Shown here: in pieces, positions 1-64,000 of the stretch | Layout: each line of letters opens with the position of its first letter | Position numbering within the stretch: the first letter of the stretch is position 1 | DNA from: Natronosalvus vescus | GTDB taxonomy: Archaea > Halobacteriota > Halobacteria > Halobacteriales > Natrialbaceae | Length of the DNA: 64,000 nt | Direction of reading: 5' to 3' | Assembly: GCF_023973145.1 (NCBI RefSeq) | Contig: NZ_CP099546.1 | Span: 62,001 to 126,000, forward strand | Made by a program: the position numbers and the translations under genes | Notes under the pieces: generated by a model | Databases searched by the model: none | The model's input: only the letters and a program-made list of their open reading frames with translations | What the model was told of the DNA's origin: nothing

Positions 1-808
1 CTCGAGCCTTCGACCCATGGATAAACGTGATCGTTGCTCGTGGAGATGCCCCGTGGCGAACGTCAGGGTGTGAGCGCGTCGCGCCGACGAGGTCGAGGAC
101 GTACCCCTTGACCGGCTGGGCGACGTACGTGTCAGCCACCGCCTGTTGGGCGGCGAGAATGTCATCGGTGGTAATCACCTGCTCGACCATGGCCACACCA
201 AGTTGCGGTTCGGTGTCGAATCGGTCGATGAGTTCGGCTTCGTCGTCCCTGTCAGGGAGGTCGACGGTGAGTTTGAACTGGAAGCGGTCGCGCTGGGCTT
301 CCGGGAGTTCGAAGACGCCCTCCATCTCGATGGGGTTCTGGGTGGCGATGACCATGAACGGCGTCGGCAGTTCGAGCGTCTCGCCTTCGATCGTCACCTG
401 GCGTTCTTGCATCGCTTCGAGAAGCGCACTCTGGGTTTTCGGCGTAGCGCGGTTGATCTCATCGGCGAGAACGAGGTTGGCGAAGATGGGCCCGCGCTGG
501 AGTTCGAACTCGCCGAGATTCTGTCGGTACACGTTGGTGCCGGTGATATCAGCGGGTAAGATATCCGGCGTCATCTGGACACGCCGGTAGTCCAGTCCGG
601 ACGCCCGGGCAAACAAGTTTGCAATGGTCGTCTTCGCGATCCCGGGTACTCCCTCGAGCAGCACGTGGCCGCGGGTCAACAGCGCGACCGTCAGGCTCTC
701 GACGACGTCCTCGTTGCCGACGAGTACCTGACTCACTTCTTCGCGGATGGCCTCGGCGATCGCTTCGGGATCACCGTGGTCCCCGGGATCTGCCTCAGTC
801 TCGGTCAT
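1..808 (-). CDS. moxR: MoxR-family AAA+ ATPase (3' end outside window)
   Basis: Reading the minus strand from the ATG at 808 gives 269 codons that run off the left edge with no stop. The Walker A motif GVPGIAKTT lies near residues 53-61, Walker B LVLADEINR near 108-117, followed by the PKTQSALLEAMQE stretch typical of MoxR proteins. MoxR ATPases are AAA+ chaperone-like enzymes that usually act with von Willebrand/DUF58 partners on membrane or metal-binding client proteins. The start overlaps the upstream DUF4350 gene by 14 bases, so the two are translationally coupled in one minus-strand operon. A DUF58 protein would be expected next, beyond the edge. The ATPase assignment is secure; the client is unknown. 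Confidence 0.93.
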   Translation of the reverse strand, partial: MTETEADPGDHGDPEAIAEAIREEVSQVLVGNEDVVESLTVALLTRGHVLLEGVPGIAKTTIANLFARASGLDYRRVQMTPDILPADITGTNVYRQNLGEFELQRGPIFANLVLADEINRATPKTQSALLEAMQERQVTIEGETLELPTPFMVIATQNPIEMEGVFELPEAQRDRFQFKLTVDLPDRDDEAELIDRFDTEPQLGVAMVEQVITTDDILAAQQAVADTYVAQPVKGYVLDLVGATRSHPDVRHGASPRATITFIHGSKAR

Positions 809-1919
809 GCTCACCACGTTTCAGGTCGAGTTCGTTAAACGCTTCTATGACACGGTTGATGCGCTCGTCATCCCACTCGGGATGGCGACGTCGAAGGGCG
901 GCTGCCCGCTCGGCGTCGGAGAGCCCTGGGTGGGCGCGTTCGACGGCGCGGGCCGTCCGTCGGGAACGGCCGATGGGAAGCCACGCGAGCAGCCGTGATG
1001 GACGGAGTCGCCGACGCGAGCCAACGGCGAGGGCACCGATCCCGAGGAATGCGATCAGCCCCTGGAGGAACGGTGTGTCGCGAACGATTAAGGTCGCGAC
1101 GGCCAGGGGTGGCACCCCTTCGGTGTGACTGACGTCGACGACGGCGTGGGTGCCCTCGTGGGCTAGCGTCGACAGGAAGGCGGCGTTATCCGGTTGCGCA
1201 CGCATTGCGTTGGTCGTGATCGAGGGGTCGCCAACGACGATCACGGTTCCCTCACCGACTGATTCGACCGTGGCGACGGGCAGGGCCTCGAGGTTGTGTT
1301 CATCGGTGAGTTCGTCGTTGGGGCCCTCCGCCCGATAGGCGTAGTCGCTGGTGGTGACGAGCACCGTTGCATTACCTGACTCGACCGCGGTCGCGTAGTT
1401 GAGCGTCAGTTGCTCGACGCCGTCGGTGAGCGAGTGATTCGCGACGCCGGTCGCCACCGGCATTGCCGGGCCCCGGAAGTAGTGCTCCTCATCGCGGATA
1501 ATCTCGCCGTCCAGGCGAGCCTCCGCGCCGACATCCTCGAGCAGGTCGTTACCGTGTGGTTCGAAGTTCTCGAGGACAACGACCGTTCCACCTCGCTCGA
1601 CGAACGCGGCGACGTCGGCCGCAGCCACCTCGTTGTAGGACTCGTCGGGCGCGATGACGAACGCGACCGTCTCATTTGCGTCGAGATCGCCGTACGTAGT
1701 GGTCTCCCGGAGGAGCGTAACCTCGACCTCGGGATCGTCATCGAGGGCCGCGTGAAAGTCGCTGGCGCCGTCCCAGGCGGGATTGTAGGGGCCGAACGCC
1801 TCCGTCGACGTCGAGGCGGCGACGGTCAGCCCGCCGAGTGTGGCCAGCACGATGGCGACGAGAACGACCGTTGGCCAGTCGATTCGCCCGTCGGTGGCGA
1901 GGGGCTCGATTGGGTTCAT
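795..1919 (-). CDS. DUF4350 domain membrane protein
   Basis: This 374-residue protein has an N-terminal membrane segment (about residues 18-36), a long extracytoplasmic domain rich in Asp/Glu with VAAFVERGGTVVVLEN-type Rossmann-like strands, a second membrane segment near 285-303, and a basic cytoplasmic tail. This is the usual shape of DUF4350 proteins encoded beside moxR. Its stop overlaps the moxR start by 14 bases. By gene neighbourhood it is probably a membrane partner of the MoxR/DUF58 complex, possibly in cell-envelope maturation; no catalytic role can be read from the sequence. Confidence 0.85.
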   Translation of the reverse strand: MNPIEPLATDGRIDWPTVVLVAIVLATLGGLTVAASTSTEAFGPYNPAWDGASDFHAALDDDPEVEVTLLRETTTYGDLDANETVAFVIAPDESYNEVAAADVAAFVERGGTVVVLENFEPHGNDLLEDVGAEARLDGEIIRDEEHYFRGPAMPVATGVANHSLTDGVEQLTLNYATAVESGNATVLVTTSDYAYRAEGPNDELTDEHNLEALPVATVESVGEGTVIVVGDPSITTNAMRAQPDNAAFLSTLAHEGTHAVVDVSHTEGVPPLAVATLIVRDTPFLQGLIAFLGIGALAVGSRRRLRPSRLLAWLPIGRSRRTARAVERAHPGLSDAERAAALRRRHPEWDDERINRVIEAFNELDLKRGEHDRD

Positions 1920-1950
1920 CGGCGGCCCTCGGGGTTCCGTGGTGGCTCAC

Positions 1951-2232
1951 TCATATGGGGAGTACCTCCGGTGGGAGGATCTCGAGGATCCGCCTGATTA
2001 CGATGACGCCGAAGCCGACGAGACCAAGCGCGATGAGCCAGCCCAGTCGCCGCCGCCAGCGTGGTGCGACGTTCAGGGGTGCGGTGAGTTCCGTGACGAT
2101 CAGGAAGCCGATGAGCGAGCACACAAAGAAGAGTTCGTACGACAGCGATCCTACGAGGGCGAGCAACAACGCCGTTACGAGCATCCAGGCGACCTGCCCG
2201 TGGATAAACCGTCGACGGCGTGTCGTTGGCAT
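1951..2232 (-). CDS. Small membrane protein, first gene of the moxR operon
   Basis: This 93-residue protein begins with a basic MPTTRRRRF segment followed by three hydrophobic stretches (about residues 14-34, 35-50 and 64-80). It lies 31 bases upstream of the DUF4350 gene on the same strand, so it is probably the promoter-proximal cistron of the MoxR operon. I recognise no family beyond small haloarchaeal membrane proteins found beside moxR. A promoter is expected just upstream of 2232, but I see no clear TATA element in that GC-rich stretch. Confidence 0.7.
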   Translation of the reverse strand: MPTTRRRRFIHGQVAWMLVTALLLALVGSLSYELFFVCSLIGFLIVTELTAPLNVAPRWRRRLGWLIALGLVGFGVIVIRRILEILPPEVLPI

Positions 2233-2428
2233 CTATCAGAGTAAGTGGTTGGCTGGTATGTAAGTCTCTCGGGAACTCCACTCGAGCATGGCGTGAATTC
2301 CCGTTCGAACCGTGCCTGCGTGTACTGCTTCCGTCTCACCGACGGGTTGGATGTCCCTCAAGCGGTGGTCTCCTACTACCCACCGTTGTATCGCGAGCGA
2401 ATCCCACCGATTGCGATGGGTGGCGATC

Positions 2429-2614
2429 TCACTCGAAGTCAACCGTTGTCTCACAGGCTTCACAATCGATGTACGTGATCCACCTCGATTCGTCATCTGC
2501 CTCTGGTGGTCGTTGCCTGACCGTGATCGAGTAATCCCCACACTCAGGACATTCTGCTGGAATCTTGCCCCCCATACCCGCTACTCCATCTGATATATAA
2601 TAATCATTTCCCAA
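2429..2614 (-). CDS. Small zinc-ribbon protein
   Basis: This 61-residue acidic protein carries two Cys pairs, CPEC near residues 22-25 and CEAC near 52-55, the layout of a treble-clef or ribbon zinc site. A second in-frame ATG at 2575 would give a 48-residue form starting MGGKIPAECPEC, which may be the true start because the first residues are not conserved-looking. Haloarchaea encode many such small CxxC proteins; no specific role is implied. It stands alone between the moxR operon and the PadR-like gene. Confidence 0.6.
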   Translation of the reverse strand: MGNDYYISDGVAGMGGKIPAECPECGDYSITVRQRPPEADDESRWITYIDCEACETTVDFE

Positions 2615-2639
2615 TTACACATTCTCGGTTGATGTAAAA

Positions 2640-2845
2640 TAATGGTTTGAAAACATGACTGGCGATATTAAATATTGATGGCCAGTATTTTTATGATGAA
2701 CGACATGTGATCCTCAATGGCGGAAGCCATCCTCTCATTGGCTGGCGCACACCAGCCGTCACCTGGGAGTTCCGCACGCAGAACCGTGGGCGCTACTGGG
2801 GGTAGCACTCACGGTTCGAACCGAACACATTCTTCATGACCGCTA
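2640..2845. other. Intergenic stretch with three consecutive hairpins
   Basis: No convincing reading frame covers about 2615-2987. An AT-rich TATA-like segment (about 2665-2695) is followed by three close inverted repeats. ATGGC/GCCAT closes a GGAA tetraloop at about 2718-2731. GGCTGG/CCAGCC lies at about 2740-2757. An 8-bp GAACCGTG/CACGGTTC stem at about 2781-2817 contains an inner GCTAC/GTAGC stem. The layout suggests a structured transcript, but decayed transposon ends also carry hairpins, so the strand and nature are open. Confidence 0.3.
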
Positions 2846-2987
2846 TTAGTACGTATTGAGCGACGGTGATCACCTCAAAAATCGGTCATACTGTCCCTAA
2901 TTCCTCGATGTAGGCACTGCGAAACCCACCCAATCGACCGGTATGTCGTGTATTACCAATAGCTGACACGTGGCCTACACTGGCATC

Positions 2988-3263
2988 ATGCACGATCTTA
3001 CGGGGTTCCAGCGCGATCTCTTGTACGTGATCGCCGGTGCCGAACGACCCTCGGGGCAACAAGTCAAAGAAGAAGTGGAACAGTACTACAGTGGCGACAT
3101 CAACCACGGGCGACTGTACCCGAATCTCGATACGCTAGTCAACAAAGAACTGGTCGAGAAAGGGGAACTCGACCGCCGAACAAACTACTACGCGCTCGCA
3201 GACGCCGGAACGCAGCGGATTCAGGATCGACGAGAGTGGGAAGCGCAGTACGTCGACTCGTGA
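2988..3263 (+). CDS. PadR-like winged-helix transcriptional regulator
   Basis: From the ATG at 2988 this gives 91 residues. The body (HDLTGFQRDLLYVIAG, then HGRLYPNLDTLVNKELVEKG, then RRTNYYALADAG) matches the PadR-like winged helix: helix-turn-helix followed by the beta-wing ending in a Tyr-rich strand. A GTG at 2970 would add six residues but is less likely because the family starts at the HDLT segment. PadR-type proteins are small dimeric DNA-binding repressors, often of efflux or stress genes. The target here is unknown; the next gene is a tiny zinc protein on the same strand. Confidence 0.85.
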   Translation: MHDLTGFQRDLLYVIAGAERPSGQQVKEEVEQYYSGDINHGRLYPNLDTLVNKELVEKGELDRRTNYYALADAGTQRIQDRREWEAQYVDS

Positions 3264-3355
3264 CGGAGGAGGTAGGGCGGACAGGTAGTCCACGAGTGAT
3301 ATCGGCCAAAGCGACTATGTCAGCCACTGCTAATTTTGCATCCGGGGGAGACCAA

Positions 3356-3469
3356 ATGAGGTGTGAGCGGTGTGGGGAAGACACTCGAGTGGAGCGATAC
3401 AGCGTCGATGGGTACACAGGCTATCTGTGTAAGGAGTGTTGGGTTGTCTGGAAGCGGCTACGGGACTAG
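3356..3469 (+). CDS. Very small zinc-finger protein (37 aa)
   Basis: The ATG at 3356 opens a 37-residue protein with two Cys pairs (CERC at 3-6 and CKEC at 25-28) separated by an RVERYSVDGYTGYL strand-turn-strand, and a basic Trp-rich C-terminus. It fits the abundant haloarchaeal micro-proteins with a single zinc ribbon, some of which are known to matter for motility or biofilm formation. I cannot tell which class it belongs to. It follows the PadR-like gene by 92 bases. Confidence 0.6.
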   Translation: MRCERCGEDTRVERYSVDGYTGYLCKECWVVWKRLRD

Positions 3470-3607
3470 TCGGGTGCGCCTGTCCCGATCCGTGTTGATC
3501 TTGTTTGTGGACGGTGCAAATGAGGTGAGTCTTCGACACTGGGTCAGCGCTATTGATCACGGTCGTTGCTATGGACGTTTGCCAGTCGAGAAGGACGTAG
3601 TCAGGCC

Positions 3608-4696
3608 TTAAGCAAAGGCTTCCTTGAGTTGGTGATGAACCCGTTTCTGTGACTCGAGCGCATCCTCGAGATCATCAATCCGGGTCGTTAACTGCTCGAG
3701 TTGTCCCTTGCGATCGTCTCCGAGGTCGTCAATCGCGAGGTCGACGAGCGTTTCGATCTCCTCTTCAGACCACTGCGCCCCCTCTAGCGTGTCGATGCGT
3801 GAGCGAAGCGTTTGTCGCTCGTCGCCCGCTGCCTGGAGCTCGTCATGCACTGTTTCAAGGTCGGATTGGAGTCGCTCTTGGATTTGGGCCGCCGTGCCGT
3901 TTTCATCCAAGAACTCCTCCAGGGCGTCGACGTAGGCCGCAAAGCTCTCCATCCGGGCCTGGACGTGCTCTAATCGGACGCCGACGGATGTGCGTGACTC
4001 GTCCTGGCCGAGATGGTCGCGCAGTCGGTCTATTTCCTCGGAATCGACTGTCCCTGCCTCGAGTTCGGCGACGAGGGTGCTGACGACCGACTCACGCCCC
4101 TCGTCGTGGCTGGCTTCCCAGTCGTCCTCGCCATCGTCGGGTGTCGGCTCGAGCAGGTGTTCGAAGGCGATTTCATCGTCGGAGAAGGCCACATCCGTTG
4201 GATCTGTGGCCTCCGCATCCGGACTCATTACCGGGTCGGCCTCGTCATCGCCGTCCTGCTCAAGGGCTCGTTGGACGTCCTGAAAACGCTCCACGTCGCT
4301 CATCCGATCGGACTCGGGTTCCTCGACGGCCACCCCAACGTCATTGGGCTCGAGCTCGAGATAGTCGATACTCGCGATATCGGTTGGATCGAACGCCCCC
4401 TCGATGACTGCCGACGGGATCGACGTCACGAGAACGAGATCCACCGCGGTCGTGGTCGACGCCAGTTCGTCGATCGCTGGATTGACGTACCGAACGTCGA
4501 GGGCGTTCGTGAGTTCGTTCACCAACGCCTTTTTCTGGCGGATCGAAATGTCGTCGAAGCCGATCCTGAAGTGATAGAGCTGTTCATCCGGCCGAATAGT
4601 GCCTTGGATTGTATTACTGAGGTCAGTTACTGTCTCCGTTGGCTCTCCCGCCTCTCCCCAGAGACGGGCTAGGCTGTCATCGTCGTTTGTCGTCAT
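3608..4696 (-). CDS. Acidic coiled-coil protein of unknown function
   Basis: This 362-residue protein has three parts. An N-terminal globular region (about 30-120) contains a DDISIRQKKALVNEL helix. A disordered Asp/Glu-rich linker follows (about 125-215). The C-terminal half is helical with heptad-like LEHVQARMESF, IQERLQSDLETVHDELQAAG and LEQLTTRIDDLEDALE segments, ending in KEAFA. It has no membrane segment or signal peptide. I do not recognise the N-terminal domain. The coiled coil suggests oligomerisation or scaffolding. The gene is monocistronic, with about 800 bases of non-coding DNA upstream. Confidence 0.75.
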   Translation of the reverse strand: MTTNDDDSLARLWGEAGEPTETVTDLSNTIQGTIRPDEQLYHFRIGFDDISIRQKKALVNELTNALDVRYVNPAIDELASTTTAVDLVLVTSIPSAVIEGAFDPTDIASIDYLELEPNDVGVAVEEPESDRMSDVERFQDVQRALEQDGDDEADPVMSPDAEATDPTDVAFSDDEIAFEHLLEPTPDDGEDDWEASHDEGRESVVSTLVAELEAGTVDSEEIDRLRDHLGQDESRTSVGVRLEHVQARMESFAAYVDALEEFLDENGTAAQIQERLQSDLETVHDELQAAGDERQTLRSRIDTLEGAQWSEEEIETLVDLAIDDLGDDRKGQLEQLTTRIDDLEDALESQKRVHHQLKEAFA

Positions 4697-5494
4697 CGCA
4701 AATCCCCCTCATGTGGTATGTGTTGTGATCTATCATATAGGTGTTGGCTAGTCAACTATTTTGGAGCTATATTTTAAGCACGATATCACTTGGACACAAT
4801 ACTCGGAGACGGATTGGCGGTTTGGCCGATAGAATAAACAACACCGAATGTGTGAGTGTGAGATACGTGGGGAGGGGGGAGACATTGTTAGTCAGTTAAC
4901 ACGGATATCCCCAGTAGCCAACCACGCTCCCCACGTGTGATTACCGGCTCCCACAGCCGGTTTCTGTGACTCCAAGTGAACCATTAGTCGGTTCTCGAGA
5001 CTCGAACCTGGCTGAGGCTATTCTCGTGTGTGGACAAGACGTTCGGACGGAGGGTTACACGAAGTCAAGGAGAAAGCCCACGACTGCAGTCGTCCTCAGA
5101 TTGCGGAGCGTTCTGATGGGCTGCACAAGACCTTGAGTGGTCTGCGATCCCTCTGAATATTAGTTGCCAAGCAACTCTACGCAGTACCGTTCGATCCAGA
5201 GTGGGCCATCGCTCGAGTGTTTAAATCAAAAGCTGATCACTCTCGGTCTTGTGAACGAGGGATGACTCCTCCCCCAACCCCCATCAAAACCACAATGCTT
5301 AGCGTTCGTCGGAATCACGGGATTCGAGGCGGTTGGGGTTCCTGGCGCGTAGCATCGCTGGCCGCACATCATGGGAGTCCTTCTTGAGGGGTTCGACGAG
5401 ATGATCCGAAATCCAGTAGACAAGACCCACTCGCTTCTCGCAAATGCACCGTCTCGAGAACTAGTGATCGGTCTGGCGATTGCGGTCACGCCAG
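4697..5494. other. 800-base intergenic region with inverted repeats and possible transposon debris
   Basis: No reading frame here is convincing. The first 150 bases are AT-rich and probably hold the promoter of the coiled-coil gene. Around 5080-5105 the sequence contains an AGCCCACGACTGCAGTCGTCC hairpin resembling the right end of IS200/IS605-type elements, and about 5163-5177 holds AGTTGCCAAGCAACT, a perfect short palindrome. I see no intact transposase. The right part (5226-5490) has short open frames on both strands without recognisable motifs. Confidence 0.3.
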
Positions 5495-8400
5495 CTACGA
5501 TTGATCGACAGCCGCTCCGTGGAGTCGCACACCGAGCACCGACAGCACGGCGATCAGGGTGACGACTACGCCGAAGCCGGAGATAGTGTCGTCATCATCG
5601 TCGGTCACTTCGGAGTCGTCGTCATCGCTCGTAACCTCGTCTACGCTATCGTCGGTCACTTCGGAGTCGTCGTCATCGCTTTCAATCTCGTCTACGCTAT
5701 CGTCGGTCACTTCGGAGTCGTCGTCATCGCTCGTAACCTCGTCTGCGCTATCGTCGTCAGTTGCGTCCGAGTCGTCCGACCCGTCGGCGTCGGTTCCGTC
5801 GTCCGGATCTTGCTCCGGCTCGACGACTATTTGGCCGAGCAACTCGCCCGCCATCGCCAGGTCGTAGGATCCTGCCGTGGTAAACTGGTGTTCGAGCGTG
5901 ATCGTCTCGACCGATCCGCTCGCCACCGTCACGGTCATCTCGTCGACGATTCCGTCGTCGACGAGGAGCTCGACGGTGGTCGTGCCCTCGGCGTCGCCGA
6001 CGTTCTCGATCTCCACAGTGACTGAAATCGACTCGTTCACCGTGAGGGTGGTGTCGCTGGCGTTCGTCACAGTGACTTCGAACTCAGGTTCGGGTTCAGG
6101 TTCGGGTTCAGGTTCGGGGTCAGGGCTCGGCAACGGTGGCTCATCTCCCGATGGCGATTCGTCGTCTGTCACCTCGACGGGATACGTTTCACTGACTCCT
6201 GCGCTCCAGAGCCGGAACCGGTACGTGTCGGGTTCGAGTGGCGTCTCTGGCAGTTCGAGGACGAATTCGATGGTGACGTTCTCGTCGGGTGCGAGCGTGA
6301 CGTTTCGTGTCGATTTAGCGTACGTGGTCGGTGCGGTGAGTACCGCATCTTCCTCAAGACGCAGGTAGTGACGGAGATCGGCGATCGGTGTGTCGCCGAC
6401 GTTCTCGATCGTCGCCTCGACGGTGACGGTTCCGCTGGTTGCGATCGTCTCCGGCGCGTCGAAGGCAGTTACCTCGATTTCGGGGCTGGGCGGAAGTTCG
6501 ACCTCCTCGGTCACCACCGCGTTCGCTTCGATCTCGACGCCGTCGACGGTACCTTGTTTGTATCCGTCTGCCTGCACGACGACGTCGTACGTCCCGACGT
6601 CGACTTCCATCTCGAAGCCCCCTGACGAATCGGTTGGTAACGCGGCCACGGATGTGCCGTCACCGTCGAACAGGATGACGTCGGCACCGACGACCGGTTC
6701 GTCCGTTTCTGCGTCTGTCACGGTACCAACGAGCGTTCCCGTCTCCGGTGCTTCCGGCACGAGCGTAACGTCGTGAGTCGCCCCATCGCCCACGTCGACC
6801 AACGGGAATTCGGAGATGTAACCATCTGCGTGATACTCGATAGTCGTCAAGCCGGCTGGTGCGTACAGCTCGTACCAGCCGCTCTCGTTCGTCATCGCTG
6901 TGTCGACGGATCCGTCGGTGTCGGTGGAGATCACCGTCGCCCCCTCGATGGGCACCCCGGTCTCGTCGTCGGAGACCGTGCCGCTCAACACTGGGTGCGG
7001 CGTCAGTTCGATTGGATCGTACGTCACTCGTTCGCCATCGTCGACTTCGATGTTTTGTCGATATCCGTCCTCATACCCCGCCGCGAGGACGTCCATCTTG
7101 AAGACGCCCTCGACCAGGGCCACGTCGTAGACGCCGTCGGCGTCCGTCGACGCCGTAGTGGTGAAGCCACCCTCGAGGTCTCCTGGGCTTCCGACGCCTT
7201 CCTGCTGGACGATCTCGAGCGTCGCGCCCTCGATCGGCTCGCTAGTGTCTGCATCGAGGACAGTTCCGGTGAGTGAGGCCGTCACTGCCACCAATTCGAT
7301 GTCGACGGTCGCCGTCTGGTTCTCGACCACCTCGACATCGGACTCTGCCGCCGTCTCGTACCCGTCGGCAACCACGTCGACCGTGTACGTTCCGGACGCG
7401 ATCGGGAGGTCGAACGTCCCGTCGACGTCCGTCTCGACGGACTCGGTGACCGTTGATCGATTGGTCGCGGTGATCGTCGCGCCCGCGACCGGGTCGCCAG
7501 TGTCGGCATCGGTCACGGTGCCCGCGATCGTCCCTGACTGACCGGGCGGCGTCTCGAGCCAGGGAGTGAACAGGATCCACCCCTCCCATGCCCCGTCAGT
7601 CTCGAGTGAGTCGCCGCTACCGTCGGCGACGACACCTGTCTCGGGATCTTCCTCGCCACCGCTCGGTCCGTCGGCCGCTCCCCACCAGTTGTTCCTCGCG
7701 TCTAGGTACTCGACACCGCCGGCGTAGATGAGTCCTTTCTCGTTGCCCGTGATGGCGTTTTCGCTGACGGTGACGTTCTGATCTCCGCCAACTGTGATGC
7801 CAATTGCGGCGTTGTTCTCGATGGTGTTCCCGACGATCGAGACGTTTTCGAGGTCGGTCGCCCCGCTTCCGGTGAGGTACATCCCTTCCTCGTTGGCCCG
7901 GACGGTGTTGTTCGCGATCGAGCCACCAACGCCGTCGATTTGCGCATAAATTCCTCGCTCGAAGCTACCGATCACCGTGTTCCCCTCGATAACGGTTCCG
8001 TCGGCGCTGTCCAGTTCGATGCCGTGTGTACCGCTCGCGGTGACGGTGTTGTTCGTGACCGAGACGTCGTATACCCGGAGCTGCGAGGCCCCGAGGTCGA
8101 GGCCCGCCTCGTTCGCGCCGTGGATCGTGTTTTTGTCGACGAGCAGGTGCTCTGCGTTCTCGATGAAGACGCCGCGATCGATGCCCTCAATCTCGTTCTC
8201 GAAGACGTGGAGGTGATCGGCGCCATCAGCGTGGATCCCCCACCCGGTTCCCTCGATTGCGTTACCCGAGACAGTCGTCGGGGTTTCGAACTCGGCGCCG
8301 TAGTCGGTTCTGATCGTAACCCCCGCGTCGTCGGCATTCGAAACCTCGTTGTCGGCGATCGTTGCCCCATCACTGTCGGCGACGAAGATTCCTGACAAGT

Positions 8401-11400
8401 CCGTGTCGGCGATCTCGTTTCGCTCGACCGTAGCGTCGGGGGAGTGCCATATCGAGATCGTACCACCGCCGAAGGCGTGGTCGGCCGGCGACGTCGTGAT
8501 CGTGTTGTCGGTAATGGTCACGCCCTCACTATGAGTGACCTGGACGCCCGCGACGATGTCTTCGAACTCGAGTCCGGAGACGTTGGCGTTCGTGGCGCCG
8601 ACGAGGATCACCTGACCGGCGTCGGCGTCGACCTCGAGTCCGAACCCACCGGTGGCGTAGTACAGTGGGTCTCCGCCGACGGTGTTGTCTAGCATCAAGT
8701 GTGGGTTGTCGTCCAGATCCGCCGGAACCTGCCAGAGCAGGACGCCCGTGTCGAAGCTGTTGTCCTGGATCGTGTGGCCCACTCCGTCCTCGATCAGCAG
8801 GTCGGTGTCGTGCCCGGAGACCGTGTTGTTCCGCACCGTGACGTCGTCATAGTCGAGGTGGATTCCGATCTCTCCCGCGTCCGCGACGACGTTGTCGATC
8901 ACGCTCGAGTCGCCGTTCGGCCTGATGCCGGTTCCTTCGACGTTCTCGATCGCGTTTCGGGCGATCGTCGACTCGTGACTGGTTCGAATCCCACCCGAAA
9001 GCAGGACGTCGCCGCTGTCGTCGTTTGCCGCGAGGTAGTTGTCGGTAACGGTCGCCCGCAGATCGACGGTGATCCCACCGTCGTTGCCCGTCACGATGTT
9101 GTGCGCGACCGTCGCGTCGTTCATGTGGCTGAGTAGGACGGCCCCGCCCCGGTTGTCGTGAATCTCGTTGTCGGTGATCTGGACGTACTCGGCGTTGGGC
9201 TGCTCGCCGATGATCGCGTGCCCGTCGTTTCGAGAGATGTCGTTCGCGACGATCGCGTGTCCGTCTCCGCTGACGATCGCGACGGCCGTCCCGTCGTTGT
9301 CGACGATCTCGTTGCCGAACAGTACCGACTCGTCGGAACTTCCTCGGAGGACGACCGCGGTACCCGAGTCTGCGACCGTACTGTCGCGCAGTTCGAACGC
9401 CGACCCGTCGACGTGGACTGCGCCGGTGAGTCCCGACGCCGTGTAGTTTCTCACTGTGAACCCATCGACGGTGACGTCGTCCGCCGTCACCTCGAGTGCG
9501 CTCTCGAGCGTGTCGTTCCCCTCGAGGATCGTCTCCCCGTCGCCGACGGCCTCGAGCGTCAGCCCCTTGACGTCGATCGAGAGCGACTCCTCGAACGTTC
9601 CGGGGGCGACGTAGATCGTGCCCCCAGTCGCCGCGTCGATCGCGTCCTGGATCGATTCGTTCTCCTCGACGCGGTCGTACACGCTGACCTGTCCGGCGAA
9701 CCGATCGTCGACCGTGACGGTGTAGGTTCCCGGGCTGAGGTCGAGCAGGTAGAGGGTCGACGTCGCCGTGGTCGTCTCACCCGGTGCCAGTTCCTCGTTG
9801 ACATAGTGTCGCTGGCCACCCTCGCGGTTGCCGCCCGCATTGTAGACGTCGATGTTGAATCCCCGCGCAGTCGACTCCTCGGTGCCGACGTGTTCGATCG
9901 TGAACTCGACCTCGACCGGGTCGTCGACGCTAACCGTCTCGGCCACCGCGGCGTCGGTCACTTCGAACGGTTGGGTGGCTTCGAGCGTCCCCGCGTAGAG
10001 TCCCTCGACCTCGACGGTGTACGTCCCCGGGTCGAGGTCGATCAGGTGGTGAGTCGCCGTCCGGGTGAACGTCTCGCCGGGTTCGAGTTCCTCGTTCACC
10101 ATCGACGTGCCGCCCCCGACCCGATCACCGTCTTCGTCGTAGATGTCGAGGTCGTAGCCCGTCGCGTACTGGTCGGTGTCGACGACGTTCTGGATCGTGA
10201 ACTCGACCTCGACCGGGTCGTCCGGCCCCTTCGTTGGATTGGCGACGGACGCGTCGACGACCGGCGTCGCGTTCCGCACGTGTAGATAGCCCGCGTACTC
10301 GTCCTCGACGGCTACGAGGTACGTCCCGGGGCCCAGATCGGCGTGGTAGAAGGTCGTCGTTCGAGTGGCGTTCTCACCGGGCTCGACCTCCTCGTTGATC
10401 ATCGACCGGACGCCGGCGGCGTACTGGCCGTCCACGTCGTAAACGGTGAGGTCGAAGCCTCGGGCTTCCTGGGTGGTGTCGACGACGTTCTGAACCGTGA
10501 ACTCGACCTCGAACGGCTCCTCGACGCCGACCGTCCGGTTGGAGATATCGGTACCGGCGACCTCGAACGGATCGCGGATCTCGACGGTGTCGATCTCGAG
10601 GCCCTCTACGACGACCGTGTACTCGCCCGCTCGCTCGACCTCGACCGCCCAGAGCGTTGGCGACGCCGTCGCCGTCTCACCGGGCTCCAGCTCCTCGTTG
10701 ATGTAAAACGTCGCCCCGGTCGTTCGATTCCCCTCGGAGTCGAACAGTTCGTACTCGAAGTCGCGCGCCTCGGCGGTCGTGTTTCCGACGTTCTCGACGG
10801 TGAACTCCAGTTCCAGGTCGCCCTCGAAGCCGACGGTGTCGGCGGTGACCGACCCGTTCGTGACGCCGATCGTCTCGTAGACGCCGACCGTCCCCGCGTC
10901 GACGCCTTCGACTTCGACGGTGTACAGTCCATCCTCGAGGTCGAGTAAGTAGAGGGTCGACGTCCGAGTGAACGTCTCGCCGGGTTCGAGGTTCTCGTTG
11001 ACATTATGTTGCTGGCCACCGACACGGTCGCCATCCGCGTCGTAGACGTCGATGTCGTAACCGCCCGCTTCGTGCGTCGTGTTAGCGACGTTCTGGATCG
11101 TAAACGAGACCTCGAGTGGATCCTGAACGCCGATGGCCTCCGGAACCGACGCGTTCGCGACGCCGATCGTCTCGTAGACGCCGAATGTCCCCGCGTCGAC
11201 GCCCTCGACTGCAGCGGTGTACAGTCCCTCTTCGAGGTCGAGCAGGTAGAGGGTCGACGTCGCCGTGGTCGTCTCACCCGGTGCCAGTTCCTCGTTGACA
11301 TAGCGTCGCTGGCCTCCGACGCGGTCGCCAGCATCGTCGTAGACGTCGATGTTGAATCCCCGCGCGGTCGACTCCTCGGTGCCGACGTGTTCGATCGTGA

Positions 11401-12619
11401 ACTCGACCTCGACCGGGTCGTCGGTACCGATTGCCTCCGGTGCTACGGCGTCGGTCACTTCGAACGGTTGGGTGGCTTCGAGCGTCCCCGCGTAGAGTCC
11501 CTCGACCTCGACGGTGTACGTCCCCGGGTCGAGGTCGATCAGGTGGTGAGTCGCCGTCCGGGTGAACGTCTCGCCGGGTTCGAGTTCCTCGTTCACCATC
11601 GACGTGCCGCCCCCGACCCGATCACCGTCTTCGTCGTAGATGTCGAGGTCGTAGCCCGTCGCGTACTGGTCGGTGTCGACGACGTTCTGGATCGTGAACT
11701 CGACCTCGACCGGGTCGTCCGGCCCCTTCGTTGGATTGGCGACGGACGCGTCGACGACCGGCGTCGCGTTCCGCACGTGTAGGTAGCCCGCGTGCTCGTC
11801 TTCGACAGTGACGAGATAGGTTCCCGGCCCCAGATCGGCGTGGTAGAAGGTCGTCGTTCGAGTGGCGTTCTCACCGGGCTCGACCTCCTCGTTGATCATC
11901 GACCGGACGCCGGCGGCGTACTGACCGTCCACGTCGTAGACGGTGAGGTCGAAGCCTCGGGCTTCCTGGGTGGTGTCGACGACGTTCTGAACCGTGAACT
12001 CGACCTCGAACGGCTCCTCGACGCCGACCGTCCGGTTGGAGATATCGGTACCGACGACCTCGAACGAATCGCGCATGACGATACTATCGACAGGGCGTCC
12101 GTCGACGGCGACGGTGTACGTACCGGGCACCTCGAGATCGGCACCCAGCGACACCTCGTACGCGCGCGTGTCGCCGGGTCGAAGAATCACGTCGGTTGTT
12201 CCGTGGGCGGTCGCCACCGTCTCGCTGTCGGCGTCGAGGAGCGTGACCTGCCCACCGAGTGGTTGCGGCCCGAGACCGGCGTTGCGCATCGTCACCTCGA
12301 CGGTAACGTTCTCACCGAGTGCGACCGTCTCGTCAGGGACGTCCGCCTCGACGAACTCGAGCCAGCCACCTGTTCCCACGGTGCTCGTGGACGTCACCGA
12401 CACAACGGCATTCGCTCCCTCCTCACCCGGAAACACGTCCCAATCGGAACCGTCGACGTGGTGGTGCTCAGAGGCGCCACTGTCGCTACTCGCGAGTGCC
12501 AACCCCCCGGTTACTCCACCCATCAGCAAGATCGTTGTGAGAACGAAAAACGCAATCCCGACCGATATCGGAACTAGCCACAACCGATGGCTCCACTTCC
12601 AGTTACTCCACCCTTTCAT
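5495..12619 (-). CDS. Giant multidomain surface protein: CARDB-like repeats, beta-helix, carboxypeptidase-regulatory repeats, C-terminal anchor
   Basis: This 2374-residue exported protein begins with a basic/hydrophobic N-terminus (membrane or signal segment about 15-45). Residues about 80-980 hold eight or more tandem CARDB-like Ig modules with recurring VEVEFTIQNV, EELEPGET and DLxPGTYTV motifs. Residues about 985-1650 form a right-handed beta-helix with many parallel repeats ending in an NNWWG motif. Then come four carboxypeptidase-regulatory-like beta-sandwiches (GTVTDADTGDPVAGA and similar, about 1690-1970) and further CARDB-like modules around a PEPEPE linker near 2170. A thrice-repeated DDDDSEVTDDSVDE stalk precedes a C-terminal segment containing SGFG and a membrane helix, a PGF-CTERM-like archaeosortase signal. 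It is probably an adhesin or S-layer-associated protein. A segment of about 600 bp is duplicated almost exactly inside it. Confidence 0.88.
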   Translation of the reverse strand: MKGWSNWKWSHRLWLVPISVGIAFFVLTTILLMGGVTGGLALASSDSGASEHHHVDGSDWDVFPGEEGANAVVSVTSTSTVGTGGWLEFVEADVPDETVALGENVTVEVTMRNAGLGPQPLGGQVTLLDADSETVATAHGTTDVILRPGDTRAYEVSLGADLEVPGTYTVAVDGRPVDSIVMRDSFEVVGTDISNRTVGVEEPFEVEFTVQNVVDTTQEARGFDLTVYDVDGQYAAGVRSMINEEVEPGENATRTTTFYHADLGPGTYLVTVEDEHAGYLHVRNATPVVDASVANPTKGPDDPVEVEFTIQNVVDTDQYATGYDLDIYDEDGDRVGGGTSMVNEELEPGETFTRTATHHLIDLDPGTYTVEVEGLYAGTLEATQPFEVTDAVAPEAIGTDDPVEVEFTIEHVGTEESTARGFNIDVYDDAGDRVGGQRRYVNEELAPGETTTATSTLYLLDLEEGLYTAAVEGVDAGTFGVYETIGVANASVPEAIGVQDPLEVSFTIQNVANTTHEAGGYDIDVYDADGDRVGGQQHNVNENLEPGETFTRTSTLYLLDLEDGLYTVEVEGVDAGTVGVYETIGVTNGSVTADTVGFEGDLELEFTVENVGNTTAEARDFEYELFDSEGNRTTGATFYINEELEPGETATASPTLWAVEVERAGEYTVVVEGLEIDTVEIRDPFEVAGTDISNRTVGVEEPFEVEFTVQNVVDTTQEARGFDLTVYDVDGQYAAGVRSMINEEVEPGENATRTTTFYHADLGPGTYLVAVEDEYAGYLHVRNATPVVDASVANPTKGPDDPVEVEFTIQNVVDTDQYATGYDLDIYDEDGDRVGGGTSMVNEELEPGETFTRTATHHLIDLDPGTYTVEVEGLYAGTLEATQPFEVTDAAVAETVSVDDPVEVEFTIEHVGTEESTARGFNIDVYNAGGNREGGQRHYVNEELAPGETTTATSTLYLLDLSPGTYTVTVDDRFAGQVSVYDRVEENESIQDAIDAATGGTIYVAPGTFEESLSIDVKGLTLEAVGDGETILEGNDTLESALEVTADDVTVDGFTVRNYTASGLTGAVHVDGSAFELRDSTVADSGTAVVLRGSSDESVLFGNEIVDNDGTAVAIVSGDGHAIVANDISRNDGHAIIGEQPNAEYVQITDNEIHDNRGGAVLLSHMNDATVAHNIVTGNDGGITVDLRATVTDNYLAANDDSGDVLLSGGIRTSHESTIARNAIENVEGTGIRPNGDSSVIDNVVADAGEIGIHLDYDDVTVRNNTVSGHDTDLLIEDGVGHTIQDNSFDTGVLLWQVPADLDDNPHLMLDNTVGGDPLYYATGGFGLEVDADAGQVILVGATNANVSGLEFEDIVAGVQVTHSEGVTITDNTITTSPADHAFGGGTISIWHSPDATVERNEIADTDLSGIFVADSDGATIADNEVSNADDAGVTIRTDYGAEFETPTTVSGNAIEGTGWGIHADGADHLHVFENEIEGIDRGVFIENAEHLLVDKNTIHGANEAGLDLGASQLRVYDVSVTNNTVTASGTHGIELDSADGTVIEGNTVIGSFERGIYAQIDGVGGSIANNTVRANEEGMYLTGSGATDLENVSIVGNTIENNAAIGITVGGDQNVTVSENAITGNEKGLIYAGGVEYLDARNNWWGAADGPSGGEEDPETGVVADGSGDSLETDGAWEGWILFTPWLETPPGQSGTIAGTVTDADTGDPVAGATITATNRSTVTESVETDVDGTFDLPIASGTYTVDVVADGYETAAESDVEVVENQTATVDIELVAVTASLTGTVLDADTSEPIEGATLEIVQQEGVGSPGDLEGGFTTTASTDADGVYDVALVEGVFKMDVLAAGYEDGYRQNIEVDDGERVTYDPIELTPHPVLSGTVSDDETGVPIEGATVISTDTDGSVDTAMTNESGWYELYAPAGLTTIEYHADGYISEFPLVDVGDGATHDVTLVPEAPETGTLVGTVTDAETDEPVVGADVILFDGDGTSVAALPTDSSGGFEMEVDVGTYDVVVQADGYKQGTVDGVEIEANAVVTEEVELPPSPEIEVTAFDAPETIATSGTVTVEATIENVGDTPIADLRHYLRLEEDAVLTAPTTYAKSTRNVTLAPDENVTIEFVLELPETPLEPDTYRFRLWSAGVSETYPVEVTDDESPSGDEPPLPSPDPEPEPEPEPEPEFEVTVTNASDTTLTVNESISVTVEIENVGDAEGTTTVELLVDDGIVDEMTVTVASGSVETITLEHQFTTAGSYDLAMAGELLGQIVVEPEQDPDDGTDADGSDDSDATDDDSADEVTSDDDDSEVTDDSVDEIESDDDDSEVTDDSVDEVTSDDDDSEVTDDDDDTISGFGVVVTLIAVLSVLGVRLHGAAVDQS
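9951..10553. repeat. Internal direct repeat, copy B (in giant surface gene)
   Basis: This stretch is nearly identical to 11448-12050, offset by exactly 1497 bases (499 codons), so the reading frame is kept. Only scattered substitutions are seen, clustered near 10310-10345. Both copies encode two CARDB-like modules containing GVRSMINEEVEPGEN and GGGTSMVNEELEPGET. Weaker similarity continues to about 9737 on one side. Confidence 0.85.
11448..12050. repeat. Internal direct repeat, copy A (in giant surface gene)
   Basis: This is the partner of 9951-10553 at a 1497-base offset. The DNA-level near-identity is higher than that between other neighbouring modules of the same protein, so the duplication is recent or maintained by gene conversion. 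Confidence 0.85.
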
Positions 12620-12844
12620 GCAAACGGTCTACATTCTATCGAATTAAACACTCACTAACGGATAGGTAACCTATTCGATAACTTCTGGGTAACTTCTCTT
12701 ATCGGATGTGCAGGCACAAAACCTCGCCCTTCCGGGCGCGGATGATGTCAATTGTGTAGAGAAGAACTGGCGTTCCGAGGTACACCGATGTGAATTCGGG
12801 CGGATCGTCGGGGCACTCTCCGTCTCGTCGTCGATCGCAGACGA
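12620..12844. other. Intergenic region between two surface-protein genes
   Basis: It contains the upstream region of the giant surface gene. At about 12724-12737 a CGCCC/GGGCG hairpin is followed by GGATGATGTCA, similar in layout to the right ends of TnpB-type elements seen elsewhere in this window. It could equally be a terminator for minus-strand transcription. No coding frame is seen. Confidence 0.3.
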
Positions 12845-13580
12845 TTAGGCTCGTCGCATCTGACGAAATTGCTGACGACCGAACAGGAGCGCTCCGAGGA
12901 CGATTATGACGGCGGCAGCACCGGCGGTGAAGCCGGGAATACTGCCATCATCGTCGTCTTCCGGAACCTCATCTGCATCATCAACTTCTAGGGTTCCGTC
13001 GTCGTCTTCCAGGGTTTTGTCGTCGGTGTCGGACGAATCGTCGTCAACGGAACCGTCATCCTCGTCCGCGTCTCCGTCCTCGTCATCAGCGGCATCCTGC
13101 GTATCATCTTTGCCGTCCGCGTCGTCCGCGTAATCCGAGCCACCCGAGCCATCCCCGTCATCTGGGTCGTCGTCAGCGTCCTCGTCCGATTCCGCGACCG
13201 AGAACGTCAGCGTCTCGGTCACATCGTTACCCGCCTCGTCAGCGACGTGGAGTGTTACGGTGTAGCTTCCGCCGTCAGTGACCTGGTGGGTGTGAGTCGC
13301 TCCGGTCGATTTGATCGTCGTCTGTTCGGGATCGGTCTGGGACTCGCCGTTGACGAGCAACTCGATCGAGCTTACGTCGACGCCCGAGAGGTCATCCTGG
13401 TAGCTGAACTCGAGAGTAACGGTCTCGGTTCCCGCGTCGAACTCGTGGCCGTCGACAGGTTCGATCAGGTCGATTGTTGGCGCCGTCGTGTCGGAGATCA
13501 CAGCGCCGTACGTCGAGAAGCCCGACACGTCAGCGACGAGGTACGGGTCGTCGCCGATATCGTAGTCGAGGTCAGGGCGC
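12845..13580 (-). pseudogene. Headless C-terminal part of a PGF-CTERM surface protein
   Basis: The frame encodes a surface-protein C-terminus: LVADVSGFSTYGAVISD, an Ig-like domain with ATHTHQVTDGGSYTVTLHVAD, a long Asp/Glu/Ser linker, then PEDDDDGSIPGFTAGAAAVI and a membrane helix with a basic end. That is a standard PGF-CTERM anchor. No signal peptide or natural start exists: upstream of about 13575 the frame switches to unrelated basic residues. The N-terminal body was therefore lost at a rearrangement junction, where another headless tail begins on the opposite strand. Confidence 0.7.
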
Positions 13581-13779
13581 CACGGACTCCGATTCGGATG
13601 GGTCGTCCGACGACAGCGCGAGTGGGAGCGATGACGACAGCGATTCCCCGGACAATCGCGAGGTGGACGACCAATCGCCCGGATTTGGACTTGCACGCGC
13701 TCTCGCAGGGCTTGCTCGAGCTGGCTATTGGCTTCGAGAACGCGTCAGTACGGATGCTGATCAGGAGGACGACCCGTGA
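13571..13779 (+). pseudogene. Headless C-terminal tail of a second surface protein, opposite strand
   Basis: The plus strand from about 13576 reads ATDSDSDGSSDDSASGSDD, then a DDQSPGFGLARALAGLARAG hydrophobic segment and an RERVSTDADQEDDP end. This is an Asp/Ser-rich linker plus a PGF-type anchor. Nothing upstream in frame is protein-like. It meets the minus-strand tail back to back within about 15 bases, which marks an inversion or deletion breakpoint. Confidence 0.6.
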
Positions 13780-13901
13780 TGGGAGTCTGTCTCATCGTTC
13801 CATAGAACACGAGCAACGATGCCTGGCGATCGTGGACTGCGAGTAAGTTTTGTTCTCTTCGGCTTTCTCAACGAATCGATTGAGACATTGCCTAGCGGTC
13901 G

Positions 13902-15185
13902 TTACCAGGTCAATCCTTCGTAGATGATCCCGTCTCGAGGCTCGACGATTCGTCGCCCATCTACGACGACCGGTGTGGCCATCGCGTCGAATTCCTCATC
14001 CAAGGTGGCGAACTCATCCCAACCGGTGACGACGAGCGCACCGTCGCTGCCCTCGAGGGCAGCTTCCACGGATTGTGCATACTCCACGTCCGGGAAGCGC
14101 TCTCGCATCGGGTCGATAGCGACCGGATCGTAGGCGACGATATCGGCGCCCGCTTTCTGGGGGGACTCGAGGATCGGGATCGCTCGCGAGTTCCTAATAT
14201 CGTCCGTTTGGGGTTTGAACGCGAGGCCGAGGACGGCGATTCTGGCGCCCTCGAGGTCGACGTGGCTTTCGAGCAGGTCGAGCAGCCGCTCGGGTTGGCG
14301 CTCATTGATCTCGACGGCGGCCTCGAGTAAGGCTGGGTCGTACCCGTGCTGGGTGGCAGCGGCAATGATGGCCGCGACGTCTTTGGGGAAACAGGAGCCA
14401 CCCCAGCCGACGCCACTACGCAGGAACTGATCTGAGATGCGGTCATCGAGGCCGATGGCGTCCATCACCTCGTAGGCGTCGAGACCGAACTCCTTGCAGA
14501 TGTTACCGAGGTCGTTGACCAGGCTGATCTTCGAGGCGAGGAAGGCGTTGTTGGCGTACTTGATCATCGAGGCCGTCGCCGGGTCGGTGTCGACGATTGG
14601 AACCGATTGTTCCTCGAGCAGGGGCTCGAACACGGCCTGCAGTTGGTCGGTGGCCCACTCGGAATTGGTGCCAAAGACGAGTTTATCGGGATTCTGGAAG
14701 TCTGCGACGGCGCTCCCCTCTCTGAGGAATTCGGGGTTCATGCCCACCTCGACCTGGTCGTTGTTCGCACCGCGTTGGATCGCGGGCTCGAGCGTGTCTT
14801 GGATACTCATCGGCGTCACCGTACTCTTGATGACGACGAGATGTCGGTCGGCTTTGTCGGCAAGGGCTTCGCCGGTGGCTTCGGCAGCCGCCTCGAGTGC
14901 GCTCAAATCAATACTCCCGTCGGGGTTCGAGGGCGTCCCGATGGCGAGGAAGGTCACGTCCGAATCGGGAATGGGGTCGTAGGATGTTGTGGCCTCGAGG
15001 GAGTGCTGGGTGTGGGTCTCGAGGAGGTCGTCCAGTCCGGGTTCATCGATGGGGGCCGTGCCGTCGTTGATCGCCTCGACGATGGCCTCGTCGATATCGA
15101 TGGCCGTGACCTGGTGTCCTAAATCAGCAAAACAGGCCGCCATTGTCGTCCCGACGTAGCCGCTCCCGATAACCGTAATGTGCAT
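13902..15185 (-). CDS. aglM: UDP-glucose 6-dehydrogenase (AglM-like)
   Basis: The ATG at 15185 gives 427 residues. The N-terminal NAD-binding motif is GSGYVGTTMAACFADLGH (about 6-23). The catalytic segment GVGWGGSCFPKD with the active Cys lies near 255-266, and a C-terminal domain contains AVLGLAFKPQTDDIR. The enzyme oxidises UDP-glucose to UDP-glucuronate, a precursor of haloarchaeal N-glycans. Upstream in-frame codons could extend it but overlap the opposite-strand nucleotidyltransferase region, so the ATG immediately before the Rossmann motif is preferred. It is divergent from the aglF-like pair and shares a promoter region of about 110 bases with it. The symbol follows Haloferax usage and rests on function, not proven orthology. 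Confidence 0.9.
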   Translation of the reverse strand: MHITVIGSGYVGTTMAACFADLGHQVTAIDIDEAIVEAINDGTAPIDEPGLDDLLETHTQHSLEATTSYDPIPDSDVTFLAIGTPSNPDGSIDLSALEAAAEATGEALADKADRHLVVIKSTVTPMSIQDTLEPAIQRGANNDQVEVGMNPEFLREGSAVADFQNPDKLVFGTNSEWATDQLQAVFEPLLEEQSVPIVDTDPATASMIKYANNAFLASKISLVNDLGNICKEFGLDAYEVMDAIGLDDRISDQFLRSGVGWGGSCFPKDVAAIIAAATQHGYDPALLEAAVEINERQPERLLDLLESHVDLEGARIAVLGLAFKPQTDDIRNSRAIPILESPQKAGADIVAYDPVAIDPMRERFPDVEYAQSVEAALEGSDGALVVTGWDEFATLDEEFDAMATPVVVDGRRIVEPRDGIIYEGLTW

Positions 15186-15294
15186 TGAGTGCGTCGTGTT
15201 GCTGTGGTGCGATGAACGTTGTGATCTTCGCGAAGGTGTTGGTGCACTGGCAAGCCAGAAAGTTATTGTATGGTGGGTTAACAGGATTACCCTG

Positions 15295-16041
15295 ATGAAA
15301 GCAGTCGTACTCGCTGGGGGGAAAGGTACGCGACTCCGACCACTGACTGATAACAAACCGAAGGGGATGGTCGAGGTCGCCGAAAAGCCAATCTTGACGC
15401 ATTGTTTCGATCAGTTGCTCGAGTTGGGTGCCGACGAATTCGTCGTCGTCGTGGGCTATTTGAAAGAGAAGATTATCGATCACTACGGGGACGAGTATGA
15501 AGGTGTCCCGATTCAGTACTGCCATCAGCGCGAACAGAAGGGGTTGGCCCACGCGTTGTTGACCGTTGAAGAGCACATCGACGACGACTTCATGTTGATC
15601 CTGGGGGACAACATCTTCGAGGCGAACCTGGGCGATGTGGTTCGCCGACAGCGCGAGGAGCGTGCGGATGCCGCGTTCCTGGTCGAGGAAGTGCCCTGGG
15701 AGGAGGCCTCGCGCTATGGGGTCTGTGATACGAACAAGTACGGCGAGATCACCGACGTGGTCGAAAAACCCGAGGAGCCGCCGTCGAATCTCGTGATGAC
15801 CGGGTTCTATACGTTCACGCCGGCGATCTTCCACGCCTGTCATCTGGTGCAGCCCTCGAACAGGGGGGAGTACGAAATCAGCGAGGCCATTGATTTGTTG
15901 ATTCAGAGCGGGCGTACCATTGACGCGATCGGCATCGACGGCTGGCGGATCGACGTTGGCTATCCCGAGGATCGGGACGAAGCCGAGCGGCGACTCGAGG
16001 AGGGGGTTGAAGGCGAGGTTGCTGTCGCTTCGGACGATTAG
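15295..16041 (+). CDS. aglF: Sugar-1-phosphate nucleotidylyltransferase (AglF-like)
   Basis: The ATG at 15295 gives 248 residues. The signature LAGGKGTRLRPLTDNKPKGM (about 6-25), the GDN metal site near 101-104 and VVEKPEEPPS near 158 define the glucose-1-phosphate uridylyl/thymidylyltransferase family. The product is a nucleoside-diphosphate sugar used in glycan assembly, most likely UDP-glucose feeding the divergently encoded dehydrogenase. A close paralogue follows 45 bases downstream; the two share the HQREQKGL/HQREQRGL and VVEKPEEPPS/IVEKPEEPPS segments. Confidence 0.88.
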   Translation: MKAVVLAGGKGTRLRPLTDNKPKGMVEVAEKPILTHCFDQLLELGADEFVVVVGYLKEKIIDHYGDEYEGVPIQYCHQREQKGLAHALLTVEEHIDDDFMLILGDNIFEANLGDVVRRQREERADAAFLVEEVPWEEASRYGVCDTNKYGEITDVVEKPEEPPSNLVMTGFYTFTPAIFHACHLVQPSNRGEYEISEAIDLLIQSGRTIDAIGIDGWRIDVGYPEDRDEAERRLEEGVEGEVAVASDD

Positions 16042-16086
16042 AACTGTACAAGCGGTTTTTTGGGTCTGAAAGTAATTCCCTCGAGC

Positions 16087-16797
16087 ATGCAGGGTGTCGT
16101 TCCAGCGGCCGGTGAGGGAACCAGACTTCGGCCGATGACTACTGATCAGCCGAAAGGCCTCCTCGAGGTGAACGAGCAGCCACTCCTTACCCACGTATTC
16201 GAGACGTTACTCGAGGCGGGCGTGAACGAACTGGTCGTCGTCGTGGGACATCTCGGCGAACAAATCATCGACTACTACGGTGATGACTTTCGAGAGGTAC
16301 CGATCACGTACGTCCACCAACGTGAGCAACGGGGACTCGGCGATGCGGTATCACTGGCGGAACCCAACGTGGAAGGATCGTTCGTAGTGTTGAACGGTGA
16401 CAACGTCTTCATCGATGGGATTGAGTCCGCTGTTGAGCGCATGACCGAGGCCGACGTGGACGCCGTCCTGGCTGTCGAGTCGGTCGATCGCGAACAGGCT
16501 CAAGAGACGGGTGTCCTCGAGGTCGAGGGGGATCGGGTGACGACCATCGTGGAGAAACCCGAGGAGCCGCCGTCGACGCTGGTGACGACCGGGTGTTACG
16601 TCCTCCCCGAAGCCATCTTCGATGCGCTCGCGCTGGCCCAACCATCGGAGCGCGGGGAGTACGAACTCAGCGAAGCTGTTGACCTCCTGGTGCAGGCGGG
16701 GTTCGTTGTGGAACCGGTCAAGATAGCTGGCGATCGAGTCAACGTGAACACTGAGGAAGATCTCAAGCGGGCGAGTCAGTTACTCGAGGATCCCTAG
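16087..16797 (+). CDS. Second sugar-1-phosphate nucleotidylyltransferase, paralogue of the preceding gene
   Basis: The ATG at 16087 is chosen because the family motif begins at once (MQGVVPAAGEGTRLRPMT). The 236-residue protein keeps the GDN metal site and the EKPEEPPST motif but differs from its neighbour in the substrate loop (TTDQPKGLLEV against TDNKPKGMVEV). The pair probably arose by tandem duplication followed by specialisation for different sugars. It is cotranscribed with the upstream gene. Confidence 0.85.
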   Translation: MQGVVPAAGEGTRLRPMTTDQPKGLLEVNEQPLLTHVFETLLEAGVNELVVVVGHLGEQIIDYYGDDFREVPITYVHQREQRGLGDAVSLAEPNVEGSFVVLNGDNVFIDGIESAVERMTEADVDAVLAVESVDREQAQETGVLEVEGDRVTTIVEKPEEPPSTLVTTGCYVLPEAIFDALALAQPSERGEYELSEAVDLLVQAGFVVEPVKIAGDRVNVNTEEDLKRASQLLEDP

Positions 16798-16894
16798 GAG
16801 TTTCGGGCATTATTGTAAACAGCATGTATCCCAGCAAAAATAGTCGCTCAGGTGAATACTCGTCTACTCTGTTCTGATCCGTGGAGTGCTGGAA

Positions 16895-18178
16895 CTAACT
16901 GCAGTCAGTACAGTGTGGCCGATCATTTTCAAACACCACGTCGTAGGCCACACACCCACACTGATCACAAATCGACGGAACCTCGTGAGACAACCATTGG
17001 TCGAGCGTGTCATATGAGAGGTTACAGTCAGCGCACGTCGCGAACGCTGGGAGATTACGAAGTGCCTCCTCATCGAATACGTGGTTTCGCTCAGCGCACG
17101 CCTGGTCGTGGGGTGTCCTCGATTCACCCGACTCTATGAGCACATACTGATCATCTTCCGCAATCGCCTGAGCGTGTTCATCGCCAAACTCTCCGACGTC
17201 GTACTGGACGAGCGCTATCCACACGCCGTCGGGACTCCCCCACTCTTCGATGTCCACAATCAGTAGTTCCCTGCCTGTACTTCTGTGGCGGTATTTCGCA
17301 CCAATAAACGTCTCTTCGAGGTAGTCCCACGCCTCCTCGAGAGTTGTTTTAAACTGTTCCTGTAAATCGTTCCGCTCGTACGCCTCAGTGATTCGAAATC
17401 CATCACGTGCGAGTCGAACCTTTTCGAAAGCAACACCCGGCTCATCCGTCTCGCGTAAGTGGAGAAGCTGGCCGATCGTCTCCGCCGTCGGTTCATCCTC
17501 TTCAGGCATCTGGTAGACCTGCATCAGTTTCGTGAGTGCACGCTCGGCTCGGCCCGCTTCAACGAACTCCATGGCCTCGTCGAAACGCTCCGCCTTATAC
17601 GCTGCTACCGCATCCGTCGAAGCAAACGCCGTCTCCGGCCGCATTTCCAACATCGATCGCTGGGAGGTGGCGATATATTCCCGCAGAGAAAGTCGCCGCC
17701 GCGTAGCACCCACTTCGCTGTTGAGCTGTGCAAGCTTCCCGGAAAGCGAGTTTCGAGCAATCGTTACCCGAACCGTTGATTGCTCTCGCCAGCCATTGCG
17801 CTGTGTGTCCAGCACGTCCCAACAGTAGTCTTGCAGGACACACCAGTAGAACTCGTCGTTCCAGCGCTCGTATATCAGCAACACCACCGGTACGGAGGCT
17901 CGCAGGCAATCGTTCAAAACAAAATCCGATTTGAGATCCCACCAGACGGAATCCGGGTCGTCGAACCGGTTCGACGCTTTGAGCTGTACGAAAAACGGGG
18001 ATGATGTCACTACCGTTGATCCTGGCTGACTCTCAGTCGGTCTGACCTCGAAGTCGAAGGCGTAGTCCTCCTCCAGCGAGTTTACGACCCACCTCGAGAA
18101 GAGCGTTTGTAGCCGCCCTCTCGAGTGTTGCTCGAGTTCCTGATTGCGATCCTTTTTCTTGCCCATTATGTTGGACAT
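16895..18178 (-). CDS. DUF4365 nuclease-like protein with C-terminal zinc ribbon
   Basis: This protein is 427 residues, or 423 from the MGKKKDRNQ start. The N-terminal domain begins with RLQTLFSRWVVNSLEEDYAFDFEV and contains FFVQLKAS near 60-67, matching the DUF4365 restriction-endonuclease-like (PD-(D/E)xK type) fold. The middle is helical and TPR-like. The C-terminus carries CADC, CDQC and CTDC zinc ligands. It sits alone, antisense, inside the glycan cluster with no methyltransferase beside it. DUF4365 proteins occur in defence contexts, so it may be a stand-alone defence effector; that is inference. Confidence 0.7.
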   Translation of the reverse strand: MSNIMGKKKDRNQELEQHSRGRLQTLFSRWVVNSLEEDYAFDFEVRPTESQPGSTVVTSSPFFVQLKASNRFDDPDSVWWDLKSDFVLNDCLRASVPVVLLIYERWNDEFYWCVLQDYCWDVLDTQRNGWREQSTVRVTIARNSLSGKLAQLNSEVGATRRRLSLREYIATSQRSMLEMRPETAFASTDAVAAYKAERFDEAMEFVEAGRAERALTKLMQVYQMPEEDEPTAETIGQLLHLRETDEPGVAFEKVRLARDGFRITEAYERNDLQEQFKTTLEEAWDYLEETFIGAKYRHRSTGRELLIVDIEEWGSPDGVWIALVQYDVGEFGDEHAQAIAEDDQYVLIESGESRTPHDQACAERNHVFDEEALRNLPAFATCADCNLSYDTLDQWLSHEVPSICDQCGCVAYDVVFENDRPHCTDCS

Positions 18179-18323
18179 TGGGGGCGTTCATGCTGAAAGC
18201 TTCGGAGACATTGACTGTCGTGAAGCGATAATTAACGAGCTAGCTAGGTGGCTACTCCGCCGTTATCCATGTCTTTTTCCCTCAAATCAGTAGGGTGTCG
18301 ACAGATCGGATCAGAAGACGACG

Positions 18324-19309
18324 CTAGGAGTTTCTGACCAGCGGATCGTACCAGTCCTGATTCTCGCGATACCAGTCGATGAATTTGGCGACGCCCTCAC
18401 GGATATCCGTCGTAGGTTCATACCCGATGAGGTCGTTGGCCTTCGAGATATCGGCGTGGGTGTGTTCGGCATCACCCTCTCTGGGTTTGGTGAACTCGAG
18501 CTCGAGACTCGGATCGATCTCGTCGCGGATAACCTCGGCGAGGGTTTTGATGTCGATGTTATCGGTGGAGCCGACGTTCATGATCTCGCCGTCGGCCCGG
18601 TCGTCCTCGAGGAGCTGTTCATTGACGCGGATGATATCATCGACGTAGGTGAAATCCCGTGTTTTCGAGCCGTCACCGTAGATCACGGGTGGCTCGCCGT
18701 GGAGACACCGCGAGACGAAGTTCGTCATCGCCATGTTCGGGCGCATACGCGGGCCGTACACGGTGAAGTAGCGCAGGGAGACCGTCGGCAGGCCGTAGAT
18801 CTCGTTGTAGACGCGGGCGTACTGTTCGGTAGCGAGTTTGGAGACGCCATATGGGGAGACAGGTTCCGTAGGGTGTGCCTCGTCGTAGGGCAGGTACTCG
18901 GGTTTGCCGTACACCGAGGAGGAGGAGGCGACGACGACCCGGTCAACGTCGTGTGTACGGGCCGCCTCGAGGACGTTGATCGTCCCATCAACGTTGTAGG
19001 CGTTGACCTTCTTGGGTTCCTCGACGCTCTTTCTGACGCCCGCCTGGGCGGCTTGGTGGTAGACGACGTCAGCGTTCGCGACGAGGTCATCGACGAGTGA
19101 CTCGTCGGTGATCGAGCCCTCGACAAACTCGTAGGTTGCGTTGGCTTCGTCTGCGGCGTCTTTGGCCGCCTCGATGTTGTGTTTCTTGATTCCGAGATCG
19201 TAGTAGGGCTCGAGGTTATCGAGTACGGTTACGTCGTGGCCGGCACTAGCGAGACCTTCTGTGATGTGGCCGCCAATGAAGCTCCGCCGCCTGTTACGAG
19301 AATTTGCAT
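18324..19309 (-). pseudogene. NAD-dependent nucleotide-sugar epimerase, frameshifted in the glycine motif
   Basis: From the ATG at 19309 the protein starts MQILVTGG, then one base is missing between about 19283 and 19291. Restoring it gives GSFIGGHITEGLASAGHDVTV and a full 328-residue extended-SDR epimerase with the SSSVYGKP, YGVSKLATE (Tyr-Lys catalytic pair), RYFTVYGPRMRP and TRDFTYVDD motifs. Everything after the shift is one clean open frame to 18324. The lesion hits the NAD-binding TGxxGxxG loop. It may be a true recent inactivation or a sequencing slip in GC-rich sequence. The family makes UDP-galactose- or UDP-GalA-type sugars. Confidence 0.8.
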
Positions 19310-19929
19310 AAGGTGTACTGTGTTGAGTCGATTACAAAAAGCATCTGTTTCCGATTTAGTGTGGTTCATGTCGACTGGGAGAGTGGCTAAATGATATGTT
19401 CTGGGGAAGTGAGACTCCCATTGTACATCAAGTAGACTTTCTTACAACCTCTTCGAAAAATCCAATAGGCGTTCCACTCTCGTAAATATGTATTCTGTTC
19501 ATATATTCCTAAGATAGTATAATTTTGTACGCAAATACGGAGGTGGAGTAATTCTCTATTGAAATGGGCCAGAGGCGAGTTATTACGATGAATCAGTATT
19601 CAACTAAAGTGTGGTCATGTGACTACATGACAGCAGCGTTTGATAGCGACAGGCCGTTAGCTATTTATCCTTGCTGTCAAAAGTAACGCCTGATTGAAGT
19701 CTCGTATCGAAGTCGTTTCCAGGGGTGGGCAGTTTGACGATGTTGGAACGAATGAACCGGGGGACAGGCCGTCGGAATCGTTGGATTCCGATACGACAAT
19801 GTCGTGTTACCGGCCGGATGAGGTGGTACTCCGAAGTCGGTCGCTTCGGATGGTGGAACGACTCTTGGTCGAGAATCACACAGCGGACTCGACAGAACAA
19901 CTCTCACACTATACACTGGGCGGAAACAC
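19310..19929. other. 620-base AT-richer divergent intergenic region
   Basis: It separates the frameshifted epimerase from the divergent nucleotide-sugar dehydrogenase. The segment 19480-19680 is AT-rich, with TATA-like stretches (ATTTATCC near 19662). A short plus-strand frame (19799-19933) overlaps the next start by four bases but shows no recognisable motif, so it is not called. The region probably holds the promoter of the long plus-strand glycan operon. Confidence 0.35.
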
Positions 19930-21249
19930 ATGAGTAAGCAATCGTATAGGACACAAACGGAACGCACAACCACTGCGGACATCTGCGTAGTCGGCCTCGG
20001 CTACGTGGGCCTCCCACTGGCACATGAATTTGCAGTTGAGGGGCACTCCGTTCGCGGATTCGATATCGACGCCGAGAAGATCGCAACCCTCGAAGACGGT
20101 GTGGATCCAACGGGTGACGTTGGCGATGAGAATATCGCCAGCTGTGACGTCGAGTTCTCGACCGACGAAGCTGTTATCTCGGAAGCTGAGTACGTCATTG
20201 TCGCGGTTCCGACGCCTGTAGACGACCTGGAGAAACCCGATCTCGGACTCGTTGAAGCGGCCGGAAAAACGGTGGGCAGCCAGCTCAATGCCGGTTCGAC
20301 CGTGATTCTCGAGTCGACGGTGTATCCAGGGGCCACACGCGAAGTGTTCGTTCCGGCGCTGGAGCAGACGTCCGGGTTGGAAGCCGGGTCGGAGTTCAGT
20401 GTCGGCTACTCACCTGAGCGAATGGTACCCGGCGATGAGGAACACGGTCTGCGAAACGTCGTGAAAATTGTGAGTGGCCTGGATGAGGACACTCGAGAGG
20501 ACATCGCGCGCCTGTACGAGTCGATTGTCGATGCGGGCGTCCATCGGGCGAACTGTATCGAGACTGCAGAAGCGGCCAAAGTCATCGAGAACACCCAGCG
20601 GGATCTGAATATCGCGCTGGTTAACGAGCTGGCGGTGGCCTGCGACCACCTCGGGCTCGAAACGGAAGCCGTGCTCGAGGCCGCAGGCACGAAGTGGAAC
20701 TTCCACGACTACCGCCCGGGCCTAGTCGGCGGGCATTGCATCCCCGTCGACCCGTTCTACCTTATCTACGAGGCCGAACAGAACGGGTTCTCGCCCGAGC
20801 TAATCCAGAAGGCCCGTGAGGTCAACGAGTACGTTCCGACCCATGTCGCCAAACAGACGATCAAGGCGCTCAACGAGAGCGCAAAAGTGCTCATGCACAG
20901 TCGGGTGCTTGTCCTTGGGCTGGCCTACAAGCCCGACGTAGAGGACATCCGCACCTCCGCAATCGGCGGCGTAATCGACGAACTCCAGCAGTACGGGATC
21001 GACGTTGTTGGGTTCGATCCCCACGCCGATAACGACGTGATGCGCGAAGAGTTCAGGATCGACGTCCAAGAGGAACTTTCGGTCGAGGGCTTCGACGGAC
21101 TCATCGTTGGGACACCCCATAGCGAGTTTTACGGGCTGAACTTCGGCGATTTGACATACGAGATGGCCGAGGATCCAATTCTGGTCGATGTCGATGGAAC
21201 ATTCGAAGAAGCGGCGACCGAACACGGATTCCGCTATGAGAAGCTCTGA
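19930..21249 (+). CDS. Nucleotide-sugar dehydrogenase (UDP-ManNAc/UDP-GlcNAc dehydrogenase type)
   Basis: This 439-residue protein has the NAD motif VGLGYVGLPLAHEF (about 20-34), the substrate helix KVIENTQRDLNIALVNELA (about 217-235), the catalytic GGHCIPVDPFYL (about 266-277) and the C-terminal VLGLAYKPDVEDIR. GGHCIPVDP rather than GGSCFPKD places it in the WecC/TviB branch, which oxidises UDP-HexNAc to the uronic acid. It supplies an acidic aminosugar precursor. Its TGA overlaps the ATG of the GT2 gene downstream. Confidence 0.88.
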   Translation: MSKQSYRTQTERTTTADICVVGLGYVGLPLAHEFAVEGHSVRGFDIDAEKIATLEDGVDPTGDVGDENIASCDVEFSTDEAVISEAEYVIVAVPTPVDDLEKPDLGLVEAAGKTVGSQLNAGSTVILESTVYPGATREVFVPALEQTSGLEAGSEFSVGYSPERMVPGDEEHGLRNVVKIVSGLDEDTREDIARLYESIVDAGVHRANCIETAEAAKVIENTQRDLNIALVNELAVACDHLGLETEAVLEAAGTKWNFHDYRPGLVGGHCIPVDPFYLIYEAEQNGFSPELIQKAREVNEYVPTHVAKQTIKALNESAKVLMHSRVLVLGLAYKPDVEDIRTSAIGGVIDELQQYGIDVVGFDPHADNDVMREEFRIDVQEELSVEGFDGLIVGTPHSEFYGLNFGDLTYEMAEDPILVDVDGTFEEAATEHGFRYEKL

Positions 21250-22334
21250 TGTATCGGGAGCACTCAATCGGTGTCGTCATTCCGGCGTACAATGAGGAAG
21301 GTTTCGTTGGTGACGTGATCCAGGAGATGCCCGACTACGTTGATCGGATGTACCTGATTGACGACTGTTCAACCGACGACACATGGGAGGAGATCCACAC
21401 GGCCGCCCGCGAGGACGCCCGGAAACTTAATGGGGGGATCCTCGAATACGAGGATTGCCTCGAGGCGAGTGGCGGGACGATTGCGACTGACGGTGGAACC
21501 GCGTTGCTGCTTGAGCAGCGTGCGGTGGTTCACGATTCAATCGGGCGGGTAGTCCCGATTGAGCACCGTGAGAACCTCGGCGCCGGCGGCGCGATCAAGA
21601 CGGGCTATCTCGCAGCGCTCGAAAGCGAGATCGATATTGTCCCAACGGTCGACGGCGACGGCCAGATGGATCTGTCGCAGCTGTCGAATCTGCTAGATCC
21701 GATCGTCGAGGACAAGGCCGACTACGCGAAGGGCAACCGTTTGCTCTACAAGGAGTTCCGTTCGGACATGCCGCCGTTCCGGTTCTTCGGCAACTCAATT
21801 CTGACTTTCCTGACAAAGGTTGCATCGGGCTACTGGAAGACGATGGATCCGCAGAATGGGTACACCGCGATTTCGCACTATGCGCTGGCGAACGTAGGGA
21901 TCGAGAACATGTACGAGTACTACGGCTACTGTAACGACCTCTTGGTGAAGTTGAATGCCAAGGGAATGCGCGTGGCCGACGTCGCGATGCCCGCCGTCTA
22001 CGGCGAGGAGCAGTCGTCGATCAACTACACAACGTACATCCGGAAGGTGTCAGTGATGTTGCTTCGGAACTTCTTCTGGCGCCTGAAAGTAAAATATCTC
22101 GTACTGGACTTCCACCCACTGGCATTATTTTACTTATTCGGTATTGGTGCAGTGATAATTGGAACCATCGGTGGGATTTGGTCACTTTATACCAAATTGG
22201 CACGGGGTAATGAACTGTTTGTCAGTGCGTCACTTAGTCTTCTGGTGTTTCTTATAGGTAGTATGTTTGTTATGTTTGCTATGCTCTTCGATATGCAAGT
22301 AAACAAGGATCGAGAAATTCAAGTAACGAAGTAA
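21249..22334 (+). CDS. Family 2 glycosyltransferase with two C-terminal membrane helices
   Basis: This 361-residue protein has a GT2 fold: VVIPAYNEEGFVGDVI at 10-25, the nucleotide-binding DDCSTDD near 37-43, GAGGAIKTGY near 110 and DGDGQMD near 134-140. Two hydrophobic segments near 300-345 anchor it to the membrane. That is the plan of dolichol-phosphate-sugar synthase-like enzymes such as AglJ, which load the first sugar onto dolichol phosphate. An extra insert (about 60-90) separates the nucleotide-binding strands. Codon and base composition turn AT-rich within its last 250 bases, where the low-GC island starts. Confidence 0.85.
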   Translation: MYREHSIGVVIPAYNEEGFVGDVIQEMPDYVDRMYLIDDCSTDDTWEEIHTAAREDARKLNGGILEYEDCLEASGGTIATDGGTALLLEQRAVVHDSIGRVVPIEHRENLGAGGAIKTGYLAALESEIDIVPTVDGDGQMDLSQLSNLLDPIVEDKADYAKGNRLLYKEFRSDMPPFRFFGNSILTFLTKVASGYWKTMDPQNGYTAISHYALANVGIENMYEYYGYCNDLLVKLNAKGMRVADVAMPAVYGEEQSSINYTTYIRKVSVMLLRNFFWRLKVKYLVLDFHPLALFYLFGIGAVIIGTIGGIWSLYTKLARGNELFVSASLSLLVFLIGSMFVMFAMLFDMQVNKDREIQVTK

Positions 22335-22350
22335 TATCACCTCGACATTA

Positions 22351-23463
22351 ATGAAAATACTACGCGTTTCCAATAGCCTTAGTCCGGAAAAAGTTGGTGG
22401 AATCGGGGTACACGTCGATGAAATGTCAAAAATACAGGGCGAAAATGGGCATGAGGTTACTGTCTTGACCTCCGATAACGGTGACAGATCACTTCCACAC
22501 CGTGAAGATAGGGGTGAATATTCGGTTATACGGCATAAGGAGTTGGCGCGTCCTGCAGATAACAGTATTGCGCCAGGGATGATTCGATCGATTGTCCGCC
22601 AGCTGCGTGACTATGATGTGATTCATGCTCACTCTTATCTTTATTTTTCAACGAATATCACATCAATTATATCCAGACTTTCTGACGTCCCCTTGGCGAT
22701 TACACACCATGGCCTCTTTCCATCATCCGCGCCAAACATCATAAAGAAAGCCTATATCCCTACTGTTGGTCGTCTCACTTTCAATTCTGCGGATAATGTA
22801 TTTTGTTATACTCAATCTGCAGCAAATCTTCTTGATGAGCATAATGTGACTGTACCAAAAAAAGTGATCCACAATGGAATTGATTGTAATCGGTTTTCTC
22901 CCGATCCAAGCGCTACTTCAAGCGCAGGTCAGCAATTACTATTTGTGGGAAGAGTGAAACGCGGAAAAGGCGCTGAACTGCTAATGGAAGCCTTCGAATC
23001 AGTGAAACAAGATTATCCTGAACTGAGCGTAAAAATCGTTGGTGATGGTCCTCAACTCTCGACCTTACAGGAGAAATATGATGATAACCGTATCATATAT
23101 GCCGGAGAGATTTCCTACGAAGAGATGCCAAAACAGTTTAGAGAAAGTGATCTGTTAGTTTTACCAACGGTGACAGAGGCGGCAATTCCGAGAGTTGTTA
23201 TGGAGGCGTGGGCATGTGGTATACCAGCAGTTATGACCGATGTCCCGAGGGCTGATCGTTCTAAGATTAACGCAGGGGGAATTAGCCTTTCGCGTCGAAC
23301 ATCTGAAGAGGTGGAAACAGCAATTAGGCGACTTCTAGAGGATGATCAACTTCGACGAGAAAAAGGGAAGAGAGGACGAAACATAGTGCTCAACAATTTT
23401 TCGTGGGAAGAAACAGTCAATATGACTACAGACCAACTTAGACAAATCTCTAATCTTCAGTGA
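22351..23463 (+). CDS. Family 4 glycosyltransferase
   Basis: This 370-residue protein has a GT-B plan: an N-terminal SPEKVGGIGVHVDEMSK segment, YDVIHAHSY near 88-96, THHGLFPSS, then the C-terminal donor domain with LLFVGRVKRGKGAELLMEA and EAAIPRVVMEAWACGIPAV carrying the conserved Glu. It transfers a nucleotide-sugar residue onto a growing lipid-linked glycan on the cytoplasmic face. GC content is well below that of neighbouring genes, consistent with transfer. It overlaps the next start by ATGA. Confidence 0.88.
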   Translation: MKILRVSNSLSPEKVGGIGVHVDEMSKIQGENGHEVTVLTSDNGDRSLPHREDRGEYSVIRHKELARPADNSIAPGMIRSIVRQLRDYDVIHAHSYLYFSTNITSIISRLSDVPLAITHHGLFPSSAPNIIKKAYIPTVGRLTFNSADNVFCYTQSAANLLDEHNVTVPKKVIHNGIDCNRFSPDPSATSSAGQQLLFVGRVKRGKGAELLMEAFESVKQDYPELSVKIVGDGPQLSTLQEKYDDNRIIYAGEISYEEMPKQFRESDLLVLPTVTEAAIPRVVMEAWACGIPAVMTDVPRADRSKINAGGISLSRRTSEEVETAIRRLLEDDQLRREKGKRGRNIVLNNFSWEETVNMTTDQLRQISNLQ

Positions 23464-25178
23464 TGGAAAGGCTATTAAAATCGTTATTCACCGTTCTGCT
23501 TCTTTTGTTTTCGATAGTCATTATTGGAATCCACCAGTATGGCCTCTTCCCTGCAGTATTAGTCTTTGCGCTTATCTCACTCGGATTAGTTCTCGTCGCT
23601 GCTGTTCTATTTAGGACACCAGTGATGGCATCTATAACTTTCATTATAGGGGTTGCAGTTATTTACCGGCTAATTGTATTCCTGTATCCTGCCACACTTA
23701 TCGGCGTAGATACAGATAAGAAAGCATACTGGACTTCCGAAGTTCTTAGAGTGGGATCAACCGACGGAATCCGTTCTGATTTTTATCAACAAGCACCACT
23801 CTATCATATTCACTCGGCGTCTATCGCCGAGATTGCTAATATCAGTGTAATTGATTCTTTCGTAATTTATCCATTACTGTCCGGAATTATTGTCCCGCTC
23901 ACATCTGCAATTTTAGTCCGGTTAATTATCCCTGGAAATAGCGATGTACCTAGTGTTATTGCCGCAACGATCGCAGCGGTGTCCACTGCTGTTATGCAAC
24001 AATCATATTGGCCAATTGCGCAAACGTTTTCCTTATTCGTCTGGTGCATATTTATCATTTCACTTGCTCTTTATCTCAAAAGACGACCACAAAAACAGTT
24101 ACTTATTCTTACACTCTGTGTTGTGTCACTCGTATACTCTCATAAATTGCCGCTGGTACTGGTTCTCGGGTTATTGGCTGCAACAGGTATTGCTTTGTAT
24201 CTGGTTCGCTCCGAGAGCAGTTCTACTGGAGTATCAATCCAAGAACGGCCTGAGCTATCGATGTTCGTCTTATGTGGTCTTATACTCTTTCTTCACTGGG
24301 GCTATGTATCATATTATATGGATGATGTAATCCGACGTATAACAGTCTTATTTGCTTCTGGATCCGCTTCTGCTCCTTCAGCGCCGTCGATCCCAACAGC
24401 GGTTGACCCCGTCAACCCAGGGCTTATCGGGCAAACAATTGCCTATCCGAATTCATTATCATTGTTTTTTGAACGATCCCATGCCGTTGTGTTGTTACTG
24501 GTCGCTGGAGGATGCTGGGCATATATCGCATACGAACTGTATACTGGCAGAAGATTGGAGAAGGAAACTACAAGTCTCGTATTAGGAGGTGCAGCATTTG
24601 GAGTTATTCTCACTGCTCTTGGAGTGATAAGCATTGGTGCGCTTAATCCGAACCGTCCCCTAATGATGATTGAGCCTCTTCTGGCTGTAATTATCGCAAT
24701 CACCGTCTACAGTTTCCTTTGGGGAAGACAGAATATCGGCCACTATCTTGGAGTGTTTGTAGTTGTACTGCTGCTAATCACTCAACTGTTTGCAGCACCA
24801 GCTATTCCTGATTATCCAAACACACCCCGGTACTATCTTACGGCAGATGAAGTTGAAGGTAAATCGTTCGGTTGTGAATACATGAACGAAACAATTCATA
24901 CCGATTACTACTCTTACCAAGAGCGGTTTATTAATGGAGAGCATTGCGATGCTTATTATCCGATGGATAGGGGCTATTCTGATTCTCCATTATTTAATGG
25001 AACAGTCACTGAAAAGGATTTTAATACAATAGCGTATAGACCATCGGTTGACGTATATCTTGGAACACATAGTAGATGGAAATTGAATTGGGACATTGAA
25101 TCAGAGTTAGATGCTGAATATAGCAGAACCTATAATAATGGCGGATTCTATCTGTACCATAATCAAACACACATATAG
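23463..25178 (+). CDS. Polytopic membrane protein, GT-C or polymerase-like
   Basis: From the ATG at 23463 this is 571 residues, with about ten to twelve hydrophobic segments up to residue 445 and a soluble C-terminal domain (about 450-571) containing CEYMNETIHTDYYSYQE. A large loop near 70-110 includes GVDTDKKAYWTSEVLRVGS. The layout resembles GT-C glycosyltransferases or glycan polymerases that use polyprenyl-linked donors outside the cell. No diagnostic WWDYG-type oligosaccharyltransferase motif is present, so it is not AglB. AT-rich. Confidence 0.7.
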   Translation: MERLLKSLFTVLLLLFSIVIIGIHQYGLFPAVLVFALISLGLVLVAAVLFRTPVMASITFIIGVAVIYRLIVFLYPATLIGVDTDKKAYWTSEVLRVGSTDGIRSDFYQQAPLYHIHSASIAEIANISVIDSFVIYPLLSGIIVPLTSAILVRLIIPGNSDVPSVIAATIAAVSTAVMQQSYWPIAQTFSLFVWCIFIISLALYLKRRPQKQLLILTLCVVSLVYSHKLPLVLVLGLLAATGIALYLVRSESSSTGVSIQERPELSMFVLCGLILFLHWGYVSYYMDDVIRRITVLFASGSASAPSAPSIPTAVDPVNPGLIGQTIAYPNSLSLFFERSHAVVLLLVAGGCWAYIAYELYTGRRLEKETTSLVLGGAAFGVILTALGVISIGALNPNRPLMMIEPLLAVIIAITVYSFLWGRQNIGHYLGVFVVVLLLITQLFAAPAIPDYPNTPRYYLTADEVEGKSFGCEYMNETIHTDYYSYQERFINGEHCDAYYPMDRGYSDSPLFNGTVTEKDFNTIAYRPSVDVYLGTHSRWKLNWDIESELDAEYSRTYNNGGFYLYHNQTHI

Positions 25179-25196
25179 ATATAATCACTAAAGATA

Positions 25197-26414
25197 ATGT
25201 CAAAGAATGTACTAATAGTATCGTATTATTTCCCCCCAGGCGGAGGAGTTGGATCGTTCAGAGCTGCAAAATTTGTCAAGTATCTCCGTGGGTTTGATTG
25301 GACACCGTACGTAGTGTCGCTCCCACCGGATCGACAATCCAAGTTCTTATCTGATGATTTGGACAACGACCAATACGCTTCAATAACCGAAATTCCGGAG
25401 GAGACAAATCACGTTGACGTAACCGGAATAGCGGCATCAAAACCACTCGGAGGAATTCGATGGTTGCCATCGCTGTCTCGGGCGCTACCTAAAATAATCG
25501 AGACTCATGAGATTGATGTAGTGCTTCACACAGGTAGCCCTTTTCTCCCGCTTCTATGTTCCACATGGGTTCGTCACCGAACTGACGTGCCCTACATTCT
25601 TGATTTACGCGATCCTTGGTACGTAGACAAGGAACTGTTCGAAAACACAAAAAGCGTCGCAAATCCTATTTGGAACTGGATAAACAAAATATCGGAACAG
25701 AAAGCACTAAAATACTCGGATCGAGTCATTCTAAATACTCCGCGGATGGAGTCTCTATATAATGTGCAATATCCTGAATTTACACACAAATTTACTACCA
25801 TTACAAACGGTTTTGATCCGTCAGATTACGATTACACAGCGGCAGATCCCTTTGAGGGTGTCAGGATTGTTCATCCAGGTCGGTTTCGACGCAAGACAGA
25901 GGGTCTACTGAAAGCACTTGAACAAACCACCCGTCGGGAGCCCGCAATCGAGCTCGTCCATTTTGGTCGGTTGGATTATCGACATACAGAGCGCTTCTAT
26001 AACGAAGCAGAACGTCTCGGTATTCGAGACAAAATCGATGCTCGTGGATACACTGAACTTGAATCAATTGTTTCTACCATCAAAAGCGCTGATATTGGGT
26101 TAGTAGTTTCACGGCCGGGGGATCCAACACACATTCCAACAAAGATTTATGATTATATTGCGTGTGACATTCCAGTTCTGGCCCTTGATACCCCGGATGG
26201 TGCTTTAACTCAGATAATTGAACAATTCGACCATGCATATTGTGCCTCTCATGATGACGTTCAACGTATCATAGAAATATTAGATGTATTGATTGAGACT
26301 CAGCCACAAACCCTTGGAAGCGAAGAGCAGCGAAAAAAGTACACACGGCACCACTTGACAGGCAATCTTGCCCAGGTTTTGGAGGAAAGTATCGAAGTAT
26401 CAGGTCGTATCTGA
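25197..26414 (+). CDS. Family 4-type glycosyltransferase
   Basis: This 405-residue GT-B protein starts with LIVSYYFPPGGGVGSFRAAKF, the usual N-terminal acceptor loop of this subgroup. It has DVVLHTGSPF near 105, YILDLRDPW near 127, ITNGFDPSDY near 203 and DIGLVVSRPGDPTHIPTKIYDY near 300. It probably adds one sugar in the surface-glycan pathway. It follows the membrane protein by 18 bases, and its last 15 bases overlap the 3' end of the convergent AglQ-like gene. AT-rich. Confidence 0.87.
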   Translation: MSKNVLIVSYYFPPGGGVGSFRAAKFVKYLRGFDWTPYVVSLPPDRQSKFLSDDLDNDQYASITEIPEETNHVDVTGIAASKPLGGIRWLPSLSRALPKIIETHEIDVVLHTGSPFLPLLCSTWVRHRTDVPYILDLRDPWYVDKELFENTKSVANPIWNWINKISEQKALKYSDRVILNTPRMESLYNVQYPEFTHKFTTITNGFDPSDYDYTAADPFEGVRIVHPGRFRRKTEGLLKALEQTTRREPAIELVHFGRLDYRHTERFYNEAERLGIRDKIDARGYTELESIVSTIKSADIGLVVSRPGDPTHIPTKIYDYIACDIPVLALDTPDGALTQIIEQFDHAYCASHDDVQRIIEILDVLIETQPQTLGSEEQRKKYTRHHLTGNLAQVLEESIEVSGRI

Positions 26415-27539
26415 CAATGATACTGTAAGCTCAGGAAGTCGTGTTGCTTGATATAGCCGAGCGGTCATTGTCACTGGATCCTCCGTCCTTCGAGAGAGAG
26501 TATTTGCCTTCGGATCGTAGGATCTCGAGAGCTGCTCCTGAAGATATTGCTCACCGCGATTACTCACTGTTCCGTGAAAAACATATTCAGTATACGGAAC
26601 CTCAAATCCCGGCGGATTATATGGATATCCATATGGATTGTCAGATAGTAGTTCGCAATAAATGTCTGAACTCATATATTTAAGACAGTTGTCGAACTGC
26701 ATTGATTTCCACCACGGATGTTCTGGAAATACTTTATACAACACCGCAAAGGCATACATATTAAATGAATGATACCCAATGGCTTTCTTTCGAAGCGATG
26801 TCTGAATGTTGGACAATGGAAGCGAGGCGCCAACTGCTGTTTTAACGTAATTGAATTGTTCGTCGGAAAGACAGGTACCTGCATAGAGTTTTGGTCGAAA
26901 GCGGGGTAAGAGTGCATGAAAAATTAACCCAGAATCATATGTTCGTAAGAGGACGTTCACTTTATCGAGAAAACATTCCACCCGATGGCCGACTCTCTGG
27001 TCGACTTCGTCATATTGTGCCAGAAGTGCGCCAGCGGCAGCGAACCAGAGTTGATGATTGAACGTTGGATCGTAGGAAAGTATAGAGCCATCAACCTCAA
27101 CGCGTTTCCAAATTCCAGCCGGCTCATAAAACGGATGAAGGAGAAACACTTCTTCAGCCTGAGCGAGAAGTTCAGTTTCGTCGAAAAACCCTGCAGCTAC
27201 GGCTAGTGCTTCGATTGTCCAGGCTTGTCCGACCAGGCCATTGCACCCGTCTTTGCCGGGTGCCTTTCGATGGTAGTATGTTGCGCCATTTGGTCGAGCG
27301 CGGTTACTCAAGAGATATTCCACTGCTTTTTTTGCTGCTTCGAGATACTCGTTATTCCTAGTCCATTCATAGCATTTCAGGAATGTAATTAACCAATGTG
27401 ACGTATTACGAACTGGTGTCTCCGGGTCGTGGTACGGCCCATTATGACCTGCAGGTAATTCCCCAGTGTCTTTGTTTTGCTTTTCAATGGCCGTGCGTGA
27501 AGCGTCAATTAGAATCTCAGATACCGTAAGCTGGGTCAT
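26400..27539 (-). CDS. aglQ: AglQ-like protein of the glycan cluster
   Basis: This 379-residue soluble protein has repeating helical hairpins (HWLITFLKCYEWTRNNEYLEAAKKAVEYLL and GQAWTIEALAVAAGFF) typical of alpha/alpha-barrel uronate-modifying or unsaturated-glucuronyl-type enzymes, which includes the agl cluster protein AglQ of Haloferax. Its role in N-glycan assembly is genetically defined but the reaction is uncertain. It is transcribed against its neighbours and convergent with the GT4 gene. The symbol rests on overall resemblance. Confidence 0.6.
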   Translation of the reverse strand: MTQLTVSEILIDASRTAIEKQNKDTGELPAGHNGPYHDPETPVRNTSHWLITFLKCYEWTRNNEYLEAAKKAVEYLLSNRARPNGATYYHRKAPGKDGCNGLVGQAWTIEALAVAAGFFDETELLAQAEEVFLLHPFYEPAGIWKRVEVDGSILSYDPTFNHQLWFAAAGALLAQYDEVDQRVGHRVECFLDKVNVLLRTYDSGLIFHALLPRFRPKLYAGTCLSDEQFNYVKTAVGASLPLSNIQTSLRKKAIGYHSFNMYAFAVLYKVFPEHPWWKSMQFDNCLKYMSSDIYCELLSDNPYGYPYNPPGFEVPYTEYVFHGTVSNRGEQYLQEQLSRSYDPKANTLSRRTEDPVTMTARLYQATRLPELTVSLSDTT

Positions 27540-27629
27540 TCATCCTTAGCTACCAAAAACGAGGATTAAATACTATCGAAGTGACGACAATAGACAGGTT
27601 AACGGTTCCTCTTTTAGTAATCGAATGCA

Positions 27630-28514
27630 ATGTCACAACCAGTTGCATCAGTTATTGTTCCTACATATAACGAAGCAGGAACAATTGAGACGTGTCTTGA
27701 GGCCTTATTGGGACAGACGTATGATGAGTATGAGATCATCATTTGTGATAATGGGTCAACGGATAATACACGTGATATTGTTAACGAATACCCTGTGAAA
27801 CTAGTAGTTGAAGATAAAATTCAAGGGTCGTATGAAGCACGGAATAAGGGTGTGGAGGTCGCCAAAGGCGATATCCTCGCTTTTACCGATGCAGATTGCC
27901 GTCCAACGAAGCAGTGGATCGCTGAGGGTGTTCGTAAAATCCAAAATGGAGCTGATCTCATCGGTGGGAATGTTCGGTTTATGTTTTCTAACCCGCCGAC
28001 ACCTGCAGAGCTATTCGACTCCATCTCAAATATGCAGATTGAACGCGACGTTAAGGAGCGGTCGGTTGCAAAGACTGCTAACCTTTTCGTGAAACAAGAA
28101 GTGTACCACACTGTTGGATCATTTCAGTCGAATATGATTTCTGGTGGTGATGTTCAATGGACGAAAAAGGCGACTGATACAGGATTTACTATCGCTTATG
28201 AGGAGAACGCTGAGGTGCTTCATCCTGCTCGCTCGTTAGATGAATTATTAAAAAAGCAATATCGGGTCGGAATAGGCCAAATGGATCTCCGCTGGGAAAC
28301 TGCTAACTCATTTGGAGACCTTGCAAAAGTTGGTCTCTGGCTTTTAATCGGCTTCGCACCGAGACCGCCTCACTATATCAAAAACGATTTCGAACGGCGG
28401 GATCAAAGCATCTCCCTATGGAAATTTATATTAGTATTCTTTGTCGCATGGACCTGTCGCATAGCTCAAAATCTAGGTAGGATGTATAAAATGAAACAAC
28501 ACCTTGGCCGATGA
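27630..28514 (+). CDS. Family 2 glycosyltransferase
   Basis: This 294-residue protein has VIVPTYNEAGTIETCLEALL at 8-27, IICDNGSTDNT near 36-46, FTDADCRPTKQW near 88-99, and a C-terminal helix near 235-290 that may bind the membrane. It is a cytoplasmic-face GT2 transferase of unknown donor. It is divergent from the AglQ-like gene, across about 90 AT-rich bases that probably hold both promoters. AT-rich itself. Confidence 0.87.
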   Translation: MSQPVASVIVPTYNEAGTIETCLEALLGQTYDEYEIIICDNGSTDNTRDIVNEYPVKLVVEDKIQGSYEARNKGVEVAKGDILAFTDADCRPTKQWIAEGVRKIQNGADLIGGNVRFMFSNPPTPAELFDSISNMQIERDVKERSVAKTANLFVKQEVYHTVGSFQSNMISGGDVQWTKKATDTGFTIAYEENAEVLHPARSLDELLKKQYRVGIGQMDLRWETANSFGDLAKVGLWLLIGFAPRPPHYIKNDFERRDQSISLWKFILVFFVAWTCRIAQNLGRMYKMKQHLGR

Positions 28515-28581
28515 TGGGGCTGTATAATGCTTGCTGAGGTGATAGGCATATTTTTTAAACTCTCAGTGATTACTCCCTCTG

Positions 28582-29703
28582 ATGTCACTATTTCAGCGTG
28601 CACGGTCAATTCACCGTGAAAGAGGCTTTTTGTCACTAGCACGAAAGAGCCCTAAATTCTTAGCGAACCGTGTGTTATTTGATAAATTTGTTTGGAAGTT
28701 AATTGATAAAGGCAAGGCTAAAAAGGTTCTCGCAAATTCACGAACATTGACAACACTATATTTTGCGCTTCATCAAACCTTCTATATAGAACAACAAACG
28801 ATGCTCCACGGACAAGCTACATATCATGAAGAAGAAGAGCAAAGAGAAAACCCTCGTCACAGAATAATTCGAAATATTCACAGGATAGAAAAAGGCCTTT
28901 CGATGAAAAATAGACGATCGGTTTTCGCTGAGGGTTATATCAAGGAAACAGTCCATGATGTCATTAGCGCATGGAAACGTAACGAACATCCTGATGATCA
29001 ACTTTATTGGGCTGTTGATGTACTCAGCAAATATTTCGAGACAGTGGAGGTAAACGATAATATTCGCGGATCAAAGATAATATTCGAAAGCTTTCTTGCC
29101 GATATTAATTATGAACCTGGTAATCGAACACCAAAACCACGGCAAGAATTTGAATGTGAACCAGTCGAACACGAGGATCTCAAAAAATTAGCTGAGCAAC
29201 GTTCAAGCACTCGGTGGTTTAAACAACGTAAAGTTCCACGCGAACGTATCGATGATGCCCTTGAAGTCGCCATACAATCTCCAACTGCCTGTAACCGACA
29301 ACCTTTTGAGTTTCGTATTTATGACGACGACGAATTAATAAAAGAAATAGTGGAATTGCCTATGGGAACAAAGGGATATCGTGAAAATGTTCCTTGCCTA
29401 GCAGTAATAGTAGGAAAACAACGAGCCTACTTCCACAACCGGGACAGGCATGTGGTTTACATTGACTCAAGCTTGGCTGCAATGTCTTTCCAATTCGCCC
29501 TCGAAACGCTAGGGCTTGCCTCATGCTGTATCAACTGGCCTGCAATTCCCTGGCGGGAACGAGAGATGGCTGAACTTATTAACTTAGATAACGACGAAGA
29601 AGTCATCATGTTAATGGCGATTGGATATCCTGATGAAGAGGGAATGGTTCCCTATTCCGAGAAGAAAGACTTAGACTCAATCCGAAAATATAACAAATTA
29701 TAA
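28582..29703 (+). CDS. Nitroreductase-family protein in the glycan cluster
   Basis: This is a 373-residue protein. Residues about 1-190 are a helical extension with RHRIIRNIHRIEKGLSMKNRR near 92. The C-terminal part (about 195-365) is a nitroreductase fold: RSSTRWFKQRKVPRERIDDALEVA, QSPTACNRQPFEF (FMN-binding) and YIDSSLAAMSFQFALETLGLASC. Such flavoproteins reduce nitro, quinone or unsaturated substrates. Fusion to this N-terminal domain in polysaccharide loci suggests sugar or carrier modification, but the substrate is unknown. Confidence 0.8.
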   Translation: MSLFQRARSIHRERGFLSLARKSPKFLANRVLFDKFVWKLIDKGKAKKVLANSRTLTTLYFALHQTFYIEQQTMLHGQATYHEEEEQRENPRHRIIRNIHRIEKGLSMKNRRSVFAEGYIKETVHDVISAWKRNEHPDDQLYWAVDVLSKYFETVEVNDNIRGSKIIFESFLADINYEPGNRTPKPRQEFECEPVEHEDLKKLAEQRSSTRWFKQRKVPRERIDDALEVAIQSPTACNRQPFEFRIYDDDELIKEIVELPMGTKGYRENVPCLAVIVGKQRAYFHNRDRHVVYIDSSLAAMSFQFALETLGLASCCINWPAIPWREREMAELINLDNDEEVIMLMAIGYPDEEGMVPYSEKKDLDSIRKYNKL

Positions 29704-29773
29704 ACCATCCGAGAGGGGTGGAAGAAATCACAAGGTATATCACTATATTGGGATATTCTACAACAGAGTAAAA

Positions 29774-31063
29774 ATGTATACTGGAATGGAAGATGTTTTG
29801 AAGAGGATTACCTTCGGCACTGCTATATGTAAGAGTACTCTTACCGACACTATCTCTTCTGAGGAGAAACCAGACCTTAGCTTTAAAAAGGAAAATATTG
29901 TGATTATCGGTGGTGAGTTGTTTAATAAGGGAGCTCAAGCGATGACGTTCACTGTCGTTGACCAACTACAAAGACGATTCCCAGAAAAGTCCATTTATTT
30001 ATTCTCAGAGAAGGATTATTACCGTGACGAATCAGATAAGGAACAATATGGGTTCAAGATATTGCCTTGGACGGTGAATACACGTACTAATGCAATGTCT
30101 CCTATTCTCCCTACTCCCTCTAAAGTCTCAAAATCTGTTAAAGATGAAGTTCTATCTGTCCTAAAAGACTGTGCATTTATAATTGATATCAATGGATACG
30201 CTTTATCGTCCCAATGGGGAGTCAACCGGTCAATGTTGTATATGGCAAATATAGCAGCTGCTAAGAATTTCTCCATTCCAATCTACATCTTCCCTCAGTC
30301 AATTGGTCCGTTTGACTATCAGGTTCCAGCAAAATATCTTCTTGATCCACTTTTCCGAACTTATCTGCCGTTCCCAGAACTCATCTGCCCACGTGAACGC
30401 GAAGGTAAAGATTGGCTCGGCAAATATACTAATTCGAATGTTGATCATCAGTTTGATATTGTTCTTCAATATAAGGGCTATGATCTGGACAATATTTATT
30501 CAAAAATCCCAGAATTCCGAGAACCAGTTATAAATGAAAATGCTATCGGCATAATTCCGAACTCCCAGGTAGAAAAGCGGATAGAGAGCGAAAAACTGTA
30601 CAAATTATATTCTGAACTAATCAAATCGCTACTTAATAATGGGAATGAGGTATATGTCTTACGTCACTCAGTAGAAGATTTAGAATTATGCAATAGAATT
30701 GTACAACGGGCAGAAAATTCTGATGACGTCCATCTTCTTAACAGTGATTTTTCTGCTATTGAATTAGAACATATAATCGAACAATTCCAGTTTATTATCG
30801 GGTCTAGGTATCATTCAATAGTTCATGCTTATAAGAATAACACTCCCGTGATTGCGATCGGTTGGGCGACAAAATATGAATCGCTTTTAGATAAGTTTGA
30901 TCAATCACAATATTTCTTTGAGGGGAGAAATAAAGTGACCGCTAGCGAACTAATAAATGCTGCAGAAAGACTTTCTAAGAATATGATGCGAGAAAAAAGA
31001 GTTATAGAAAATACCAGGGGAGAGATACTAGAAAACGACATAATCACAGAAAATTTCTCATGA
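29774..31063 (+). CDS. Polysaccharide pyruvyl transferase family protein
   Basis: This is a 429-residue protein. After about 38 variable residues comes IVIIGGELFNKGAQAMTF, the family's N-terminal glycine motif. It is followed by IYIFPQSIGPFDYQ, ICPREREGKDWLG, and near the C-terminus FQFIIGSRYHSIVHAYKNNTPVIAIGWATKYE, the conserved catalytic/binding block. The family (PF04230) adds ketal pyruvate to sugars or, in related members, transfers other groups. It would give the surface glycan an acidic decoration. An alternative start at 29786 (MEDVL) is possible. Confidence 0.85.
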   Translation: MYTGMEDVLKRITFGTAICKSTLTDTISSEEKPDLSFKKENIVIIGGELFNKGAQAMTFTVVDQLQRRFPEKSIYLFSEKDYYRDESDKEQYGFKILPWTVNTRTNAMSPILPTPSKVSKSVKDEVLSVLKDCAFIIDINGYALSSQWGVNRSMLYMANIAAAKNFSIPIYIFPQSIGPFDYQVPAKYLLDPLFRTYLPFPELICPREREGKDWLGKYTNSNVDHQFDIVLQYKGYDLDNIYSKIPEFREPVINENAIGIIPNSQVEKRIESEKLYKLYSELIKSLLNNGNEVYVLRHSVEDLELCNRIVQRAENSDDVHLLNSDFSAIELEHIIEQFQFIIGSRYHSIVHAYKNNTPVIAIGWATKYESLLDKFDQSQYFFEGRNKVTASELINAAERLSKNMMREKRVIENTRGEILENDIITENFS

Positions 31064-31194
31064 ATTGATTAGCTTTGGTGAAGCCTACAGAATATTCGGC
31101 TCTGTAGTTTCGATAGAGCTACGACTGCGTTATCTCGGTAGAAAGCGAAGAGACAGATTGGTTTTATATCCGAAATCCGTCTCTTCACCCGTGT

Positions 31195-32062
31195 TACGGT
31201 CGCCAAGGCGAAATCAGTTGTCGAGAACCCAGATGAATCCGTCTACCCCGAAGGGGGTGGCGGGTTCGCTGAATGGGCGATGCTCACGCTTCAATCACTT
31301 CGCATCGAGCTGGGCAAATCCTACAGCGTCACGGTGGATTCACTCTGCAAGATGCCCAGTGTTCTCGAAGAAATTGGCCTTACGCGGTTGCCTCACTACA
31401 CCGTTCTCCGCACGCGATTTGCAGGGATTCCGACCAAGACGTGGCGTACGTTTCTCGGCGCCTCCGCTAAGAATTCGACTGACTTCGACCGTGCTCAGCC
31501 CAGCCGTCACTACGCCAACCGCACCACTACCACGTCCGGGCGCTGAAAGTCACCGCACTCGTGGATGTCGAAACGCTGTACATCACCGACATCCATTCGA
31601 CTACCTCGAAAAAACACGATGCGAAGATCGGCCCGTAGGTCGCTCGACGCAACGTCGGCGACCTGCGGAGCCTCGCCGCTGACCGTGGCTACGACGCGAA
31701 AGCCTTCCGCGACGAACTCCGCGACAACGGCATCAGACCGCTGATCAAGCACAGGATCATGAACCCGCTCGATCACGCTCACAACGCCCGTATGGATCGT
31801 GATCGGTACAACCGTCGCTCGATGAACGAAACCGTCTTCTCAAGCATCAAGCGCACGCACGGCGCGAGTAGTCTGCCTACTTTTAAATAGTGTGTGCAGA
31901 AGGTGGCGACCCAAACCTTCGAACTCGAGGAGTCTCAATCCATTTAGTGTTCAAAACAGATGCTGATCACTTTTGCCGTGCGTGCGCGACACTGGTGGCT
32001 TGAGTTCCGAGAAATGCTGCTCAAAGCCACCGTCTACAACCTCCGTCGAGCGTCCGATATCC
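31195..32062 (+). pseudogene. Decayed IS5-family transposase
   Basis: The pieces align in order with haloarchaeal IS5 transposases but lie in different frames with stops. They are YPEGGGGFAEWAMLTLQSLR (about 31240), a middle block, GDLRSLAADRGYDAKAFRDEL then IRPLIKHRIMNPLDHAHNAR (about 31662-31800), and a C-terminal WWLEFREMLLKATVYNLRRA (about 31990-32050). About 100 unrelated bases interrupt the end. An intact relative lies at 38654-39589. Confidence 0.75.
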
Positions 32063-32105
32063 GTGAAATCCACCGCCTTGTACCGAAAATACAGAGCCAA
32101 CATTC

Positions 32106-33587
32106 TTACAAGAACCGATTCTCGATGGTCTGACGGCCGCGAGCAACTTCTTGTTTAGAGACCGCCCCAAAGAGGACGGCCACTGCTACGTACACCAAAA
32201 GGCCAATTGGAGGTACAATAATCAGTGAAATCAGTGAAGGGTGAAGAACCCATGCAAGTGGAAATATCACTGATGCTGCGATTAAACCCGTTGCGAGCGT
32301 TTTAACCAATCGAAGTTCCATTAGCGGATCAAATCCAACCCTTCTTGCAGAGATCGTATGGAAAACGATCATCGATCCATAACCAATGCTTGTTGCAGCC
32401 GCCGCACCATACATACCATACATCGGAATTAGAACGAGATTGAGCACAAAGTTAATTACGGCCGCAGATCCTGTTGCAATTATTAGGTGTCGTAGCTCTC
32501 CACTTGCATGAGCAGTTGATTGGATGGGACGTGCAAGTGCAAAACCAAGTGTACCAGGTAATAATATCAAGAGTGGTAATACTGCCGGTGTAAAGTCTGC
32601 TCCGTAGTACAATTTGACAAATGGTTCTGCGAGTGCAGTAAGTCCAATAATGAGAAGGACAGTGAATTGAAGCGTGTAGCGTGTGATTTGACTTGCTGTC
32701 TTGGATATTGTCTCTAGATTTCCCTGATCCCATTCTGCAGACATTGAATGTAGAAGTGCGACCTGTGCTGCATGTGGTATAAACCAAAGAAATTCTGCGA
32801 TGACTAGTGCACCTTGATAGTATCCTGTCTGCGCACTACCAGCGAGGGGTCGAAGCATAAGAATGTCTACTTTGTATAACGATGTTGTTAGAAATACTAA
32901 CACCAATGTCGAGAAATTGAATGATATTAAATCTTTCTTCGGTAGCGATTTAAATTTCGGCCGAATTACGGCACGAAGGTTAATATATTTCGAAAGGATT
33001 AAAAAGCAGCAAAATGCAGAGAATGCAGCACCGATTATTCGGCCAATAAGTGCTCCGTCGACACCCCATCCAAAGTATACCAGCACGATTGCAACGGTCG
33101 CATAGGTGGATTTTTGGACTACTGTGAACGACTCTGAATACTTTTCGGCACCAAGTCCAAGAAGAGTAGCCCTAATTAAATTAAACATTTGTTCAGATAT
33201 TAATAGTAGGGCGACTAGATAAGTGTAAGTGATAAAAGCCTCTCCGAATGTTAATTCTACGATACCTGATGACCCAATCATAAATAATATTATGGCGGCA
33301 AGCACTGTCAAAAGCGCGGATAGGTGAAAATAAAAAGAAAATACATTCGGTTTCCAATCTTCTTGTTCTCGATCCTCAACCATGAATTTCCGAACGCCGC
33401 TTGTCACCCCATCTTTGGCAGTCAAAGTGAGAATCACTGCAAGAGCAGAAGTAACAAACGCATAATCACCATAACCTTCACTCCCAAGTAACCGAACAAG
33501 TATTGGTGTTGTGAGTATACCAATAAATAGGACACCAAATCGACCACCAACCACAGATAGGAAACTTCGGAGTAGTTTTGCGTCCAC
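32106..33587 (-). CDS. Wzx/AglR-type polysaccharide flippase
   Basis: Starting at the GTG at 33587 gives 493 residues beginning MDAKLLRSFLSVVGGRFG, the usual N-terminus of MOP-superfamily oligosaccharide flippases. About twelve to fourteen hydrophobic segments follow. The family flips lipid-linked glycans across the membrane. The frame stays open further upstream, but those codons are antisense to transposase debris, so they are not counted. It is AT-rich like the glycosyltransferases, is on the opposite strand, and is flanked on both sides by decayed insertion sequences. Confidence 0.83.
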   Translation of the reverse strand: MDAKLLRSFLSVVGGRFGVLFIGILTTPILVRLLGSEGYGDYAFVTSALAVILTLTAKDGVTSGVRKFMVEDREQEDWKPNVFSFYFHLSALLTVLAAIILFMIGSSGIVELTFGEAFITYTYLVALLLISEQMFNLIRATLLGLGAEKYSESFTVVQKSTYATVAIVLVYFGWGVDGALIGRIIGAAFSAFCCFLILSKYINLRAVIRPKFKSLPKKDLISFNFSTLVLVFLTTSLYKVDILMLRPLAGSAQTGYYQGALVIAEFLWFIPHAAQVALLHSMSAEWDQGNLETISKTASQITRYTLQFTVLLIIGLTALAEPFVKLYYGADFTPAVLPLLILLPGTLGFALARPIQSTAHASGELRHLIIATGSAAVINFVLNLVLIPMYGMYGAAAATSIGYGSMIVFHTISARRVGFDPLMELRLVKTLATGLIAASVIFPLAWVLHPSLISLIIVPPIGLLVYVAVAVLFGAVSKQEVARGRQTIENRFL

Positions 33588-33689
33588 AACTAATGTTAGA
33601 TAGACCACAGAGAAAAACAATATCGATGTCACATCAATACCACCCTCTACGCGCGTGTGAAGAACACAGTGATTCACATTGGCAATGCT

Positions 33690-34395
33690 CCGTCTCAAAG
33701 ACGGCGACACTGTCAGCAGCGGCCTCGTCGAGTTTTTGGGTTTGCTTGACGGTCTCGACGTCAGCGTTAAGGCTTCTACCCTGACCGCGAATTCTACGAC
33801 AGCAAGTCTCTCACGTTGCTTCAGGCGCATAACCACGCCTACGTGATGCCGATCGTCCGGTGGGGAAAGACGACCAAGCAGGAACTCTCCGACGGCTGGA
33901 GTCGCGTCATCCAGCACGACCTGACGGGAAACTCGACGGTTCAGCTGTGACCGTCGAGTTTCCCGTCTAAATCGACTGTACCTACCAGAACGGACGCTAC
34001 GATGACCATGGGGTAACGCGACACGGCTACGCCGCTGACGCGCCGTTCATTGATTCACCACGTGGGATCCAATATTACTACGCGAAACGCTTCGGTATCT
34101 AGACCAGCTACAGGCTGTCCTAACAGAGCATTGTAGGACTTTGACGTAAGATCCGGTGGTACGGCTGTCTTATGTCGTGGTGAATCTACTGTTGAAGATT
34201 GTTTGCGGTATCTGCACTGGGAATATGTGGCGACGTCCCGTCGTGGCAGGCGTCGCCTCTGGTCGTTAAAGACGTGCATCAACATGATCCGTCGGGCAGC
34301 GGGGACGGCCCTCGTGGTGCGTCAAGCCGTCCCGCAAATCGGCAACTGGAGGACCGATTCCACCGGTAGGCGTAGATCGGTAACGCCCTAGTCGT
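33690..34395 (+). pseudogene. Decayed ISH3-like transposase
   Basis: Fragments read SLTLLQAHNHAYVMPIVRWG, then KQELSDGWSRVIQHDLTG (about 33800-33930), IDCTYQNGRYDDHG and RHGYAADAPFIDSPR (about 33965-34065), YYAKRFGI, and a tail with RYLHWEYVATSRRGRRRLW and INMIRRAAGTALVVRQAVP (about 34205-34335). These are in order but in shifted frames with stops. This matches the C-terminal two thirds of ISH3-type DDE transposases. The N-terminal part is gone. Confidence 0.7.
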
Positions 34396-34667
34396 GAGTG
34401 GCCACGCTGTCGCGTCGGCGGCTAACCTCTTCTGACAACGATAGTTCCGGTAGTCGTCGAGGAGAACTGATCTAATCCCGTAACATACGACAGAAACCTG
34501 ACTTTAGATCGACTCAACTGATGACTCCTTGTGAAGTACTGAGGCTGTATTTACGACGTGAAACGCTTTGAAGGATCGCTCTTCTGTAGGAGATTGTTGA
34601 TACTGTTCAACTGTCGCTGCGGAATCGAAGAGAGCAAGGACACCGCGTCAACGGTGTCCGTTAGGTA

Positions 34668-35541
34668 TGATTCCGCTCAATGTGTTTGGATAGGAATCGA
34701 TCGCCACGAACCTGTTGCAGCAGGTTCGCTGGCGTAACGGTGTTACTTGCCCTCGCTGCCGTTCTGACCGAACGGTTAAGAACGGCAGCTATGAGCACTT
34801 TCAGCGCTATCTCTGTAAGAATCGCGACCGCACGTTCAACGACAAGACCGGCACGATCTTCGCTCATTCGAAGATGGCACTCAGAAAGTGGTTATTCTCG
34901 ATTTACGCGTTTCTCCGGTTTAACACGAGTCTTCGCCAGCTTCAGCTAGAAATCGGCGTTCAGTACAAAACGATCCATCAGCGCGTCGAGCGCTTCACGA
35001 AGGCGCTCGACGCGCCTTAGATTGACCTCGTCGATCACGTCGAAATCAACGAAGTCTACGTTTCTGCAGGGCTGAAAGGCCGCGAGCGCGACCGACCGTC
35101 GCGCTCGCGTGGCCTGTCCACGCGTGGACGAGGATCGTACGAGCAGGACAAACCGCCGGTGTTCACGATCGTTGATCGTGGCACCGGCAACCGGTACGTG
35201 ATCCCCGCGAAATCAGCCGACGAATCGACGGTTCGGCTCCTTCTCGAGGTTTGCGAGAAGGAGCCACTCACAGTCTATACTGGCGAATTTCGAGCATACG
35301 ATCCACTAGAGGAGGACGACGCATTCGACCGCGAATACGTCGTCCATGGCGACGGCGAATACGCGGATGAAGACGTCCACGTCAATACCTGCGAGAGCCA
35401 CGGATCGCGCTGCTGCGACCGTGGCTCTCGCCTCATCGAGGTATCTCTAAAGATAAGCTCACACAGTATCCCCGTGCCTTCCAGTTTCGACGAGAACTAC
35501 TACGGAAACCTGGGAAAGAAGCGCTCAAACACGCCATCATA
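34668..35541 (+). pseudogene. Decayed IS1595-family transposase
   Basis: The reading begins MIPLNVFG, meets an in-frame TAG, then continues QQVRWRNGVTCPRCRSDRT (zinc ribbon) and HFQRYLCKNRDRTFNDKTGT. A second TAG occurs at about 35020, followed by VEINEVYVSAGLKGRERDR, KPPVFTIVDRGTGNRYV and HVNTCESHGSR. A frameshift precedes the final ISKDKLTQYPRAF-like block. Zinc ribbon plus ISXO2/DDE core identify IS1595. At least two stops and one shift make it dead. Confidence 0.8.
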
Positions 35542-35910
35542 GCTATGTTGTGAAATCAACAAAGTGCTACACAAGAGCGATAGACAAAGACCTCTGAATC
35601 ATCGGATCAGCCCACCCCTACGGTGACTCCCAACTCCACGAAGACATGACTTTCAACGGCTCTGGTCGCCTCGAGAGCATCAACCAGACCAGTTCATCTG
35701 CAATGTGGGAATTCAACGTGTACGGTCGGCGATCGATAACCGTGTGTTCGATACCAGTTGCGATATCACCGTCAATGCCGACGCAATGCGAATCGTCAAC
35801 GTTCGAGGGTGGACATCATGATTTCCACGGGACGAGCGACGGCGTAGTTGCTGGTGCGACGCGAACGTCTGTTACAGACTACGGCAACAACACATATACG
35901 ACGTAATATA
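35542..35910. other. Non-coding stretch or gene remnant
   Basis: A plus-strand frame (about 35646-35906) is open but shows no start signal, family motif or acidic haloarchaeal composition. The text reads like the interior of a degraded gene (AMWEFNVYGRR). I see nothing else definable between the IS1595 remnant and the asparagine-synthase-like gene. Confidence 0.25.
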
Positions 35911-37164
35911 TTATTGTCTCTCTTCTGCCTTTAAAAATAGTTCAAGTGATGCAAGTTGACGGATCACATCCGCATTATCGTCGCCGTTGTGATGTGATCT
36001 CCAAATGCCGTCAATTTCCAGCCATGATACCCGATCGCGTTTTCTCAGATCAGCTAACTGTTGACCGATGAGATCGCGTAGTTCTGCGGAACGTCGGAGC
36101 TCAACGTCCCAATCAAAATGATTCGTCACCCAGGTCGGTTCAGGACGGCCGATCGCCTTTAGAGACTTTTCTCGGAGCAAAAATGTGGCAAGCCGGACTT
36201 TTCGGTGATATTCGGAAGCATCTATTGGGAGGCCTGCTTTCGTTTCAGTTGGCACGCCATCGAATAACTCAGGGTATGTCTCAAGTGCGATTTCATGAAA
36301 CGCTCGGCGATTTCGGCGTTGTTCCCGAGGAAGCGAGAGCATGAATGACAGCCAGGGATCTTCTAGAAACGGTGTCTCAAATTGCCCCTTGAGCGTCGCT
36401 GGTTCTTCTATAAAATAGCGTTGACGAACACCGAAATCCAACTGCTCATCATAGCTCAAGACGTCACGTCCTACGGCCGGTTCATCTGGCAGGAGATGGT
36501 ATGGGTCGAATGAATCCGATGTCAGTTCTGGTAGCACAAGATTTTCCTCAACGAACTTATCAAGCGCAGTATCCCAAGACGCAGACTCGTTTTTCGGAAG
36601 CCGTGCTCCTGCTGAGGGATCCCCCATAAAACCAGACCAACAAATGGGATCATCGATATCGAGTCTTTCGAGGGCATATAGTATCGCAGCCACCGCTCGG
36701 AAAAGATGAGTGGGTCGTTTGTATGTACTCGCGACATTAATCATGCGATCGGAACTCCACGGAAAATGACTTGGACGGAGGTCGACTGCGTAATTTTCCA
36801 CACCTGCTATATCGGCCACATGCTGGCCGATTTCATAGTCACCTGTTCCAGGTGTCCCAAACGTGACGGTTATAATCTGATCTCGGTCAACGTTATCGAG
36901 GAGCCCTCCGAGAATAAGTCTGGAATCGAGTCCGCCGCTCAGGGGAAGTAGGTGTGTTGCAGTGCTTGAATGCTGATCGACAGAACGCTCAAAGGTCTCT
37001 TTGACAACTTCTCTCCCCCTCTTGACTGGATCATTAGTAGATGGATAATTGGCTTGAGCAGCTTCAAGAACGTTTTCTGGAAAATCTACTGTGGGTTCGG
37101 GGATATATCGATAACCAAGGAAAGCTTCAACTGATATGCGTTCATCAAACAGATTTGAATCCAT
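35911..37164 (-). CDS. Asparagine-synthase-like protein (PP-loop domain only)
   Basis: This 417-residue protein carries the PP-loop LLPLSGGLDSRLILGGLL near 73-90, TVTFGTPGTGDYEIG near 98-112 and a C-terminal FLEDPWLSFMLSLPREQRR block. This is the AsnB ATP-pyrophosphatase domain without the N-terminal glutaminase half. Such proteins occur in archaeal and bacterial glycan clusters, probably amidating a uronic acid or a peptide moiety, in line with the uronate-making dehydrogenases here. The upstream flank carries a decayed IS6 element only about 50 bases away. Confidence 0.8.
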   Translation of the reverse strand: MDSNLFDERISVEAFLGYRYIPEPTVDFPENVLEAAQANYPSTNDPVKRGREVVKETFERSVDQHSSTATHLLPLSGGLDSRLILGGLLDNVDRDQIITVTFGTPGTGDYEIGQHVADIAGVENYAVDLRPSHFPWSSDRMINVASTYKRPTHLFRAVAAILYALERLDIDDPICWSGFMGDPSAGARLPKNESASWDTALDKFVEENLVLPELTSDSFDPYHLLPDEPAVGRDVLSYDEQLDFGVRQRYFIEEPATLKGQFETPFLEDPWLSFMLSLPREQRRNRRAFHEIALETYPELFDGVPTETKAGLPIDASEYHRKVRLATFLLREKSLKAIGRPEPTWVTNHFDWDVELRRSAELRDLIGQQLADLRKRDRVSWLEIDGIWRSHHNGDDNADVIRQLASLELFLKAEERQ

Positions 37165-37211
37165 ACCAGAGTATCATATTGGGGAGCATAAAAGATTGTC
37201 CGCCGTTCATA

Positions 37212-37906
37212 GGCGGTGTTTAGTTTGAAGCTGAAGTGGTGAGGCGGTGGCAGCTTTTGGTGCGTCTGCCGAAAACTGCCAGCCTCAGAGGATCTAGTGG
37301 ATAGATCGACTTGGAGTTTGTGCAGCGAGAACGGACACCGCGCGAGCTAATGCCGCTCGGTATTCGCCCCCACTTGGCCTATTTATAACTTCCGAATACA
37401 GTTCGGAAATTCGAGAGATACGGTGTCGAACGGAGTCGAAAAGCGGTTCATGACTGTGTTCACAAGGCCGATCTTGCGCCGAAGACGGTGGCAGTCTGAA
37501 GCACGTTGCACTCGACGAAACCGTGATCTGGATCGATGGTCAGAATACTAGTTGTACGTAGCGGCCCACCCGGTGACCAACCGATCCGTGTACATTCGGC
37601 TGTACTCAGCTCGAACGACCACTCATTCGAGATATTTCTTGCGGGATCCATGGAGAAACACGATGTCGAAGACGCCGAATTCTTGATTAATTCGGCCGCC
37701 TAGCTGAAAGCTGCACTTCATCGTCGTGGCCTCGAGTTTCGGTACGAACGTCACGGTGATCGCAACAGCATCGAATGTGTATACAGAGAGGTAAAACGTC
37801 GAACGTCTATATTTTCAAACCCGTTCAGCCACGTCGATCCAGAGACGGCTAATTCGTAACCCCGAGCATCCGCTCACTGGCAAAATGAGACAAACTAAAC
37901 ACGACC
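37212..37906 (+). mobile_element. Decayed IS6-family insertion sequence
   Basis: Near-perfect terminal inverted repeats (GTGTTTAGTTTG at about 37216-37227 and its complement at 37891-37902) bound about 695 bases. Inside, a plus-strand transposase is recognisable but broken by stops and shifts: LEFVQRERTPRELMPLGIRP at about 37315, HVALDETVIWIDGQ at about 37500, and LHRRGLEFRYERHGDRNSI, then YREVKRRTS at about 37715-37810. This is the short IS6 DDE transposase of haloarchaea. Confidence 0.75.
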
Positions 37907-38230
37907 CTGAGGGAGTACCTAACGCGCATACAATTCGATGTCCACACCTATGGACGAGCACTCAAATACTGAGAGATCAACAATACAATGCTTCTTGCGG
38001 TTGCGCTCAGCGTCCTTGACTAGCTATACCCTATTGGTGACCGACACGTTACCACCGACGGTCACCAGCCGTATTTGACGAGCATACTCGCATTTCCTGA
38101 GTGTTACTCTCACTGCTTCCCACTCCCGCTGATCCGTCGACTAGGAGTTACCGGTCGTATCGAATGGATCGACATCACCCGGCGTTTCGGCATCGTATCG
38201 ATTCTGGTACGTTCGGATTGGTCGACCAAC
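37907..38230. other. Non-coding stretch between IS6 remnant and HTH fragment
   Basis: Both strands are interrupted and no motif is recognised. A GTGACC/GGTCAC inverted repeat at about 38036-38067 (GGTGACCG and CGGTCACC) is the only structure I see. The stretch is probably residue of old insertions. Confidence 0.25.
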
Positions 38231-38542
38231 TCACACCTGTTTTTCGAGGTCGTCGAACGACTGCTTACGCGCTAACTCGGTGATCGTATCCCATTCGAAG
38301 TAGCCGTCATTGCGTTCATAGACAGGCGGACTGCCTCCCTGTTCGAGGACGACCCCTAGACTGGTGAACGATCGAAGGTACTCTCGTGTGGTGACCGGAT
38401 CACAGTCAGCGTGCTCGGCGAGGGTGGCCACCGTGAACGGTTTGTCTGCCTGAGCGATTGCGTCGTACAGCTGCCTTTCGACGGATCCCTTGGGAAACGG
38501 GTTTTCGACCGACAACGGGCTGGTGTCCGGGCTCTGACTCAT
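38231..38542 (-). CDS. Short winged-helix protein, truncated relative of the HTH at 56456-56983
   Basis: This 103-residue protein contains the winged-helix core AEHADCDPVTTREYLRSFTSLGVV and PVYERNDGYFEWDTI. It is clearly related to the gene at 56456-56983 (KETAREYLRWFTEIGML and FSRNESYFEWRRI) and less closely to that at 45298. Those relatives continue about 75-85 residues further with a helical tail; this one stops after SFDDLEKQV. It is either a short paralogue or a 3'-truncated copy left by the insertions to its left. Confidence 0.6.
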   Translation of the reverse strand: MSQSPDTSPLSVENPFPKGSVERQLYDAIAQADKPFTVATLAEHADCDPVTTREYLRSFTSLGVVLEQGGSPPVYERNDGYFEWDTITELARKQSFDDLEKQV

Positions 38543-38653
38543 TGTGAGTCAAAGGAGCTAGACTCTGAATAACTCTTTGCCAATAGACTTATGGCTCGTC
38601 TCTCACATCAAGGACGCTACATTGGTGATCGCCCACCGGGTAATACACTATGC

Positions 38654-39589
38654 GGGCCGTGTTTAGACGCCGGACACACGCCGTTTTCACCGGGAGTATG
38701 AGTGGATGAGTCTGGAAGCGGCGAGTATGGCCTCTGAACTCGCCCGGTTTACCGACCGATGTGTCGATTTGTCCCAGGATGCAGTCATTGGCGAGCCAGC
38801 CCCGGCGGTCAAGAAGGGTGACGGCGGCTATGCTGACTGGGTGATCGTCTCGGTTCACTGCCTCCGCGAGTACCTGAACCAGCCCTACCGCCGGTTGCTC
38901 GATATCCTACACGAGATGCCCGGAATTACGGCCAAACTCGGCCTTACGGTGGATCAGCTTCCGGATTTTACTACCGTCTGCACCCGGAAACAAGACCTTG
39001 AAATGCGGATCTGGCGAGTGTTGCTCCGGCTGTCGGTCTCTCTGCACGACCTCGGCGACGTGCAAGCGATTGACGCTACGGGCTTCAAACGCCATCAGGC
39101 CAGCCTTCACTACGTTCTCCGGGTCGGCTACAACTTTGATGATATCAAGACGACGGCGCTCGTCGATTGTGACACCAGCGCCATCCTCGACATTCACTGC
39201 TCGATGAAACAGCCTCACGACACCCAGGTTGGGCGGCAGGTACTTACGAGAAATCTGGCACAGCTGACCACGATCACCGCCGACAAAAGCTACGACTGGG
39301 ACGCGCTCCGGCACGAACTCAGGGATGCTGGCATCCGCCCGGTAATCAAACATCGTGAATTCTACGCACTAGACAAAGCGCACAACGCTCGCCACGATGA
39401 GAACGTCTATCACCGCCGGTCGATCGTCGAGGCGATCTTCTTCGCGTTGAAACATCGGTTCGGCGAGACGTTGCGGGCCAGAACGTGGTTTGGCCAGTTC
39501 AGAGAACTCGTCCTAAAAGCCGCCGTCAGAAACGTCGAACAAGCCGTGAGGCGCTAACGCCACTGATCTCATGCGTCTAAACAAGCCCC
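38654..39589 (+). mobile_element. Intact IS5-family insertion sequence
   Basis: A 936-bp element with 17-bp imperfect terminal inverted repeats (GGGCCGTGTTTAGACGC against the complement of GCGTCTAAACAAGCCCC, two mismatches) is flanked by a perfect direct repeat ACTATGC at 38647-38653 and 39590-39596. It carries one intact transposase. The intact ends, target duplication and open frame point to recent insertion into intergenic DNA. Confidence 0.88.
38706..39557 (+). CDS. IS5-family transposase (intact)
   Basis: This 283-residue DDE transposase has DGGYADWVIVSVHCLREYLN near 38-57, AIDATGFKRHQASLHYVLR near 120-138 (first catalytic Asp), ITADKSYDWDALRHELRDAG near 196-215 (second Asp) and YHRRSIVEAIFFALKHRFGE near 238-257 (catalytic Glu). 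It fills the 936-bp element. It is related to, but not identical with, the decayed IS5 copy at 31195-32062. Confidence 0.93.
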   Translation: MSLEAASMASELARFTDRCVDLSQDAVIGEPAPAVKKGDGGYADWVIVSVHCLREYLNQPYRRLLDILHEMPGITAKLGLTVDQLPDFTTVCTRKQDLEMRIWRVLLRLSVSLHDLGDVQAIDATGFKRHQASLHYVLRVGYNFDDIKTTALVDCDTSAILDIHCSMKQPHDTQVGRQVLTRNLAQLTTITADKSYDWDALRHELRDAGIRPVIKHREFYALDKAHNARHDENVYHRRSIVEAIFFALKHRFGETLRARTWFGQFRELVLKAAVRNVEQAVRR

Positions 39590-39679
39590 ACTATGCGCAA
39601 CGTCGTCTCACGGTGTTTACCCAGCCCTTGTCCAACGGCAGCCGGATTCAGATTGGGCAGACCTGAGCTACCCCAACAG

Positions 39680-40678
39680 TTAGTCCGACGTGCTCGAGGC
39701 CGAGTTAGGAACCCCAACTGCCGACTGACTCCCGGTTCGATCACGATACGTTCCCAGTGCCCCATACAGGCCGATTTCCTCACCGAGGGGCGAGAGGGCA
39801 AACGTTGGACGTTCCACGAAACAGAACTCCTCGAGGTGGCACTCGATCCCCTCGAGTATCCATTCCTCATTATTAAGCGCGACGCCACCCCCTAAAGTCA
39901 CCAGCCCCGGGTTAAACGCGTTACAGAGCGCGCCGACGCCAGCAGCGTTGTACCGACTAATCTGCTCTAAACACGCTTGGGCAAAATTATCACCTGCCTG
40001 GGCGGCCTCGAAGACAGCTGGCGCGGTGAACCCCTCCTCGTTGGCCACCGTTCGGGTGAACGCACTCTCACTCCCATCCCATTCTTCATCGGTCTCGAGC
40101 CGGTGAGCCACGTACCGCGGAATCCCCCGGCCCGAACAAAACGCCTCCCAGGCTCCGGTGACCCCGGTACTCGAGAGGTCGCTGTCCGGGGCTACCGACA
40201 GCAGGCCGAACTCCCCGGCCTGGGCCGACTCGCCCCGAAGGGGATGGCCGCGATCGACGACGCCCCCACCGATCCCCGTTCCGAAGGTGAGGTGGATCAG
40301 CGAGTCGTGATCCTCCCGTCGTCCGAAATACCACTCGCCGAGGGCCGAGGCCGTACAGTCGTTCTCGAGGTAGACCGGCAGGTCGAAGGCGTCCTCGATC
40401 GGCGTCTGCAGGTCGATCTGTTCGATCAGGTCGCCCTCGGGCGTATCGAATTTTCGAATGTGGCCCGCTTCAGCGTCCACCAGCCCCGGTGCAGAGATGG
40501 CAACCGCATCGAGCGGTCTGTGCGACTGCAACTCCTCAAGGCGCTCAAGGAGTTGGGTCTCGAGTCGGTGGGCCTGGGTTGGTTCGGTCGAGACGTCAGT
40601 TACAAAATCGCCATTCGGTGTGCCGATAGTAGAGTGGAAATTGGTGCTGCCAATCCCGAAGAGAGCCACGAAAGCCAT
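39680..40678 (-). CDS. ROK-family sugar kinase
   Basis: The ATG at 40678 gives 332 residues starting MAFVALFGIGSTNFHS. The ROK features are an N-terminal nucleotide-binding GIGSTN segment (an unusual replacement of the common DxGGT), VAISAPGLVD, YLENDCTASALGEWYFG with the catalytic Asp, and HLTFGTGIGGGVVDRG. The usual ROK zinc-binding Cys cluster is not evident. It probably phosphorylates glucose, ManNAc or a related sugar to feed the glycan cluster. It is monocistronic. Confidence 0.8.
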   Translation of the reverse strand: MAFVALFGIGSTNFHSTIGTPNGDFVTDVSTEPTQAHRLETQLLERLEELQSHRPLDAVAISAPGLVDAEAGHIRKFDTPEGDLIEQIDLQTPIEDAFDLPVYLENDCTASALGEWYFGRREDHDSLIHLTFGTGIGGGVVDRGHPLRGESAQAGEFGLLSVAPDSDLSSTGVTGAWEAFCSGRGIPRYVAHRLETDEEWDGSESAFTRTVANEEGFTAPAVFEAAQAGDNFAQACLEQISRYNAAGVGALCNAFNPGLVTLGGGVALNNEEWILEGIECHLEEFCFVERPTFALSPLGEEIGLYGALGTYRDRTGSQSAVGVPNSASSTSD

Positions 40679-40817
40679 ACGGGATACACCCGAATCTGGC
40701 ATAAAGTTATTTTGGTTGATATAGATTGCACGACGAGCAACTATTGAATGCGAGAATGTCCCGTCACTTTCGATCAAGAAGAACAACGAGATCCTGCCAT
40801 CAATCCCAAGGATTGGG

Positions 40818-41480
40818 TCATTCTGAACGCTGCTTGAGATGCTTCTGTGCCTCGGCGAACATTCCCGGCCACGGATCTGGTGCGGTCTCGAACGTCGCTA
40901 CTCGCTCTCTATATTTCTCCATCCACGTCGCAGCCTCGCCACGCAGTCGTAATATGTCTCGAGACTCGATGCCACAGTCTTGTAATTGCACTTCCGGAGG
41001 TAGTCCTTCCAGCGATTGATGGCACGCCTCACAGACCGACAGGAGATTCTGTGGGTCGTGGGGATCTTCCGCCTTCGCTTCGGGAATAATATGGTGGACG
41101 TGCAATGCCCGTCCATCTGATGTCTTCTCCCGTCCGCAACGAACACACGCACCGTCCCTAATGCGAACGGCCATGGCAATCCACCGAAATTCGCGTCCAC
41201 GTGACGTCCCACCCTTGTAGTTTGGATGGCGCTCTCCGGTTTGCAAGTACGTCGTCCAGGCCACACCGCATGACCGAGTGCAGTAGTGATTCCGGTCTGC
41301 CTTCCACTCGCGGACGTCCATCGGTGTGCCACACCAGTTACACCGGACAGTCACTGTTGTCTCCTTCTCGTGTGCGGCTGCCATGTGCACACGGAGTCCC
41401 TTACTACCCTGGAAATCATCGCCACAATGTGGGCACGTCTTCTGATTGGTAGTCGACCTACTCTTTTTGTTTACTGTCAT
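40818..41480 (-). CDS. HNH endonuclease with N-terminal zinc fingers
   Basis: This 220-residue protein has a C2H2-like finger (TCPHCGDDFQGSKGLRVHM near 14-33), a second Cys-rich knuckle (CNWCGTPMDV then HYCTRSCG), and an HNH core near 111-160: CVRCGREKTSDGRALHVHHI, then NLLSVCEACHQSLE. This is the plan of free-standing HNH homing or phage nucleases, which cut DNA through a beta-beta-alpha metal site. Its start overlaps the 3' end of a 51-residue gene upstream. No host intron or intein is visible, so it may be a solitary homing nuclease or part of a mobile element. Confidence 0.85.
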   Translation of the reverse strand: MTVNKKSRSTTNQKTCPHCGDDFQGSKGLRVHMAAAHEKETTVTVRCNWCGTPMDVREWKADRNHYCTRSCGVAWTTYLQTGERHPNYKGGTSRGREFRWIAMAVRIRDGACVRCGREKTSDGRALHVHHIIPEAKAEDPHDPQNLLSVCEACHQSLEGLPPEVQLQDCGIESRDILRLRGEAATWMEKYRERVATFETAPDPWPGMFAEAQKHLKQRSE

Positions 41481-41613
41481 CTTCGATTACTCGTCCATCC
41501 GTATCTGCCTCGATCAACTCGATGAGTCGTTGTTCGAGGCTTTTCGTCCGTGGAACTGTCTCTTTCCACGCGTTCCACGTCTCGTCGTCGACCTGAAATT
41601 GATATTTGACCAT
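41458..41613 (-). CDS. Short protein (51 aa) upstream of and overlapping the HNH gene
   Basis: The ATG at 41613 opens MVKYQFQVDDETWNAWKETV, followed by RTKSLEQRLIELIEA and an acidic tail. The strand-helix-helix look (YQFQVDDETWNAW, then a helix with EQRLIELIEA) suggests a ribbon-helix-helix DNA-binding protein. Its last 23 bases overlap the HNH reading frame, so the two are coupled. Overlapping palindromes at 41688-41709 lie upstream and could be its operator. Confidence 0.6.
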   Translation of the reverse strand: MVKYQFQVDDETWNAWKETVPRTKSLEQRLIELIEADTDGRVIEDDSKQKE

Positions 41614-41687
41614 GCATCCGTTTCGACAGGTTACGCCATTAGCGTTTCTTACTGTGTGTCTGGAATACTTATACTTTGTTAGTCTAA

Positions 41688-41709
41688 CTAAGACTTAGTA
41701 AGTACTAAG
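41688..41709. promoter_or_regulatory. Overlapping palindromes between divergent operons
   Basis: CTAAG-A-CTTAG (41688-41698) overlaps CTTAGTA-AG-TACTAAG (41694-41709). They lie between the minus-strand RHH-like/HNH pair and the plus-strand operon starting at 41804, beside an AT-rich TATA-like stretch (about 41660-41680). This is the layout expected of an operator for a small dimeric repressor. The link to the 51-residue protein is inference. Confidence 0.4.
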
Positions 41710-41803
41710 CTGCTAGCGATCAGAGGTAGAACTATAGGCACAAGCGGCCGTAAGATCTCGGCCCGATGCTGGAACATCGAGCCTTGTGCCTTGGGATAAG
41801 GCA

Positions 41804-42157
41804 ATGACGACTACAACGACCACGCACGAAACCGTTTCGGCTGAACCACGAACGAACACCATCCTCGAGCGCCCGGGCTCCCATTACACCTACCTCGGCG
41901 AGGACACCGAAGGCGGGCATCACCATCTCAACGAGGAAACGGACACGATCTACGTCACCGACCACCCACCGGAACGCTACCTCCCCACCAACGCCGCAAT
42001 CTACTGGTTCCGCATCCATGGAGCCCTCGAGCACGTCGAACCCCTCTCCTCACGCTTGGTGCGCGAGTGGGTGGCCTACGTCGACCACGTCCGCGGGTGG
42101 ACGACTCCACCGCTGCTGATCAACGCCACGTTCCTCCAGGGAGGGTTCAACCGATGA
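41804..42157 (+). CDS. Conserved accessory protein, first gene of a four-gene operon
   Basis: The ATG at 41804 gives 117 residues: a Thr-rich start, an LERPGSHYTYLGEDTEGGHH segment and a C-terminal RLVREWVAYVDHVRGW helix. No catalytic motif or membrane segment is present and I do not recognise the family. Its TGA overlaps the next ATG, and four such tightly packed genes lead to the 295-residue protein whose 3' end recurs downstream. This fits an integrated plasmid or provirus operon. Confidence 0.65.
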   Translation: MTTTTTTHETVSAEPRTNTILERPGSHYTYLGEDTEGGHHHLNEETDTIYVTDHPPERYLPTNAAIYWFRIHGALEHVEPLSSRLVREWVAYVDHVRGWTTPPLLINATFLQGGFNR

Positions 42158-42273
42158 CGCCCATCCACATCACCGACGACGGCACCCGACTCGTCCTCGA
42201 GCTCGAGCAGCCCATTACACCCGGTGACCTCGAGCGCGCCTACTGCACCCTGCTCGAGGAGGTGGCGCGATGA
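42154..42273 (+). CDS. Tiny coupled protein (39 aa)
   Basis: The ATG at 42154 overlaps the stop of the preceding gene and its own TGA overlaps the ATG at 42270. The product, MTPIHITDDGTRLVLELEQP followed by a short helix, is acidic. Coupling on both sides and biased haloarchaeal codon use support it as real; no function is known. Confidence 0.5.
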   Translation: MTPIHITDDGTRLVLELEQPITPGDLERAYCTLLEEVAR

Positions 42274-42485
42274 TCACACTCGAGTGGACGCCTCTTGAGG
42301 GCCGCCCCCGAAAAGTGGTGTTCGACTCCCAGCCTGAGGGCGCGTGTGCCTGGCTCCGGTGTGAGTACGAACGCCGAAACGGCAGGTGGCGCCTGTGTGG
42401 CTGTGAGCCCCTCGCGTCGCTCACGCTCGAGCAGGCGGGCACCGACACGGATCTGACGACCCACCGGGGTGAGGGCGATGTCTGA
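42270..42485 (+). CDS. Small protein with Cys pair (71 aa)
   Basis: This 71-residue protein reads RPRKVVFDSQPEGACAWLRC, then EYERRNGRWRLCGCEPLA. Four Cys residues could bind zinc, though the spacing is irregular. It overlaps the previous gene by four bases and the next gene (ATG at 42478) by eight bases. The family is unknown; the role is probably linked to the 295-residue protein encoded next. Confidence 0.5.
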   Translation: MITLEWTPLEGRPRKVVFDSQPEGACAWLRCEYERRNGRWRLCGCEPLASLTLEQAGTDTDLTTHRGEGDV

Positions 42486-43365
42486 GGCGCTCACGGCCAT
42501 CTGTGACCGACTCGAGACGCTCGAGAACCAGAACCACCGACTCACCGACCGCGTCGACGACCTCGAACGCGATCTCGAGCAGACCCAGACGAAACTCGAC
42601 CAGACACAAACCGATCTCGAGGCACTCGAATTGGAGAACGAACAGCTTCGCAATCGCCTCGAGAGCCACCAGACCGACCTCACCCAGACCACGGCCCTCA
42701 CCGAGGCCACCCGCAAACGCACGGGCGCCAACAAAACCCGCCTCGCGGAACTCCAGGCGCGCGAACTCGAGAAGGGTGCGCACCTGCTCGCCGACGGTGT
42801 CGACCCCGATGAGATCGATATCGTGGGTGACCACCTCGAGCGATTCACCAAGGACGATGGGCAGACCTACGTTCGCCTACCCGATCATGACGACCCGCTC
42901 GAGCGCGGTGGCTCGCCGACGCTCACCCACGGCGATCTCCTCCCGATCCAGCAACTCGCTCGGATGGACGACGACATGCTCCGATCCACCACGAACGCCC
43001 TGCCCACCAGACTCGCTGCCACGCTGTGGAACGCACGGGTGGACTCGAGTGTGGGTGACAACCCGTGGCAATCGGGCTGCAAGGGTATCAAGGAGTACGT
43101 GAAAGCCAGTGACCTCAAACATTGGATCCGCCGCCAAGAGCGCGGTGTCAGTGACGCGTATGCAAAGAAGCTCGTCTCGAGAACCATCGATGCCCTCCTC
43201 GACCTCTCACACAATCGAGTGGCCGTCCGGAAACGCACCGAACGAAAGAACGGCCTCGAGTACACTGAACGTCGACTGATCATCCCGATAGATGCAGCAA
43301 TCCCTGGTGAGACAGGCACCTCGAGTGAGTCCACACCACCGGAGACAGCTGACGTCCTCGGGTAA
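42478..43365 (+). CDS. Coiled-coil plus winged-helix-like protein; parent copy of the repeated gene tail
   Basis: This is a 295-residue protein. Residues 1-100 are a strong coiled coil rich in Leu/Glu/Gln (LENQNHRLTDRVDDLERDLE). Residues about 110-290 are globular, with GDLLPIQQLARMDDDMLRST, LAATLWNARVDSSVGDNPW and KGIKEYVKASDLKHWIRRQE. A basic KKLVSRTIDALLDLSHNRV, then RKRTERKNGLEYTERRLII segment looks like a DNA-binding winged helix. It is the only complete copy. Its 3' end and/or flanking sequence recurs at about 44.39-45.12, 47.48-47.74, 48.85-49.08, 50.26-50.35 and 50.88-51.0 kb. A plasmid maintenance or replication-accessory role is plausible but unproven. Confidence 0.75.
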   Translation: MSEALTAICDRLETLENQNHRLTDRVDDLERDLEQTQTKLDQTQTDLEALELENEQLRNRLESHQTDLTQTTALTEATRKRTGANKTRLAELQARELEKGAHLLADGVDPDEIDIVGDHLERFTKDDGQTYVRLPDHDDPLERGGSPTLTHGDLLPIQQLARMDDDMLRSTTNALPTRLAATLWNARVDSSVGDNPWQSGCKGIKEYVKASDLKHWIRRQERGVSDAYAKKLVSRTIDALLDLSHNRVAVRKRTERKNGLEYTERRLIIPIDAAIPGETGTSSESTPPETADVLG

Positions 43366-43560
43366 CCATGGACATCCTCGAATAACCTCCCTCGAGAGAG
43401 GCCTTACATCTCACACAAATACCTGAACCACGCGCTGGGACGGTCTGTTAGTGGGTTGGTTACTGGACAGTGGGTCGCTCGAGCTGTCCTCGGCAGTCAC
43501 ACAACGAGACACCACCACAGCGGTCACCGAAGACGACGACTGTCCACGGTGAACCACTCC
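43366..43560. repeat. 3' flank of the repeated gene, copy 1
   Basis: Non-coding DNA after the parent gene contains CCATGGACA at the stop, TCGAGAGAGGCC, GGTCTGTTAGTGGGTTGGTT, ACAGTGGGTCGCTCGAGC and CACCGAAGACGACGACTGTC. The same ordered landmarks recur after copies 2 and 3, so the flank was copied together with the gene tail. Confidence 0.8.
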
Positions 43561-43662
43561 ACAGCAATTCCCAGTCGAGTACAGAGAGAGAGAATATGAC
43601 GAGTCTCAATCACAGGGATCCGTCAGTTTCCTGAACGCTCACCGGTGGGTTCAAGACGCTGC

Positions 43663-43677
43663 GTAAGGAACCCTTAC
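43663..43677. promoter_or_regulatory. Inverted repeat at the antitoxin start
   Basis: A perfect GTAAGG-AAC-CCTTAC inverted repeat ends five bases before the ATG of the AbrB-type antitoxin. AbrB/MazE-fold antitoxins commonly bind such sites to repress their own operon, so this is a candidate operator. Confidence 0.4.
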
Positions 43678-43682
43678 ATAGA

Positions 43683-43943
43683 ATGAGTACCGATCCCGAA
43701 GTAACGACGGTCACCTCGAAGGGGCAGATCACGATTCCAAGTCGGCTTCGTGAGCAGTTCGGCCTCGAAAAGGGAACGAAACTGATGGTCGTACCGACGG
43801 AGTACGGCCTCGTCTTAAAAAAGATTGATCTTCCATCGGTCGAAGAGTTCCAGAAACGCGTCGAACAACGTGAGAAAAACGTTGAGCTCTCGATGGACGA
43901 GGTCAGCCGACTGGTACACGACGCACGAGGCGCTGATGAATGA
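43683..43943 (+). CDS. AbrB/MazE-fold antitoxin (VapB-like)
   Basis: This 86-residue protein has the swapped-hairpin AbrB core VTTVTSKGQITIPSRLREQF, then EKGTKLMVVPTEYGLVLKKI, followed by an acidic helix (EEFQKRVEQREKNVELSMDE) that would wrap the toxin. It neutralises and co-represses with the PIN toxin, whose ATG overlaps its stop by four bases. A palindrome lies directly upstream. Confidence 0.88.
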   Translation: MSTDPEVTTVTSKGQITIPSRLREQFGLEKGTKLMVVPTEYGLVLKKIDLPSVEEFQKRVEQREKNVELSMDEVSRLVHDARGADE

Positions 43944-44356
43944 GAGCTGTTCTTGATACAAACGTTCTCATCTCCTCCGTCATTTCGACCGGCACTCCTC
44001 ACGAGGTGGTTGTCGCAGGGTTCAACGGTGAGTATCAGATTGTCGTGTCTGTCGCCACGTTGATGGAGTTTCGGGAGACGCTCCTAAAATATCCAGATCG
44101 GTTCCAGATGGAGAGAGAAGACGTCCAGAAGGAAGTGGAGACCATCCGGTACTTTGCAGAGTTTGTGGAGCCAAACGAAGAAATCACAGCAGTGGTGGAT
44201 GATCCTGATGACGATAAATTCTTGGAGGCGGCTATTGCGGGGAACGTGGATTACCTCGTTTCCGGCGACAAACATTTGTTGACTCTCGAGTCGTTCCGAG
44301 GAATCGAGATTGTCACCCCACGAGCGTTCTACACACTCCTTTCGGAGGATACCTGA
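43940..44356 (+). CDS. PIN-domain toxin (COG1569-like VapC)
   Basis: This 138-residue PIN ribonuclease has the first acidic residue in AVLDTNVLISSVI (near 4-16), ELMEFRE-like VATLMEFRETLLKY near 38-51, and the DDPDDDKFLEAAIAGNVDYL, then VSGDKHLL block (near 88-115) typical of the COG1569 subgroup. PIN toxins cleave RNA. It is translationally coupled to the AbrB-type antitoxin. All acidic residues are present, so it should be active. Confidence 0.88.
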   Translation: MRAVLDTNVLISSVISTGTPHEVVVAGFNGEYQIVVSVATLMEFRETLLKYPDRFQMEREDVQKEVETIRYFAEFVEPNEEITAVVDDPDDDKFLEAAIAGNVDYLVSGDKHLLTLESFRGIEIVTPRAFYTLLSEDT

Positions 44357-44387
44357 AGACCACGACGAGCCTCGAGGAACGCTAAGC

Positions 44388-44928
44388 GCGTACCCTCGAG
44401 CGCTTCACCAAAGACGATAGTCGGGCCTACGTCCGCCTCCCCGATTACGACGACCCGCTCGAGCGCGGTGGCTCGCCGACGCTCACCTACGGCGATCTCC
44501 TCCCGATCCAGCAACTCGCCCGGATGGACGACGATATGCTTCGCTCGACGACCAACGCCCTGCCCACGCGGCTGGCTGCCACGCTGTGGAACGCACGCGT
44601 GGACTCGAGCGTGGGCGACAATCCCTGGACGACCGGCTGCAAGGGTATCAAGGAGTACGTCAAAGCCAGCGACCTCAAACACTGGATTCGCCGGAAAGAG
44701 CGCGGTGTCAGTGATGCGTACGCCAAGAAACTCGTCTCGAGAACCATCGACGCCCTTCTCGAGCTCTCACACAATCGGGTGGCCGTCCGGAAACGCACCG
44801 AGCGAAAGAACGGCCTCGAGTACACCGAACGCCGGCTGATCATTCCGGAGGACGTGGAGATCCCTGGTGAGACAGGGAACTCGAATGAAAACACCCCGCC
44901 ACCGGAGACAGCTGACGTCCTCGGGTGA
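44388..44928 (+). pseudogene. Gene-tail copy 2 of the 295-residue protein
   Basis: The frame from about 44392 corresponds to residues about 120-295 of the parent gene at 42478: LERFTKDDSRAYVRLPDYDD, then QLARMDDDMLRSTTNALPTR through to the PPETADVLG end. No start or coiled-coil half exists. The first usable start (44524) is internal. Similarity to copy 1 is high at DNA level, with mostly silent changes, and continues into the 3' flank (44929-45115). Confidence 0.85.
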
Positions 44929-45297
44929 CCATGGACACCCCTGTATGAACACCCTCGAGAGAGGCCATACCTCTCACAGGAATACCTGAACCACGTACTC
45001 GAGCGGTCTGTTGGTGGGTTGGGTACTGGACAGTGGATCGCTCGAGCAGTCCTCGGCAGTCATCGCAGAAGACGGGCTTAGGTCAGCCACCGAAGACGAC
45101 GACTGTCCACGGCTACAGATCATCGTATTTCCACTACCTCGAGTGGAGAGCAGCCACCTTTGTCGACGGTTAAGGCGAATACCCCATCCTTCAGATCGGG
45201 GTGTTGAGGAAGTCGTCACAGCTGCTGTGGCCATCATCACACGACATAATTGGGATAGATACTAAACTATTAGTTCTCGTGGGATGTAGTGTGAGCA
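44929..45297. repeat. 3' flank of copy 2 and junction
   Basis: The landmarks CCATGGACACCCCTG, TCGAGAGAGGCC, GGTCTGTTGGTGGGTTGG, ACAGTGGATCGCTCGAGCAG and CACCGAAGACGACGACTGTC repeat in the order seen after copy 1, up to about 45115. After that comes an unrelated segment with a CCCCATCCTTCAGATCGGGG hairpin (about 45181-45202), similar to the right ends of TnpB-type elements. Confidence 0.75.
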
Positions 45298-45852
45298 ATG
45301 AGCGATCACTCACGCGCATGGCCTGCGGAGATGGATGCTGGCGACCGCGTCAGGCATGTCGCGTTGACTCGGACGATGCCACGAAACGCCGGCTGGATTG
45401 CCGAGGAGGCCGACGTCTCGAGGGATACGGCCGTCAAATATCTCGAGCGGATGGCCGACCAGGGCGAGCTCGAGGTTGTCGAGACAGCTGACGGCACGTG
45501 CTACATGCCAGACGCTGTCACTCAGTTTCTCCGCGACGTCCGTACCCTCGCAGAAGAACACTCCGTAGACGAACTGACCAATGAGTTGCGTGCGATTGGT
45601 GACGAAATCGACTCGTGGATGTCGACGTACGAGGTCGAGACACTCGAGGAACTTCGCCAGAGTATTGGCCGTGAAGCGCTGTCGGCCGACGATCGGCGTG
45701 AGCGTCTCGAAATCATCGAGGAATGGGAGTACAACATCCAGGTGCGGGAAGCGCTGGAGCTTGCCATTAGCCTTCAGCGTTCACTGACGAGACTCGATGC
45801 AAACCCACGACTCGAGAGTTTACAAGTCGTGCGTCAATCAAACCGTCTGTAA
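45298..45852 (+). CDS. Winged-helix regulator with helical tail
   Basis: This is a 184-residue protein. The winged helix spans about 20-75 (IAEEADVSRDTAVKYLERMADQG, then ELEVVETADGTCYMPD) and the rest is helical and acidic. The layout matches the protein at 56456-56983: same length class, same HTH pattern and a TVRT/EELRQ-type helical tail. Such TrmB-like haloarchaeal HTH proteins often pair with small toxin-like genes; here no partner follows on the same strand. Its 3' end overlaps the convergent MazF-like gene by 15 bases. Confidence 0.75.
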   Translation: MSDHSRAWPAEMDAGDRVRHVALTRTMPRNAGWIAEEADVSRDTAVKYLERMADQGELEVVETADGTCYMPDAVTQFLRDVRTLAEEHSVDELTNELRAIGDEIDSWMSTYEVETLEELRQSIGREALSADDRRERLEIIEEWEYNIQVREALELAISLQRSLTRLDANPRLESLQVVRQSNRL

Positions 45853-46197
45853 CCCGAGACTGTACTCGAGCGCCGTGTCGACTTCAGATAGTCGTTCGTC
45901 GGGAATCGAGCCGATCACGTCGGTGATTCGGTGCTCGATCGAGACAGTTCGGAGCTGGCTACAGAGTGCGATTGAATCTTCGCGTAAGGCGCACTCATCG
46001 GCCGAGACGAGCACCTCGAACGGATACAGCTCATCATCAAAAGCCGTTGTGAAAGGGACGACAATGGTGGTGGGGGCGTTCTCGTTGCCGATATCGTTTT
46101 GGACGACGAGACAGGGTCGAGTGCCACGCTGTTCTGAGCCGCGGGTCGGATCGAGTGCCACAATGACGATATCGCCACGGCGAATATGTGTGCCCAT
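45838..46197 (-). CDS. mazF: MazF/PemK-family mRNA interferase toxin
   Basis: This 119-residue protein has the family signature IRRGDIVIVALDPTRGSEQRGTRPCLVVQND split over residues 5-35, then TIVVPFTT and CALREDSIALCSQLRTVS near 78-95. MazF toxins cleave single-stranded RNA and are held by an AbrB/MazE-fold antitoxin. Its ATG directly abuts the stop of the antitoxin gene (46198). It looks complete. It is convergent with the HTH gene, with overlapping 3' ends. Confidence 0.9.
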   Translation of the reverse strand: MGTHIRRGDIVIVALDPTRGSEQRGTRPCLVVQNDIGNENAPTTIVVPFTTAFDDELYPFEVLVSADECALREDSIALCSQLRTVSIEHRITDVIGSIPDERLSEVDTALEYSLGLQTV

Positions 46198-46470
46198 CTA
46201 CTCTTCCCACTCGGGGGCCTCACCAAGCTGATCGTTCGCCTCCTGAGAGACACTGGCCATCTCCTCAGTAAGCTCTTGATGGTGCTCGGCACGGCGTCGG
46301 TATCCCTCGGCAAGCTCTCCACGCGAAACCGGTTTCTCGATGACGATCTTATCGCCCTCTTCACGGATCGTCACTTCATCACCGCCGTGAATACCGAACG
46401 CCTCACGAAAACGCTTTGGCAGGGTCACCTGCCCACGCTCGCCAACCTTCCGTTTCTCTGCTTCGTCCAT
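46198..46470 (-). CDS. AbrB/MazE-fold antitoxin
   Basis: This 90-residue protein has the core KRKVGERGQVTLPKRFREAF, then HGGDEVTIREEGDKIVIEKP, followed by an acidic helical tail (RAEHHQELTEEMASVSQEAN) that should bind the MazF toxin. The gene is first in the two-gene operon. Two tandem 11-bp repeats sit immediately upstream of its start, a likely autoregulatory operator. Confidence 0.88.
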   Translation of the reverse strand: MDEAEKRKVGERGQVTLPKRFREAFGIHGGDEVTIREEGDKIVIEKPVSRGELAEGYRRRAEHHQELTEEMASVSQEANDQLGEAPEWEE

Positions 46471-46472
46471 AC

Positions 46473-46494
46473 ATATTCATACCATATTCATACC
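46473..46494. promoter_or_regulatory. Two tandem 11-bp repeats at the MazEF-like promoter
   Basis: ATATTCATACC occurs twice in perfect tandem, starting two bases upstream of the antitoxin ATG (minus strand, 46470). An 11-bp period places both copies on one DNA face, as expected for side-by-side antitoxin or complex binding. The AT-rich run also provides TATA-like sequence. Confidence 0.5.
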
Positions 46495-46501
46495 TATAAC
46501 G

Positions 46502-46669
46502 ATGATGGTTGCTGAACGCTCCCTCGAGGAGGGGACGATTCTCCATGGCGATGAGACGGTCAAAGCCAGCGATCAGCGCCGCCTCAAAAACCGAGTCGAG
46601 GACTCGGAAGCATCTCGCCTCGAAGAACGGCGATCGTTCGTTGATCGCCTCGCAGAAGATGACGTTTGA
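46502..46669 (+). CDS. Possible small acidic/basic helical protein (55 aa)
   Basis: An ATG pair at 46502/46505 opens a frame reading VAERSLEEGTILHGDETVKA, then a charged helix ending RLAEDDV. The composition is haloarchaeal and it is divergent from the antitoxin gene, but no homology is recognised. It could be a remnant of an antitoxin-like gene. Confidence 0.3.
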   Translation: MMVAERSLEEGTILHGDETVKASDQRRLKNRVEDSEASRLEERRSFVDRLAEDDV

Positions 46670-46708
46670 TAGTCTTCTCTTCAAGAATTAAACGTTCTGA
46701 CGTGTACC

Positions 46709-47128
46709 TCATGCGTTCGCTTCGTCTCGAGTCACATCAGGAACGTGCAACGGGAGATCCACCTCAAGGGAGTCGTACCAGACAGTTGGTTGCTTATTCC
46801 GACCGTCCTGTTCAAAACGGAGCAGATGGAGCGACTCGAGTTCCTCGAGGTTGGTGTGAACTTGGCGGACGTCACGGTCGACGAGCCGGGCTGCCTCGCG
46901 AATACTCTTTGGTTCGTGTTGGACTATCGTCCGGAGGAGCTCCAGGTTTTTTGGACGGGTGACACGATGGATATCGTCAGGATCGTCGAAGATCACCTCG
47001 AAATGAGGCTCTGGTATCTCACCGCGATCGAGCGCTTGAAGGGCATCTCGTAGCCCACCTTCATCGCCGCTCTGGAATCGGATGTACATTGTTCGGTCGC
47101 CGTCAGCTTGGTTACCAGTGTTCTCCAT
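46709..47128 (-). CDS. TumA-like HTH antitoxin (HVO_A0114 type)
   Basis: The ATG at 47128 gives 139 residues. The winged helix near 60-105 reads NLELLRTIVQHEPKSIREAA, then RLVDRDVRQVHTNLEELESL, followed by LLRFEQDGRNKQPTVWYDSLEVDL. This is the plan of haloarchaeal HVO_A0114-type DNA-binding proteins that pair with TumE toxins. Its start overlaps the 3' end of the TumE-like gene by 17 bases, so the toxin precedes the antitoxin. Confidence 0.82.
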   Translation of the reverse strand: MENTGNQADGDRTMYIRFQSGDEGGLRDALQALDRGEIPEPHFEVIFDDPDDIHRVTRPKNLELLRTIVQHEPKSIREAARLVDRDVRQVHTNLEELESLHLLRFEQDGRNKQPTVWYDSLEVDLPLHVPDVTRDEANA

Positions 47129-47387
47129 GATCACACACCTCCTGTTTGAATCGGTCGTAGAGTGCTTCCAGACCGCTGAACTCGATATCCGTTGTTTCAC
47201 CGTTCGGCAGATGTTTGTGGTGAGGTGTTGTCCCGGGGTGATCCGGGAAGTTATCGTATCGGATGATGGTTTCAGCACCAGTGTTGCCATACTGCATCGA
47301 GTATTTTACCCCGTCTGGATACCGACCGGATGACGGAACTGCCCACGCCTGTACTTCGGCATACGTCTCGCCAAAGTCCTTCGTCAC
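47112..47387 (-). CDS. TumE-like toxin (DUF6516), N-terminus doubtful
   Basis: From the GTG at 47387 this is 91 residues: AEVQAWAVPSSGRYPDGVKY, then SMQYGNTGAETIIRYDNFPDHPG and HHKHLPNG, the RYDN...HHxH pattern of TumE/DUF6516 proteins. The frame stays open a further 14 codons upstream and reads like family sequence (DGATLLIDV), but contains no ATG or GTG before a stop. The native start may therefore have been lost at the junction with gene-tail copy 3. It pairs with the overlapping TumA-like gene. Confidence 0.75.
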   Translation of the reverse strand: MTKDFGETYAEVQAWAVPSSGRYPDGVKYSMQYGNTGAETIIRYDNFPDHPGTTPHHKHLPNGETTDIEFSGLEALYDRFKQEVCDHGEHW

Positions 47388-47478
47388 GTCGATGAGGAGG
47401 GTAGCGCCGTCATCGTCATCAGCTATCGACTGTTGTTACTCACCACAACACAATATATGATATGGTTGGGAACAACAA

Positions 47479-47740
47479 GGCAGAGTTCCCCGGCGAGACT
47501 GGGGACTCGAGTGAGCACACTCAGCCACCAGGGACAGCTGGCGTCCGGGGATGACCATGGACACCCCTGCGTGACCACCCTCGAGAGAGGAACTACATTT
47601 CACAGGAATCACTGAAACCCACACTCGAGTCGACTGTTGGTGAGTTAATTACTGGCCAGTGGATCGCTCGAGCAGTCTGCGGCAGTCACACGACGAGACA
47701 CCCAAACCAACAACCGAAGACGACTATCCACGGAAATCCA
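47479..47740 (+). repeat. Gene-tail copy 3 with 3' flank
   Basis: Only the last 25 or so codons of the parent gene remain (FPGETGDSSEHTQPPGTAGV in frame, ending at a TGA near 47553). The full 3' flank follows: CCATGGACACCCCTG, TCGAGAGAGGAAC, CAGTGGATCGCTCGAGCAG, then CAACCGAAGACGACTATCC. It is more diverged than copy 2. It separates the TumAE module from the MNT module. Confidence 0.75.
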
Positions 47741-47809
47741 AACCGATCTGCAAATGCCATCCCGACCGAGTCAAACGATTTTAACGATTCCCTGTGTACA
47801 TTCGAGGTA

Positions 47810-48274
47810 ATGGGGTCGACACCGCCTTCAGATCACGGCAGAAACACACCTCTCGAGAGTGAAATCGACCTCGAACGTCTCACCCGTGTACTCGAAAGGT
47901 ATCCGGTTCGCCTCGCGGTTCTGTTCGGCTCGATAGTTCACGGGACGGCTACTGACCAAAGTGATATCGATATTGCCGTCGCGTTTGAGTCTGATCTCGG
48001 CCCAGATGAACGACTCGAGCAACGCATCTCCCTCATCGTCTCACTCACTGATGCACTTGGAACCGACGCCATCGATGTTGCTGACCTCGAGGCAATCCAC
48101 CCTGGTGTTGGCCTGGCGGCGCTCGAAAACGGCTACGTGATTATCGAAAATCCCACCCTCCGCGAACACCTCAAAGAAGACTATGAGAACTCGTATCCAG
48201 AAGAGGAGGAAACCCACGAGGAGCGTATGCGTCGGTTTGATTCGCTGCTGAACCGGTTGGAGGGCCAGGTGTGA
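47810..48274 (+). CDS. Minimal nucleotidyltransferase (MNT, MntA-like antitoxin)
   Basis: This 154-residue protein carries the polymerase-beta signature VLFGSIVHGTATDQSDIDIA (about 40-59) with GS and D-x-D catalytic residues, plus a helical acidic C-terminus. In MntA-HepT modules the MNT AMPylates and silences the HEPN RNase. The HEPN gene follows with a four-base overlap at 48271 but is broken, so this enzyme is an orphan. Confidence 0.85.
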   Translation: MGSTPPSDHGRNTPLESEIDLERLTRVLERYPVRLAVLFGSIVHGTATDQSDIDIAVAFESDLGPDERLEQRISLIVSLTDALGTDAIDVADLEAIHPGVGLAALENGYVIIENPTLREHLKEDYENSYPEEEETHEERMRRFDSLLNRLEGQV

Positions 48275-48399
48275 ACGTCTCCTCGCGAGACGAAATTCGC
48301 ATTCTCGAAAAAGCTGCTTACATCGAAGAAGCACTGACAGTGTTGGCACGAAACCAATCACTCGATACAGAGATTTTTCGGAGTAAAAGACGCCCTTGA
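48271..48399 (+). pseudogene. Truncated HEPN (HepT-like) toxin remnant
   Basis: A GTG at 48271 overlaps the MNT stop and opens MNVSSRDEIRILEKAAYIEE, then ALTVLARNQSLDTEIF, the N-terminal helix pair of HepT proteins. After 42 codons it ends, and neither other frame continues the family's RxxxxH active-site region. The toxin has lost its catalytic part. Confidence 0.7.
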
Positions 48400-48465
48400 A
48401 CACTCCTCAGTAGAGAATATCTGAGCCTGAGGTTCCCACGTGGGCTTGCTCACAATCCAACGCTC

Positions 48466-48531
48466 TCAATGGAGATGCTCGAAAATCCGCCCGACGTGCT
48501 CGTCGAGCAAGAGATGAATACTCTCGGTCAC
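48466..48531 (-). pseudogene. Truncated DUF5615 (PIN-like) toxin remnant
   Basis: A GTG at 48531 overlaps the DUF433 stop and reads TESIHLLLDEHVGRIFEHLH, which is the DUF5615 N-terminus with its LLDEHV active-site motif. A stop then falls where the family has the ERG continuation. Downstream codons (to about 48403) look unrelated. The toxin is inactivated. Confidence 0.65.
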
Positions 48532-48803
48532 GAGACCGGCTCTTTCGGCTGCAAGGCATCGTTGCGCACGCGCTCAAACGCCTCCGCGTTTTCCTGTTCG
48601 AAGGCTCTCATTTCCTCAATGTTGGCATAATAATACGAGAGGGCTTCGTAAACGGAGGCCAGCGAGATATCGTACTGGTCAGCGACATACGCTGGGGTCT
48701 GCCCACCACTGACCACTTTCCCGGCGATGTGTCGGACGCCAATCCGGGTTCCCTCGATCCGAGGTTCCCCGCTAAGGATGTCTTCACCGGCGACGATCGT
48801 CAT
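48528..48803 (-). CDS. DUF433 antitoxin
   Basis: This 91-residue protein reads EDILSGEPRIEGTRIGVRHI, then SGGQTPAYVADQYDISLASVYEALSYYY, the homeodomain-like HTH of DUF433 proteins, followed by a helical acidic tail. DUF433 genes pair with DUF5615 PIN-like toxins; the partner here survives only as a 21-codon remnant. A TATATG-rich stretch just upstream (about 48818-48835) is a possible promoter. Confidence 0.85.
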   Translation of the reverse strand: MTIVAGEDILSGEPRIEGTRIGVRHIAGKVVSGGQTPAYVADQYDISLASVYEALSYYYANIEEMRAFEQENAEAFERVRNDALQPKEPVS

Positions 48804-48844
48804 AGTGCTCTAGTCGGGTTGCGTTCGTTTATATGTTTTAGCGA

Positions 48845-49080
48845 GCCCCAGAATTGGTCTCGCGAACCATCGACGCCCTCCTCGCCCTATCGAACAATCG
48901 GGTGGCCGTCCGCAAACGCACCGAGCAAACAAACGGCCTCGAGTACACCGAACATCGACTGATCATTCCGGTAGACGCAGCGATCCCCGTTGAGACAGGC
49001 ACCTCGAGTGAGCACACACTACCGGAGACAGCTGACGTCTTCGGGTGACCATGGACATTCTTGAATAACCTCCCTCTCCC
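48845..49080 (+). pseudogene. Gene-tail copy 4 with short 3' flank
   Basis: Starting abruptly at LVSRTIDALLALSNNRVAVR, the frame matches residues about 230-295 of the parent gene through RKRTEQTNGLEYTEHRLIIP to PETADVFG and the TGA at about 49048. The flank keeps CCATGGACATTCTTGAATAACCTCCC (closest to copy 1) and then diverges at about 49080. The left breakpoint coincides with that of copy 6. Confidence 0.8.
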
Positions 49081-49161
49081 TCTCACGTACTTCTCTACCA
49101 AATTCCGGGGTCGCCAGCGATCTCACGCCACGACCACCCTACAGTACCAATCACGTCTCCC

Positions 49162-49276
49162 TCACTCGACAGTGACGCTTTTGGCCAGGTTGCGCGGCAT
49201 ATCGATCGACCGACCCAGCCGGTTGGCCACCCAGTAGGACACCAGTTGGAGCTAGACGTTCGCGAGGATGGGCGTC
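49162..49276 (-). pseudogene. glmS: Remnant of the 3' end of glmS
   Basis: The minus strand reads PILANV, a stop (TAG where the family has CAG/Gln), then LQLVSYWVANRLGRSIDMPR, then NLAKSVTVE and a natural TGA. That is the exact C-terminus of glucosamine-6-phosphate synthase. Only about 38 codons survive. GlmS makes the aminosugar precursor for glycans, so the fragment may mark former continuity with a glycan locus. It abuts the stop of the PIN toxin gene. Confidence 0.8.
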
Positions 49277-49730
49277 ACTGATCTGGGAGCGGTACGTCGG
49301 CAGGGACGAGTGTCATGCCAAGGGTGCGGAAGTCAGTATCGAACGCAAAGACGTGATCGATGCCTCGTTTGTCCGCGAGAACCGTCGTCAGATGATCGAC
49401 CAGCGTGATCTGTTGGTCATCGTACCGTTCGAATTGGTTGCACGTCGCGGCGAACTCCTCTTCATCTGGGTGGATGATGGTGAAGGCAGGCGACTCACGG
49501 ATCCGAGTGAGGCCTCGTACCGCGGCCGCGTGGTCACGTTTTCGCATCAGGAGCGTTCCGAGTTCGCTGAGGACATGCGACGTCGTATACAGCGGTCGGT
49601 AGTGGAGCTGTCCGGCGGCGATCGCATCGAAGACGGCACTCGCGTGATCGTGGCGTGGCGCTTTCTCATCATACTGGGCGTAAAACGCCCCAGTGTCAAC
49701 GAACAGTGGTGTCGTGCCGGGCCCTGACAC
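49275..49730 (-). CDS. PIN-domain toxin (VapC-like)
   Basis: This 151-residue protein has LFVDTGAFYAQYDEKAPRHD near 9-28 (first Asp), SHVLSELGTLLMRKRDHAAA near 50-70 (Glu) and the C-terminal DHLTTVLADKRGIDHVFAFD near 110-130 (Asp pair). All metal-binding positions are present. Its antitoxin-like HTH gene lies three bases upstream. The C-terminal codons run into the glmS remnant, so the last few residues may not be native. Confidence 0.87.
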   Translation of the reverse strand: MSGPGTTPLFVDTGAFYAQYDEKAPRHDHASAVFDAIAAGQLHYRPLYTTSHVLSELGTLLMRKRDHAAAVRGLTRIRESPAFTIIHPDEEEFAATCNQFERYDDQQITLVDHLTTVLADKRGIDHVFAFDTDFRTLGMTLVPADVPLPDQ

Positions 49731-49733
49731 GCG

Positions 49734-50084
49734 TCAGCCCTCGAGTTCGCCGTAAACAACGTCATCAATCTCGTCTTCATCAACGGGCTCATCAGACGCG
49801 AAGAGCGCTCCCTTGGAAAAGAAGGGATCGTCGTCGGCGATCGCGCACCTGTCGCTGTCTGTGGTTGTGAGCCACCACACCGTGTTCCGGCCACCGATCT
49901 GTTTACTCTGAACGAGATTTCGATCCTCAAGGGCGCGAAGTCGGTCGAGCGTCGTTCGTCGTTCGATCGGGAGATGGTCGGCGATTTCAGCCGTTGACAA
50001 GACGGGATCCTCCGTCGAACGGAGAACCGTGAGGATGTCTTCGTCGGTTGCGCGGGGTCTTCGCCCGCTTGAAGAGTTGCTCAT
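49734..50084 (-). CDS. HTH antitoxin paired with the PIN toxin
   Basis: This 116-residue protein has a winged helix near 14-70 (LRSTEDPVLSTAEIADHLPI, then ERRTTLDRLRALEDRNLVQSK and NTVWWLTT) and an acidic tail DEPVDEDEIDDVVYGELEG likely to hold the toxin. It is the first gene of a two-gene operon with the PIN toxin three bases downstream. Confidence 0.82.
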   Translation of the reverse strand: MSNSSSGRRPRATDEDILTVLRSTEDPVLSTAEIADHLPIERRTTLDRLRALEDRNLVQSKQIGGRNTVWWLTTTDSDRCAIADDDPFFSKGALFASDEPVDEDEIDDVVYGELEG

Positions 50085-50420
50085 GGTATTCCTTCGAAGT
50101 GGAACCGCAAAAAGGTACTCCTTAGACGGCCATCCTCTATCCTTTGAAGGCGGGAATAGCAGAAAAATGCGTCAAAAGGGGAAATATACAGTTTTTCAAT
50201 AACCGTCTAAGGAATGAGACTGGAGTAGTACTCGCTTCTCGGGGAGTTCGGTCTCGATAAAACACCAGCACTGGAACGGGTTATTGGTGGGTTGGTTACT
50301 GAACAGTGGATCGCTCGAGCAGCCCTCGGCAGCCACACAAAGAGATACAAGGGAAGCGCGTACCGATGACAACGGCGAGTTGGGTCAGCCGTACATCAGC
50401 GATTACACATATCTTTAGAG
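50085..50420. repeat. Copy 5: 3' flank of the repeated gene only
   Basis: After the antitoxin promoter region, 50264-50350 carries GGGTTATTGGTGGGTTGGTT, GAACAGTGGATCGCTCGAGC and AGCCCTCGGCAGCCACACAA. These are landmarks of the repeated 3' flank without any gene tail. The rest of this stretch has no gene. Confidence 0.65.
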
Positions 50421-50812
50421 TCACTCGGCGAGTCGGTGTCGAAGCACGTAGCCGATTCCACCGAGAGCCCCGACGAGGCCGATGATTGGGCCGAAGCCGA
50501 GGCCGGATGGGTCGTCGTCCGTGTCGGCCTCTCCCTGTGCGCTATGGTCGTCTTCTACGTCGCTATCGTCATCGTCGTCGCTCGTGTCGTCCTTTCCATC
50601 GTCTTTCGGCGGCTCGACGGAGGTGACGGAGACGGTGGTGACCGTTTCGACTCCAACATCGAACTCACCCTCGGCATCGAACGCGTAGACGAACTCGAGC
50701 GTCGTCTCCTCACCGCCCGCAAGCGTCACGTTCGTGTCATCGACGACCGCGCCGTCGGCGAGTAACTCGATCGTCTCCGTGCCGGATTCGTCGCCGACGT
50801 TTGGTAATCTCG
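50421..50812 (-). pseudogene. C-terminal remnant of an anchored surface protein
   Basis: The minus-strand frame reads LPNVGDESGTETIELLADGA, then NVTLAGGEETTLEFVYAF, part of a CARDB-like module. A DDDDDSDVEDDHSAQGEAD linker and a GLGFGPIIGLVGALGGIGYV anchor with basic end follow. No signal peptide or natural start; the frame is cut at about 50812. It resembles the tails at 12.8-13.8 kb and the end of the giant surface protein. Confidence 0.65.
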
Positions 50813-50879
50813 TTAGGGGCGTTACTCGGTGTCGTACTCATCATCCTTCGTCACCAGTCATAGCAATCCCAATAGCTCG

Positions 50880-51005
50880 TCTCACGAACCATCGATGCCC
50901 GCCTCGACCTCTCGAAACATCGTGTGGCCATCCGCACTCGCATCGAGCGGACGAACGACCTCGAAGTACACCGAGCCCGACGGATCTCTACCTCGAGCCA
51001 GGTGC
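50880..51005 (+). pseudogene. Gene-tail copy 6 (most degraded)
   Basis: The sequence reads LVSRTIDARLDLSKHRVAIR, then TRIERTNDLEVHRARRIST. It matches residues about 230-268 of the 295-residue protein, starting at the same LVSRTIDA position as copy 4 and decaying before the end. It is the farthest copy from the intact gene. Confidence 0.7.
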
Positions 51006-51243
51006 GTCGTATGCTATCAGATTCTCTGATCCGCCAGACCAAACGATCTACGACGTCCTCGGCGTCGATGGATACGGCGAATTCGCCGGCGAGATTGAAC
51101 TGTGGAACCACAACTCCGGTTCGTGGCAGTCCGTTACCGGCGATTGTGAGTTACAGTACGCCGACACGCTCTATGTGTTGTGTCTCGTGACGTTATCGCC
51201 GTATTCGTGGCGAAGTCGCGGGTCAAGCGTGGTGTTCCTGTGA
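51000..51243 (+). pseudogene. Unidentified protein fragment
   Basis: A plus-strand frame reads LYLEPGASYAIRFSDPPDQT, then IYDVLGVDGYGEFAGEIELW. It looks like real protein (beta-rich, acidic) cut on both sides: its left end merges into gene-tail copy 6 and its right end into the antisense CPBP gene. I do not recognise the family. Confidence 0.4.
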
Positions 51244-52066
51244 TCGCAATCAGGAGTGCGATGAGGGTGAGAACGGAGATGCCGATTATCCCACCTTCGC
51301 TGGCGACGAGTTGTCTGAGTACTGGATTATCAGTTCCAGCATATCCGACGATCCCGGCCGCATTGAATACGCCGTGAAAGATGGCTGCAGGGAGCACAGA
51401 CCGGGAGCGAATAACGAGATAGGTGAACAGCGGTGCCATGGCGATACAGGTGATCGTGAAAGCGACGACTCCGATAAACGGAAACGACGGATAGTTGTGC
51501 CCGGCGACGATGAGCGGGGTGTGCCAGATCCCCCATACGGTTCCGATTACGAGGGACGCTTTCCAGAAGCCTAGTGGAGCGAGTTCCCACAACAAGTAGC
51601 CTCTCCACCCGAACTCTTCACCGAATGCGAGGATCCCGTTGACTGTTGCCCCGACGACGACAATTACGCCCAACGCGACGAGCGTCCAGAACGGCCCAGA
51701 AGGGAGGCCAAAGTGTGCTGGAAGGTCGAGCGAGGAGTCAAACGATACACCTGGTACGCCAAGTGAAAGTGCAGTAATTGCCCCGAGAATCGGGAGTGGC
51801 AACACTGCAGCAAGAGCGAGCCATCGCCGACTACCGATGCGGAGGCCAACACTCGAAAGCGAGATTCCATTGCGCAGACACACGATTAACCCGGCAATTG
51901 CGGGCGTGAACATATAGAGTGGCCCAGCAGCGACGATGTGTATGTCTGCGAGATACGTGATGGTGCTGAATCCCAGGACGAGCGTGGTCAGTATAACCAG
52001 AAACTCGGAGAGATTGTGCGTGTTGATGGTGTCGGGTGTTGAGGTAGTTCGGGCCATTTGGATCAC
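51134..52066 (-). CDS. CPBP-family intramembrane metalloprotease
   Basis: This protein is 310 residues (307 from the ATG at 52057) with about eight hydrophobic segments. The Rce1/CPBP signature EEFGWRGYLLWEL lies near 167-179 and TVWGIWHTPLIVAGH near 193-207, with the conserved His in IFHGVFNA near 243. The family cleaves prenylated or membrane substrates or immunises against bacteriocins. The last 20 or so residues (TSRDTTHRACRRT) look non-native and lie on the junction with the fragment at 51000-51243. It is coupled to the upstream small membrane protein. Confidence 0.88.
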   Translation of the reverse strand: MIQMARTTSTPDTINTHNLSEFLVILTTLVLGFSTITYLADIHIVAAGPLYMFTPAIAGLIVCLRNGISLSSVGLRIGSRRWLALAAVLPLPILGAITALSLGVPGVSFDSSLDLPAHFGLPSGPFWTLVALGVIVVVGATVNGILAFGEEFGWRGYLLWELAPLGFWKASLVIGTVWGIWHTPLIVAGHNYPSFPFIGVVAFTITCIAMAPLFTYLVIRSRSVLPAAIFHGVFNAAGIVGYAGTDNPVLRQLVASEGGIIGISVLTLIALLIAITGTPRLTRDFATNTAITSRDTTHRACRRTVTHNRR

Positions 52067-52440
52067 AGGTTGAGAACGATGATGATGAGTTGGCTTGTGA
52101 CGACACCTCCGAGAATCAACAGCACGAAAATGTCGTAGATGGTTCGGAATTCGTCGAAGCGTTCGAGTTCGCTATTTTGTCGCACGTACTCCAGGATCCA
52201 TCGAGTACAGAGGTACAGAACCGCTACAAGTACCGGAAACGCAACGAGCACGGGGAGCGTCGAGAGATACTCCGGTCCGTAGTGGTGGTAGGTTCCGTAC
52301 GTCCATCGAATTCGAACGGTACTCCCGAGAGACCCGTACGACGTGACGCTCAATACGATACTTGCAACGACGAGTGCAACCCCTCCGAGTGATGACGGGC
52401 GCACCCGGCTCGAATCTGCGGAACTGGTGTGTGTTGCCAT
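52063..52440 (-). CDS. Small membrane protein in operon with CPBP protease
   Basis: This 125-residue protein has membrane segments near 20-38, 63-85 and 103-123 and a tyrosine-rich loop (TYGTYHHYGPEYLS). Its TGA overlaps the GTG start of the CPBP gene, so the two are coupled. I recognise no family. An antisense regulator gene lies across about 100 bases upstream. Confidence 0.65.
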   Translation of the reverse strand: MATHTSSADSSRVRPSSLGGVALVVASIVLSVTSYGSLGSTVRIRWTYGTYHHYGPEYLSTLPVLVAFPVLVAVLYLCTRWILEYVRQNSELERFDEFRTIYDIFVLLILGGVVTSQLIIIVLNL

Positions 52441-52831
52441 GGATGCAGTAACGGGAGGGTTGTGTATAACCGGTCGAGCACGACTTCAACCCCTGTAGCG
52501 GTGGTAATCTCTTTAAAAGAGTAGGGTCGAAACTACAGTATCGTGAGTGAGGATGACGATGTCGAACGTATTGCGGCCGTGCTGGAAGATCCGACAGCGC
52601 GGAAAATCCTCACTGAGACCAGTACCGAACCCATGTCAGCAACTACCCTGAGCGAACGCTGTGAGGTCTCTGAACCGACGATCTATCGGCGGTTAGAGGA
52701 TCTTCGAGCGTGTAAGTTGCTCATCGAACAGACACAACTGGATCCTGATCGCGGTCATCATCGAACAATGTATGCGACGAACTTCGAACGACTCACAGTG
52801 GAACTCCAGAACGGACAGTTGGAGCTGCAAG

Positions 52832-54236
52832 TGAACCGCCTCGGGGTCAAGCCCCGAGGCTTCCCGTGGTTTAATCGGACACTCCCACGCGACCATCGGC
52901 TTGGTGGCCTCGAACGGTTGCGTGGGTCACGGTCGGCTGGTTCACACAGCCCGATGCCTGCCGTCGCAGTTTCCGAACAACCGGAAGCGTGTTGAGAGCA
53001 GGCACATTTCGATTCAACTTCTCCAATCCTTTCTTCGCAATATTCACTGCCGCGTTTCGGTCAGCGTGGTCTTGCCGACCACACGCGTTGCACTTGAACC
53101 GCTTCTCCCGGCGATTCGACCGAGTCGTATGCTCACACTTTGAGAAAGAACACGTCTGGCTGGTGTACGCCGGGTCGATGTCATCGCTTGGAATCCCCTC
53201 GAACGCCGCTTTGTACGTGACGAACGAGCGGAGTTTGTGAAACGGTAGTGAGTGCAACCGACGATTCATCCGAGTACCGTAATCAATCGAATCTCGCATA
53301 TGCTTGAGGTCTTCAAACACAACGAGCGGCGACACGAATTGCTGAACCCACTCCACAATTCGCCGGGAGACTTGGTGGAGTTGGTCGTGAACGTATCGTT
53401 CCTCTTTGTCCTCGAACACGCGGTCGAACGCTGTCTGGCCAGCGTTTTGCATCCGCTTGCGCATCGTGAAGTATCGATGACGTTCTTGCTTGATTTCGGG
53501 GTAGTCGATGACAACCGAATCAACAATGTCATCTTCACGAAGGGCTGAAAGAGCCACGCAATCTTCGTTGATGTCTACGCCTACAATGGTCTGAGCGTCG
53601 TGTTTGTCTTGAACCGTGGCTTCGAGATGAGTAACGTTGACGTGTAGTTCGTGATTTCCGTTGCGTGCCATCGCTTCGGCGGTTCCGATACGCCACTCGT
53701 CACGTTCGAGGGCGTGTTCGAGGAGTTCGAGGGTGTCTGGTGCGCCACGAAGTGTACCTTTCACCGGATTGTACGGCTTGGCACTGATTCGGTAGTGTAT
53801 CCCGTTGTCTTTGCGTGTGAGATTGTAGCCTTCAGTGAAGTTCATTCGCAACGGGTATGGCCCAGTTTTCTCGTGACTGGGTGTGTTGTAGTCGTCGCGG
53901 TTGTAGGACTGCTGAAGTGCATCAAGTGCTTTAGCGACAATGCGTTGCGTGGTGTTCTTCACGAGGTCTGCCTCGTCTTCAAGACGTGGTGAGATGTCGT
54001 CCCAGTCCATCCCGTTTTTCGCTAATTGGATGGTCTGGTTGTACACCCAACGCGCTTCGTGGTACGCTTCGGAAAGAAGTCGCCCGTTATCGGATTGAAG
54101 TTGGAAGACGAGTGTCTTCGTAAGCGACTTCTCCATACCCTAATCGACGGACTCGGGTGTTGTAAAGGTATGGATTAGCGTTGATAGGTTAGGCGTTGTC
54201 GGCTTCATCTCGGGGTCAAGCCCCGAGGCACTCGCC
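52832..54236 (-). mobile_element. TnpB-only IS200/IS605-type element
   Basis: About 1405 bp, oriented on the minus strand. Both ends carry a CTCGGGG-TCAAG-CCCCGAG hairpin (about 52840-52859 and 54209-54228). On the minus strand the left end is preceded by TTCAA, the likely target-adjacent motif, and no target duplication is present, as expected for this family. Removing it restores an open frame. No TnpA is encoded, so it depends on a helper transposase. Confidence 0.85.
52871..54136 (-). CDS. tnpB: TnpB RNA-guided nuclease
   Basis: This is a 421-residue protein. The RuvC-like core is complete: VGVDINEDCVALSAL near 185-199 (Asp), VVFEDLKHMRDS near 271-282 (Glu) and GRQDHADRNAAVNIAKKG near 350-367 (Asp). 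A four-Cys zinc finger (CSFSKC, then CNAC) lies near 330-350. TnpB uses an RNA from the element's right end to cut DNA next to a short motif, which helps keep the element in place. The guide here would come from the flank at the 52831 side. Start ATG at 54136. Confidence 0.93.
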   Translation of the reverse strand: MEKSLTKTLVFQLQSDNGRLLSEAYHEARWVYNQTIQLAKNGMDWDDISPRLEDEADLVKNTTQRIVAKALDALQQSYNRDDYNTPSHEKTGPYPLRMNFTEGYNLTRKDNGIHYRISAKPYNPVKGTLRGAPDTLELLEHALERDEWRIGTAEAMARNGNHELHVNVTHLEATVQDKHDAQTIVGVDINEDCVALSALREDDIVDSVVIDYPEIKQERHRYFTMRKRMQNAGQTAFDRVFEDKEERYVHDQLHQVSRRIVEWVQQFVSPLVVFEDLKHMRDSIDYGTRMNRRLHSLPFHKLRSFVTYKAAFEGIPSDDIDPAYTSQTCSFSKCEHTTRSNRREKRFKCNACGRQDHADRNAAVNIAKKGLEKLNRNVPALNTLPVVRKLRRQASGCVNQPTVTHATVRGHQADGRVGVSD

Positions 54237-54305
54237 TTGAACCGCCTGTAGATCGCCGCGAAGATCCTGCCGACCGGTTCACCAGGTTAATCGAGGGGAT
54301 GTGAG

Positions 54306-54629
54306 ATGAATTTTCCAATCCTGCAACTCTTGGAACCTGCGATGCCACCGGACTGGGTAATTCTGTTCCAGCAAGCAACCCAGATCCTGAGCGTGATTAT
54401 CGGTGTGTTCATCGCGTACCAGGCCTACCGCGGCTATCAACGGAACGACAGCCGACCGATGTTTTTCATCGCCCTCGGATTCGTGCTTGTGCTTGCCGTT
54501 CCCTTCTGTATATTCCTCCTGTATTGGGCATTTCCAACTATCCCCATGACAGCCGTCATCGTGACATCACAGCTGAGTCAAGTGTCCGGGCTGATTGCAA
54601 TACTGTACGCCCTGTGGATGCCAACGTGA
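54306..54629 (+). CDS. DUF7521-like small membrane protein
   Basis: This 107-residue protein has three hydrophobic helices (about 17-40, 50-75 and 82-104) and a RGYQRNDSRPMFFIALGF motif characteristic of haloarchaeal DUF7521-type proteins, which are usually encoded directly after an ArsR-like HTH gene, as here. A sensor or signalling role is only presumed. It lost clean coupling to its regulator when the TnpB element inserted upstream. Confidence 0.75.
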   Translation: MNFPILQLLEPAMPPDWVILFQQATQILSVIIGVFIAYQAYRGYQRNDSRPMFFIALGFVLVLAVPFCIFLLYWAFPTIPMTAVIVTSQLSQVSGLIAILYALWMPT

Positions 54630-54802
54630 AAGCAGGAGTTGCAGATCGTTCGTTCTCTTGAAAGAGTCTGAACACGATCTCTCCAGAGTGACCTAAATAT
54701 TAGGTGGTATAGGCGAAGCGTCACTCAAGAGACGGTTCACGCGGGACTTGCCGAGTTCATTAAGAAGGAGAGACCCATTATGGGGATCACGGTGACTGTG
54801 GA

Positions 54803-55165
54803 ATGTCAAAGCCAACAGACGTCGATTCATACATTGTCAATGCGGACAAAGAAGCCCGTCCGACGCTCGAAGAACTCCGCGAGATTATCAAATCGACTGT
54901 TCCAGAAGCAGAGGAAGGAATAAGCTACAACGTGCCGTTCTATACATTTCACGGCACTCACGTTGGGTTTACCGCGTTCAAGAACCACGCTACCTTTGGC
55001 ATTGGTGCAGACGCCCTTCGGAGTGAAGACCGCAAAATGCTCGAAGAAAAAGGGTACAAAACCGGAAAAGAGACCATACAAATCAAGTACGGTCAAGCGG
55101 TGCCGACTACAGAGATAACGCAACTTCTGGAAGCGAAAGTCGAAGAAGCCAGAAAAGCACAGTAA
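54803..55165 (+). CDS. DUF1801 (YdhG-like) protein
   Basis: This 120-residue protein contains YIVNADKEARPTLEELREII, ISYNVPFYTF and a GKETIQIKYGQAVP C-terminus. These match DUF1801 proteins, a frataxin-like or YdhG fold of about 115-130 residues. The biochemical role is unsettled (iron chaperone in some bacteria). It is monocistronic, between the DUF7521 gene and the stress-protein remnant. Confidence 0.85.
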   Translation: MSKPTDVDSYIVNADKEARPTLEELREIIKSTVPEAEEGISYNVPFYTFHGTHVGFTAFKNHATFGIGADALRSEDRKMLEEKGYKTGKETIQIKYGQAVPTTEITQLLEAKVEEARKAQ

Positions 55166-55314
55166 CCGAGGCGTCGCCGTTCGAAATACAGAGATGTTCG
55201 CATCTCGTCACGTTGACGGACGGAGTAGCTCTCCGGCTTGAATACGAATTAGTGATGCATTCGCGCTTTAAAAACTGTCTATAGTGTTATCCTCTAGCAA
55301 GGCGTATCGATAGC

Positions 55315-55550
55315 ATGTCAGTACTTGTAGCGGTCGATATTGATCAGGCACCACAACGTCCTATCACCGTCGGATATAATCTGGCAACTGCATTAGACGA
55401 GACGTTGATCGTGATGTACGTGATGCCTCAAAAGGAGTATGACGAACAGCGAAACAGTAGAGACGAGCTCCCTGAGGAGATCAGCCAGCAGGAATTTACG
55501 CTTGACCAGGCAATAGATTCCGCAGCACAACTAGCGGCTACGACCGTCGA
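55315..55550 (+). pseudogene. Truncated universal stress protein
   Basis: The start MSVLVAVDIDQAPQRPITVG, then ATALDETLIVMYVMPQKEYD, and AIDSAAQLAATTVDE are typical of the first half of a UspA-fold protein of about 140-150 residues. The frame switches to TnpB C-terminal sequence at about 55551, so the ATP-binding GxxGxxG half is lost. The fused frame ends at 55587. Confidence 0.75.
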
Positions 55551-55812
55551 TGAGAGAGAGCCTGCCGTGGAAACAAGCAGGCGATGACTCGCCACAGGAC
55601 GGGAGCCGTTGTGACACGGCCACGACTCACCGTGAGCAGAGCGTACCAGCGCAGATGACACTCACGACCTACGAGGAGTCGAAACCCACTGCCAGCGTTC
55701 ACGAGACCGACGGTCTCGTGCAGCCCGCCAGAACCGAAGGTTCTGGAGACGACGACTGACTGGCATTCCCACCGTGTGGGAAGCCCCGTCGTTCACGACG
55801 GGGAGGATGTCA
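55551..55812 (+). mobile_element. 3' remnant of a TnpB element with its right end
   Basis: The plus strand reads ESLPWKQAGDDSPQDGSRCD, then TREQSVPAQMTLTTYEESKP-like text and a stop at 55759, the C-terminal tail typical of haloarchaeal IS1341-type TnpB proteins. It is followed by the GCCCCGTCG-TTCA-CGACGGGG hairpin at about 55782-55803 and GGATGTCAC, a right end. Everything upstream of the tail is missing. Confidence 0.7.
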
Positions 55813-56017
55813 CAGTAGGTGTATGTGAACCTTCGAGATAATCCTGCCAATTATCTAAATCGTGATTTTACTAATTGAGGTTATCAACCTTGAATCTCAG
55901 TCAAGTCTCAATCTGTGTGGGAATCCTGGCCTTCGAAAATGGTTCATGAGGGCGTGAATCCGGGTTAATGAGGAATATGCTGCTCGCACCGAGACACAAG
56001 AGATCGTAGGGAGTCAA
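55813..56017. other. Intergenic region
   Basis: AT-richer non-coding DNA between the TnpB remnant and the convergent TumE-like gene. No gene, repeat or clear terminator is visible. Confidence 0.3.
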
Positions 56018-56446
56018 TCACCGTTCGGTGTGTTCCCAGACTTCACCAAGTCGGATGTCAGTCTCTGTTAACACCATCGTTACGACATCGAAAAAGTCAG
56101 TAGGGTATTTTCTGTCAACGGCATCCTCTGTCCGGGCCTGTGGTGGCTGGTGGTAGTGATCTCGAGTATTGTGTGGGTTGTCGTGGCGATCCCATCTGAC
56201 CATCCAGTCTCCACCCGACCTGACCTCTCGATAAATCACGTTAAAATCACCATTTTGATAAGTTCGAAGCCCGAGGTCAACGCGGCGTATCTCTTCAGGG
56301 AAGTATACATCGTCAAACTGTGCGACGACTGACTCTGGTTTCTGTCGTGGAAACACACGGACAGTGTCGATTAGCGTCAATGCACCGAGTCTCTGAGCAA
56401 CTTTACGCAACAGTGCCTCATCAAGCGTCTTCTCGTCAGTATTCAT
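56018..56446 (-). CDS. Putative toxin-like protein paired with an HTH gene
   Basis: This 142-residue protein has central text GLRTYQNGDFNVIYREVRSG, then MVRWDRHDNPHNTRDHYHQP. The WDRHxNPHxxxxHxH cluster recalls the RYDNxPHHPxxxxHHxH signature of TumE/DUF6516 toxins, and like those it is encoded directly with a winged-helix gene (10 bases apart, same strand). I infer a toxin-antitoxin-like or regulatory pair; the family is not firmly recognised. Confidence 0.55.
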   Translation of the reverse strand: MNTDEKTLDEALLRKVAQRLGALTLIDTVRVFPRQKPESVVAQFDDVYFPEEIRRVDLGLRTYQNGDFNVIYREVRSGGDWMVRWDRHDNPHNTRDHYHQPPQARTEDAVDRKYPTDFFDVVTMVLTETDIRLGEVWEHTER

Positions 56447-56455
56447 TTCACGAAA

Positions 56456-56983
56456 TCACGCCGGAGCTTGCGCACTCCCGTTCTGGTTTTGCCGTGCTTG
56501 CTCGAGTTCTCGAATCCGTCGCCGAACCGTCTGCCATTCCTGGAGCTCCATCCAGACCGATTCGAGATCGGTGTAGTCCGCGTGCTCAAGGGCGTCAACC
56601 TCTCCAGGCCCGTCAGCGTCGTATCGGTCACGGTAGTCACGCTCGGTGGCAGTAAGTTGCTCTAGCTCCTCTTCTAATTTCTCAGGAGGATGTGCCTGGA
56701 GACGCTGGATGCGACGCCATTCGAAGTATGACTCATTTCGACTGAACTGATCCGGAGATTCACCATCGTGAGTCAGCATGCCGATTTCTGTGAACCACCG
56801 CAGATACTCGCGGGCGGTTTCCTTTGAGACGTCTGCTCGGTCTGCAACGATTGCGACACGCGTTGGTTCATACAATTGAAGTGAAACGGCGTACACGCGC
56901 TCTCTCGTCGACTGCTTTTCTCTCTGCTGTTCCCACTCCTCAGCTAGTTTGGGTGGCCGGTCTGAGTCACCATCCGAACTCAT
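56456..56983 (-). CDS. Winged-helix regulator with helical tail
   Basis: The ATG at 56983 gives 175 residues. The winged helix covers about 35-90 (VAIVADRADVSKETAREYLR, then WFTEIGMLTHDGESPDQFSR and SYFEWRRI). The rest is a charged helical region (LEELTATERDYRDRYDADGP-like). It is related to the proteins at 45298-45852 and 38231-38542. It lies just upstream of the putative toxin-like gene and probably regulates it. Confidence 0.78.
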   Translation of the reverse strand: MSSDGDSDRPPKLAEEWEQQREKQSTRERVYAVSLQLYEPTRVAIVADRADVSKETAREYLRWFTEIGMLTHDGESPDQFSRNESYFEWRRIQRLQAHPPEKLEEELEQLTATERDYRDRYDADGPGEVDALEHADYTDLESVWMELQEWQTVRRRIRELEQARQNQNGSAQAPA

Positions 56984-57236
56984 AGTTGTGTACAAACAAG
57001 AGCTGAAGACGCATATAATTTGCCACCGCATAATATATTCAGCACTGTCTCGAGATGTGATCTTGCCATCCCTATGTGAACTCTACGACGTTCTCGGCAA
57101 AAGTGGGAGTCAGTATGTAGAAAATATCTGGGAGGTGATATAGCCCCCTCCAAATTCCGAATAACGCCGGCCGGCCGGTGTCTGCAAGCATTTTCGGCGT
57201 TTCTACCTCAAGACCGATACAAGACTCGCTCTTGCA
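56984..57236. other. Intergenic region downstream of the conjugation/primase operon
   Basis: No gene is seen. The segment about 57165-57180 holds a GCCGGCCGGCCGG run (GC-rich palindrome) that could stop transcription coming from the primase gene. The AT-rich part near 56990-57050 probably carries the promoter of the HTH/toxin-like pair. Confidence 0.35.
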
Positions 57237-58406
57237 TCACTCTTTTTGAGGACAAACCTGCCGCCATACCTTCTGCCACAGCGAGAGCGAACGTCCCGCA
57301 TCTGACTGGCGTCTTCTTTTCTCACCACTATTCGAATTACCAACCTGAATTTCGTCGTTTCGCTTGACACTCCTCTCAAACTCACTAATCAATTGGTTCT
57401 TCTCCTCGAGAGTGGCCTCGAGTTCTTCGACCCGCTTTTCGAGGATTTTGTTCTTCTTCTCGAGGTATTGTTGGTGTCGTGTAGTCGATGGCTCACTTCC
57501 GGCCCTCTGATCCGTTTTCCCGTCTCGAACCCGTGGCTCATAGAACTCGCTCGTATGCTCAACAGCACGCTCGAGCGTCCGTTCCCCATAGGTACTGCCA
57601 TCGCCGTAATGGACATCGTCCCACTTCGCTCGAACCAACCCAGAGTGTCGAAACAGTCGATCCATCTGGTGGTGATCACCTCCCGTCCAAAACGCCAGCA
57701 GACAACAGAGCGCCATATCGGCCTCTGAGTGGCTGTCATATCCGACAGTCGAGCCACTCCAGAGCCGTTCGAACTTCTCACCGTTGGAGGCTGCTCGCGC
57801 TTTCTTGAGGACTTCCTTATTTGAGAGAGTACTCGAGACGCTCTCATCACTCCTCGAGGTTTCTCCTCCACTCGAATTCTGATCGACGTGCTCACGATGA
57901 ACCATCTCGAGTTCTGGCTGCCTGGACTCGATTTCCGTTGGCAACCCAGGAACGTGTTCGCCAGTCACCGTGAAATATCGAGCACGATCGTAGAGTTCGA
58001 TTTTACCGCGCCGATTCCTGCCTGGTGGGAGTTCACCGTCAACGATGACGTGATACCCAGTCCCCGACGGAGAGACTTCGGTATACGAATCGAGCTGCTG
58101 GACAATCGACTTCATCTCGGGATCCGGACGTCCTGTCTCCGGATCTCGACAGTCATCAAGATCGATCCCGACGTACGGATCATCCTCCGTGAACACAAAT
58201 CCAATTCCGTCACAGCCCCCCGCGTGGACATACTCGAGGGCACTCTCGAAATCCCTCCAGGTACTATCGTCCGTCGAAGAGCCGAAAGCCCCGGTCTGTG
58301 GATCGATCGGGATCTTAGTTGACTTTCCATTTCGCTTCTCGCTTCGCCAACAGAGCCACTGGTCTCGAGCCCGCATCGCTTCTGGAATTGCTGTTTCGTC
58401 TATCAT
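57237..58406 (-). CDS. Primase-polymerase-like replication protein of a mobile element
   Basis: This is a 389-residue protein. The N-terminal domain, RDQWLCWRSEKRNGKSTKIP (about 14-33), DPYVGIDLDDCRDPE (about 76-90, Asp-x-Asp metal site) and SGTGYHVIVDGELPPG (about 113-128), fits the bifunctional primase/polymerase (NrS-1-like) fold. The middle SEADMALCCLLAFWTGGDHH, then YGERTLERAVEH is the usual primase-associated helical module. The C-terminus is a coiled coil. No helicase domain is fused. It precedes the conjugation genes' 3' end by five bases, so it is the last gene of that operon and presumably primes replication or transfer. Confidence 0.8.
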   Translation of the reverse strand: MIDETAIPEAMRARDQWLCWRSEKRNGKSTKIPIDPQTGAFGSSTDDSTWRDFESALEYVHAGGCDGIGFVFTEDDPYVGIDLDDCRDPETGRPDPEMKSIVQQLDSYTEVSPSGTGYHVIVDGELPPGRNRRGKIELYDRARYFTVTGEHVPGLPTEIESRQPELEMVHREHVDQNSSGGETSRSDESVSSTLSNKEVLKKARAASNGEKFERLWSGSTVGYDSHSEADMALCCLLAFWTGGDHHQMDRLFRHSGLVRAKWDDVHYGDGSTYGERTLERAVEHTSEFYEPRVRDGKTDQRAGSEPSTTRHQQYLEKKNKILEKRVEELEATLEEKNQLISEFERSVKRNDEIQVGNSNSGEKRRRQSDAGRSLSLWQKVWRQVCPQKE

Positions 58407-58411
58407 GGGAA

Positions 58412-60547
58412 TCAGTCAGAGAAGGCTTTGTCCTGCTGACCGTCACCCCGTTGACGGTCAGCGATAGAATCCACCGTCTCTGTGGCCCTGTGTGGGAGTG
58501 AATCCCGACCCCTTGCTTTCGGGTCGAAATCGATAACAGCCGTTTCGTTCTCCATGGCTCGAACCTCGATCCCGCGCCACTCGCCATCGACGCCGACGAG
58601 TGCTTCAGAGTAGCCTGTTCGCTCACTCCCCGGCATGGCCTCCTGGACGAAGCGCATCTGTGCTGAGTTGAGGCCGAATTCGTCTGCCCACTCGCTGTCC
58701 ATCCCATCGAGGTGGTGGAACTGCTTGATGGCACACTGATCGATGATCGCCTCGGATTCTGCGTGTTGGAAGAACTCGTCGACGGTCTGGGTGGCGAGCC
58801 TGATAGACAGATTGTGGTGACGGTGGTGGCGAAACACGATCTCGAGATATGCGAGACTCGCCGCATCCTGCATGATGTAGCGGGCCTCGTCGATGACGAA
58901 GACGACCTCTTTGTCGGTCTCCTTGGCACGCTCATATACCAGTGAGATCAACAACTGCATGATGAGACTCGTGCTCCCACCGAGGCTGCCTTCCTGTTGA
59001 GCCAGGTCGAGGTAGATCACCTTCTCGTCGCGAATATCGAATTCAGTTTCACGTCCGAGATTCTCATACCGACCACCTGCGGCGAAGGGGCGTAACTGGT
59101 CGACTAACCACGTTGCATCGTTGCCGATCTTGATCGACTCTTTGTGCGTTCGAACGACGTAGGCCAATGGATCTTCGACCATCTCGACGAGAATATCGAT
59201 GACGTCCCGCATCGTCGGGCTCTCGTTGTGGTGGGTTGCGATATCGTCCGTGATTCCCTTCTCTCTATACGCCTCTTCGATCGCCAACTCGAGCGTCGTT
59301 CGTCGATCGCCGAGTTGGATTCCCCGGTGGGCGAAGTAGTTCGTCAAGAAGCTCATGACGCTATCGAGTTTCTCGCGGTATGGGCTCGCATCCTCTCCCA
59401 TCGCTCGCTGGACGCGTTCGGGTGTGGGCTTGAGCTCGAGTGGATTGAGCCCCATATTCCCACCAATGGTGATTCGTTCACCCCCGAGTCCCTCGGCGAC
59501 ACCGGCCCAGTTGTTCAACGGCTCGAGGATGATCCCGATTCGATCTTCGCTCTGTTCGATCGAGCGGATGAAGTTCTGCTTCGAGCCAAACGACTTTCCA
59601 GAGCCTGGATCGCCAATCGTGAACATCGCATAGCCGTTCTCTCGAGCGAAGGGATCGATCACGACCGGGCTCTGATTCTTCCAGTGTGAGCCGAATTCGA
59701 CGCCGCCGTCCTCGAGAATCGTCGCGTTGTGGAGTGAAGCGAACAGGGCACCGACAGCCCCGCCGAGTGCGGTTGCCTCGCGTCCAAAGGGATTCGTGCC
59801 GATCGGGGATGCTGCCTGAATCGCGAGATCCTGCTTACAGATCGCTGTCTTCGGTGAGAGGCCAGCTGGTTGTTCGCGAAGCCGGCTCCGAATCGTGCGG
59901 ACGCTCTCTCGGAGTTGATCTCGGGTATCTGCGCGTACGGTGATGAACAGCGCCTGGTCGAACACGCGGCTGCCGTTCTCGACACTTTTGTACGTCGACC
60001 TGGCCGCGATTGCCCGATCCTGCAAATAAGAGCCACGCACGCTCCGCTCGAGATCGGCATCAACCTGCAGATCATCGGCAATTCGTTGCAGTTCGTCTCG
60101 AGCCTGCTCTTGGTTTCGCGGTCGGAGATGAACGGTGAGGTCGAACTCGACGTCGGTCAGTTCGAAGAGTTCGTTCAGATAGCCATCTTTCGGATAGTCT
60201 GGATACTCCGCAATGTAGAGCGTCGACGTCCACTGCTCACCGACACGAGCGGTACGCGTATCCCACTCGATCGCCGCCGGTGCAACGAGATTCTGGTGGC
60301 GCTCAGCAATGTCATCGAGAAGCGCCCCCTCCTCGACACCCTCGTTCAGTGTTGACTCCTCGAGTAGCTCACTGAGTTTGACTTCCTCGACGTCGTCTGT
60401 CTGCCATCGATCCCATCCGATTTTCACGAGCAGCGTCACCAGCGCAGTGATACCGATGTAGAGGGCGAATCCAGCCTGTGTCGATGGATCCGGAAGCGTC
60501 GATGAAAGCTCCAGTAGGAACCCGATGAACGCAGCTCGAGCGATCAT
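58412..60547 (-). CDS. VirB4/TraC-like conjugation ATPase
   Basis: This 711-residue protein starts with two hydrophobic segments (about 1-38). It has a VirB4-type middle region, Walker A TIGDPGSGKSFGSKQNFIRS near 308-325, Walker B EVVFVIDEARYIM near 545-556 and a sensor QTVDEFF near 585. It energises a type IV-like DNA-transfer channel at the membrane. It overlaps the next gene upstream by four bases and ends five bases before the primase gene start. Confidence 0.9.
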   Translation of the reverse strand: MIARAAFIGFLLELSSTLPDPSTQAGFALYIGITALVTLLVKIGWDRWQTDDVEEVKLSELLEESTLNEGVEEGALLDDIAERHQNLVAPAAIEWDTRTARVGEQWTSTLYIAEYPDYPKDGYLNELFELTDVEFDLTVHLRPRNQEQARDELQRIADDLQVDADLERSVRGSYLQDRAIAARSTYKSVENGSRVFDQALFITVRADTRDQLRESVRTIRSRLREQPAGLSPKTAICKQDLAIQAASPIGTNPFGREATALGGAVGALFASLHNATILEDGGVEFGSHWKNQSPVVIDPFARENGYAMFTIGDPGSGKSFGSKQNFIRSIEQSEDRIGIILEPLNNWAGVAEGLGGERITIGGNMGLNPLELKPTPERVQRAMGEDASPYREKLDSVMSFLTNYFAHRGIQLGDRRTTLELAIEEAYREKGITDDIATHHNESPTMRDVIDILVEMVEDPLAYVVRTHKESIKIGNDATWLVDQLRPFAAGGRYENLGRETEFDIRDEKVIYLDLAQQEGSLGGSTSLIMQLLISLVYERAKETDKEVVFVIDEARYIMQDAASLAYLEIVFRHHRHHNLSIRLATQTVDEFFQHAESEAIIDQCAIKQFHHLDGMDSEWADEFGLNSAQMRFVQEAMPGSERTGYSEALVGVDGEWRGIEVRAMENETAVIDFDPKARGRDSLPHRATETVDSIADRQRGDGQQDKAFSD

Positions 60548-61644
60548 TCTTCTTCCCTCCGTTGGTGACCGAGTATTGGGTACTCACGAACCGCGTCCGC
60601 TGTCTCATCATAGTCGTGTTGCTCGCCGTTCCAGAACTCCGTTGCGAGGATGAACAACTCGACCGTACTCAACCGTCGGGCAGACCACCCAGGAACCTTC
60701 TGGATGAACTCCGCCTGAATCGTTCGACATCGATTCTCGAGTTTCCTGAACATCGCCGCTCGAAGCTCGGCATCAGCCATGTTCTCTCGACGAGTCACGA
60801 ACGGATTGAAGAGAAAGCCGATCACCGGAAACGAGGTGAGCTTCTCCGCTGGCGAGCGTTCGTCCTGATACCGGTTATAGACCTCGAGTGGTGCGACTTC
60901 GACGCCGATAAAAAACCGGAGTTGGTGTGTGCCAGCGAGTTCACGGGGGCGTTTCTCTCGATACTCCTCGAGCAATGCTTCGAACACTGGATTCTGCTCG
61001 ACGTCTTCGTCAGTGAGTCGGTCATCGATCTGGTCGATCAACGTCTCTACCGGGAATGGTCGGGTTGTCGCGTGGAACGTAAGTGGGAAATCCAGCTCTC
61101 TGTTGGCGAACTCTTCACCCAGTCGTTGGATCTGTGCCCAATCGCCCGACATAGCAAAGTCCATGTTTCCAGGATCGATCTCGAGGAAGGCCTCCATCGC
61201 CCCATCAGACCGCTCTATGGCACCGGCACCTGGCCAGGCGCGTTCGATACTGGTGAGATCCTGCGTTCGCTCGTCGGGTTGAAACGGCGTGTAGCTCACA
61301 AGCCCGCCTTCGGTTGTTGACGCTGCCGACTCCTCAGCCGTCTCGGAACTGTAGGTAAATCGAGGCCGTTTGCAGTAGTATCGATAGACGTCTGCCAGCC
61401 ACGTCGAGGCAGGGAGATGACTCGGTGAGGCATAGACGATGGCCGTGCCAACGATAACCCCGAGGAGGACGAACGGAAGGACGACCCCATCGAGGCCGGT
61501 GAACCCACCAACGAGGAGTCCCACAATGGGAAACCCAAGCAAGACGTAGACGTCGCCCTCTGCGATATTCAGCAGTGGAATCCGATTCTGTTCGCCCAGT
61601 TCATCCATAATACGCCGTCCAGCTGCACCGTGTTCTCGAGCCAT
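60544..61644 (-). CDS. Conjugation-associated membrane protein
   Basis: This 366-residue protein has two hydrophobic segments near 31-70 (LLGFPIVGLLVGGFTG, then VLPFVLLGVIVGTAIVY), a PrgI-like membrane hairpin, followed by a soluble alpha/beta region. That region (SDGAMEAFLEIDPGNMDFAM, then LDFPLTFHATTRPFPVETLI) resembles the N-terminal part of VirB4-type proteins. Together with the VirB4-like gene it probably forms the channel ATPase complex. Four-base overlap with the downstream gene and one-base coupling with the upstream one. Confidence 0.75.
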   Translation of the reverse strand: MAREHGAAGRRIMDELGEQNRIPLLNIAEGDVYVLLGFPIVGLLVGGFTGLDGVVLPFVLLGVIVGTAIVYASPSHLPASTWLADVYRYYCKRPRFTYSSETAEESAASTTEGGLVSYTPFQPDERTQDLTSIERAWPGAGAIERSDGAMEAFLEIDPGNMDFAMSGDWAQIQRLGEEFANRELDFPLTFHATTRPFPVETLIDQIDDRLTDEDVEQNPVFEALLEEYREKRPRELAGTHQLRFFIGVEVAPLEVYNRYQDERSPAEKLTSFPVIGFLFNPFVTRRENMADAELRAAMFRKLENRCRTIQAEFIQKVPGWSARRLSTVELFILATEFWNGEQHDYDETADAVREYPILGHQRREEE

Positions 61645-62798
61645 CAGTAGTACCCCGGATCGTTCTCTGTTCGTCGATACGTCTCGATACCTTCCTGTCC
61701 GTAGGCGTCACTCGCGATATTGTCGTGAGTCGTTTGACTACCTCCAGGGCTCGAGTGAGTGCTAGTACTCGAGGATGGCCCAGATGATCCACGCTCACGC
61801 ATCTTCGAAGCGACCGTGTAGCCCGCTGCAGCTTTTGGCCCCCACATTGCGGCCGAGGATGCAGCAGCAGGCCCAGCGATCGCCCCAGCGCCGACGACAG
61901 CCCCTGCAGTCATCGTGGCCTTCGTCGTTCCACCAATGATCCTTGTGGTCATCGGCGTGGCGTACTTGAACAGCTTCCAGACGATGATGATCGACAGGAT
62001 GGGGAGCGTGACGGCGATGAGGTAGCTCAAAAAGTTGCTCTCTGGAGCAATCGCTCCACTCGAGCCCTCTCCGAATAGTAGGTCGTATCCTCTGAACAAC
62101 AGTGCAACTGGAATCGGCATCACTGCGAGGGGAACGAACTTCATACAGACCGTCCGAGCCATCTCAGAGACCACAGGAAGGTTCCCGTACGCGAGGGCAA
62201 TCCCGATCGGCATTGCATAGATGAAGATGTACAGTATGATCTCTCGCAGGAAGAATAACGCCTGGAGAACCCACATCGCCAGGGCTCCGATCCCGGCTAA
62301 GAACAATGCGAGAAGTGGGTTGGAAAGTGTCGCATCAAGGAACGATCCGACCGCAACCATTAGTGCCGACACATCCGGAATCAATGCGATAGTAAACCCG
62401 TCTACAAGATAGAGTGCCAGGACAGCAATCCAGTACCAAGTAACAATCAAGAACGCGCCTGTCCAGGCACTCCGTGTAGCCTTTCGGGATTCGTATACAC
62501 TTCCAATATTGAAAATACGGATCGCGTGTCGGCCCTGAACGCACATCACCAGCAACAACAGTGAGATGATCATGACGTCGCCAGTCACAAGCGACTCATA
62601 GATCTGTTCCCAGGGTGCGTTCGTTGGTTGCCCAAATACGAACGCACCACCTGTCTCTGGTGTCGTGGTTCCGAATATCTGCGCAGTGACGGCATCGTAT
62701 CCGTCTGTTAGCCCCTCTTGAAACCATTCGATGAGCTTGTCAACTGCATCCTCGAACCACTTAATCCCGATATCAGAGAGTGACCAGGCAAGCATCAC
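61644..62798 (-). CDS. VirB6/TrbL-like polytopic channel protein
   Basis: This 384-residue protein has an amphipathic start (WFEDAVDKLIEWFQEGLTDG), then six to eight membrane segments between about 75 and 320, a Gly/Ala-rich AGAVVGAGAIAGPAAASSAA stretch and a Ser-rich cytoplasmic tail. This is the topology of VirB6/TrbL channel components of type IV secretion. It is coupled to the lipoprotein gene by an ATGA overlap. Confidence 0.78.
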   Translation of the reverse strand: MMLAWSLSDIGIKWFEDAVDKLIEWFQEGLTDGYDAVTAQIFGTTTPETGGAFVFGQPTNAPWEQIYESLVTGDVMIISLLLLVMCVQGRHAIRIFNIGSVYESRKATRSAWTGAFLIVTWYWIAVLALYLVDGFTIALIPDVSALMVAVGSFLDATLSNPLLALFLAGIGALAMWVLQALFFLREIILYIFIYAMPIGIALAYGNLPVVSEMARTVCMKFVPLAVMPIPVALLFRGYDLLFGEGSSGAIAPESNFLSYLIAVTLPILSIIIVWKLFKYATPMTTRIIGGTTKATMTAGAVVGAGAIAGPAAASSAAMWGPKAAAGYTVASKMRERGSSGPSSSTSTHSSPGGSQTTHDNIASDAYGQEGIETYRRTENDPGYY

Positions 62799-63649
62799 GT
62801 AGCAACCTCTATCTCTAATTGACAGCCTTCCACGTCCGAGGTTAGGTAGTCAATATCGTAATCGATGGTCGAATTCTCAGATGAATGGGGTGCTGTGAGT
62901 TCAATAGTAAACTGTCCTCCTTCGCCAACGGTCTCACACTGATTCGGTATCCTCGACGAAGAGAACGGGAGAGTACTGCTAAAAACGCGAACGGTTTCTC
63001 CAGATGGGATTATAATCGCATCAGCATTTCCAATGAAGTCGTCGTCAATATCATATATTCCACTATCTCCAGTCTCGTCGTAGCTACTGTCTGTCGGAAG
63101 TGGGACATCACCCCTAAAACGAAGAGCAGTAACTGCAGTTGGGGCAGAACCGGTATTCTCGAGAATCACGATTGCCCCACCATCCTTAGCCAGTCTACCA
63201 GCCCCTTCGTACATCTCCTCTGGATGATCTCGAGCCAACCGAAGATCGACAAACTCGAGATTCGGCTCGAGTGTCATCGTTACCGATCCCATTGTCTCAT
63301 CACCAGAGAGTGCGATGAACTCGTAGGCACCGGGAGTGTACTCAAAGCCCAGTTCAATCTTCGTCCGGGTAACACCTGCCTCGATATCTCGATAGGCAAA
63401 TAGCTCACCAGCGGGATCGATGACGTTCAATCGTGTGGTTGCATCGCGCTCGAGATCGATGACCAACTGTGTCTCATCGACGGTAACGGACTGAATTGGG
63501 CCACTCTTCTCATCATTAATCTTCGAATCCGAGTGATCATCTTGATCCGCCGAATCACTCCGACTCGCACACCCTGCGAGGGCGGCCACGAGTCCGGTTG
63601 TTGCTCCAGTGAGGACGGTTCGTCGGCAAATCCGCTGTTCTATAGTCAT
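62795..63649 (-). CDS. Tat-exported lipoprotein of the conjugation operon
   Basis: This is a 284-residue protein. The N-terminus ICRRTVLTGATTGLVAALAG with Cys at 27 is a twin-arginine signal plus lipobox, so it is folded before export and lipid-anchored outside. A Ser/Asp linker and two beta-sandwich-like regions follow (VTVDETQLVIDLERDATTRL and GGAIVILENTGSAPTAVTAL). Position suggests a surface component of the mating apparatus. Both ends overlap neighbouring genes by four bases. Confidence 0.8.
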   Translation of the reverse strand: MTIEQRICRRTVLTGATTGLVAALAGCASRSDSADQDDHSDSKINDEKSGPIQSVTVDETQLVIDLERDATTRLNVIDPAGELFAYRDIEAGVTRTKIELGFEYTPGAYEFIALSGDETMGSVTMTLEPNLEFVDLRLARDHPEEMYEGAGRLAKDGGAIVILENTGSAPTAVTALRFRGDVPLPTDSSYDETGDSGIYDIDDDFIGNADAIIIPSGETVRVFSSTLPFSSSRIPNQCETVGEGGQFTIELTAPHSSENSTIDYDIDYLTSDVEGCQLEIEVAT

Positions 63650-64000
63650 AATGTATCGTCTCTGATTTTCAGGAAGGTTCCGATGCGTGTTGCAGCGTAG
63701 AGAGCGACAGCAAACGGGAGGGCATACCGGATGACGTCAACCAGGAGGGTGAACCATCCAGCTGTCGTTTCCAGGGGGTGCCACGTGTCGGTTGCCGAGT
63801 CTCCGAGGTAGGCTGGCTGGTGTGAGCGCCACGAGCCTGGGTGATACGTTGCCGTGTAGATGCCTGGCTGGGTAACCGTGACTTCGACACGGCCAGACAG
63901 ATCCGTTCGAACAACCTGATCGCCAACGGTGATGTATCCTGCTCGAGCGTCCTGCCCTATGATCGATAACCGAGAATCATCATCCCAATTCTCGAGCGTT
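63646..64000 (-). CDS. Partial membrane-anchored extracellular protein (5' end outside window)
   Basis: The minus strand is open from the right edge to a TGA at 63646-63648, giving 117 residues: WDDDSRLSIIGQDARAGYIT, a TVTQPGIYTATYHPGSW beta-sandwich with aromatic residues, then a C-terminal membrane helix (TLLVDVIRYALPFAVALYAA) and a short basic end. It is the C-terminus of a larger anchored protein with an Ig- or VWA-like ectodomain. Its stop overlaps the lipoprotein's ATG, so it belongs to the same operon. Confidence 0.75.
   Translation of the reverse strand, partial: TLENWDDDSRLSIIGQDARAGYITVGDQVVRTDLSGRVEVTVTQPGIYTATYHPGSWRSHQPAYLGDSATDTWHPLETTAGWFTLLVDVIRYALPFAVALYAATRIGTFLKIRDDTL

Follow-up and report, generated by a model that had tools for sequence, protein, structure and literature searches.

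Organisation of the locus

The window, that is, the whole stretch of DNA that was analysed, comprises 64,000 nucleotides (positions 62001-126000) of a genome that consists of a single contig of 3.84 Mb. Between a large surface-protein gene and aglM, it contains two open reading frames that overlap head to head. The minus-strand frame (12845-13696) encodes a C-terminal acidic linker followed by IPGFTAG...FGRQQFRQMRRA, and the plus-strand frame (13474-13779) has the C-terminus DQSPGFGLARALAGLARAGYWLRERVSTDADQEDDP. A preliminary description took these frames for two headless surface-protein tails lying back to back, which proved correct, as both are the 3' ends of genes, herein called A and B, that are intact elsewhere. 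The features relevant to the locus are as follows, where G001 and G004 denote two congeneric genomes and G000 the genome under study.

6..2272: flank that anchors the locus on the left; G001 and G004 are collinear with it (DNA identity 72.4% and 72.7%), orientation relative to the tails unchanged
5495..12619, minus strand: intact gene for a 2374-aa beta-helix surface protein, left of the probable scar
12845..13571, minus strand: tail A, the C-terminal 241 aa encoded by a giant surface-protein gene that has been truncated; it covers the end of the body, an Ig/CopC-like domain, the acidic linker and a PGF-type tail
13568..13574: very probable deletion junction, between 13571 and 13572, with AGG common to both partners
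13572..13779, plus strand: tail B, the C-terminal 68 aa from another truncated surface-protein gene, with an Asp/Ser linker and an SPGFG tail
13780..13901, plus strand: the 3' flank that gene B had originally and that remains joined to tail B; over 100 nt it is 76% identical to the region flanking the intact G000 gene B
13902..15185, minus strand: aglM (UDP-glucose 6-dehydrogenase; NF041297, 737.3 bits, cut-off 670), the intact right neighbour of the tails
15178..16041, plus strand: sugar nucleotidyltransferase (PF00483) adjoining aglM, right flank

The 2374-aa gene has its tail and 3' flank in common with the intact gene A of a second locus in the same genome. On the other side, aglM is found at the same position in G001 (84.6% DNA identity), and its closest matches in a named collection, among the best 80 of 174 loci, belong to Natronococcus, Natribaculum and other haloarchaea. 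The nucleotidyltransferase, whose start is likely the internal ATG of MKAVVLAGG, is also collinear with G001 and adjoins both other copies of gene B. Rfam gave zero matches over the window, and a scan with bacterial promoter and terminator models, which are not apt for archaea, returned nothing.

Several further elements were noted in the window. A short sequence with a GC-rich palindrome at 12699-12752 recurs in several other haloarchaeal genomes at 79-91% identity; in one locus (L160) it precedes a 422-aa ORF and is repeated in part on the downstream side of that ORF. It resembles a solo IS605-type element end (PATE). Four diverged stretches within 43025-49057 (74-82%) match one place, G000:C1:3186868-3187388, and form a repeat family. 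In addition, a TnpB-like ORF with a Cas12f1-like TNB domain (72.5 bits) occupies 52871-54136 on the minus strand and shares 88% DNA identity with a stretch of genome G006.

The two tails and the exact breakpoint

DNA searches against the own genome resolved the locus into two adjoining matches. Window 13111-13571 corresponds to G000:C1:3236747-3237204 (83% DNA identity), and window 13572-13898 corresponds to G000:C1:3210076-3210431, in a second gene; within the latter, 13572-13626 aligns with G000:C1:3210431-3210377 at 84% and position 13655 onward with G000:C1:3210309 onward at approximately 79-82%. Because these matches split cleanly, the breakpoint is placed at 13571/13572, so that homology both supports and sharpens the earlier proposal of a rearrangement breakpoint at a shared divergence point near 13571-13590. 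Past it, the apparent N-termini of both ORFs are only the antisense of the opposite tail, in agreement with the view that neither tail has a signal peptide or N-terminal domain. The tail-B segment runs beyond its stop codon to about 13898, up against the aglM stop. The tail matches reach E = 9.9e-134 and 5.6e-60 in the own genome, values that exclude chance similarity.

The assignment of the tails to the PGF class was only partly upheld. Tail A does contain IPGFTAG and tail B has an SPGFG tail, but both fail the curated cut-off (24.5 bits) of the PGF-CTERM model TIGR04126, with tail A at 12.3 bits and tail B unreported. Among the intact homologues, A passes at 30.3 bits and B falls just under the cut-off at 22.5 bits. 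Neither tail contains stops or frameshifts, and dN/dS (131 codons) is 0.18-0.22 for tail A against the three intact copies and 0.23-0.34 among the intact copies themselves. The tails are now most likely remnants that lack signal peptides and are presumably not expressed.

Intact counterparts in the same genome and in relatives

Tail A is the 3' end of a gene of 3462 aa (G000:C1:3227223-3237611, plus strand) with beta-helix, NosD and CARDB domains, whose leader, MKPRHSQRPAHIRILAILFSLLMIGSVVAPVAAA, was judged by eye to be a hydrophobic signal. Its DNA identity to the gene A copies is 83% in the own genome, 80% in G001 and 85% in G004. Tail B is the 3' end of a CARDB-containing gene of 1197 aa (G000:C1:3210185-3213778, minus strand), and the leader of this gene, MIEFGLGRRDVLRSG, with RRDVLRSG, appeared twin-arginine-like, likewise by eye. 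The intact pair exists at the second locus of the own genome (3.210-3.238 Mb), where B runs leftward and A rightward, and in both congeners; the two genes lie head to head and point apart (<-B ... A->) in all three intact arrangements. The preliminary description would have been undermined by homologues that start at the breakpoint with a genuine signal peptide; instead, the three intact homologues of each tail run into long heads there.

In G001, the intact pair occupies the same chromosomal place, between the same left flank and the same right flank of aglM and nucleotidyltransferase. Its left part consists of the flank (window 6-2272), other surface and regulator-like genes and gene A (minus). 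To the right of gene A come three minus-strand genes, then gene B on the plus strand, aglM on the minus strand, two plus-strand nucleotidyltransferases and a minus-strand epimerase. All five window segments compared (6-2272, 13063-13567, 13630-13780, 13897-16806 and 18322-19309) have the same order and strand in G001. Between the segments 13063-13567 and 13630-13780, G001 carries 22,222 bp that are absent from the window and include both gene heads. The corresponding distance between matching ends is 14,819 bp in G004, where the pair is a mirror image, and 26,315 bp in the own second copy. Since gene content between 2272 and 12845 differs in the window from that in both congeners, more than one event has shaped the locus. 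Synonymous distances among the locus copies give orders of divergence that disagree from segment to segment.

Wider searches placed the arrangement in context. No junction-spanning match was present among the matches listed from 60 relatives. A BLAST search of the best 80 of 174 aglM loci gave no match for the tails, the intact genes A and B, the 2374-aa gene or the left flank, all 124 rows being aglM at less than 82% identity, and a protein search with genes A and B against the best 80 of 174 named aglM loci was empty. Viral contigs, in which it was not expected, did not yield the junction pattern.

Deletion as the very probable origin of the paired tails

The back-to-back tails are very probably the scar of one deletion between divergent surface genes. 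In the ancestral locus, a minus-strand gene A and a plus-strand gene B would have pointed apart (<-A ... B->), with intervening DNA that in G001 corresponds to three further genes. A deletion reaching from inside the body of A to a point close to the end of B would have removed both heads and everything between them, approximately 15-26 kb going by the three intact arrangements, and brought the tails together. The exact breakpoint, the intact homologues with their head-to-head orientation, the collinear flanks and the absence of orphan heads are all observed. The earlier argument that no simple deletion could bring together two tails so oriented is mistaken; a divergent pair yields exactly this product, and because A and B point apart and are intact in G001, a deletion suffices for the structure. 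The loss may have been tolerated thanks to the diverged second copy at 3.21-3.24 Mb, in which A and B are both intact. With neither tail interrupted by stops or frameshifts, the loss looks fairly recent relative to the age of the copies. Cut-and-paste transfer of the missing middle to 3.21 Mb was considered and rejected: each place has its own pair of tails, and the two pairs are about 17% diverged, so the second locus must be a diverged copy rather than the piece that was lost.

The preliminary description held instead that an inversion or other recombination between surface genes was required, and saw in it a hint of surface-protein variation. A programmed or occasional DNA inversion with its breakpoint at 13571 would account for two truncated genes of opposite strand meeting at one point. 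Inversion keeps the gene heads, which should then lie elsewhere in the genome. The missing N-terminal halves were searched for as proposed: in the own genome, the first 1400 aa of gene A found the intact gene and distant relatives only (next best 45% identity), and gene B without its tail found, apart from the intact gene, a single stretch with 65% DNA identity, so that no split gene with both halves kept was recovered. In addition, flanks and tails all agree in order and strand with the intact G001 locus. No strong invertible repeats stand out within 12500-14100, which holds five inverted pairs with short arms (12-25 nt, 71-92% complementary), mostly acidic-codon runs. No recombinase gene adjoined the segment among the subset of window ORFs given to Pfam. 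An inversion is extremely improbable, and nothing supports phase or antigenic variation. Recombination programmed by an insertion sequence was also rejected, as the sequence at 12699-12752, the only one in the vicinity that was noticed to resemble an element, is some 820 bp away from the junction and does not coincide with a breakpoint.

That the tails are real small genes, or decoys with their own starts, would fit their open, stop-free reading frames; it is very unlikely given that their upstream codons are antisense to the opposite tail, that a signal peptide is lacking and that every intact homologue continues upstream. An assembly artefact joining two collapsed repeats draws on the presence of a second similar locus in the genome, but the flanks on both sides are collinear with G001, the genome is a single contig, and with a divergence of about 17% between the tails and the other copy a false join is likewise very unlikely. 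More weight, though still clearly the lesser share, falls to import by homologous recombination (deletion-coupled insertion) of a fragment whose tails were already joined. Across the genus, the surface/agl region has a patchy distribution: close homologues of genes A and B were found in three of eight genomes (own, G001, G004) and close aglM in two of eight, and the nearest relative of the own genome by the rpoB region is G007, for which no match to gene A, gene B or aglM was reported. Deletion-coupled insertions are described for Haloquadratum in the accessible portion of PMC3119063. Against import, none of the matches listed from the 60 relatives has the same junction, and the joined DNA would still have to originate by deletion. 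Import is thus a variant of the deletion explanation and compatible with it, in which the deletion could have happened outside the own lineage.

Junction sequence

The window reads GTAGTCGAGG|TCAGGGCGCC at the junction; the corresponding sequence in the intact genes of the own genome is GTAGTCGAGG|GACGTG for A and CATTCCAGGT|TCAAGCCGC for B. Comparison of the three gives AGG (3 bp) as the common sequence. Gene B of G001 and G004 has GAGGTTCAAG at this place; judged from these congeners, the ancestral shared stretch may have been up to five bases, GAGGT. Under the deletion reading, the probable route would be end joining at 3-5 bp of microhomology or a slipped short repeat. When genes A and B were joined at random 200,000 times, at least 3 bp were shared in 6.6% of the junctions and at least 5 bp in 0.8%; because the 3-bp overlap is met at this frequency by chance, the sequence suggests, and does no more than suggest, microhomology joining.

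Tail exchange and remnants in the surface/agl cluster

Other comparisons point to exchange of tails within the cluster. Two surface proteins of G001, one 1661 aa and the other 1743 aa long (2294213, 2313762), are only 27% alike outside the tail, and their tails share 94% DNA identity over 148 nt across the stop codon, or 83% over 515 nt with the acidic linker included. Similarly, the end of the own gene A (3237474-3237818) matches that of the 2374-aa gene (window 5299-5626) at 74% over 349 nt, extending about 207 nt beyond the stop, and the four copies of gene A show a conserved body followed by four different tails. The longer tail alignments are inflated by convergent acidic repeats; the match beyond the stop codons is hard to explain without tail exchange. 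PGF tails thus appear to move between genes, although this is not proof. As a tentative extension, with the odds against it, the surface cluster of the genus may be undergoing ongoing recombination with acidic-linker repeats as switch points, at which neighbours trade PGF tails and an occasional miss produces deletions like the present one. If true, tail exchange would be a source of surface-anchor diversity in haloarchaea, and exchange between neighbouring surface genes is a more interesting lead than the deletion and can be tested comparatively.

Remnants of aglM were observed in the same cluster. The second copy (G000:C1:3209913-3209919) and G004 (C13:14434-14505) retain only the last approximately 160 nt of aglM beside gene B, and both break near the equivalent of window 14058-14064, at a CCTCGAGG palindrome. 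An extra aglM piece of 118 nt in G001 (C1:2320635-2320749) ends at the same equivalent position; the sequences beyond the break differ. Within the surface/agl cluster of the genus, the window copy has lost the heads of its surface genes, and the second copy and G004 have lost most of aglM. Furthermore, the aglM beside gene B in G001 (C1:2326983-2328266) has one in-frame TAA stop, and a second aglM at 684 kb in that genome is 57% identical to the window aglM.

Comparison with known systems

Several haloarchaeal systems offer parallels. Dyall-Smith et al. 2011 (PMC3119063) described deletions in Haloquadratum walsbyi and Halobacterium salinarum that range from 10 bp to 34 kb and lie at short direct repeats, many of them 4-20 bp long; they also mention divergent transposase genes that have shrunk to a pair of short C-terminal remnants. 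As far as the available portion of that paper goes, the resemblance lies in the haloarchaeal host and the truncated genes left behind, and the transposase remnants have the geometry seen here; the present case differs in that only three junction bases are certain and in that surface-protein genes, not transposons, were hit. Microhomology-mediated end joining with deletions is known from Haloferax volcanii, according to the accessible text of PMC7521656. Deletions at broken DNA through short common sequences are shared with that system; there the breaks were induced experimentally, whereas here a scar alone is available. A variable surface-glycoprotein gene cluster shaped by mosaic recombination is represented by GI1 of Haloquadratum walsbyi (PMC4535781), where the text consulted reports neither duplications nor inversions among the compared islands. 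The locus resembles GI1 as a variable surface-gene cluster and differs in genus, in genes and in holding a diverged second cluster copy within one genome. Altogether, head-to-head surface genes can decay into a look-alike of an inversion scar, and a false lead for surface variation by DNA inversion is removed; the present scar is a new instance of the deletion process already described in haloarchaea.

Follow-up and report, generated by a model that had tools for sequence, protein, structure and literature searches.

A chromosomal type IV secretion operon with a displaced candidate coupling ATPase in Natronosalvus vescus, probably part of an integrated conjugative-type element

Introduction

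Cell fusion is the usual explanation for gene exchange among haloarchaea. An operon found at one end of a chromosomal stretch of Natronosalvus vescus raises the question of whether these organisms also encode a machine dedicated to DNA transfer and, if so, whether such a machine is mobile or fixed in the chromosome. The stretch analysed, hereafter the window, comprises 64,000 nucleotides and corresponds to bases 62001-126000 of a genome assembled as one contig of 3.84 Mb. From its sequence, a conjugation-like operon ending in a stand-alone primase-polymerase had been predicted. VirB4/TraD-type genes in haloarchaea are described, and no description or test of this operon was found in the literature searched. 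According to a 2025 review, euryarchaeal conjugation has been demonstrated once, for pT33-3 in Thermococcus (PMC12857230).

Layout of the operon

Six genes of the operon extend from 57237 to 65406 in window numbering, every one of them on the minus strand and at the place given by the original prediction. From the VirB4 gene through the ectodomain gene, neighbours overlap by 4, 1, 4 and 4 bases, and 5 bases separate VirB4 from the primase-polymerase (PrimPol). When followed past the window edge, the order is pilin, ectodomain protein, Tat lipoprotein, VirB6, VirB3/PrgI-like protein, VirB4 and NrS-1-type PrimPol. The proposed operon is confirmed and is longer than first thought: the pilin gene at its head, immediately beyond the window edge, had been missed. 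A sigma-70 promoter scan gave nothing usable, this model not being suited to archaea.

The conserved core

The channel protein (384 aa; 61644..62798, minus strand) was predicted to be VirB6/TrbL-like, and indeed its full length is covered by Pfam TrbL_3 (E 2.1e-202). The predicted VirB4-like ATPase (711 aa, with one N-terminal transmembrane segment; 58412..60547, minus strand) is likewise well placed: it matches the Pfam family P-loop_TraG (E 1e-6), its profile aligns with the solved VirB4 structures 4AG5/4AG6 (E 3e-15), and the motifs GDPGSGKS (Walker A) and VFVIDE are kept. The protein also matches the CD1110-family VirB4 model of NCBIfam at E 1e-39, a score below the model cut-off. Against the CedB model it obtains 13 bits (E 0.028) where the cut-off is 700 bits, which places it outside that family.

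Between VirB6 and VirB4 lies the gene for a membrane protein of 366 aa (60544..61644, minus strand), assigned to the VirB3/PrgI position from this location and from hydropathy, which predicts two N-terminal transmembrane segments followed by a soluble domain of about 290 aa. It is conserved across 19 homologues and gave no convincing Pfam match and no PDB match in profile searches. It had been labelled PrgI/VirB4-N-like; the PrgI position stands, but likeness to the VirB4 N-terminus was rejected on an hhalign probability of 0.1.

The first gene of the operon (contig 127429-127878), 22 bases ahead of the ectodomain gene, encodes a TrbC/VirB2-like pilin of 149 aa, whose signal peptide ends in LAQ and which has two other transmembrane segments and two invariant cysteines. 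Signal peptide and transmembrane segments agree with a pilin of this type. The Pfam TrbC/VirB2 pilin family is matched by 12 of the 21 pilin homologues, the best with E 1e-3, under the curated cut-off; for this reason the name VirB2-like is used here as an unproven one. A search of the PDB with the pilin profile gave no match. Judging from sequence comparison, the pilin-like protein, the VirB6-like channel, the VirB3/PrgI-position protein and VirB4 are the conserved core of the system.

The primase-polymerase and the displaced ATPase

The gene at the operon end (389 aa; 57237..58406, minus strand) encodes a PrimPol, as had been proposed, and one of the NrS-1 type. It matches Pfam NrS1-1_pol-like_HBD (E 1.2e-30), its residues 7-295 align with the solved NrS-1 primase 7RR3/6A9W (E ~5e-42), and the catalytic motifs DLD (82-84) and SPSGTGYH (112-119) are present. 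A fused C-terminal helicase domain is absent, as the PDB match ends at residue 295 and the remainder, a coiled-coil and basic tail, matches coiled coils only. In the compact form of the operon, to which the window's copy belongs, PrimPol stands directly behind VirB4, and PrimPol orthologs occupy this same place in other compact copies.

It had been stated that neither a relaxase nor VirD4 was in view. This is true of VirD4 inside the window, and is rejected as a general claim about the system. The slot after VirB4 contains no ATPase in this genome, and 28 kb upstream, outside the window, lies a gene for a related ATPase of 1410 aa (contig 156385-160617) that matches Pfam TrwB_AAD_bind (E 4e-7). 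An ortholog is located 7-28 kb upstream of the operon, on the opposite strand, in each of the eight compact chromosomal copies compared, which are those of the window's genome and of G045, G174, G257, G270, G142, G143 and G202, the latter seven on large, chromosome-sized contigs. In Natrinema hispanicum the ATPase homologue is divergent from the pilin gene and about 2.2 kb from it, and in Halovivax (G255) the ATPase adjoins the PrimPol of that genome, with the T4SS operon some 60 kb away. A class-wide search with the C-terminal 610 residues as query, done on a reduced genome set and compared by hand, gave 32 strong matches, and for 18 of these a TrbL_3 gene is listed no more than 60 kb away on that contig. 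A PDB search with this protein gave nothing informative. We consider it a candidate coupling protein of the HerA/TrwB family. Many of the genes in the 28 kb that separate it from the operon have no counterparts in relatives; since ATPase and operon are linked across copies, this gap looks like cargo inside one module.

An extension of the sequence to the right had been suggested as a means of finding a coupling protein, a relaxase and an integrase. It yielded the coupling ATPase candidate. When the genes of the smallest element were compared with Pfam, no integrase or relaxase was recognised. Other genes of the module are a SWIM gene (contig 130958-131449) and a gene for an OB-fold protein (contig 144583-145521); the latter lies between operon and ATPase in seven of nine compared genomes, and its match to SSB-like proteins is weak (E 0.01-0.02). 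SWIM, TFB and ArdC-like genes accompany the module in many copies. As far as the sequences tell, the HerA/TrwB-family ATPase, the NrS-1-type PrimPol and the OB-fold protein are genetically linked to the core.

Surface proteins

The Tat lipoprotein (284 aa; 62795..63649, minus strand) carries a twin arginine and a lipobox (G-C27) that are invariant in 19 aligned homologues. It had been regarded as an unusual component for a mating machine, but this invariance argues that it is a normal part of the T4SS family. Its AlphaFold model is mostly beta (mean pLDDT 83), with two predicted beta-sandwich domains, and with Foldseek it matches, at low TM-scores, adhesins, receptors and glycosidases through their Ig/FN3-like domains. 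The domains are tentatively read as Ig-like.

The ectodomain protein (586 aa, minus strand) has its C-terminal part in the window (63646..64000) and the rest beyond the edge, on to 65406. A signal peptide, a beta-rich multi-domain ectodomain and a C-terminal transmembrane helix are predicted. The structural model, built for a homologue (pLDDT 80), found no specific match with Foldseek. That this protein could be a fusexin was considered and is unsupported, the fusexin structure being absent among the structural matches listed; a class II viral glycoprotein appears as a weak match, low among those listed. Both the lipoprotein and the ectodomain protein evolve faster than the operon core. Surface proteins often change fast.

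Distribution and selection

A TrbL_3 gene was found in 121 of the 242 genomes sampled from the class, spread over 54 of the 74 genera; the 14 controls gave no match. In a sample of 197 genomes from the phylum it occurs in 19, all belonging to the window's own order. VirB4 relatives are present on 351 plasmid records, many of them distant bacterial ones, and the six-gene core from pilin to VirB4 is carried by a great many haloarchaeal plasmids, with VirB4 up to 86% identical to that of the window. Plasmid copies in the window's family usually run from pilin through ectodomain protein, lipoprotein, VirB6, PrgI-like protein and VirB4 to a giant HerA/TrwB-like ATPase, followed by a primase with its associated protein or by a PrimPol. 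A viral origin was rejected, as the viral contig collection yielded no relative and phage records only distant VirB4s, at about 20-25% identity. A 5.3-kb contig in a metagenome-assembled genome labelled as a PVC group bacterium (L082) bears the operon at 90% identity; mis-binning of a haloarchaeal contig is the likeliest explanation.

For all genes compared dN/dS was 0.05-0.3, dS being saturated in the wider comparisons, and we conclude from these sequence data that the operon genes are under purifying selection. In a VirB4 tree built by a quick method the compact copies do not cluster in a single clade: those of the window's genus group together, G143 and G202 make up a second group, and G142 is placed among plasmid forms. 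This pattern indicates that exchange with plasmids has probably occurred.

Insertion site and cargo

In a related genus of the Natrinema type the module occupies a site flanked by an aglB-like gene on one side and uppP-glmS on the other, next to cell-surface glycosylation genes. The site spans 24-40 kb where occupied (G142, G143, G202) and 1.0-1.4 kb where empty (G004, G005, G117, G163), a comparison made within this related genus. As the flanks of the site are 95-97% identical between G005 and G202, the insertion of some 40 kb is plain. In G174 the module adjoins the same aglB-like gene in reversed orientation. No clean direct-repeat att site was seen at the junctions examined in the related genus. 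The window's genome carries a diverged copy of the 3' end of glmS (window 49153-49264, contig 111153-111264; 75% over 112 bases), which together with the intact glmS at 174.3 kb brackets the module, and this repeat may be an old integration footprint, to be taken as suggestive only. The protein of the glmS fragment is 83% identical to Natrinema-type glmS, a closer match than that of the window genome's own glmS copies (about 70%).

At 41786..44928, plus strand, a small protein and a coiled-coil gene broken by cassette insertions were recognised by synteny with G045, G142, G143, G202 and G174. In the related genus the coiled-coil gene lies within the inserted element, by PrimPol, and the empty sites of 1.0-1.4 kb are too short to hold it. 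Copies of the 3' end of a coiled-coil gene, 73-88% alike, recur over window 41786-51100 (contig 103786-113100), where they alternate with small toxin-antitoxin-like genes (PIN, MazF and nucleotidyltransferase, by eye); the region looks like a cassette array, and a similar direct-repeat array exists in G045 at 2358-2365 kb. A DUF7342 winged-helix regulator (56456..57031, minus strand; Pfam DUF7342, E 1e-23) and a 142-aa partner (56018-56446) form a pair that recurs elsewhere in G045, G174 and G257. This pair (56018-57031) is probably accessory and possibly a toxin-antitoxin system.

Other features of the region were also recorded. Window 13900-36000 has a low GC content (41-46% between roughly 22 and 34 kb), with glycosyltransferase and sugar-nucleotide genes by eye; the T4SS elements of related genomes likewise adjoin surface glycosylation genes. 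An ATPase_2/DUF234 protein (L002:12379-13785, contig 128379-129785) resembles PDC-S27, a candidate defence family of PADLOC (E 8e-58), and this gene recurs within or near the elements of several genomes. A 421-aa protein resembling IS605-type TnpB (window 52871-54136) has an 89%-identical copy in the matching region of G257, and a 2374-aa protein with an N-terminal hydrophobic segment is encoded at window 5495-12619.

What the element may do

Taken together, these data lead us to favour, with some reservation, an integrated conjugative-type element of haloarchaea that exports DNA through a T4SS, with the operon as its transfer region. VirB4 would power the assembly of the pilin and the channel, and the HerA/TrwB ATPase would pass DNA to the channel. 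On the outer face, the Tat lipoprotein and the membrane-anchored ectodomain protein might attach to the partner cell or to glycans of its S-layer. Single strands could be coated by the OB-fold protein, PrimPol could prime the complementary strand and the ArdC-like protein may shield incoming DNA. The original prediction of a DNA-transfer machine would sit badly with homologues linked to pili or secretion and devoid of DNA-processing genes; instead, plasmid homologues lie beside primases and a coupling-type ATPase, and the chromosomal copies are linked to SSB-like and ArdC-like genes. Some points speak against an integrated element: a relaxase, an integrase and clean att repeats were not found in the smallest element or at the junctions examined, the OB-fold and TrbC matches are weak, the 28 kb between operon and ATPase in the window's genome holds many genes that the relatives lack, and the same insertion site in three species is also compatible with old vertical inheritance.

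Vertical inheritance would fit an alternative that we consider unlikely, though less so than any other, namely that a former conjugative plasmid has become immobile and now serves as a chromosome-fixed machine that exchanges or imports chromosomal DNA between relatives, a haloarchaeal counterpart of Ced and Ted. The compact copies are chromosomal, have no recognised relaxase or integrase and are kept intact under purifying selection, and the same site is occupied in several Natrinema-type species. Moreover, TrbL, ectodomain protein, lipoprotein and coupling ATPase of G142 are nearest to those of G143 and G202, as vertical descent predicts, and Ced and Ted are themselves domesticated T4SSs with only VirB2, VirB4 and VirB6 homologues (PMC9905601). 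However, presence is patchy and close relatives have empty sites, G142 VirB4 clusters with plasmid copies, the orientation beside the aglB-like gene is reversed in G174, and the cargo includes ArdC-like and toxin-antitoxin-like genes. Somewhat more doubtful still is a specific form of this idea, in which the chromosome-fixed T4SS is a dedicated cell-to-cell DNA-exchange machine whose two Ig-like surface proteins choose partners, encoded beside S-layer glycosylation genes. If that were true, partner recognition and glycan type would vary together, and haloarchaea would have a counterpart of Ced and Ted distinct from cell-fusion mating.

It is improbable that the locus is a functionless, decaying remnant of an integrated conjugative plasmid. 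Decay does occur, as G028 retains just a partial VirB4 plus PrimPol, an IS-type gene separates VirB6 from the PrgI-like gene in the G174 operon, and the window's own element is diluted by cargo. Nevertheless, the reading frames of the seven operon genes and of the ATPase are uninterrupted both in the window's genome and in most relatives, and dN/dS well below 1 in all genes is not what decay would leave. A T4SS that delivers proteins, such as toxins or effectors, to neighbouring cells instead of DNA would account for exposed adhesin-like proteins and for the coiled-coil gene-end array and toxin-antitoxin-type genes that adjoin the operon, but the linked primase, coupling ATPase, SSB-like and ArdC-like genes and the plasmid-borne relatives indicate DNA and make this reading highly improbable. 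Packaging into virus-like particles or plasmid vesicles, as in pR1SE, which encodes a VirB4/HerA-like ATPase (PMC10818511), is scarcely credible, given that the viral contigs yielded no relatives, that phage VirB4s are so distant and that the pR1SE vesicle proteins are reported to be unlike conjugation proteins, whereas VirB6, VirB4 and pilin-like genes occur together here.

Comparison with known systems

The favoured reading of an integrated, DNA-exporting element can be set against several systems already described. Archaeal conjugative plasmids without recognisable relaxases are known (PMC9905601, PMC12857230). One of them, the Thermococcus plasmid pT33-3, needs VirB4- and VirD4-like ATPases for conjugation, and no relaxase was found in it (PMC12857230). 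The N. vescus system resembles it in having both kinds of ATPase and no recognised relaxase, but only VirB4 and VirD4 are recognised in pT33-3, whereas pilin-, VirB6- and VirB3-position genes are also seen here. The fsx1 (fusexin) integrated elements of haloarchaeal chromosomes are reported to carry VirB4, HerA and TraG/VirD4-type genes (PMC9259645); compared by description, they differ in their reported XerC/D integrase and fusexin, neither of which was recognised here. In Haloferax volcanii a TraD-annotated gene is induced under mating conditions (PMC7749143), which we also set beside the operon by description.

With the conjugative T4SSs of the Gram-positive type the system shares its nearest named VirB4 model, CD1110, an envelope of one membrane and the fact that no VirB11 was seen. 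It departs from them in that VirB4 scores well under the family cut-off, the surface proteins are archaeal and no relaxase, VirB1 or VirB8 was found. Ced of Sulfolobales and Ted of Thermoproteales are chromosomal derivatives of archaeal T4SSs that have no relaxase and combine VirB2-, VirB4- and VirB6-like parts (PMC9905601, PMC11868833), features that the operon shares or, in the case of the VirB2-like pilin, may share. In contrast, PrimPol, the Tat lipoprotein, the ectodomain protein, a separate coupling-type ATPase and plasmid-borne relatives set it apart. By its VirB4 sequence the system is outside Ced, yet it could work in a similar way.

Its closest likeness is to plasmids of haloarchaea. 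The plasmid unnamed3 of Natronorubrum bangense has the same order from pilin to VirB4, with TrbL, PrgI-like protein and VirB4 75-83% identical, and Halobacterium pNRC200 carries a partial relative of the operon. The haloarchaeal plasmid T4SSs differ in having a HerA/TrwB-like ATPase of 1200-1450 aa directly behind VirB4, and then a primase, with its associated protein, or a PrimPol; the ATPase of N. vescus is displaced and belongs to another subfamily, with 27-43% identity to those of the plasmids. On the evidence of these sequences, the operon belongs to a widespread and well-preserved T4SS family and represents a chromosomal variant of it, in which the candidate coupling ATPase is displaced. 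Such a widespread core would make haloarchaeal conjugation directly testable, and the operon supplies defined exposed proteins that could set mating specificity.
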